DNA from: a virus
Reading direction: 5' to 3' (one strand)
DNA length: 22,294 bases
Virus record (IMG/VR): IMGVR_UViG_3300009008_003378
Location: 1 to 22,294 of that record
Shown: positions 1 through 22,294 of the stretch, piece after piece
Layout of the letters: each line of letters opens with the position of its first letter
How positions within the stretch are numbered: the first letter of the stretch is position 1
Translations under genes and position numbers: made by a program
Notes under the pieces: model-generated
What the model was told of the DNA's origin: nothing
Seen by the model: only the letters and a program-made list of their open reading frames with translations
The model's database searches: none

Positions 1-27
1 GACAAATCAAGCCGGTTGAAATAATAC
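1..27 (+). promoter_or_regulatory. Candidate sigma-70 promoter of the tRNA gene (partly outside the window)
   Basis: TAATAC at 22-27 is a good -10 element. GACA at 1-4 would be the last four bases of a TTGACA -35 box whose first two bases lie outside the window. The spacer is 17 bp and the -10 box ends 13 bases before the tRNA. The missing TT cannot be seen, so the -35 box is an inference. Confidence 0.5.
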
Positions 28-40
28 AACCCACCTGTGT

Positions 41-117
41 CGGGAAGTGGCTCAGCCTGGTAGAGCACAGCGTTCGGGACGCTGGGGTCGCTGGTTCAAA
101 TCCAGTCTTCCCGACCA
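41..117 (+). tRNA. tRNA-Pro (anticodon CGG), CCA encoded
   Basis: All four arms fold. The acceptor arm is CGGGAAG (41-47) with CTTCCCG, the D arm is GCTC/GAGC, the anticodon stem is CAGCG/CGCTG with loop TTCGGGA, and the T arm is GCTGG/CCAGT with loop TTCAAAT. The anticodon CGG is at 75-77 and reads the proline codon CCG. The discriminator base is A and the CCA tail (115-117) is encoded. A promoter-like sequence lies before it and a terminator after it, so it looks like a single-gene transcription unit. That favours a host gene, possibly a phage integration site, over a phage-borne tRNA. Confidence 0.95.
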
Positions 118-127
118 AAGAAATCAA

Positions 128-157
128 GGGGTTACGGAAACACCGTAACCCCTTTTT
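128..157 (+). terminator. Rho-independent terminator of the tRNA gene
   Basis: A 10-bp perfect stem, GGGGTTACGG (128-137) with CCGTAACCCC (143-152), has a 5-base loop and is followed by TTTTT (153-157). It starts 11 bases after the tRNA CCA end. Confidence 0.9.
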
Positions 158-161
158 GCTG

Positions 162-192
162 GATTTTGGGGACATAATTAGTCCCCAAAATC
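162..192. repeat. Perfect 12-bp inverted repeat with 7-bp spacer
   Basis: GATTTTGGGGAC (162-173) and GTCCCCAAAATC (181-192) are exact reverse complements around ATAATTA. The repeat overlaps the last codons and stop of the 178-396 gene. No T-run follows on either strand, so it is not a standard terminator. The 10-mer TTGGGGACAT in it (166-175) recurs at 429-438, upstream of the same gene. It may be an operator, a remnant of a REP-like palindrome, or part of an attachment site. Confidence 0.75.
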
Positions 193-396
193 ATGGGTCG
201 AGCGCAGCGCATTTTCGATGATCCGCCCGGCAGATTCCGGCTGATCCCGCAGCCACTCTACGATATAGCGGGGCAGCCGCACCTGGTACTGGATCCGCCG
301 GCAGCGCTCGTCCATCTTCTTTTTCGATTTGGATCCCTTTTTACGCCCGGATCCGGGCCGTTTTCCGCCCCAGCCACTCGATTCCATCTTCGACAT
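178..396 (-). CDS. Small basic DNA-binding-like protein (RHH-like)
   Basis: The product is a 72-residue, strongly basic protein that I cannot assign to a named family. Residues 10-24 carry a GGKRPGSGRKKG stretch, similar to the AT-hook-like N-termini of many phage DNA-binding proteins and small terminase subunits. A Lys/Arg-rich linker follows. The C-terminal half (VRLPRYIVEWLRDQ, then a second predicted helix) reads like a ribbon-helix-helix domain, which binds operators as a dimer. The AAAAGGG upstream of the ATG at 396 is a modest ribosome binding site. The gene lies beyond the late-operon terminator, so it is probably expressed separately. Copies of TTGGGGACAT lie on both sides of it. It could be a phage regulator, an orphan antitoxin-like protein or a host gene. 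Confidence 0.6.
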   Translation of the reverse strand: MSKMESSGWGGKRPGSGRKKGSKSKKKMDERCRRIQYQVRLPRYIVEWLRDQPESAGRIIENALRSTHDFGD

Positions 397-502
397 CTTA
401 CGCCCTTTTCAGCTCGGTTTTGAGGTTCTTGGGGACATGTTTTAGGGACCCATAAAAGCGTTTTGCCCGATCCCTCATCATCACATTTTTTTCAAGAGGG
501 CT

Positions 503-536
503 AAAAAAAAACGGGTGCCGGACAACCCGGCACCCG
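503..536 (-). terminator. Strong rho-independent terminator of the late operon
   Basis: Read on the - strand, a 10-bp perfect GC-rich stem, CGGGTGCCGG (536-527) with CCGGCACCCG (521-512), has a 5-base loop and is followed by nine T (511-503). It lies 30 bases after the stop of the last lysis gene and closes the phage late transcription unit. Confidence 0.93.
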
Positions 537-542
537 CCACTC

Positions 543-583
543 AAGGAGGTAAACGCATGACCCCCGTCATGCCTGGCTTATAG
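543..583 (+). other. Consensus Shine-Dalgarno and 8-codon mini-ORF on the opposite strand
   Basis: On the + strand, AAGGAGGT (543-550) is followed after 6 bases by ATG (557-559) and a frame of eight codons (MTPVMPGL) ending in TAG at 581-583. The start lies in a small inverted repeat, CATGAC (556-561) with GTCATG (566-571). It overlaps the end of the convergent peptidase gene. It could be a decayed leader of a lost + strand gene, a leader peptide, or chance; no downstream + strand gene is visible. Confidence 0.3.
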
Positions 584-1136
584 CGAATCGATCGTCCAGC
601 ACCACCTCCGCCGGCGCATCGTCGCCCCACATCCCCTCGTACACCACTTCAAAACCTCGATACAGTTTGATCATGTCCGCCACGTGGTCCGGATTCTTCC
701 CCGCCCAGGTCCGCACCAGGGTGATCTCCCACAGAAACTTGCACACCAGCTCGCTACACACCGGAAAACGCCCCGTGGCCACGTATTTGGCCACCGGCGG
801 GATGATATGCAGCAGCAGCCGGTGGAAGGGATAGATCTGCCCCTGGTGGCCCCTTATCCTCTCCCAGCCATGTTCGAACATCGCGCTGTTGATGCACATG
901 TGGCGCCCGATCAGCACCTGGGCGCCCTCGTACTTGTCGATGTGGTTGTGCCGGATCGTCCACAGCGATTCGAAGGTGGTCCCGTCCGGATCCGTGATGA
1001 TGCCGGCGTGGGAGTACTCGCTGTGGTTGTCCGCCGCCCAGAAGGTCTGCACGGCGTTGATCATCCGTCCCAGCCACATGGGGTTCCGCGTGCAGAAAAT
1101 ATCCCCCCTCTTCAGCTCGATATCATCAGACCACAT
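567..1136 (-). CDS. YiiX/YebB-type NlpC/P60-superfamily cysteine peptidase (probable lysis enzyme)
   Basis: The 189-residue protein has the layout of the permuted papain-fold YiiX/YebB (C92-like) family. It opens with RGDIF (residues 10-14), then YSHAGII with the probable catalytic His43, a FESL strand with Glu57, and a C-terminal VCSELVC segment with the probable nucleophile Cys127. Known relatives hydrolyse amide bonds in peptidoglycan stems or other peptide-like substrates. It is the last gene of the operon, starts inside the M23 peptidase gene (11-bp overlap) and sits just before the terminator, so a role in lysis or wall degradation is inferred. GAGGGGGAA five bases before the ATG supports the start. 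No signal peptide is seen, so it would need a holin for release. A role in virion entry is possible. Confidence 0.75.
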   Translation of the reverse strand: MWSDDIELKRGDIFCTRNPMWLGRMINAVQTFWAADNHSEYSHAGIITDPDGTTFESLWTIRHNHIDKYEGAQVLIGRHMCINSAMFEHGWERIRGHQGQIYPFHRLLLHIIPPVAKYVATGRFPVCSELVCKFLWEITLVRTWAGKNPDHVADMIKLYRGFEVVYEGMWGDDAPAEVVLDDRFAISQA

Positions 1137-1557
1137 AATTCCCCCTCGCGGTCAGCAATGTGGGATCGCACCGAACTATCCGGTGATGGATATGCGGCTG
1201 CATCTTCGTGCCCGGGTATTTCTTGGTCACGTCCTGGGCCACACCGATATCCTCCCCCTGGCTGACCAGAGATCCGATCAGGGTCGGAGTCGGCCGGAAG
1301 TACCACAGCTTGGACCAGACCCGTTTGCCAACCAGCAGCACGCCCTGGTAGACCAGGTCGTCGGCATAGGGGTAGCTCATCCGGGCCAGCACCCCCGCAT
1401 GGGGCGCCCGGATCCGCTGGGGCTCCGGCGCCACCACACAGCGCCAGTCGAATCCGTTGTGGGTCCTGGGTCCTCGCCGGGCCCCGAACTCCCCGCTGCC
1501 GGCGGGATCGGATCGCAGCCCCAGGCCGGTGGGGCTGATAATGATGCCGTTTTTCAT
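1126..1557 (-). CDS. M23-family (LytM-like) zinc metallopeptidase, probable endolysin
   Basis: The 143-residue protein carries the M23 signatures in order. H-x-G-x-D is at residues 33-37 (HNGFD), with His33 and Asp37 as the expected first two zinc ligands. A strand-turn typical of M23 follows (IRAPHAGVLARM, about 49-60). The HxH motif is at 122-124 (PHIH), with His122 catalytic and His124 the third zinc ligand. M23 enzymes cut peptidoglycan cross-bridges. The domain is close to minimal and fills the whole protein, with no signal peptide or separate cell wall binding domain. AAAGGAGG five bases before the ATG is a strong ribosome binding site. It lies 13 bp after the holin-like gene and overlaps the next peptidase by 11 bp, forming a lysis cassette. 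Confidence 0.85.
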   Translation of the reverse strand: MKNGIIISPTGLGLRSDPAGSGEFGARRGPRTHNGFDWRCVVAPEPQRIRAPHAGVLARMSYPYADDLVYQGVLLVGKRVWSKLWYFRPTPTLIGSLVSQGEDIGVAQDVTKKYPGTKMQPHIHHRIVRCDPTLLTARGNYVV

Positions 1558-1570
1558 ATCGCCTCCTTTG

Positions 1571-1891
1571 CTACTGGTTACGCTCCATGTACCCCTCTAC
1601 ACGCCCCATGAACCGGGTGATCTCTTTCAGGCTGCCGTCCATCGATTTCGACAGGTCCCCCAGATCTTCCTTCAGGTCGTCGATCTTCTTGCTGCCCCCA
1701 CTCTGGCAGCCCGCCTGGTCGGTCTTGCAGTCCTCCGCCGTCTTGTAGACCAGGGTGCCGTCATCCTTGTACAGCCCCTTGTGGAGGCTCTTGATCTGCC
1801 GGCTATGGGAATTCACGATGGTGAAGATCCCGCCGCCGGCGAAAATGATCGCGGCGATCGTCATCCAGTCCTTCAGCTCCAATGCCCCCAT
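1571..1891 (-). CDS. Small single-TM protein with coiled coil, holin candidate
   Basis: The 106-residue protein has one hydrophobic N-terminal segment (about residues 9-26, rich in Ile, Ala, Gly and Phe). A Lys/His-rich stretch with two cysteines follows, then a heptad-like helix (about 70-95, KKIDDLKEDLGDLSKSMDGS). Size, single TM and position directly before two wall peptidases suggest a holin or similar lysis effector. Many membrane-anchored phage proteins look alike, so this rests on context and not on homology. GGAGG about ten bases before the ATG supports the start. It could also be a spanin-like or membrane-anchoring protein. Confidence 0.55.
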   Translation of the reverse strand: MGALELKDWMTIAAIIFAGGGIFTIVNSHSRQIKSLHKGLYKDDGTLVYKTAEDCKTDQAGCQSGGSKKIDDLKEDLGDLSKSMDGSLKEITRFMGRVEGYMERNQ

Positions 1892-1918
1892 TGGTTTTTT
1901 ACCTCCAAATTATGGTGT

Positions 1919-4900
1919 CTATTCCCGGCCTGCCACCTGCTTGCCCTGGGATACCTTCAAACGACTCCCGGCCGTTTTTACTTCCTCGGCAAGGCCGTTC
2001 AGCTGATCGATTTTGTCGTCGATTTGTTCCTGATATCCGGATGTATCTCCACCGGATTCCTTAACCGCCTGGAGCTTCCTGTACAGGCTGGAGATCTCCC
2101 TTTTGATCTCCATAGCCAGCTCCCCGCGCTCCGGATCCGCCCGCCGGATCTCCCGGGCGGCCTGCTCGGCATAGTCCACGGGATACAGCTTTATGCCGGC
2201 GAGGACATCGGCGGCCACCACGGCACCCGGCCGGGTCCGACCTCTGTAATCCGGAGTTTTCCTTAAAGCCGCCACGGCCTTTGTGGCATCGATCAGCGGT
2301 GTGGGCGCCATGGCGTTAAAGGCATGTTTCCCACGGATTTTCCCCTCAGTTTTCATACGCTCGACCAGGCTTTTACCGGCTACATCCGATTCCTTGACGA
2401 TATTTTCCTTCCAGAAGGTGTCGTAATTCACCACCTGCTGCCACGGCTCCTTGACAAAGGGCTGCGTGAACGGCATAAGCGATCCGGGAACAGGGCCGAA
2501 TCCACCACCCTCCCCGATATCTCCCCAGGGGAGAATATAGGTCAGGTTCAGGTAGTACTCCCTGCCGGACTCATCCAGGATAGGAAATCGTGCAAAGTTG
2601 GGCATCCCCAACATGGATCCCCGCATCCACTCCGGGAGCAGCTCCCTTTTTGCCTTGGCCTGTACCCGGGTGTCCCCAAACTTATCCATGGCGGCCCGCT
2701 CCAGCCCATGAATCATCATGGCGGGCAAAATGAAGCGATGGGGTGTTTTCACGGCGGCTTCGGCGATCCTGGGCAGTGCCTTGAAGGTGAACGTGGCAAA
2801 CGGGGCTCCATACCATTTGGAACGGTAGGCGTCCTGGAACTTGGTCACTTTTGCGTAATTGAACAGCCACTTTTCCGAATCGGCGGCGGCCTCAATGGCG
2901 CTCATCTTCTTTCGGTCCATGTTGTGGATGAACTTGGACAGCTTGAACCACTGCTCCTCCGCCTCGTAAAGCTTTGCCGCTTTGTTCAGGGCGGATTTGC
3001 TCTTTTCCCAACCGGAACCGATCCGGCCCAGCTGCTCCGGCATACTGCCCGCCTTTACCCCCTCCATCTGGCCTTCCACACGCTCAAAGAGCGTTCTCAG
3101 TTCCGCATTTGTGAACGTATCGGATAGCAGCCCCTCCCGCTTTGCCTTCCGCCAGTACTCCCCCTGGTTTCTCATTTCCCGGGCGGCCCGGGCCAGGTAC
3201 CACGGTTGCTCGTACATGGGCAGTCCGCCCAGGTGAGCCAAAACGCTGTTGCTCATCAGGTTCCGCGCATGGGTTTTTGGTGAAAGAATCACTTTTCCGA
3301 ATTTCCAGGCCCCCAGCGCTTTTCGCCACACTTTTTCCGGTTGGGACATTACCCGGATTGCCTCGTTGAGATCTCCGAAAATCTCGGGATGCACGTATGC
3401 CTCAGAAAGATTTCCCAGTTTTCGATTGGCCGGCAGCTGAACGAAACCTTCCGGGATCCGATCGGCATTTTTTTTCACCGCCCATTCCGGAGTTTCTGCG
3501 ATACCCTTGAAAAATTTCGCCATCTCGATGTCATGGGTGAGCTGTACGACTCCCTTGGCGATGGGGTATCCGGGCGTGAGGATCTCCCCCATCTGCTCCC
3601 GGACCTCCAGGGGAATATCCTTTCGCTTCTTGAAGCGGGACAGATCCATGCGGTTCGGTTTGGCCACATTGAACCGATCCAGCAGGGTCTGGTACTCTTT
3701 GGAAGAGTAAAGCCTCGGCATATACCGTCCGGCGTTTTCAAAAAATGTCTTTTCCGCCAACAACCCGGCATCCACCGCCTGCTTGCCGAGCTGAAGCATG
3801 GCCGTTTTTGCCTCGTCGGCGAGGGCTTTGGCTGGTTTGGCCAGGAGTGTGTTCTCCCCGCGGATGTACTGCCCCATGCGGATCTGCTCGTTTTCGCTAA
3901 CCGACTGCAGGCGCTTTCCAAGGTCAATCCCGTATTCGGCGCCAATGGTCTGGTTTCGCTTCATTTTACCCATGGATTCGATGTACGCCTTGCTCATGGG
4001 CAGATCGCCCCGGTAATCATAAACCATGGCCCTGTTGACGGCTTTGCCGCCCGGGATCTTTTCCAGTGCCTTCGGCAATTTTTCTACGACCCAATCGTCC
4101 CAGACCTTATCCCCCACCTTGCGATACAGTTTTGCCATCTCAGGAACGGGCAGGCCCGAATAGAGGGTGGTACCGCCTTCAGGATCGCCGGGCTTGACTT
4201 TTTTATCCGGTACCGCTACAGTTTTTTCGGCGGCAGGGTGAACCGCGTCGGAAGGCGTGGTCGGGCTCCCGGATGATATTTCCCCTTGGGGACTTCTCGC
4301 CGGGGCTGGAGGTTCCGATCTCCCACCTTGCGGCCTTATTTTTTGAAGCTTCGCTTCCAGCTGACCACGGCTCATCGTGTACGCCGATCGAACCCGATAT
4401 TTCCCCCCTTTCAACACGAACTCCACCACAGCAGCACGGTCCGAACCGTTGCTTCTTACCAGAAGGGTATAGTCCTCCTTGGTGGCCGGGAGTTTGTAAT
4501 CCGGCTTCTCAAGGACATGTTCAACGTGGGACCGAACCTCTTCTGGAGACCGGAACTGCTCCTTGTGTTTTGACTGCAGGGCCGAATAATCGGCAAACAC
4601 ATTGCCCGGCTCGACACCCAGCCATTTAAAGGTATCACCCTCCACCGGAACACGGGTGTCCCTCAAGGGTGGCCCCCCTTTTTTTACGCCATCTACGTCG
4701 AGGGTGTCCCATGGATCCAGTCTGTACGTCTTTCCGTCCTCGAGTACGACCTGGCCGTTCTTGTCATACCCTTTGGACGTGAACACCTCGTCTTTGATAA
4801 TGGCTCGATCCCCAGGGACTTCCAGGTCAGAGGCGTTGATTTCGTCAAAAATAGGCTCGTATCCCTTTTTTGCCAAATCGGCCGCTTCCTGGCCAACCAC

Positions 4901-6094
4901 CAGATCCGGATGATTGGAATTCATCTCTTCCGCCGATTCGCGGAGCTGTTCGAACCGCTCCCTCTGCCTGGCTGTCAGCGGCTCTCCCGCTTCCGATTTC
5001 CTGACCAGGGTGTCGAATTCCTTCCGGGACCATTTTCCTTTTCGAAACCAGGCGGGATATGTACTGCCGATAATGTGGCTGTTTTCGCCGATCGATTTTT
5101 GTACACCGCCCTGTCCCACTTCCTCCTTCATTATTTCGAAGGCTTCGGCCAATTCGGTTGGCATCCGTACGGGTTCCCGGTTGGAGACCTCCCGCAGCCC
5201 TTCGGCAAGCTCCGCCAGGGCGTCGGCCTTCAGCGCTTCGCTGGTTTTGGCATCGAGGGCGATTTCCTCTTTCGGCTTTGCCCGCCGAGTCTCCTCCTGG
5301 GCTCTGCTGATTCCCCAGGGCTTTTTTTCAGGCATAGGCGGGAGTTCAACCTTCGGTGGCGGTGGCGGTACCGGAGTTTCTCCCGAAAGGAATTCCGCTG
5401 CAAACTGCTCCTGCAGAACCTCCGCCTCGGCATTCTTCTTTGGAGTCGTCTCTTTTGCCCGGGAGGACTTTTTACCGGGAAGTTTCCCGCCAGCCTTTTT
5501 TACAAGGGGAAGGAAAACCGGCAGCGCTTCGATGGCGGTCTGCACAACCGTCCCCGCCAGGGCGCTACCCGTCTCATCATGAACCGCCTCCCCAGCCGCC
5601 ACGCCGAGTTCGTGAAGTTTTTCAAACGGGTACATGGCCGCCGACGTCAGCTGTTTTCCGCCCTCGGTTTGCGGCTGATAGATCAGCGTCTCCGCCGCTT
5701 TATCGATAACTTTTTCCCCCTTTTCGAAGTCCAGCCCGGTGGCGCCGAACATTCCCATGGTAAAGGGTGCGGTTTCAATCACCTCCTCGGCCAGATCGGC
5801 ATCCTGTTTCAAGCTTCCGGCCATGCCGGTGGCGCCGGCAACGGGAAGCCCATAGGCCATGGTGGTCAGGTGGGCCGCGGTCTCGGCGGCGGGGGTGACA
5901 TGAGCTATATTTTTTAACGTTTCTCCGGCTGCGGCCATTGCACTAATAGGTTTTTTCTTCGGAGGAGAAGGTCCAGCAATCTGGTCAAAGATATCATTAT
6001 GCATTTGAACAGGTTCGACGTGTTCTATCTGGTCAAAAATGTCCTGATGCGGTTGTGTTATTTTGTTTTGCTCTATCTGGTCAAATATATCCAT
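1919..6094 (-). CDS. Large polyvalent virion/ejection protein with nuclease-like and LPD38-like segments
   Basis: The 1391-residue protein starts directly after the TAG of the preceding gene (TAGATG). Residues 2-40 hold three copies of a DIFDQI motif with a 16-residue period. Residues 50-200 are Ala/Gly-rich with hydrophobic stretches, as in membrane-crossing ejection proteins. A Pro/Lys-rich linker follows (205-275). Residues 340-395 contain a GSTYPAWFR and LTARQ segment that I associate with phage polyvalent proteins. Residues 504-587 have a helix then strand layout ending in YRVRSAYTMS, resembling phage BECR-type (Barnase-EndoU-ColicinE5-RelE) nuclease domains. The second half (about 650-1320) is a helical region with WLFNYAKVTKFQD and PFATFTF segments, similar to LPD38. 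Phages package such proteins and eject them with the genome. Domain names are from memory and need a profile search. No transglycosylase motif was seen. Confidence 0.7.
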   Translation of the reverse strand: MDIFDQIEQNKITQPHQDIFDQIEHVEPVQMHNDIFDQIAGPSPPKKKPISAMAAAGETLKNIAHVTPAAETAAHLTTMAYGLPVAGATGMAGSLKQDADLAEEVIETAPFTMGMFGATGLDFEKGEKVIDKAAETLIYQPQTEGGKQLTSAAMYPFEKLHELGVAAGEAVHDETGSALAGTVVQTAIEALPVFLPLVKKAGGKLPGKKSSRAKETTPKKNAEAEVLQEQFAAEFLSGETPVPPPPPKVELPPMPEKKPWGISRAQEETRRAKPKEEIALDAKTSEALKADALAELAEGLREVSNREPVRMPTELAEAFEIMKEEVGQGGVQKSIGENSHIIGSTYPAWFRKGKWSRKEFDTLVRKSEAGEPLTARQRERFEQLRESAEEMNSNHPDLVVGQEAADLAKKGYEPIFDEINASDLEVPGDRAIIKDEVFTSKGYDKNGQVVLEDGKTYRLDPWDTLDVDGVKKGGPPLRDTRVPVEGDTFKWLGVEPGNVFADYSALQSKHKEQFRSPEEVRSHVEHVLEKPDYKLPATKEDYTLLVRSNGSDRAAVVEFVLKGGKYRVRSAYTMSRGQLEAKLQKIRPQGGRSEPPAPARSPQGEISSGSPTTPSDAVHPAAEKTVAVPDKKVKPGDPEGGTTLYSGLPVPEMAKLYRKVGDKVWDDWVVEKLPKALEKIPGGKAVNRAMVYDYRGDLPMSKAYIESMGKMKRNQTIGAEYGIDLGKRLQSVSENEQIRMGQYIRGENTLLAKPAKALADEAKTAMLQLGKQAVDAGLLAEKTFFENAGRYMPRLYSSKEYQTLLDRFNVAKPNRMDLSRFKKRKDIPLEVREQMGEILTPGYPIAKGVVQLTHDIEMAKFFKGIAETPEWAVKKNADRIPEGFVQLPANRKLGNLSEAYVHPEIFGDLNEAIRVMSQPEKVWRKALGAWKFGKVILSPKTHARNLMSNSVLAHLGGLPMYEQPWYLARAAREMRNQGEYWRKAKREGLLSDTFTNAELRTLFERVEGQMEGVKAGSMPEQLGRIGSGWEKSKSALNKAAKLYEAEEQWFKLSKFIHNMDRKKMSAIEAAADSEKWLFNYAKVTKFQDAYRSKWYGAPFATFTFKALPRIAEAAVKTPHRFILPAMMIHGLERAAMDKFGDTRVQAKAKRELLPEWMRGSMLGMPNFARFPILDESGREYYLNLTYILPWGDIGEGGGFGPVPGSLMPFTQPFVKEPWQQVVNYDTFWKENIVKESDVAGKSLVERMKTEGKIRGKHAFNAMAPTPLIDATKAVAALRKTPDYRGRTRPGAVVAADVLAGIKLYPVDYAEQAAREIRRADPERGELAMEIKREISSLYRKLQAVKESGGDTSGYQEQIDDKIDQLNGLAEEVKTAGSRLKVSQGKQVAGRE
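5975..6091 (-). repeat. Three in-frame copies of a DIFDQI-encoding repeat, 48-bp period
   Basis: DIFDQIE (residues 2-8), DIFDQIE (18-24) and DIFDQIA (34-40) are spaced exactly 16 codons apart at the N-terminus of the 1391-residue protein. The linkers between them differ, so the motif and not the linker is conserved. The codons also differ in part, so this is not a very recent DNA duplication. Confidence 0.85.
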
Positions 6095-7174
6095 CTAAAG
6101 GACCCACCCGTGTTGCCGAGCTATTTCCCGTGCCTTTTCCTTATCCCCTCCCGCTGCATCCAGATATTTCTTAGCTTGTACTGGGTCAGTAAGTTTTAAT
6201 GTAGCACCGAATAAATTATTCAAGGCTGCTTCAGCTGTTTGTTGATCAATTACCTCTGCAACAACTGCCCCTCTGATCGCCGCCTCAGTCAGGCCCAACT
6301 CAGCAACGTCTCCGCCGGCTTGTTTGAACTGGCGACCAATTACCAGCGCACGGGAAAAACTTTCCTTCGCAATGCGAATGCCCTTCTCGCCCATCGCCTC
6401 GGAAAGAATGTTCTCCCCCCGGGCAGCGCTGTTATATTGTGAAATCTGTTTAAAAAAATCCGTTTTGAGTTCATCGGCTCTTTTCCCGGCATCCCCATCG
6501 CCCGATTCCAGATCCTCGGCTTTACCCCATGCCCAGCCCTCGGCTTCCGCTTTGTCGGCGTCCGCTTTGGTTCGGATCGTACGGGCCAGGCGCCGTCCGT
6601 CCTCGTCCTTGAAATACTCCCTGGGTCCAAACGTTTCCGCATGGCCCGGCGTGAGATCCCCCCTCTTGAATCCCCGGGTCTCAAACAGGTTTTCCTCCGC
6701 CTTCGATCGGCTTTTGTAATTCACCCGGCTGCCGTCTTCGAGGACTTCGTAAAAGTTGGCCGGTGTGTACTTCCCTGGCTCCACCTGCGTCGGTTTTTCA
6801 TGCGTGTATCCACGCCCCCTGGCGGCGTCTTCTTCCGCCTGGGAGTACACCTTCGCGGTTTTGGTGATCCGGCCGTCCTCCACGCTGTAAAGCTCCCGGG
6901 GCGAATAGGCGGTTTTTTCCGGGGTATTAAGTTTTTCCAGTTTCTTGAACTGGACCACCATCCCCACCAGGTTCTGCATCTGCACATCGTCCATTCCGTT
7001 CTCCTGGGCGAACCGCATCAACCCCTGTGGGGAGAAATCTCCGGACTCCATAAACACTCTGCCGAGCTTTTTCATCCGCTGGGCATTGATGTGCTGGAAT
7101 ATATTCCGCTTTGCCGCGGCCTCGTTGTCCCGGGCCATTTGGTTGCGCTGCATCAGCGCCTGTAAAACCGACAT
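6095..7174 (-). CDS. Probable internal virion or ejection protein
   Basis: The 359-residue, charged, largely helical protein cannot be assigned to a named family. The N-terminal half has long amphipathic helices (for example residues 1-40, and 60-80 with MQNLVGMVVQFKKLEKL). The middle repeats short blocks around Y-S-x-E-D-G-x and K-x-K-A-x-A (TKTAKVYSQAEEDAARGRGY, then NYKSRSKAEENLFETRGF, then RTIRTKADADKAEAEGWAW). This suggests a degenerate internal repeat of about 40-50 residues. The C-terminus is Ala-rich and helical. Its position between the tail genes and the polyvalent protein fits a DNA ejection protein, like the three-protein sets of T7 or P22. AAGGGGGG just before the ATG at 7174 is a usable ribosome binding site. 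Confidence 0.55.
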   Translation of the reverse strand: MSVLQALMQRNQMARDNEAAAKRNIFQHINAQRMKKLGRVFMESGDFSPQGLMRFAQENGMDDVQMQNLVGMVVQFKKLEKLNTPEKTAYSPRELYSVEDGRITKTAKVYSQAEEDAARGRGYTHEKPTQVEPGKYTPANFYEVLEDGSRVNYKSRSKAEENLFETRGFKRGDLTPGHAETFGPREYFKDEDGRRLARTIRTKADADKAEAEGWAWGKAEDLESGDGDAGKRADELKTDFFKQISQYNSAARGENILSEAMGEKGIRIAKESFSRALVIGRQFKQAGGDVAELGLTEAAIRGAVVAEVIDQQTAEAALNNLFGATLKLTDPVQAKKYLDAAGGDKEKAREIARQHGWVL

Positions 7175-7183
7175 ATCCCCCCC

Positions 7184-8131
7184 TTATCCGAATAGATCCC
7201 CGATTCCGTCAAACACCTTCAGCCAGTCCAGGGCGTCGGAGCCTTTCTCCCACATCGATTCATCCTTCTCCTCCACGTGGCCGGTGGTGTACATGCTGGG
7301 GATCATGTGTCGCATCCGCTGCATGTCCGTGGCCCGTCCGCCCAGCTCCTTTATGATGTCCAGGTTCCGGCGGGGCACGATGTCCACACTCTGCCCGCCG
7401 ATGGACACCTGATAGGCCGGATTCAGGAGATTGTCCCCTTCCCCGCCGTACACCCGGTCCACATACTCGTCCCACACCTGCCGGGTGCCCTCTTCCCATG
7501 GCGCCGGCGCCTGGTAGGTCCGGCCCACGGCCTCTCCTCCAGGCAACCCGGCAAACATGTCCAGAAAGCCGGCGGATCCGGTTCCGGCGGCGGGGGTTCC
7601 CACCGCCGGTGGAGACGTCAGGGAAGGCCCGGATCCGGGCGGTTGGGTTCCCGCAATCCTATCAAGGAATCCCCCCCCGGACGGGGACCGTTGGTTATTG
7701 GACACAAATTGATCCGAAATTTGCCGCACATCGGACTGGGTCGCGCCAGGTACCTGGCGGGCCACCGCGATGGCCGCCTGATCCGGCGGCACTCCGCTTT
7801 CAACCGCACGGGAGTAGGCATCCGTAGCCCAACCAACCACATGGGTCCCCAGGCTCTTTCCCGTGATCATCTTGGACAATACGTTGACCCCCAGGGTAAT
7901 CGGGTTGTTCACTGTGAAAAGATCGACCCCACGGGCGGCCAATTTCCGCCCGCCGCCTGCGATCCGGTCCAGATAACCTTCGCCACGGCCGTCGTATCCC
8001 CGCCCAAAACCGGGGGAGGTGGTGTTGTCCTGGCCACCTCCGTATGACTTCGGGTTGCCGATCCCGAGACCGCCGAAGCCGCCCCGCTCCTTGTCTTCAC
8101 CATATTCGTCCTTGTTATCGAAAAAACCCAT
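7184..8131 (-). CDS. Gly/Pro-rich probable internal virion or ejection protein with repeated LDRIAG motif
   Basis: The 315-residue protein is low-complexity at the N-terminus (Gly/Asp/Lys, residues 1-50). It then has GYLDRIAG (52-59), a small helical domain (95-145, with VESGVPPDQAAIAVARQ), GFLDRIAG (154-161), a Pro/Gly linker, and GFLDMFAG (188-195). The C-terminal 110 residues are folded-looking and acidic. The motif closely resembles DIFDQIAG at the start of the 1391-residue protein two genes downstream. I know no named family for it. The gene is AAAGGAG-led, with an ATG at 8131. Operon position suggests a minor virion protein ejected with, or bound to, the other internal proteins. Confidence 0.55.
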   Translation of the reverse strand: MGFFDNKDEYGEDKERGGFGGLGIGNPKSYGGGQDNTTSPGFGRGYDGRGEGYLDRIAGGGRKLAARGVDLFTVNNPITLGVNVLSKMITGKSLGTHVVGWATDAYSRAVESGVPPDQAAIAVARQVPGATQSDVRQISDQFVSNNQRSPSGGGFLDRIAGTQPPGSGPSLTSPPAVGTPAAGTGSAGFLDMFAGLPGGEAVGRTYQAPAPWEEGTRQVWDEYVDRVYGGEGDNLLNPAYQVSIGGQSVDIVPRRNLDIIKELGGRATDMQRMRHMIPSMYTTGHVEEKDESMWEKGSDALDWLKVFDGIGDLFG

Positions 8132-8144
8132 AACGGAAACTCCT

Positions 8145-8639
8145 TTATAGATTGGCCATCACCTGGGCCATCAGCTCAAAGGGCGCCAGGGGGTTCTTCT
8201 GGACCGTCGTGGAGCTGGTTTCGTTGTACTTGGCCAGCTCCGCCAGGCGCCCCAGGATGTCCGGCACCTGGGCCTGCATCTTGGCGCCCTCCATGCCGGC
8301 GGCGTACCCGTAGTTGGCGAACGTCGGCACGATGCTCCCCATGGTCTTTGCGATGCTGTCGCTGGCCACCGAGCTGTTGAGCATGTTCCGGGCGGCCAGG
8401 CCGTTTAAGATATCCGGCATCGCCCTGGTCATCGCCTGCCGGGAGAGGTTCTCGTAGAGACCTGACGCGTTTTTGGTGTAGTTGTCGATGGTGGCCGGCA
8501 GCGCCCGTGCCCGTTCCACCAGCATGGGCACGATCCCCGTCTCGATCTTCCCACGGGCACCCGGCGCCAGGCCGGAGTAGCTATGGGAGGACGACGTCGT
8601 CGTCGGCACCAGGTTGGGTTGAAACATTTCGATGGTCAC
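8145..8639 (-). CDS. Helical minor virion protein, GTG start
   Basis: The 164-residue protein has a Ser/Thr-rich N-terminus followed by helices, including NGLAARNMLNSSVASDSIAKTM (about 83-104). That pattern recalls small pilot or ejection proteins of podoviruses, but I do not recognise a named family. The GTG at 8639 is chosen because AAGGAGG lies six bases before it. An ATG four codons later (8627) is less well placed. The GTG follows the upstream TAA directly, which suggests coupled translation. Confidence 0.5.
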   Translation of the reverse strand: MTIEMFQPNLVPTTTSSSHSYSGLAPGARGKIETGIVPMLVERARALPATIDNYTKNASGLYENLSRQAMTRAMPDILNGLAARNMLNSSVASDSIAKTMGSIVPTFANYGYAAGMEGAKMQAQVPDILGRLAELAKYNETSSTTVQKNPLAPFELMAQVMANL

Positions 8640-9014
8640 TTAAAGCCTCCTTCCCGCTCGGTTCTTGACCAGGCAAGCCAGTGCCCTTGCCAGCTTCTTT
8701 ACTTCCGCCTTCAGGCTGTCGACGTCATTGCAATCGTCCACGGCTTTTTCCACCGCCTCGCCGGCCGCCCAAGCGTCCGCGATCTCCGCCTCCTTCCGCT
8801 GCCGCTCCGCCTCCCGGGCCGCCAGGATTTCATCGATCTCCCCCTGGGGCTTTCGCACCACCCGCTCGTTGGCGATATGAAACAGCTCCATCTCGTCAAA
8901 GTGGATATACACGTCGGACAAGACAAACGCCTCGTCCTCGGCGCCGGCGTCCTTGTTAAATGAGACAATCGTGGCCGGATCTGACTTCTTGTACCAATGT
9001 TTAAACTTCGGCAT
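8640..9014 (-). CDS. Small coiled-coil protein of unknown function
   Basis: The 124-residue protein has a beta-rich N-terminal half (MPKFKHWYKKSDPATIVSF, then acidic strands). The C-terminal half is helical, with a charged heptad-like run from about residue 58 (IDEILAAREAERQRKEAEIADAW) and a second helix with two cysteines. No family is recognised. It lies between the fibre-like gene and the small helical virion gene in tight operon spacing (15 bp upstream, none downstream), so a role in tail or ejection assembly is inferred from position only. Confidence 0.5.
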   Translation of the reverse strand: MPKFKHWYKKSDPATIVSFNKDAGAEDEAFVLSDVYIHFDEMELFHIANERVVRKPQGEIDEILAAREAERQRKEAEIADAWAAGEAVEKAVDDCNDVDSLKAEVKKLARALACLVKNRAGRRL

Positions 9015-9029
9015 GATGACCCCTTTGTC

Positions 9030-10241
9030 TTATCTGACGATCCTTACCGCACGTAGTGAAAAAGACCCGGTGGAGGTGCTGCAGCTGTAGTAAACCGTAC
9101 TGGCCACCAGGGGTATAAAATCGGAAACCCCTTGCACATTCGCACCGCCGGTGATCTGCTGCGTACTCACGCCGGAATACCCTGACGCCGACGCCACGCT
9201 CATCGTATTGTTGTCGGCTCCCGGACCGCAGGAAAACAGTGCCGACACGCAGAACCCAGACGCATAAGGAATGTACGCGGTGACGGACTGGGTCCCGGCT
9301 CCACTCAACCCACTGGCCACGGAAACACTGGACTTCAGCCACATCTCCACCGTTTGCCCCCCACCCACCTGGGTGAACGGCTGGATGTTGCTGCTGCTGT
9401 CGGTGACGACATAGAACAGCCACCGCTTGTAGTCGTAGTTTGCCGGCATCGTGGGACTGTCCGCAGACGTCGAGAAAAGCACATCCACCACCCCGGTGTC
9501 GCTTCGCTTGATCAGGAACACATGGTAGATGGTGTTGGCCGCCACCGACCCGGCGTCCAGGCCGGGCGCATCGTCTCCCACCGCCCACGCCCCATCGATC
9601 TGTTTGGTGATCTCGGAGGGCAGCACCAGGTTCCGGACGTCGGTGTCGTCCCGGATCCCGCCGGCGGTGACATTGACGTCGTGGTCGGCGTCGGTGTCGT
9701 TGCTGCAGACCAGGCCGTAGACGTCGCCCGGCGACAGCGCCACCACCTCCACCCAGGCGCTGCCGTTGTACACCTTCTGCTGGCTGTCCCCGGTCACCCA
9801 GATGGTGGTGCCCGTCTCCACCGTGTAGGTCACCGCCGAGGGATCTGCGGCATAGATGTTCCCGCTGCAGATCCGCCATTTGGAGTTCCCGTCGTCCCAG
9901 GTGTAGACGTTGCCGTTGTCGGCACACACCCGCAGCTGCCCGTCCGTGGCCCCCGTGCCCAGGGAAGCCGCGTCCGCCACCACGATGTCCGGATCGGTCA
10001 GGGCGATGGTCAGCGTCTCGTCGCCACCGTCGTTGCCCTCGGTGAGGCTGATGCGGTTGCCCGCCACCAGCTTGCCGTTCAAGACCCCCACCACCGTGTC
10101 GTTGGCCGACACGATCACCCCGCTGCCTGCGGCGATCGCCGCGAGCTGGGCGAAGATCTCCGTGAGGTCGTCGTCCAGCAGGGTCTGGATCGCGGCCCGC
10201 ACCGTGGTGCTGTCGGAATATGTCTCTTTACCGGTGCCCAT
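9030..10241 (-). CDS. Tail fibre or tip-like beta-rich protein
   Basis: The 403-residue protein has a short helical N-terminus (about 1-40, TTVRAAIQTLLDDDLTEIFAQ) that could attach it to the tail. Beta-rich, Gly/Thr/Asp-rich repeats follow. One is a V-Y-x-x-D-x-G-N-S-K-W-R-I block (about 110-125), related to WVTGDSQQKVYNGSAWVEV (about 150-165), as in many fibre shafts. The C-terminus (about 280-403) looks like a compact beta domain with paired cysteines. No signal peptide is present, unlike the fibre-like genes at 13235-16935. It follows the nozzle gene by 12 bp with a GGAGAGGAG site, the usual place for a tail tip or fibre gene. No enzymatic motif was seen. Confidence 0.55.
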   Translation of the reverse strand: MGTGKETYSDSTTVRAAIQTLLDDDLTEIFAQLAAIAAGSGVIVSANDTVVGVLNGKLVAGNRISLTEGNDGGDETLTIALTDPDIVVADAASLGTGATDGQLRVCADNGNVYTWDDGNSKWRICSGNIYAADPSAVTYTVETGTTIWVTGDSQQKVYNGSAWVEVVALSPGDVYGLVCSNDTDADHDVNVTAGGIRDDTDVRNLVLPSEITKQIDGAWAVGDDAPGLDAGSVAANTIYHVFLIKRSDTGVVDVLFSTSADSPTMPANYDYKRWLFYVVTDSSSNIQPFTQVGGGQTVEMWLKSSVSVASGLSGAGTQSVTAYIPYASGFCVSALFSCGPGADNNTMSVASASGYSGVSTQQITGGANVQGVSDFIPLVASTVYYSCSTSTGSFSLRAVRIVR

Positions 10242-10253
10242 TTTACTCCTCTC

Positions 10254-12572
10254 CTACGCAGAGAGCGGCCGGTACATCACCAGCCACCCGTTGATAAACA
10301 GCGGCCATCCCGCCAGGGTAAGGTCGACCAGCTGCACCTGGAAGGATCTCGCGTTGAAATAAAGGTCCGCCCACACGGCCGTGGCCACCGGCGCCAGGGT
10401 GAACTGGGCGTCCTCAAGGTCCATGGTGGCCTCGGCCAGGGTAAGATCGTCGGCGATGGCCAGCGGCATCGAGAACGAATGGGTGGGGGTTAGAAGCTGC
10501 CCGTCCGTGTAGATCGCAACGGTGATGCCCGCACCGCCCCGGGATGCGAACTGGTGCTGAAACCGCTCCATCTCCGCGTACACGTACGGAAATTCGATGT
10601 AGGCAGACCGCAGCCTCGGGTCGATCTGGCACGTCCCCTGGTCCTTGTACTCGCCGGTGTCGATCTTGTAGAGGTGCCCGTCCGACCCCCCCATGAAAAA
10701 CGTCCCGGAATGGGCCGTAAAGCAGGTGGGCACCATCAGCCCCCGCACCGCCACCCCGGTGCTGTCCGGATCCCCGCTGTCGTCCCGCAGGTAGATGGAG
10801 GGAAACCCGTTGCCGTCGTTGTCGCCGTGCCCCCAGCACCGGTCCCCCAGGGCGCCCAGGGTGCCGGAAGAGAGCGGCACCCGGTTCCGGGTGAGAAAGT
10901 CCGGCGCCGCCGCGATGGAAGGATCCCCGCCGGCGGCCAACTCCACGTAGTACTCGTTGGTGCCGTTGGCGGATTTGGTCCACTTGTAGGCGCTGCTGGT
11001 GTACACCGCCAGCAACAGCTCGTATTCGGTCCAGGGATACCGCAGCCCCATGCCGTCCGGGCTCCGCACCGGCTTTTTGGTCCTCGCCACCAGCACCCGC
11101 CGCCACGCCGGCATCGCCAGCCAGTACTGCCCGTCCAGGGGGTTGTATCCCGCCACCGCCGTGGCCGTGGCCCAGTGGTCGGCGATGCGGTCGGCCACCG
11201 GATCGCTCTCGCTTTCCGCCCGCAGATCCCCGTACTCCTGCACCCCGGCCAGGGCGTTGACCCCGTTGCCCGAACCGGCCCACAGGTCGTTCACGCTGCT
11301 CACCAGCGTGTTGTGGGTGGTCCACACCTTCTGGAAGGTCCGTTTCAGGGCGTAGTCGCTGGGGGTGTCCCCGGTGAGCTTGCAGATGTACGGCTGGTCC
11401 TCCTTGCCGAAAACGAAAAGATCCCCGTACAGGTCGCAGATCCCCCCCACCGGGAAGTTGTTGCGGTCGTCGTCCACCGCCCCCACGTACCCGCCGCCGT
11501 TGGCCGTGGACCAGTCCAGGTGGGTCAGGTTGCAGAACCGCACCCACCCAGGATTGTCCGGATCCCCGCCGGCAAAAATCCGGTTGTCGCTGATATACCC
11601 GAACGCGATCTTGGGCGGGCGGCCTGGCCGGAGGCTGGCGATGGGGTCCTTGGTGGTGTCCGCTGCCCAGGATCCCGCATAGACAGCGCCCGTGCCACCA
11701 CTGGCCACCGTGGTACAGTGGACCAGGACGTGGTTGCTGCCGTCGCCGCCGGAATGCTCGATGCTGCAGTAGTAGTCGGTTGCGGGGCTCATCTCCGTGG
11801 TCACGTCGGCCGGAACAAAACTCACCGTCTCTTCGGCAGCCGTTCCCGTCAGGGTGGAGGCGTCCGCCACCAGCACCTTTTCCGCCAGGATCGAGTCGTC
11901 TCCGGCCGCCCGGATCCGCGCGGTGACCGCAGAGGCGTTGGGCGTGCCCGCAGCGGACAATTTGAACTGTACCCGGGTGGGCGGGATGGTGTACCCGGAG
12001 GTCCAGGTCTGGGCGGTGAAAACGGTGGCGATCCGGGTGTTGGTGCCGTCTCCCAGCTTCAGGGTGACATCGTCCGTGCCGGCGGAATTGTCGAACTGGT
12101 ATCCGCTGGTCCCGTCCCCGGCGTCGTAGCAGATCTTGATGGCCGAGGTGTCGTCCACGTATTTCGCGTAGGATCCGTCCAGCAGCACCGCCACGCCGTT
12201 GTAGGGCAGGATCTGGGCAGCGCCCGCAAGGGTCCCGATGAGCTGGGGGTCCAGGTTGCCGTCCAGGTAGTAGAGCCGGTGGTTGGCGTCCACCTGCAGC
12301 TCGTAGGCCGTGGACCCCAGCAGCGCCAGCTCCGCCGCCTTGATCGCAGCGTTCCCGGTCACCGCCGTGTTCGTGTGCCGGCTGATCGCCTGACGGCTCT
12401 CCAGCTGACCGCCGGGGTTGATCTTGAAATTGATCAGCTCGGCGGCCTCGGTCTTGGCGATCTGCATCTCAGACACCAGGGTGTTGAGCCCGTGGGGGAA
12501 ACCCTTGACGGCGCTGTTTTTCATCCGGCGCCGAATGTCCGGCGTCCGGGCCATGTGATCCCAAAGGCTCAT
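10254..12572 (-). CDS. Tail nozzle protein (T7 gp12-like beta-propeller) with inserted domain
   Basis: The product is about 772 residues, close to the roughly 790 of T7 gp12. The start is the ATG at 12572, which overlaps the TGA of the adaptor gene (ATGA). The open frame continues upstream but is only a shadow of the adaptor gene there. The N-terminus (SAVKGFPHGLNTLVS, INPGGQLESRQAI) matches the style of podovirus nozzle proteins. A segment like PPKIAFGYISDNRIFAGGDP (about 319-338), followed by repeated DLYGDLFVFGKE-type blades, fits the beta-propeller. Residues about 165-305 interrupt the propeller with a beta-sandwich-like insert (RIATVFTAQTW to TDYYCSIEHSG) that recalls choice-of-anchor or carbohydrate-binding domains. 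The nozzle closes the tail channel below the adaptor. Assignment rests on size, order and motif style. Confidence 0.65.
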   Translation of the reverse strand: MSLWDHMARTPDIRRRMKNSAVKGFPHGLNTLVSEMQIAKTEAAELINFKINPGGQLESRQAISRHTNTAVTGNAAIKAAELALLGSTAYELQVDANHRLYYLDGNLDPQLIGTLAGAAQILPYNGVAVLLDGSYAKYVDDTSAIKICYDAGDGTSGYQFDNSAGTDDVTLKLGDGTNTRIATVFTAQTWTSGYTIPPTRVQFKLSAAGTPNASAVTARIRAAGDDSILAEKVLVADASTLTGTAAEETVSFVPADVTTEMSPATDYYCSIEHSGGDGSNHVLVHCTTVASGGTGAVYAGSWAADTTKDPIASLRPGRPPKIAFGYISDNRIFAGGDPDNPGWVRFCNLTHLDWSTANGGGYVGAVDDDRNNFPVGGICDLYGDLFVFGKEDQPYICKLTGDTPSDYALKRTFQKVWTTHNTLVSSVNDLWAGSGNGVNALAGVQEYGDLRAESESDPVADRIADHWATATAVAGYNPLDGQYWLAMPAWRRVLVARTKKPVRSPDGMGLRYPWTEYELLLAVYTSSAYKWTKSANGTNEYYVELAAGGDPSIAAAPDFLTRNRVPLSSGTLGALGDRCWGHGDNDGNGFPSIYLRDDSGDPDSTGVAVRGLMVPTCFTAHSGTFFMGGSDGHLYKIDTGEYKDQGTCQIDPRLRSAYIEFPYVYAEMERFQHQFASRGGAGITVAIYTDGQLLTPTHSFSMPLAIADDLTLAEATMDLEDAQFTLAPVATAVWADLYFNARSFQVQLVDLTLAGWPLFINGWLVMYRPLSA

Positions 12573-13219
12573 ATCCCGCTTACCCCTCGAAACAGGTCCC
12601 CGCCCGCCCGGCGGCGGCGGATGCCCCTTGCATAGGTTGTAGCCATGGCGGTCCCGTGGGCGGCCGCCGCCCTCGCCCACCACTTGGCGCTGGGCCGCTC
12701 CTGGATGTCCAGGGCCGTGGCCGTCAGGGTGTGCTGGACGGTGGAGTCCCAGATCCCCTGCCAGGGCACGGCGTCGTTTGTCACGTCGGCCAGCTCGGTG
12801 AGCGGCTCGAAATACTGGCAGTACACCGTGTACGTCTGGTCCGGAACGGAAAGGAATCCGATCTTGTTGTCCTCGGTGATGTAGAACGCCTCCGGCTGGG
12901 CGGTGACCGTGTCCACATCGTAGTGAATCTTGTCCGCCTCGGACCCCTGGAAGAGGAACGTCTCCTCCCCGTCGATCCACATCCCGTCGTCCATGATCGA
13001 GTTGAAGGAGAAAGAGGGCGTGTACTCCGGCGTGTCCGCCGCAAGGGTGATGCTCCCCTCCTTGTACACCAGCACGCTCTCGATCCCGCACAACTCGCCG
13101 TAGATCTGCTCCAGAATGTCGTTGACAATGCCCAGGTACTGGGCGTCGGTGGACTTCAGCTTGTTGACGTCCCGGGCGTTGACTCTCGCCCGGGACATGA
13201 CCGTCGATAAGGTGCCCAT
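12569..13219 (-). CDS. Tail adaptor protein (T7 gp11 / SU10 adaptor type)
   Basis: The 216-residue protein has the pattern of podovirus head-to-tail adaptors. A helical N-terminus (RARVNARDVNKL to NDILEQIYGEL) is followed by a beta insertion with YYLD- and FLSVPDQTYTVYCQYFE-like strands. A long C-terminal helix (HTLTATALDIQERPSAKWWARAA) would pack against the portal. It is followed by the nozzle gene with a 4-bp overlap, the adjacent pair expected for gp11 and gp12. GGGGA before the ATG at 13219 is a fair ribosome binding site. The AT-rich 15-bp gap before it abuts the fibre-like gene. Confidence 0.7.
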   Translation of the reverse strand: MGTLSTVMSRARVNARDVNKLKSTDAQYLGIVNDILEQIYGELCGIESVLVYKEGSITLAADTPEYTPSFSFNSIMDDGMWIDGEETFLFQGSEADKIHYDVDTVTAQPEAFYITEDNKIGFLSVPDQTYTVYCQYFEPLTELADVTNDAVPWQGIWDSTVQHTLTATALDIQERPSAKWWARAAAAHGTAMATTYARGIRRRRAGGDLFRGVSGI

Positions 13220-13234
13220 GGCATCCCCGCGTTA

Positions 13235-15766
13235 TTAATTATTATTGATATAACTCGCTTGAACGATATCATCCCGTATCAGGATGCGATTGATTTTCAT
13301 GGGGCCGGTGCCGAATGTATATCCAATATTCAGATTGGAGCCTGTAGTAAATGCACCGGAGTAGTCCGTTGTCCCGCCCCAGGAAACTCCCGCACCAGAA
13401 TCCGCACCAATCCGAAATTTAGCCACGTTACTCTCAAGAAATCCCCACTGTATGGCAATTTTATAGAGTGTCCCTAAAGCGGGAGATAGCGAAACAGAAG
13501 CGTCTTGTGCAGCCGAGTCTCTGGTAAGTAGTAATGTGCCGGTAGCGTTCTGCCTTAAAAGGCCGCTGGTGCCATCTTTCACGGCAATTATTTGAGACGC
13601 ATCACCAACGTCAGCGGTACTATACCCCGACTCCCACCACACAATCATAGTGCCGTGGGGAGGCATACCGTCCCAACTGTTGGTGACTTGTTTGACGGAG
13701 ACTTCATCAAAGAGCATGGTTCCGGCAGTAGAGGTCAGCTTCATCAGATAGAGGTAAATAGTGGATGTCGGGGCTTTAAAGTAGTATTTATACTTCACCC
13801 ACGATCCAGTTGACGCATTGTTAAACTCATCGAAAAACACATCAGATCCATTGTTTATCTGGACTCGACTATTTTCGTCACCAGATGTCCCACTTTTTAG
13901 GTAATATTCCAGTGCGTAAGTATCGTCGGCTGTAAGTCCGGTAACGGTTGCTTTTGCGTACTGACTTGACCCACCGGTTCTGGTAATCTCAAGACTGTTA
14001 TTTGACTGACCACCAGCTACGGACGCTAAAGTACAATCAGTTGGAGTCCATCCGGTAGTGTTGGCGTCAAAAGTTCCATTCGTTACAAGCTCACTCCCCA
14101 AACTCTCTGCAAACAGGTTGCTCGGCAGCGTATAGCTCATGGCAGCGGCTTCTGTGAGGCGGGCGGTGCCGAGGGCTTTGATGGATACTACGTCGATGGT
14201 ACCGATGAAAGCAGAATTGCCTGTAACATACAATGTACTGTTTCCCGATGCTACCAGATAGTAAACATAATCCCCACTGGTTGTTATAGCATCGTACCCT
14301 TGTGAAGTGCTACACCCGGTCGATCCAGCGCAGACCCACCCCGTCCCGGCTGATCTGGTAGCGGTTAGTGTAATTTCGTAAACAGTATTTGCCGATAAAC
14401 TAACATCTTGGGCCAAATCAACATTGGTTGATTGGTCTCCGCTGTAGTTAGCCTTGTTTGTTAGAGAACCAGAACTTGCCTGTGGGGCAATAGCGGTTCC
14501 TGCGGTCCAGTGGGTGAAGGTGATGGGGACAATGCTAAAGTCATCAAGATCTATACTGCCATCACCAGAACATCTAACAATAATTCCACCGGCTCCTTGT
14601 GCATTATAGTAAAAGCTATTTGTACCGCTTGTTATATCACCCTGTTTTACATTTGCCGCTTCCTCCTTCCATTCCCAGGTACCAGATACACCAGATGCAG
14701 TATATGTAACTTTGTATGTGTTTCCGACCGTGGTTGTTGCATAGCCGTTCGTTAGAACAGCATACTGACCTGTCGTACAGGTCAAACTCAAATCGCCAGT
14801 TTCGTCATAAGTACCGCAAGTAGCATTGGCCCAATTACTGGCCCCCGAAAAGTCCCGGTCAACCTGTGCCGTGATAATCTCACTCCCCTCACTCACAGCA
14901 TCAAATGTACCGTCAGTGACCAGCTCTGAGCCAAGCGCCACCCCGTCATTATCAACGTAGCTGCTTGGAAATGCGGCTTGTTCCAGTTGGGCGGCGTCGA
15001 ATACTGCGGAGCCGGTGGTGGTTCCGTACCAAGTGGCACCGGCATCAGTATTGATGGCGGGATAGACGCCCACGGCTAGCTCGTTATTATCAGCGTTTGA
15101 ATCGTCATGAGACATCCAAACTCGCCAGTAATCGCCAGCATCCTCAACACCGGTACTTTCTGGTGCCGTTCCCGAATCCCTATTAGTGACGGTCCCATTG
15201 TCTGTATCTATTATGATACATGAGTAGTCAGAAGTCCCACCGTCAAACCGCATGAGTAGTCCGGGGAAGGATGAGGCAGATGTTGTCTTTTTCACAAAGA
15301 TAGAAAATGTGTAAGTGGAAGTATCGGAAGTTGTCTTGGATATAACCTGTTGTTCATACCTATGGCCGACTCCACCAGATGATGAGTTACTGTCTGTGAA
15401 GGTCCATGCCTTGTTAGCAGATCCATCCACTCCTGTCTCATCTTGGGCTAAAGTGGTGGCATAGTCTGCTGTCCAAATCGCCTCGTCAAAATCCCTCGAC
15501 TCCTGCAACAGATTCTTACCCTGCGGCTCAAGGAGAAGACCGCCTGGGGCTATTCGGGCTGTATTCGCCCCGGCAGTTTGAAGCACACCGGCATCGTCAA
15601 TATAGGTGCGGTTCGTGCCGGAATAGGTAAAAGTCGCACTCCCAATCCCGCCCTTGACCGGATCGGTGGTTCCCTGCTGTGAGAAACTAAAGTCAAGGAT
15701 CTCTGCGGCAAAGACCGGAGATATAAGGCACAGTGCCAGGAGGATATGCAATAGTAATCTTTTCAT
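13235..15766 (-). CDS. Large secreted-type fibre/receptor-binding-like protein with Sec signal peptide
   Basis: The 843-residue protein opens with a textbook signal peptide: MKR, a hydrophobic core to about residue 16, and a likely SPase I site after SPVFA (about 20). Residues 25-272 resemble a phage concanavalin/LamG-like head domain (NRTYIDDAGVLQTAGANTAR, GLLLEPQGKNLLQESRDFD), common at fibre and tail-protein N-termini. Three jelly-roll-like segments follow, at about 279-415, 417-535 and 557-695. Two of them start with GSELVT[DN]GTFDA, as in CBM-type modules. The C-terminus (698-843) looks ConA-like again. No catalytic motif is seen, so glycan or receptor binding is inferred. GGAGG lies six bases before the ATG at 15766. 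Base composition is clearly lower in G+C than the neighbours, suggesting separate acquisition. A phage virion protein should not need Sec export, so the signal peptide is odd. Confidence 0.65.
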   Translation of the reverse strand: MKRLLLHILLALCLISPVFAAEILDFSFSQQGTTDPVKGGIGSATFTYSGTNRTYIDDAGVLQTAGANTARIAPGGLLLEPQGKNLLQESRDFDEAIWTADYATTLAQDETGVDGSANKAWTFTDSNSSSGGVGHRYEQQVISKTTSDTSTYTFSIFVKKTTSASSFPGLLMRFDGGTSDYSCIIIDTDNGTVTNRDSGTAPESTGVEDAGDYWRVWMSHDDSNADNNELAVGVYPAINTDAGATWYGTTTGSAVFDAAQLEQAAFPSSYVDNDGVALGSELVTDGTFDAVSEGSEIITAQVDRDFSGASNWANATCGTYDETGDLSLTCTTGQYAVLTNGYATTTVGNTYKVTYTASGVSGTWEWKEEAANVKQGDITSGTNSFYYNAQGAGGIIVRCSGDGSIDLDDFSIVPITFTHWTAGTAIAPQASSGSLTNKANYSGDQSTNVDLAQDVSLSANTVYEITLTATRSAGTGWVCAGSTGCSTSQGYDAITTSGDYVYYLVASGNSTLYVTGNSAFIGTIDVVSIKALGTARLTEAAAMSYTLPSNLFAESLGSELVTNGTFDANTTGWTPTDCTLASVAGGQSNNSLEITRTGGSSQYAKATVTGLTADDTYALEYYLKSGTSGDENSRVQINNGSDVFFDEFNNASTGSWVKYKYYFKAPTSTIYLYLMKLTSTAGTMLFDEVSVKQVTNSWDGMPPHGTMIVWWESGYSTADVGDASQIIAVKDGTSGLLRQNATGTLLLTRDSAAQDASVSLSPALGTLYKIAIQWGFLESNVAKFRIGADSGAGVSWGGTTDYSGAFTTGSNLNIGYTFGTGPMKINRILIRDDIVQASYINNN

Positions 15767-15776
15767 GTCATACCTC

Positions 15777-16460
15777 CTATGGGGCTACGGTTTCTCGGAC
15801 GTAGCGAATCCAGATGCCAGTTGGTCCCACATCCTGGGCGTAATCGTCGTTAGCGTCAGATACATCTCTATACCAGTTCAAGAACGCCTTATCCCCTGCG
15901 GCAAGACCTGTAACCGTAACCGTTGTACTCCAAGATGTCCGAACCAAGTCATATTGCGGGTCCGACCTACCGGTTTTATTCGACTCAACAGCCGTGCCAA
16001 AAGATCCAGAAATAGAATCCCCAAGGCCTGAAGAATACCCTTGCAAGAAAAAGGACACACCTTCACTACTCATAGCTGTTGCCTCTGTGACGATAAACTC
16101 AACAGCGTATGAAATTCCGGCAGTTGTATCTATGTCGAATGGCACACTCCAATTAGCGGTTAAATCCTCATCACTCGCATCATCAAACTTTCTGACCGTC
16201 ACCTTCCCATTACCAGATGATATCGTTTCCAGCGTATCCGGTGGGCTTGACCCGTTGAGCATGTCGGAAACAGGGATGAAAACGTATTCGTAGAATTGGG
16301 CATCGTCCAGGCCACTGCCGTCCAGGTCGATCCCCTGACCGGCGCCCGGTTTTAATACACCGCCCACATCTTTCCAGTTACCGCCGATCCGGGGCCCCTG
16401 GGCCGCCGCCGGCGGTGACAGAAGAGCGATACAGAAAAGAATGATAATAAATCGTTTCAT
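15777..16460 (-). CDS. Fibre-like beta protein with Sec signal peptide
   Basis: The 227-residue protein begins MKRFIIILFCIALLSPPAAAQG, a clear signal peptide with cleavage near residue 21. The mature part is beta-rich, with an N-terminal PRIGGNWKDVGGVLKPGAGQG and a jelly-roll-like body. It ends at VGPTGIWIRYVRETVAP, which resembles the tail-end strand of phage fibre domains. The LLSPPAAA at the cleavage region echoes LISPVFAA of the next gene, although their DNA differs. Its gene lies 10 bp upstream of the large fibre-like gene and shares its lower G+C. No enzymatic motif was seen and no named family is recognised. Confidence 0.55.
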   Translation of the reverse strand: MKRFIIILFCIALLSPPAAAQGPRIGGNWKDVGGVLKPGAGQGIDLDGSGLDDAQFYEYVFIPVSDMLNGSSPPDTLETISSGNGKVTVRKFDDASDEDLTANWSVPFDIDTTAGISYAVEFIVTEATAMSSEGVSFFLQGYSSGLGDSISGSFGTAVESNKTGRSDPQYDLVRTSWSTTVTVTGLAAGDKAFLNWYRDVSDANDDYAQDVGPTGIWIRYVRETVAP

Positions 16461-16473
16461 AGCTTACGCCCTC

Positions 16474-16935
16474 CTAATCGGAAAAGATGATCACGATGAT
16501 GCCCGTGGCCGCGTTGACGCTGTTGTTGGAGATCGTCAGCGTCAGGCTGGTGTAGACCAGGCGGGTGCGGGATATCCCGTTGACCAGCGGGGTGGTCTGC
16601 TCCGTGGCCGTGGCCGATCGGTCCCCCAGGGCTCCGCCGAAAATGTCGGCGCCAAGGGCGTCGTCTATGGTGATGTCGTAGAGCGTCGTCGGCGCCGTGC
16701 CGCCCGGATCCGTGATGCCCAGGTGGGCACGCTTCCCCCGGATCATGGTCAGGATGTTGGCGGGGATGGCGTAGTCGGTAAAGCTCCCGTCCGTGTGGGC
16801 CGTCCAGGCCAGCTCCACCACGATGTCGCCACCGGCCTCGTAGGCCTTGGCCGTGCAGCTGCTGGCCGCCAGGGCGCTGCCGCCAAAAAGCACCAGCAGC
16901 ACCGAAACAAGAGAGATGAGTGTCATGCGTTTCAT
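16474..16935 (-). CDS. Phage head/virion protein homologue carrying a Sec signal peptide
   Basis: The 153-residue protein has MKRMTLISLVSVLLVLFGGSALA followed by ASSC, a signal peptide with a probable SPase I site near residue 23. There is no clear lipobox. The mature part has the layout of a small phage virion family I recall from many prophages: an ELAWT strand, LGITDPGGTAPTTLYDITI, then a GADIFGGALGDRSATATE loop and a C-terminal beta pair. Those relatives usually lack an export signal as far as I recall. The ATG at 16935 overlaps the TGA of the upstream gene (4 bp), with GGAGG nine bases before it. It is the first of the three signal-peptide genes. Binding or decoration of the virion is inferred. 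Confidence 0.55.
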   Translation of the reverse strand: MKRMTLISLVSVLLVLFGGSALAASSCTAKAYEAGGDIVVELAWTAHTDGSFTDYAIPANILTMIRGKRAHLGITDPGGTAPTTLYDITIDDALGADIFGGALGDRSATATEQTTPLVNGISRTRLVYTSLTLTISNNSVNAATGIIVIIFSD

Positions 16936-17333
16936 GCGGTAAATCCTCCCACCCGCTCGACAATGTAAAGGGGCTCCGATTTGGTGATCCAGATGATCCC
17001 GGTGGCGGGATCCCGGCGGGCCGAAAAGCCGGGGTAGTACTTCTCCGCCAGTTTCTGAGGGTTGCTGGCCTCGTAGATGCCAGAGCCCTCGTCCAGGGGG
17101 ATGTTGGTTTCCTGGGGGCGGGAAAGGATATCGATCTGGGTGAGGGTCAGCTCCACCACCGTCCCCGGGGAGAACCGCAGCTTGCCCCCGGTCGCGGGGT
17201 TGCAGGTGTCCACGGAGATGGGCAGGTCCTTGTTTTCCGGATCCATGCCCACGCGGTGGACCTTGACCTTGAATCGTTTTAGAGCGCTCTTGTCGTCGTC
17301 GGATTCTTTATTGCTTTTGTTTTTTTCACTCAT
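16932..17333 (-). CDS. Small virion-associated protein of unknown function
   Basis: The 133-residue protein has a highly charged, Ser/Lys-rich N-terminus (residues 1-20) that looks disordered, then a beta-rich domain (FKVKVHRVGMDPENK, IWITKSEPLYIVERV at the C-terminus). No named family is recognised. It lies between the head genes and the signal-peptide set, where completion or decoration proteins are usual. GGAGGAG about ten bases before the ATG supports the start. The strong palindrome at 17356-17383 lies just upstream in the message. Confidence 0.5.
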   Translation of the reverse strand: MSEKNKSNKESDDDKSALKRFKVKVHRVGMDPENKDLPISVDTCNPATGGKLRFSPGTVVELTLTQIDILSRPQETNIPLDEGSGIYEASNPQKLAEKYYPGFSARRDPATGIIWITKSEPLYIVERVGGFTA

Positions 17334-17355
17334 TTCGGGTTTTCTCCTCCGTGTC

Positions 17356-17383
17356 CCTCACCGCCCGGATCCGGGCGGTGAGG
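17356..17383. repeat. Perfect 28-bp palindrome, strong GC hairpin between head genes
   Basis: The 28 bases are fully self-complementary, with the centre in GGATCC. As RNA they give a 12-bp stem (CCTCACCGCCCG with its complement) and a GATC loop. It lies in the 86-bp gap between the 17420 and 17333 genes. No T-run follows on the - strand, so it is not a standard terminator. It may act in mRNA processing, 3'-end protection or attenuation. Confidence 0.8.
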
Positions 17384-17419
17384 ATGTCGCTAAGATGAAC
17401 TGCAAAGGGGCGCGGGTCG

Positions 17420-18094
17420 CTAGGACATGATCCCCAGGTCGGACAGCGGATACTGGACAGCGCCTACCGGCACGATGTACAGGACATCGTTGTCGTCCAC
17501 GTCGGCGGACGCCATGGCGTTGCCGGCGGCGTCGGTGAGGGTCAACCGGCAGTGCTTGCCCTGGCCGGACGGCTTCTGCACCTCGCCCACATAGGCGTAG
17601 TTGCCGTTGGTGAGGTTGTAGGCGATAAACGCCTGGTTACCGGACACGCCGCACTCCAGAAAATCGAAACTGGCGTCCTGGCAGTAGGCGTTGCAGTTGT
17701 CCCCGCCGTCGTGGGTGATCTTCAGGATCGGGGTCTGGATCCGCCAGGCCTCCACCAGCACCACGTTGTCGTCGGCCAGGAAGCCCACGTCGGCGGTGAT
17801 CTGGATCCCGTTGGCCTTGTAGAACTCGGCCGGATCCACGGCGGAGGGGTCGGCGGTGATGGCCAGCGGCCCGTCCGGGAACTGGACCAGCTTGATCCCT
17901 TTATCGGTGTTGGCGGTGCGGTCACCGGCCGCCACCCGGGAAAGGGAGGCGTCGTTGCCCATGAGCCGGCACCAGAGGTTGTCCTGGCCGTCGCTGAGCT
18001 TGGTGATCTTCACCTTCTCCGGGCAGAACCCCAGGTGGACAAACACGTCGTTGGTGTCCATGGTGAACACGTAGTTGCTGTAATAGTCTTTCAT
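17420..18094 (-). CDS. Probable head decoration protein
   Basis: The 224-residue, beta-rich protein is rich in Asp, Asn, Gly and Val, with acidic segments (ITADPSAVDPAEF). It has four cysteines, at FCPEK, LWCRL and the paired NCNAYCQD. No transmembrane or enzymatic motif is seen, and no named family is recognised. It follows the capsid gene across an 81-bp gap with a hairpin. Decoration, cement or head-stabilising proteins usually sit there in podovirus and siphovirus operons. AAGGAG lies before the ATG at 18094. Function is inferred from position only. Confidence 0.5.
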   Translation of the reverse strand: MKDYYSNYVFTMDTNDVFVHLGFCPEKVKITKLSDGQDNLWCRLMGNDASLSRVAAGDRTANTDKGIKLVQFPDGPLAITADPSAVDPAEFYKANGIQITADVGFLADDNVVLVEAWRIQTPILKITHDGGDNCNAYCQDASFDFLECGVSGNQAFIAYNLTNGNYAYVGEVQKPSGQGKHCRLTLTDAAGNAMASADVDDNDVLYIVPVGAVQYPLSDLGIMS

Positions 18095-18140
18095 GGTCCT
18101 TGTCTCCTTGTTGCGGTTAACTGCGGCTGTGCTGTTGCCT

Positions 18141-18160
18141 CCGGCCGCCTGCGCGGCCGG
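18141..18160. repeat. GC-rich hairpin after the capsid gene, no U-tract
   Basis: CCGGCCGC (18141-18148) and GCGGCCGG (18153-18160) form a perfect 8-bp stem around a 4-base loop. It lies 16 bases after the capsid stop codon on the - strand. No T-run follows, so it resembles the hairpin at 17356-17383 in type: a post-gene hairpin that may protect or process the capsid message. Confidence 0.65.
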
Positions 18161-18175
18161 GTGGGCGGTTGTCGG

Positions 18176-19180
18176 TTAGACGCTGGTCACGCCGTGTTCG
18201 ATCACGGCCATGAACTCGTCGTTGAGGATCTTGGTCGTGGTGGCGGTTTTCCAGCCGCTGGTGGCCCGCTGGTCCAGGGGATCCTCGGTGCCGGCGGATC
18301 CCATCGCCTTCACGATGTTCTTGATGCTCTTCTTCTGCAGGGGCACCACGCCGTAAGCGTTCTGGCCCAGGAGGATGGTGTGGTACACGTCGACCTGGGA
18401 GGCGCTGGTGGACACCAGGCCCGTGGACCCGACGGCGGCGCCGGCGTCGACGGTGATCTTGCCGGCGGTGGTGAGTATGAACCGGATCCCCTCCGCCTCG
18501 CCGATCTCATCGGGCAGAACGTCCTTCTGGGAGGCGTACTCCTTGACCGGCGTGAATCCCGGCAGCGCCTCGATATCCTTCCGGCAGTGGGTATGGGTGA
18601 TGCCGATGAAGGCAGCCCGGATCCCAACAGTGGCGACGCTCTTGCCCGCCGTGATCATGGTGCGGATCTTTTTGGCGTTATTGCCCTCAAGGGTGCGGAC
18701 CACGGAATCGAGGTCCACCTTGCCAAGGGCGGTGGCGATGCTGGTCCGGGCCGCCTCGCCGTTGGCGTAGCGCACCGTGGTGCAGCCCAGCAGCACGTCC
18801 CGGTCCAGGATGTCCATGGTTTCCCCGGCCTGGTCCCCCAGGATCTCGCCGGCCTCCAGCAGGGTGTTGTCCAGGCCGGTCATGGACACCCAGTCCGTGA
18901 TGGTCACGAAATCGCCGTACTGCTTGACCACGGCGTAGATCGTGCTGGACGTCAGCTTCTTCCCGCTGGGGGTGACGCCCTCGGTCAGGGGGGTGGTGGC
19001 CACGGCGAGAGAGCCGTAGCGCCGGAAGTTGATCCTGGCGCCCTGCTTTTTCGGCAGCGGACGCACCTGGCCGAATCGGCCGTGGTGGAGAGCGGGACCC
19101 ACCCGCTCCAGGAGATTGCGGTCGTAATAGCCCTGTATTTCAGGGGACACATCCGATTTTGCAGTTATAATACCTGGCAT
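18176..19180 (-). CDS. Major capsid protein, N4-gp56 family
   Basis: The 334-residue protein has the typical order of the N4-gp56 capsid family. An N-terminal arm (PEIQGYYDRNLLERVGPAL) is followed by a basic strand region (PLPKKQGARINFRRYGSL). LTEGVTPSGKKL is at about 65-76, QYGDFVTITDWV at 87-98, and the long helix LLEAGEILGDQAGETMDILDRDVLLG at about 107-132 follows. The C-terminal half is beta-rich with FIGITHTHCRKDIEALPGF. It forms the HK97-fold icosahedral shell. Length is in the usual range of about 300-400 residues. GGAGG eight bases before the ATG at 19180 supports strong translation. The scaffold-like gene is directly upstream, and the gap downstream carries a hairpin. Confidence 0.88.
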   Translation of the reverse strand: MPGIITAKSDVSPEIQGYYDRNLLERVGPALHHGRFGQVRPLPKKQGARINFRRYGSLAVATTPLTEGVTPSGKKLTSSTIYAVVKQYGDFVTITDWVSMTGLDNTLLEAGEILGDQAGETMDILDRDVLLGCTTVRYANGEAARTSIATALGKVDLDSVVRTLEGNNAKKIRTMITAGKSVATVGIRAAFIGITHTHCRKDIEALPGFTPVKEYASQKDVLPDEIGEAEGIRFILTTAGKITVDAGAAVGSTGLVSTSASQVDVYHTILLGQNAYGVVPLQKKSIKNIVKAMGSAGTEDPLDQRATSGWKTATTTKILNDEFMAVIEHGVTSV

Positions 19181-19218
19181 TTTTCTGTCCTCCGTGGTGC
19201 TGAAGGACTATGTCGTGG

Positions 19219-20214
19219 TCACGCCAGGCCCTTTGCCTTGTTGAGAACCGCGTTGAACTTGTCGTTGGGGAGATCCCACGCCAAATTCTCCCCTTTCGGC
19301 GTCTCCGCCGGCGGGGATTGGCTGCCGCTCCGCATCCGGAACGGCGCATCCTCCGATGCGCCGGACGGTGTGGGCGGAGGCTCCGGGGCGTCCTCTTTGG
19401 GTGCAGGTGGCCCGAGTACGTTGTCCTTGACATAGTCGTAGAATTTGCACAGGGCCTTGAAATCGGTGTTCACCCGCTGGTACTGCTCCACGGAGAGTTT
19501 TTTGGAAAACTCTGGCATCCGCTGCATCACCTGGACGTAGTTGTCCGGATCCCGCATCTTCAGGTCGGTTTCGATCTTTGCAATGGGATCATCGGCGGGC
19601 GGCGTGGCGCCTCCCTCCGGGGCGGTCGGGTTCTGGCCCTGCATGAGATGGTTCACGTTGTCGCGCAGCCAGTCCCGTTCGTCCTCGTACTCGGAGATCG
19701 GTTTCAGGGCATCCTTGCCGCCGGGGTTGTCGCCGCCCGCCTTCTGCATGAAGTGGTCGGACAGCATCTTCCGGGCGTCAGGATCCGCCTCGATCAGCTT
19801 GATCATCTTCTGGTAGGGGCCGATCTTTGTATCGTAGTCGAACCCCTTTTGTGCCAGCTGGATCGCCTTCTCCTTTGTGAGGGTGTGGACCTGGCCTTTG
19901 TGGACGATTTCGATCGTCTCTGCCGCACCCCCCTTGTCCAGATCGGCGTCCGCAGCGGGTCGCTGCGGCTCGTCGTCCAGCTCAAAGGGCGGTGGGTCGC
20001 TCTTTTCCTGGCCCGTGTCGCCAGGCGGCTCCGGTTTTTCCTCAGAGGCGTTTTCCCCAGCCTGCGTGTCGTCGTTCTCTTCCGAACTCTCCTCGGCGTC
20101 GCCCTCGCCGCCGCCGGCCTCGGCCAGCTTGGCGGCGAATTCGTCGCTGGAAATTTCGAAAGGGTCAACCGTTGTCTGCTGGTCGTGTCCCTCTTCTTTC
20201 TCAGGTGTTGCCAA
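19219..20214 (-). CDS. Scaffolding-like acidic protein, TTG start
   Basis: The 331-residue protein is strongly acidic at the N-terminus (residues 1-90, Glu/Asp/Ser/Pro-rich, probably disordered). A compact helical core follows (about 100-170, IVHKGQVHTLTKEKAIQLAQ, then KMIKLIEADPDARKMLSDHF), then helices and a Pro-rich tail. Acidic disordered proteins next to the capsid gene are typical phage scaffolds that fill the prohead. The start is TTG at 20214: AAAGGAGG lies eight bases before it and no ATG lies nearby in frame. The gene ends 38 bp before the capsid ATG. It carries no evident protease motif, so a fused prohead protease is unlikely. The name is by position and composition. Confidence 0.6.
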   Translation of the reverse strand: MATPEKEEGHDQQTTVDPFEISSDEFAAKLAEAGGGEGDAEESSEENDDTQAGENASEEKPEPPGDTGQEKSDPPPFELDDEPQRPAADADLDKGGAAETIEIVHKGQVHTLTKEKAIQLAQKGFDYDTKIGPYQKMIKLIEADPDARKMLSDHFMQKAGGDNPGGKDALKPISEYEDERDWLRDNVNHLMQGQNPTAPEGGATPPADDPIAKIETDLKMRDPDNYVQVMQRMPEFSKKLSVEQYQRVNTDFKALCKFYDYVKDNVLGPPAPKEDAPEPPPTPSGASEDAPFRMRSGSQSPPAETPKGENLAWDLPNDKFNAVLNKAKGLA

Positions 20215-20222
20215 TGTATGGT

Positions 20223-20230
20223 CCTCCTTT
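20223..20230 (-). promoter_or_regulatory. Ribosome binding site deciding a TTG start
   Basis: AAAGGAGG is read on the - strand at 20230-20223. The TTG at 20214-20212 follows after 8 bases. There is no in-frame ATG near by, so this site fixes the unusual start of the scaffold-like gene. Confidence 0.7.
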
Positions 20231-20238
20231 CGGTGGGT

Positions 20239-20535
20239 TTAGCGCTGCTTTCGGATCTGCAGCGTGGCGGCCGCCTCTACGGCCGCGTGGAGCTTTTTTC
20301 TCAATTTTTCCACCGCATCCGCGTAAGCGTGCAGACCGATGTAGATTTCATGCTTGCAGGGCAGTGAAGCGGCCTTGATCGCCTCCCAGGCCCGGATATC
20401 CTCCTCCTTAAAGAACTGCGCCACCAGCGGGTTGTCCAGCAGCCGCCGGGCGGCCTGACCGGCGTTCATGATCTTCGCCTCCGCCAGCTCCCGGTCCTCT
20501 TTTTCCTCTTCAGATGTAGGCTTGCGGTTGGTCAT
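20239..20535 (-). CDS. Small helical protein overlapping the portal gene
   Basis: The 98-residue protein is highly charged. A first helix (EEEKEDRELAEAKIMNAGQAARRLLD) is followed by a second region (PLVAQFFKEEDIRAWEAIKAASL) and a third (IYIGLHAYADAVEKLRKKLHAAVE). It starts inside the last codons of the portal gene (26-bp overlap). The ribosome binding site, GGAGG 13 bases before the ATG, is spaced loosely, so translational coupling to the portal is likely. No family is recognised. Small helical proteins at this position may assist scaffold or head assembly. Confidence 0.55.
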   Translation of the reverse strand: MTNRKPTSEEEKEDRELAEAKIMNAGQAARRLLDNPLVAQFFKEEDIRAWEAIKAASLPCKHEIYIGLHAYADAVEKLRKKLHAAVEAAATLQIRKQR

Positions 20536-22294
20536 CCCGGTTCATCGCCTCCCATTCCATCATCGCCTCAAGGGCTTTGATCTTTCGTTTCAGTTCCAGC
20601 TCACTCATCCCCAGGGTCGCCTTGATATCCAGATCCTTGTTCTTGAGCATATGGTCCCCCTGGAGCTTTTGCGCCTCCAGCATCTGGGTCTTCATGGCCT
20701 GGTCGGCCGCCGCCTTGAGCTGCTCCATGGAGGTGTTGACAAAAGTGTCCAGCTCCCCGATGAACTCGCTCGTCTCCTTGTACCCGAATGCCGCCACGTA
20801 GCGGTGGGCCAGGTTGTAGACGCTCTTGGGGTTGAGCAGCCCGGGGAACATGCCGTTCAATTGGCCGAGGAAGGTGAACATTCTCTCGATCTTCTGGGAT
20901 TCCACGATCCCCACCTCCGCCTCGGCGGACATGTTCACCTTGGTCTTCACGCGGCCCTGGATCATCTCCCGGGTGATCTCCACCTCCCGGCCCATCACCT
21001 TGGCCGTAAAGGGCCGGGTCATGAACCGCTGGTAGAGCATGGTGCATTTGCGGTAGAAGTCCTTGACACCTGTCTCGGCGAAGATCCGGGCCACCATCTC
21101 CAGCCGCTGGTGGGCCGCCCCCTGGATCATGGAGATCCCCGCAGCGGTGCGGTTCAGGCTGCCGGCCGCCTGGCCCTGGTTGTAGCGGGTCACCCCCGTC
21201 CGGTTCTCTTTGACCGTGTCCACGTACTCCACCAGGTTCAAAACGGACGGGTGGAAGGGTTTCGGGTATTCCTTCTTGACGGCGTCCAGCTTGCCCCGGA
21301 TCACGTCCCCCGGGACGTTGTCCAGCATTGCCCGGACGTCCGCCTCGGCGTTGGGTCCCACCACCCACTGGCCCACGTTGGTAAAGGAGAAGTTGTCCAG
21401 GATCCGCCGCACCAGCATGGTTTTCAGGTTCTGCACGTCCAGGACCAGGTCGGAGTAGGCGATCCCGTAGAATTTGTAACAGGCCAGGATTGGGGAGAGG
21501 ACGCAGAACGGGATGAACCGGTCGGTGTTCAGCTCCCATCGCAGCAGCTGCTTGTTGCCCACCCAGCAGATGATGTCCTCCAGGTAGCCGTCGCCGTCGA
21601 CGTCCTCCCGGGTGAACCACTCCACCAGCTCCACCTCGCTCTTGGCACCCTTTGTGTCCGTGTCCACGGCATCGGTGAGATCCTCGCCCATGTAGGCGTT
21701 GCGCTCGGACTCGCCGGCGAACTTCGACCCGTCCTGAGAGTCTCCGTCCACCGCATCTTCCAGGGCGGAGAGGTTCTTGAAAAACGGTTTTTCGCCTGGC
21801 TTTGTCCGGGAGCGGTTGATCCGCTTCAAAAAGTCCAGGTTGACTGTGGTCTTGTGGCCCTTGCCGTACTCGTCGTTGACGCTGGTGGATTTTGCGGCGG
21901 CGATGAACTCCCAGTGGGGCACGTTGTCCACGGCCAGCTTGTCGTCCCGCACCGCCCGGATCCGGGTCTTGACGTTGGTTACGTACTGGCTGCCGAAACG
22001 CTCCTCTCCGATCTCCCAGTCCACCACCTCGACGTCCGGGTCCTCGCCCAGGACCTTGAGCTGCTCCACCGTCATCCGGGGCCAGGTCATCTGCTTCAGC
22101 TCGTGGTCGCGGTGCCACAGGGGCTTGACCACCGACGTGTCGGAAACCAGGGCGTCCTTCATCCAGGTGTAAAAGGCGATAAAAAGGCTGTTGCCCTCAT
22201 CCTCGGAAAGATCGTCCTGGATCCGCCGCATCATCGCCTTGTTCACCCACGGCTCCGCCCCCTCGATCTCGATCTCGATCTTGGGATCTCCCGA
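20510..22294 (-). CDS. Phage portal protein (SU10/P22-like), 5' end outside the window
   Basis: The frame is open to the right edge, so the true start is not visible. A GTG at 22246 lies in frame, but the 16 codons before it read straight through, so it is unlikely to be the start. Residues counted from that GTG: conserved-looking segments are GVTRYNQGQ (351-359, with a following loop) and AAGISMIQGAAHQRLEMVARI (about 368-388), a hallmark that I recall from SU10-type portals. FIPFCVLSPILACYKFYGIAYSD precedes them. Long helices at the C-terminus (about 520-570) form the barrel or crown. The portal is the dodecameric DNA gate at the capsid vertex and binds the tail adaptor. The gene is cut only by the window edge. 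Confidence 0.85.
   Translation of the reverse strand, partial: SGDPKIEIEIEGAEPWVNKAMMRRIQDDLSEDEGNSLFIAFYTWMKDALVSDTSVVKPLWHRDHELKQMTWPRMTVEQLKVLGEDPDVEVVDWEIGEERFGSQYVTNVKTRIRAVRDDKLAVDNVPHWEFIAAAKSTSVNDEYGKGHKTTVNLDFLKRINRSRTKPGEKPFFKNLSALEDAVDGDSQDGSKFAGESERNAYMGEDLTDAVDTDTKGAKSEVELVEWFTREDVDGDGYLEDIICWVGNKQLLRWELNTDRFIPFCVLSPILACYKFYGIAYSDLVLDVQNLKTMLVRRILDNFSFTNVGQWVVGPNAEADVRAMLDNVPGDVIRGKLDAVKKEYPKPFHPSVLNLVEYVDTVKENRTGVTRYNQGQAAGSLNRTAAGISMIQGAAHQRLEMVARIFAETGVKDFYRKCTMLYQRFMTRPFTAKVMGREVEITREMIQGRVKTKVNMSAEAEVGIVESQKIERMFTFLGQLNGMFPGLLNPKSVYNLAHRYVAAFGYKETSEFIGELDTFVNTSMEQLKAAADQAMKTQMLEAQKLQGDHMLKNKDLDIKATLGMSELELKRKIKALEAMMEWEAMNRDDQPQAYI

Follow-up and report, generated by a model that had tools for sequence, protein, structure and literature searches.

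Why would a tailed phage carry, in the middle of its structural operon, three adjacent genes whose products start with Sec signal peptides, when tailed phages are assumed to synthesise and assemble their virion proteins in the cytoplasm? The question is raised by a viral sequence of 22,294 nucleotides (IMG/VR record IMGVR_UViG_3300009008_003378), hereafter the window, for which a preliminary description had noted such a trio and labelled its products "virion-type". The phage backbone of the window is a fragment of an SU10-like podovirus, as indicated by an SU10-type portal protein (20510..22246; PF23899, E=1.6e-89), an SU10-type adaptor protein (12569..13219; PF24175, E=2e-07; 43% identical to the adaptor of the relative designated L004) and a related major capsid protein (18176..19180; phrog_1357, E=7.5e-71). 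An ordinary signal-less fibre-like gene (9030..10241), whose product has an N-terminal region in common with the L004 7212-7943 product, is still present in the phage alongside the trio. All these genes are on the minus strand, and the fragment showed neither an integrase nor a repressor.

Signal peptides of the three products

The three open reading frames of the preliminary description were confirmed, all on the minus strand: gene 1 (16474..16935), gene 2 (15777..16460) and gene 3 (13235..15766). Its claim of a Sec signal on each product was also borne out by rule-based scoring, which calls for a positive n-region, a strong hydrophobic core and small residues at positions -3 and -1. The N-termini read MKRMTLISLVSVLLVLFGGSALA/ASSC for protein 1, MKRFIIILFCIALLSPPAAA/QGPR for protein 2 and MKRLLLHILLALCLISPVFA/AEIL for protein 3, and the predicted signal peptides, likewise on the minus strand, comprise residues 1-23 (16867..16935, cut after residue 23, ALA/ASSC), 1-20 (16401..16460, cut after residue 20, AAA/QGPR) and 1-20 (15707..15766, cut after residue 20, VFA/AEIL), respectively. 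Each has an AxA-type site, an n-region charge of +2 and a 9-residue hydrophobic core with a Kyte-Doolittle mean of 3.08-3.63. Every ATG is preceded by a Shine-Dalgarno sequence (GGGAGG for gene 1, AGGAGG for genes 2 and 3), and no in-frame alternative start with such a sequence was found within the first 80 codons of the three genes.

Only these three of the 19 scored genes of the window pass the signal rule, its remaining head and tail genes having no such signal. Since shuffled N-termini pass the rule at a rate of only 0.9%, the presence of three adjacent signals is not attributable to chance. Although the backbone belongs with the SU10-like podoviruses, the relatives examined (L004 and L017-L024) have, under the same rule, no such signal in their head and tail genes; the matches found there are lysis-type genes, a lipoprotein and antisense or overlapping open reading frames. 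Cysteine, which might be enriched in proteins that fold in the periplasm, was not significantly so (1.21% vs 0.94%, p=0.08). Judged from the sequences, Sec export of the three products is well supported; their job is a matter of inference.

Insertion into the structural operon

The trio does lie between the head and adaptor genes of the structural operon, as had been described. The stop codon of the upstream structural-operon gene (16932..17333, minus strand) overlaps the ATG of gene 1 in an ATGA, and the gaps between the three genes are short (10-15 nt), a layout suited to expression together with the structural genes. A scan of the minus strand for sigma-70-like promoter sites revealed none ahead of gene 1 and none in the gaps that separate the three genes.

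In the syntenic relative L004, whose capsid protein is 55% identical, all three genes are missing. Both flanks of the trio are orthologous to L004 genes that abut directly: the last position of the 144-aa orthologue of the upstream gene is 4504, and the adaptor, the downstream flank of the insertion in the window, starts at 4505. By this comparison of gene order, the trio is no inherent part of the genomes of this phage group but was inserted, the nearest relative having no copy. Genes 2 and 3 form a low-GC block (13235..16460, minus strand) and arrived late, since their GC3 is 0.46-0.51 vs 0.63-0.92 in other genes; the foreign composition holds for these two genes only, gene 1 lying outside the block.

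Protein families and their recurrence

Gene 1 encodes a small beta-sandwich protein (AF2 model, pLDDT 86.8). The best PDB match of the model is a capsid chain of phage Pam1, and a capsid chain of phage KHP30 also ranks, these fold matches being weak (TM about 0.36-0.41). No match was obtained by tblastn of protein 1 against annotated phages; a Pfam match to Avian_gp85 (E=0.011, below the cut-off) was dismissed as chance, and a lipobox was rejected, the residue at -3 to the shared SSC cysteine being Ala or Asp. Homologues with and without signals were sought, and both forms were found to exist within the same families. At least five further phages or prophages (L002, L009, L025, L030 and L064) have a signal-bearing homologue of protein 1, and signal-less ones occur in many more. 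Signal sequences have diverged but keep their n/h/c layout and small-residue cleavage sites; among the protein 1 homologues, the cut falls at the first residues of those that lack a signal. Signal-less homologues occupy siphovirus head-gene clusters (L010 and L013), between capsid or decoration and connector genes, and a signal-bearing copy sits in the same slot in L002. In the L008 homologue, the best ribosome-binding site lies upstream of a 24-residue N-terminal tail that precedes the hydrophobic stretch. The family tree, which has few supported branches, gives 2-4 changes by signal gain or loss.

Protein 2 contains a domain common to phage fibre ends, which forms the C-terminal end of signal-bearing fibre proteins in vir555, L063, L064 and L066. 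Its single-sequence structure prediction (pLDDT 41) was left out of the fold search, and a search for its family in the phylum to which the L025 MAG belongs (395 genomes) gave no match. Gene 3 encodes an 843-aa multi-domain fibre/lectin-like protein, of which residues about 24-271 match a domain of signal-less phage tail proteins (L005/L006); tblastn against annotated phages gave no match. Hints of binding-type folds, namely an endosialidase barrel and a polysaccharide lyase, all fall below Pfam cut-offs. Fibre-type domains are present in both proteins, and the mature N-termini have no Pfam or PHROG match and no recognised virion-attachment domain. Homology bears out the "virion-type" label for proteins 2 (fibre-end domain) and 3 (fibre domain); for protein 1, the label goes no further than a weak fold similarity and gene position.

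The arrangement is not unique to this phage and, by gene content, recurs in unrelated tailed phages. In four viruses, the fibres with the protein 2 domain each sit in 4-5 consecutive signal-bearing genes, and the operon position of these runs differs: after tail genes in vir555 (genes 56-59), between terminase and portal in L064 (7008-10994) and before lysis-type genes in L066 (3747-10256), the fourth run being that of L063 (6194-10047). A protein 1 homologue adjoins the run in L064 (10524-10994, with a signal) and in L066 (3327-3737, without one). Gene 55 of vir555 is an ordinary signal-less fibre gene (phrog_1640, 1e-15), and since such fibres are kept both there and in the window (9030-10241), the signal-bearing proteins look additional. 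Homologues also occur in bacterial MAG contigs. A shared gene (567-1136 in the window, gene 40 in vir555) was tested and not supported. In the literature, no matching description of signal peptides on phage fibres was found, which, given partial coverage, is weak evidence of absence.

Possible roles of the signal-bearing proteins

With a probability of about one half, the trio may be one instance, in this phage, of a mobile module of late-operon genes whose Sec-exported products, composed of domains like those of phage fibres, lectins and coat proteins, mask receptors via glycans. Late in infection, Sec would carry the proteins across the inner membrane; once SPase I had removed the signal, the mature proteins would fold in the periplasm, apart from virion assembly. 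In the periplasm, and after lysis also in the medium, they might bind surface or matrix glycans and mask receptors on the dying cell, debris and neighbours; progeny might then neither be wasted on debris nor face competition from superinfecting phage. Several points speak against masking: in a Gram-negative host, the exported proteins would stay trapped in the periplasm until lysis, the proposed glycan binding draws on sub-threshold family matches, the enrichment of cysteine was not significant, and the head-cluster slot of the signal-less homologues in L010 and L013, which a signal-bearing copy fills in L002, suits a component of the virion better than a ligand of the envelope.

The same slot favours the main rival, in which a periplasmic stock joins the particle after lysis, protein 1 as a head decoration and proteins 2 and 3 as extra fibres. 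The fibre-type domains of genes 2 and 3 and the phage capsid chains among the matches of the protein 1 model point the same way; however, those matches are weak, the mature N-termini lack a recognised attachment domain and no precedent was found in the literature covered for a tailed phage completed by Sec-exported parts, so that this explanation appears possible, if on the doubtful side. That some tailed phages send part of their virion set, a coat-like protein and fibres, via Sec and finish or decorate the particle once outside the cytoplasm, with a module that moves among unrelated phages and can gain or drop its signal at a fixed domain boundary, seems rather improbable. Uncleaved signal-anchors, by which virion proteins or intermediates of assembly would be tethered to the inner membrane, could be suggested by the N-terminal tail of the L008 homologue; this virion-anchor option of the preliminary description is nevertheless very unlikely in view of the short n-regions and small-residue sites of all three window proteins, the n/h/c layout kept despite divergence and the coincidence of the cut with the start of signal-less protein 1 family members. 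Chance or a gene-calling artefact, which a purely rule-based scorer might invite, is hardly credible given the good Shine-Dalgarno sequences, the lack of alternative starts and recurrence at about ten loci.

Exported phage proteins are known from other systems. T5 Llp and phi80 Cor are exported superinfection-exclusion factors, small lipoproteins from separate genes; they resemble the trio in that a phage product bound for the envelope may there mask receptors, and differ from the fibre- and coat-like proteins that the window encodes in a structural operon. Lambda Lom, an outer-membrane protein, has its gene in the tail region of the phage. Like Lom-type morons, the trio encodes signal-bearing proteins among the late structural genes of a tailed phage; unlike them, it has three adjacent genes, no promoter of its own that could be seen and fibre- or coat-like relatives. 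Among the features of such morons, foreign composition (genes 2 and 3 only) and insertion were found, and an independent promoter and terminator were not. Lysogenic-conversion cargo, that is, surface or secreted adhesins benefiting the lysogen, would agree with this moron-like insertion of signal-bearing genes, the foreign GC block and the homologues in bacterial MAG contigs, but is unlikely because the scan revealed no sigma-70-like promoter site for the three genes, the start of gene 1 lies within the end of a structural gene, the fragment showed neither integrase nor repressor and the domains are phage-type, not those of typical adhesins. Lom-type morons are expressed in lysogens (PMC7067206). 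PblA and PblB of Streptococcus mitis phage SM1, which bind phosphocholine, reach the surface via holin/lysin permeabilisation (PMC2920869); the trio may be comparable, if its phage-encoded products likewise reach the cell surface as adhesins, whereas the window genes encode a Sec signal instead.

If the mobile module of exported proteins is real, either free receptor-binding proteins would be present in the periplasm and the medium and would alter adsorption, superinfection and debris binding, or a part of the particle would be added outside. Annotation of a fibre-like gene as a virion receptor-binding protein should be preceded by a check for a signal.

Position of the three genes in an SU10-like late operon

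Three predicted products mark the 22.3-kb virus record as part of an SU10-like podovirus genome: a portal of SU10 type (20510-22246; PF23899, E=1.6e-89), the major capsid protein (18176-19180; phrog_1357, E=7.5e-71) and an adaptor, again of SU10 type (12569-13219; PF24175, E=2e-7). The structural operon, with all three of these genes, lies on the minus strand. In the nearest relative, the syntenic locus L004, whose capsid protein is 55% identical to that of the window, the portal is followed by a small gene, the scaffold, the capsid gene, a 225-aa gene, a 144-aa gene and the adaptor, the last two abutting at 4504/4505. The window follows this order, with three additional genes, all on the minus strand, between the orthologue of the 144-aa gene (E=3e-15) and the adaptor (43% identical): gene 1 (16474-16935), gene 2 (15777-16460) and gene 3 (13235-15766). 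By gene order, this trio is an insertion relative to L004. The GC3 values of genes 2 and 3 are 0.51 and 0.46, against 0.63-0.92 for other genes of the window; that of gene 1 (0.88) is in line with adjacent genes. The start codon of gene 1 overlaps with the stop codon of the structural gene upstream, the trio spacers are 10-15 nt, and a sigma-70-type promoter scan found no minus-strand site either ahead of gene 1 or in the spacers. The layout thus fits late-operon co-expression and not an independent moron.

Elsewhere in the window, a mechanical 945-aa ORF (10254-13091) begins within the adaptor gene; the sequence makes an ATG near 12587 (MSLWDHMARTPD...) the likely true start. The product of 567-1136 resembles by eye a small papain-fold (YiiX/NlpC-P60-like) peptidase (SHAG...CSELVCKFLW) and had no match in a Pfam search; comparison with gene 40 of the annotated virus BK063671.1 (vir555) gave no support for a likeness.

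Predicted signal peptides and the protein 1 family

The three ORFs are as the preliminary description had them, each product combining an MKR start with a strongly hydrophobic core and a cleavage site of small residues, predicted at SALA/ASSC, PAAA/QGPR and PVFA/AEIL in proteins 1, 2 and 3. Each start is preceded by a correctly spaced ribosome-binding site, and no alternative in-frame start with such a site lies within 80 codons. All signal calls are rule-based, with shuffled N-termini passing at a rate of 0.9%; positive n-region, core and site were combined in 3 of the 19 scored window genes, namely the trio. Among the SU10-like relatives that were compared, no head or tail gene passed this test; the passes there were lysis-type genes, one lipoprotein and spurious ORFs. 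A Cys-enrichment test was not significant.

The proposed search for protein 1 homologues, carried out with patterns and profiles, did recover both signal-bearing and signal-less forms. Nearly all loci in the whole analysis are metagenomic or MAG-derived, with hosts known for few. The signal is found in the window, L002 (siphovirus type), L009 (podovirus), L025 (Desulfatibacillaceae MAG), L030 (a genome from the same phylum as L025) and L064; signal-less members include L010, L013, L026 (Desulfobacterales MAG), L041, L043, L051, L052, L061, L066 and L015 (Methanosarcina virus MetMV). In the alignment the predicted cut falls at or beside the initiator Met-Ala of signal-less members, and therefore one mature domain occurs in signal-bearing and in signal-less proteins alike. 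In L002 the signal-bearing form sits between the head genes and the head-tail connector, the slot that the signal-less form fills in L010 and L013. Few branches of the family tree are supported. AF2 modelled protein 1 as a beta-sandwich, confidently for the mature domain (mean pLDDT 86.8) and poorly for residues 1-20. The good matches of this model are unnamed viral proteins; in the PDB it weakly matches capsid chains of phages Pam1 and KHP30.

Several family loci have particular surroundings. In L009, the homologue lies between the portal and a scaffold-like gene. Directly before it, downstream of the portal, is a second signal-bearing protein (6322-7011; MKRKWTIAAIVLACAFLTFGFSA), which had no relatives among annotated phages. 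Directly after the L025 homologue, 5367-5873 encodes a hydrophobic N-terminus ending in SFVRADEP and may represent a second exported protein. The N-terminus of the L008 homologue is hydrophobic and may act as an anchor, since the better of its ribosome-binding sites lies upstream of a 24-residue tail. At L011 (299-3696), a signal-less homologue lies amid radical-SAM-like protein and glycosyltransferase-like genes, an odd setting for a structural gene.

Recurrent runs of signal-bearing genes

Protein 2 matches the C-terminus of the vir555 gene 57 product (host listed as Methanomicrobiales), a fibre-like protein of 768 aa beginning MKRILLPFIIILLMSGNTAWA. Genes 56-59 of this virus (38140-43157), annotated as hypothetical proteins only, all have signal-like N-termini, that of gene 56 being the least clear. 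In profile scans the protein 2 domain was also found in L063, L064 and L066, always ending a signal-bearing protein of 500 to 663 aa. L063 carries four consecutive signal-bearing genes (6194-10047); L064 has four between large terminase and portal (7008-10994), the fourth of which encodes a protein 1 homologue that carries a signal and is preceded by an AGGAGG site; in L066, five precede lysis-type genes (3747-10256) and directly follow a protein 1 homologue lacking the signal (E=2.8e-24). The protein 1 and protein 2 families are thus neighbours in the window, in L064 and in L066, three different phages, and the module is placed differently within the late operon from phage to phage. Proteins 2 and 3 are assigned to this recurrent, signal-bearing module. 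Some of its products resemble beta-helix, endosialidase-barrel or polysaccharide-lyase proteins, in each case below Pfam cut-offs. In the vir555, L063, L064 and L066 runs, which each comprise 4-5 consecutive late genes of a tailed virus, a Sec-type N-terminus is present on all fibre-, lectin- and beta-helix-like products. Residues 24-271, the N-terminal region of protein 3, share 33-34% identity with tail proteins of L005 and L006 that have no signal.

Possible roles of the putatively exported proteins

Within its tail region, phage lambda encodes the signal-bearing protein Lom. Lom is expressed in lysogens (PMC7067206), and PblA and PblB of phage SM1 arrive at the cell surface via holin and lysin (PMC2920869). 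Unlike the trio module, neither Lom nor PblA/PblB is a module of predicted Sec-exported fibre- and coat-like proteins, and a literature search of partial coverage found no description matching one.

The sequences themselves show export signals, a co-expression layout, insertion and recurrence. We infer that the trio proteins would be exported by Sec late in infection, and that SPase I would then remove the signals, with folding in the periplasm. The strongest rival to the glycan-directed role favoured below is attachment of the proteins to virions after lysis, which the position of protein 1 within head-gene clusters supports. Lysogenic conversion is less likely, as the sigma-70-type scan showed no promoter of the trio's own. 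The preliminary description had also offered virion anchoring by the hydrophobic N-termini; the cleavage-site pattern speaks against uncleaved anchors. We favour, less firmly than export itself, a role in which the exported proteins would act on envelope or matrix glycans, both before and after lysis, because their domains are of binding type, ordinary signal-less fibre genes are retained (window 9030-10241; vir555 gene 55), and a signal would divert the proteins from cytoplasmic assembly.
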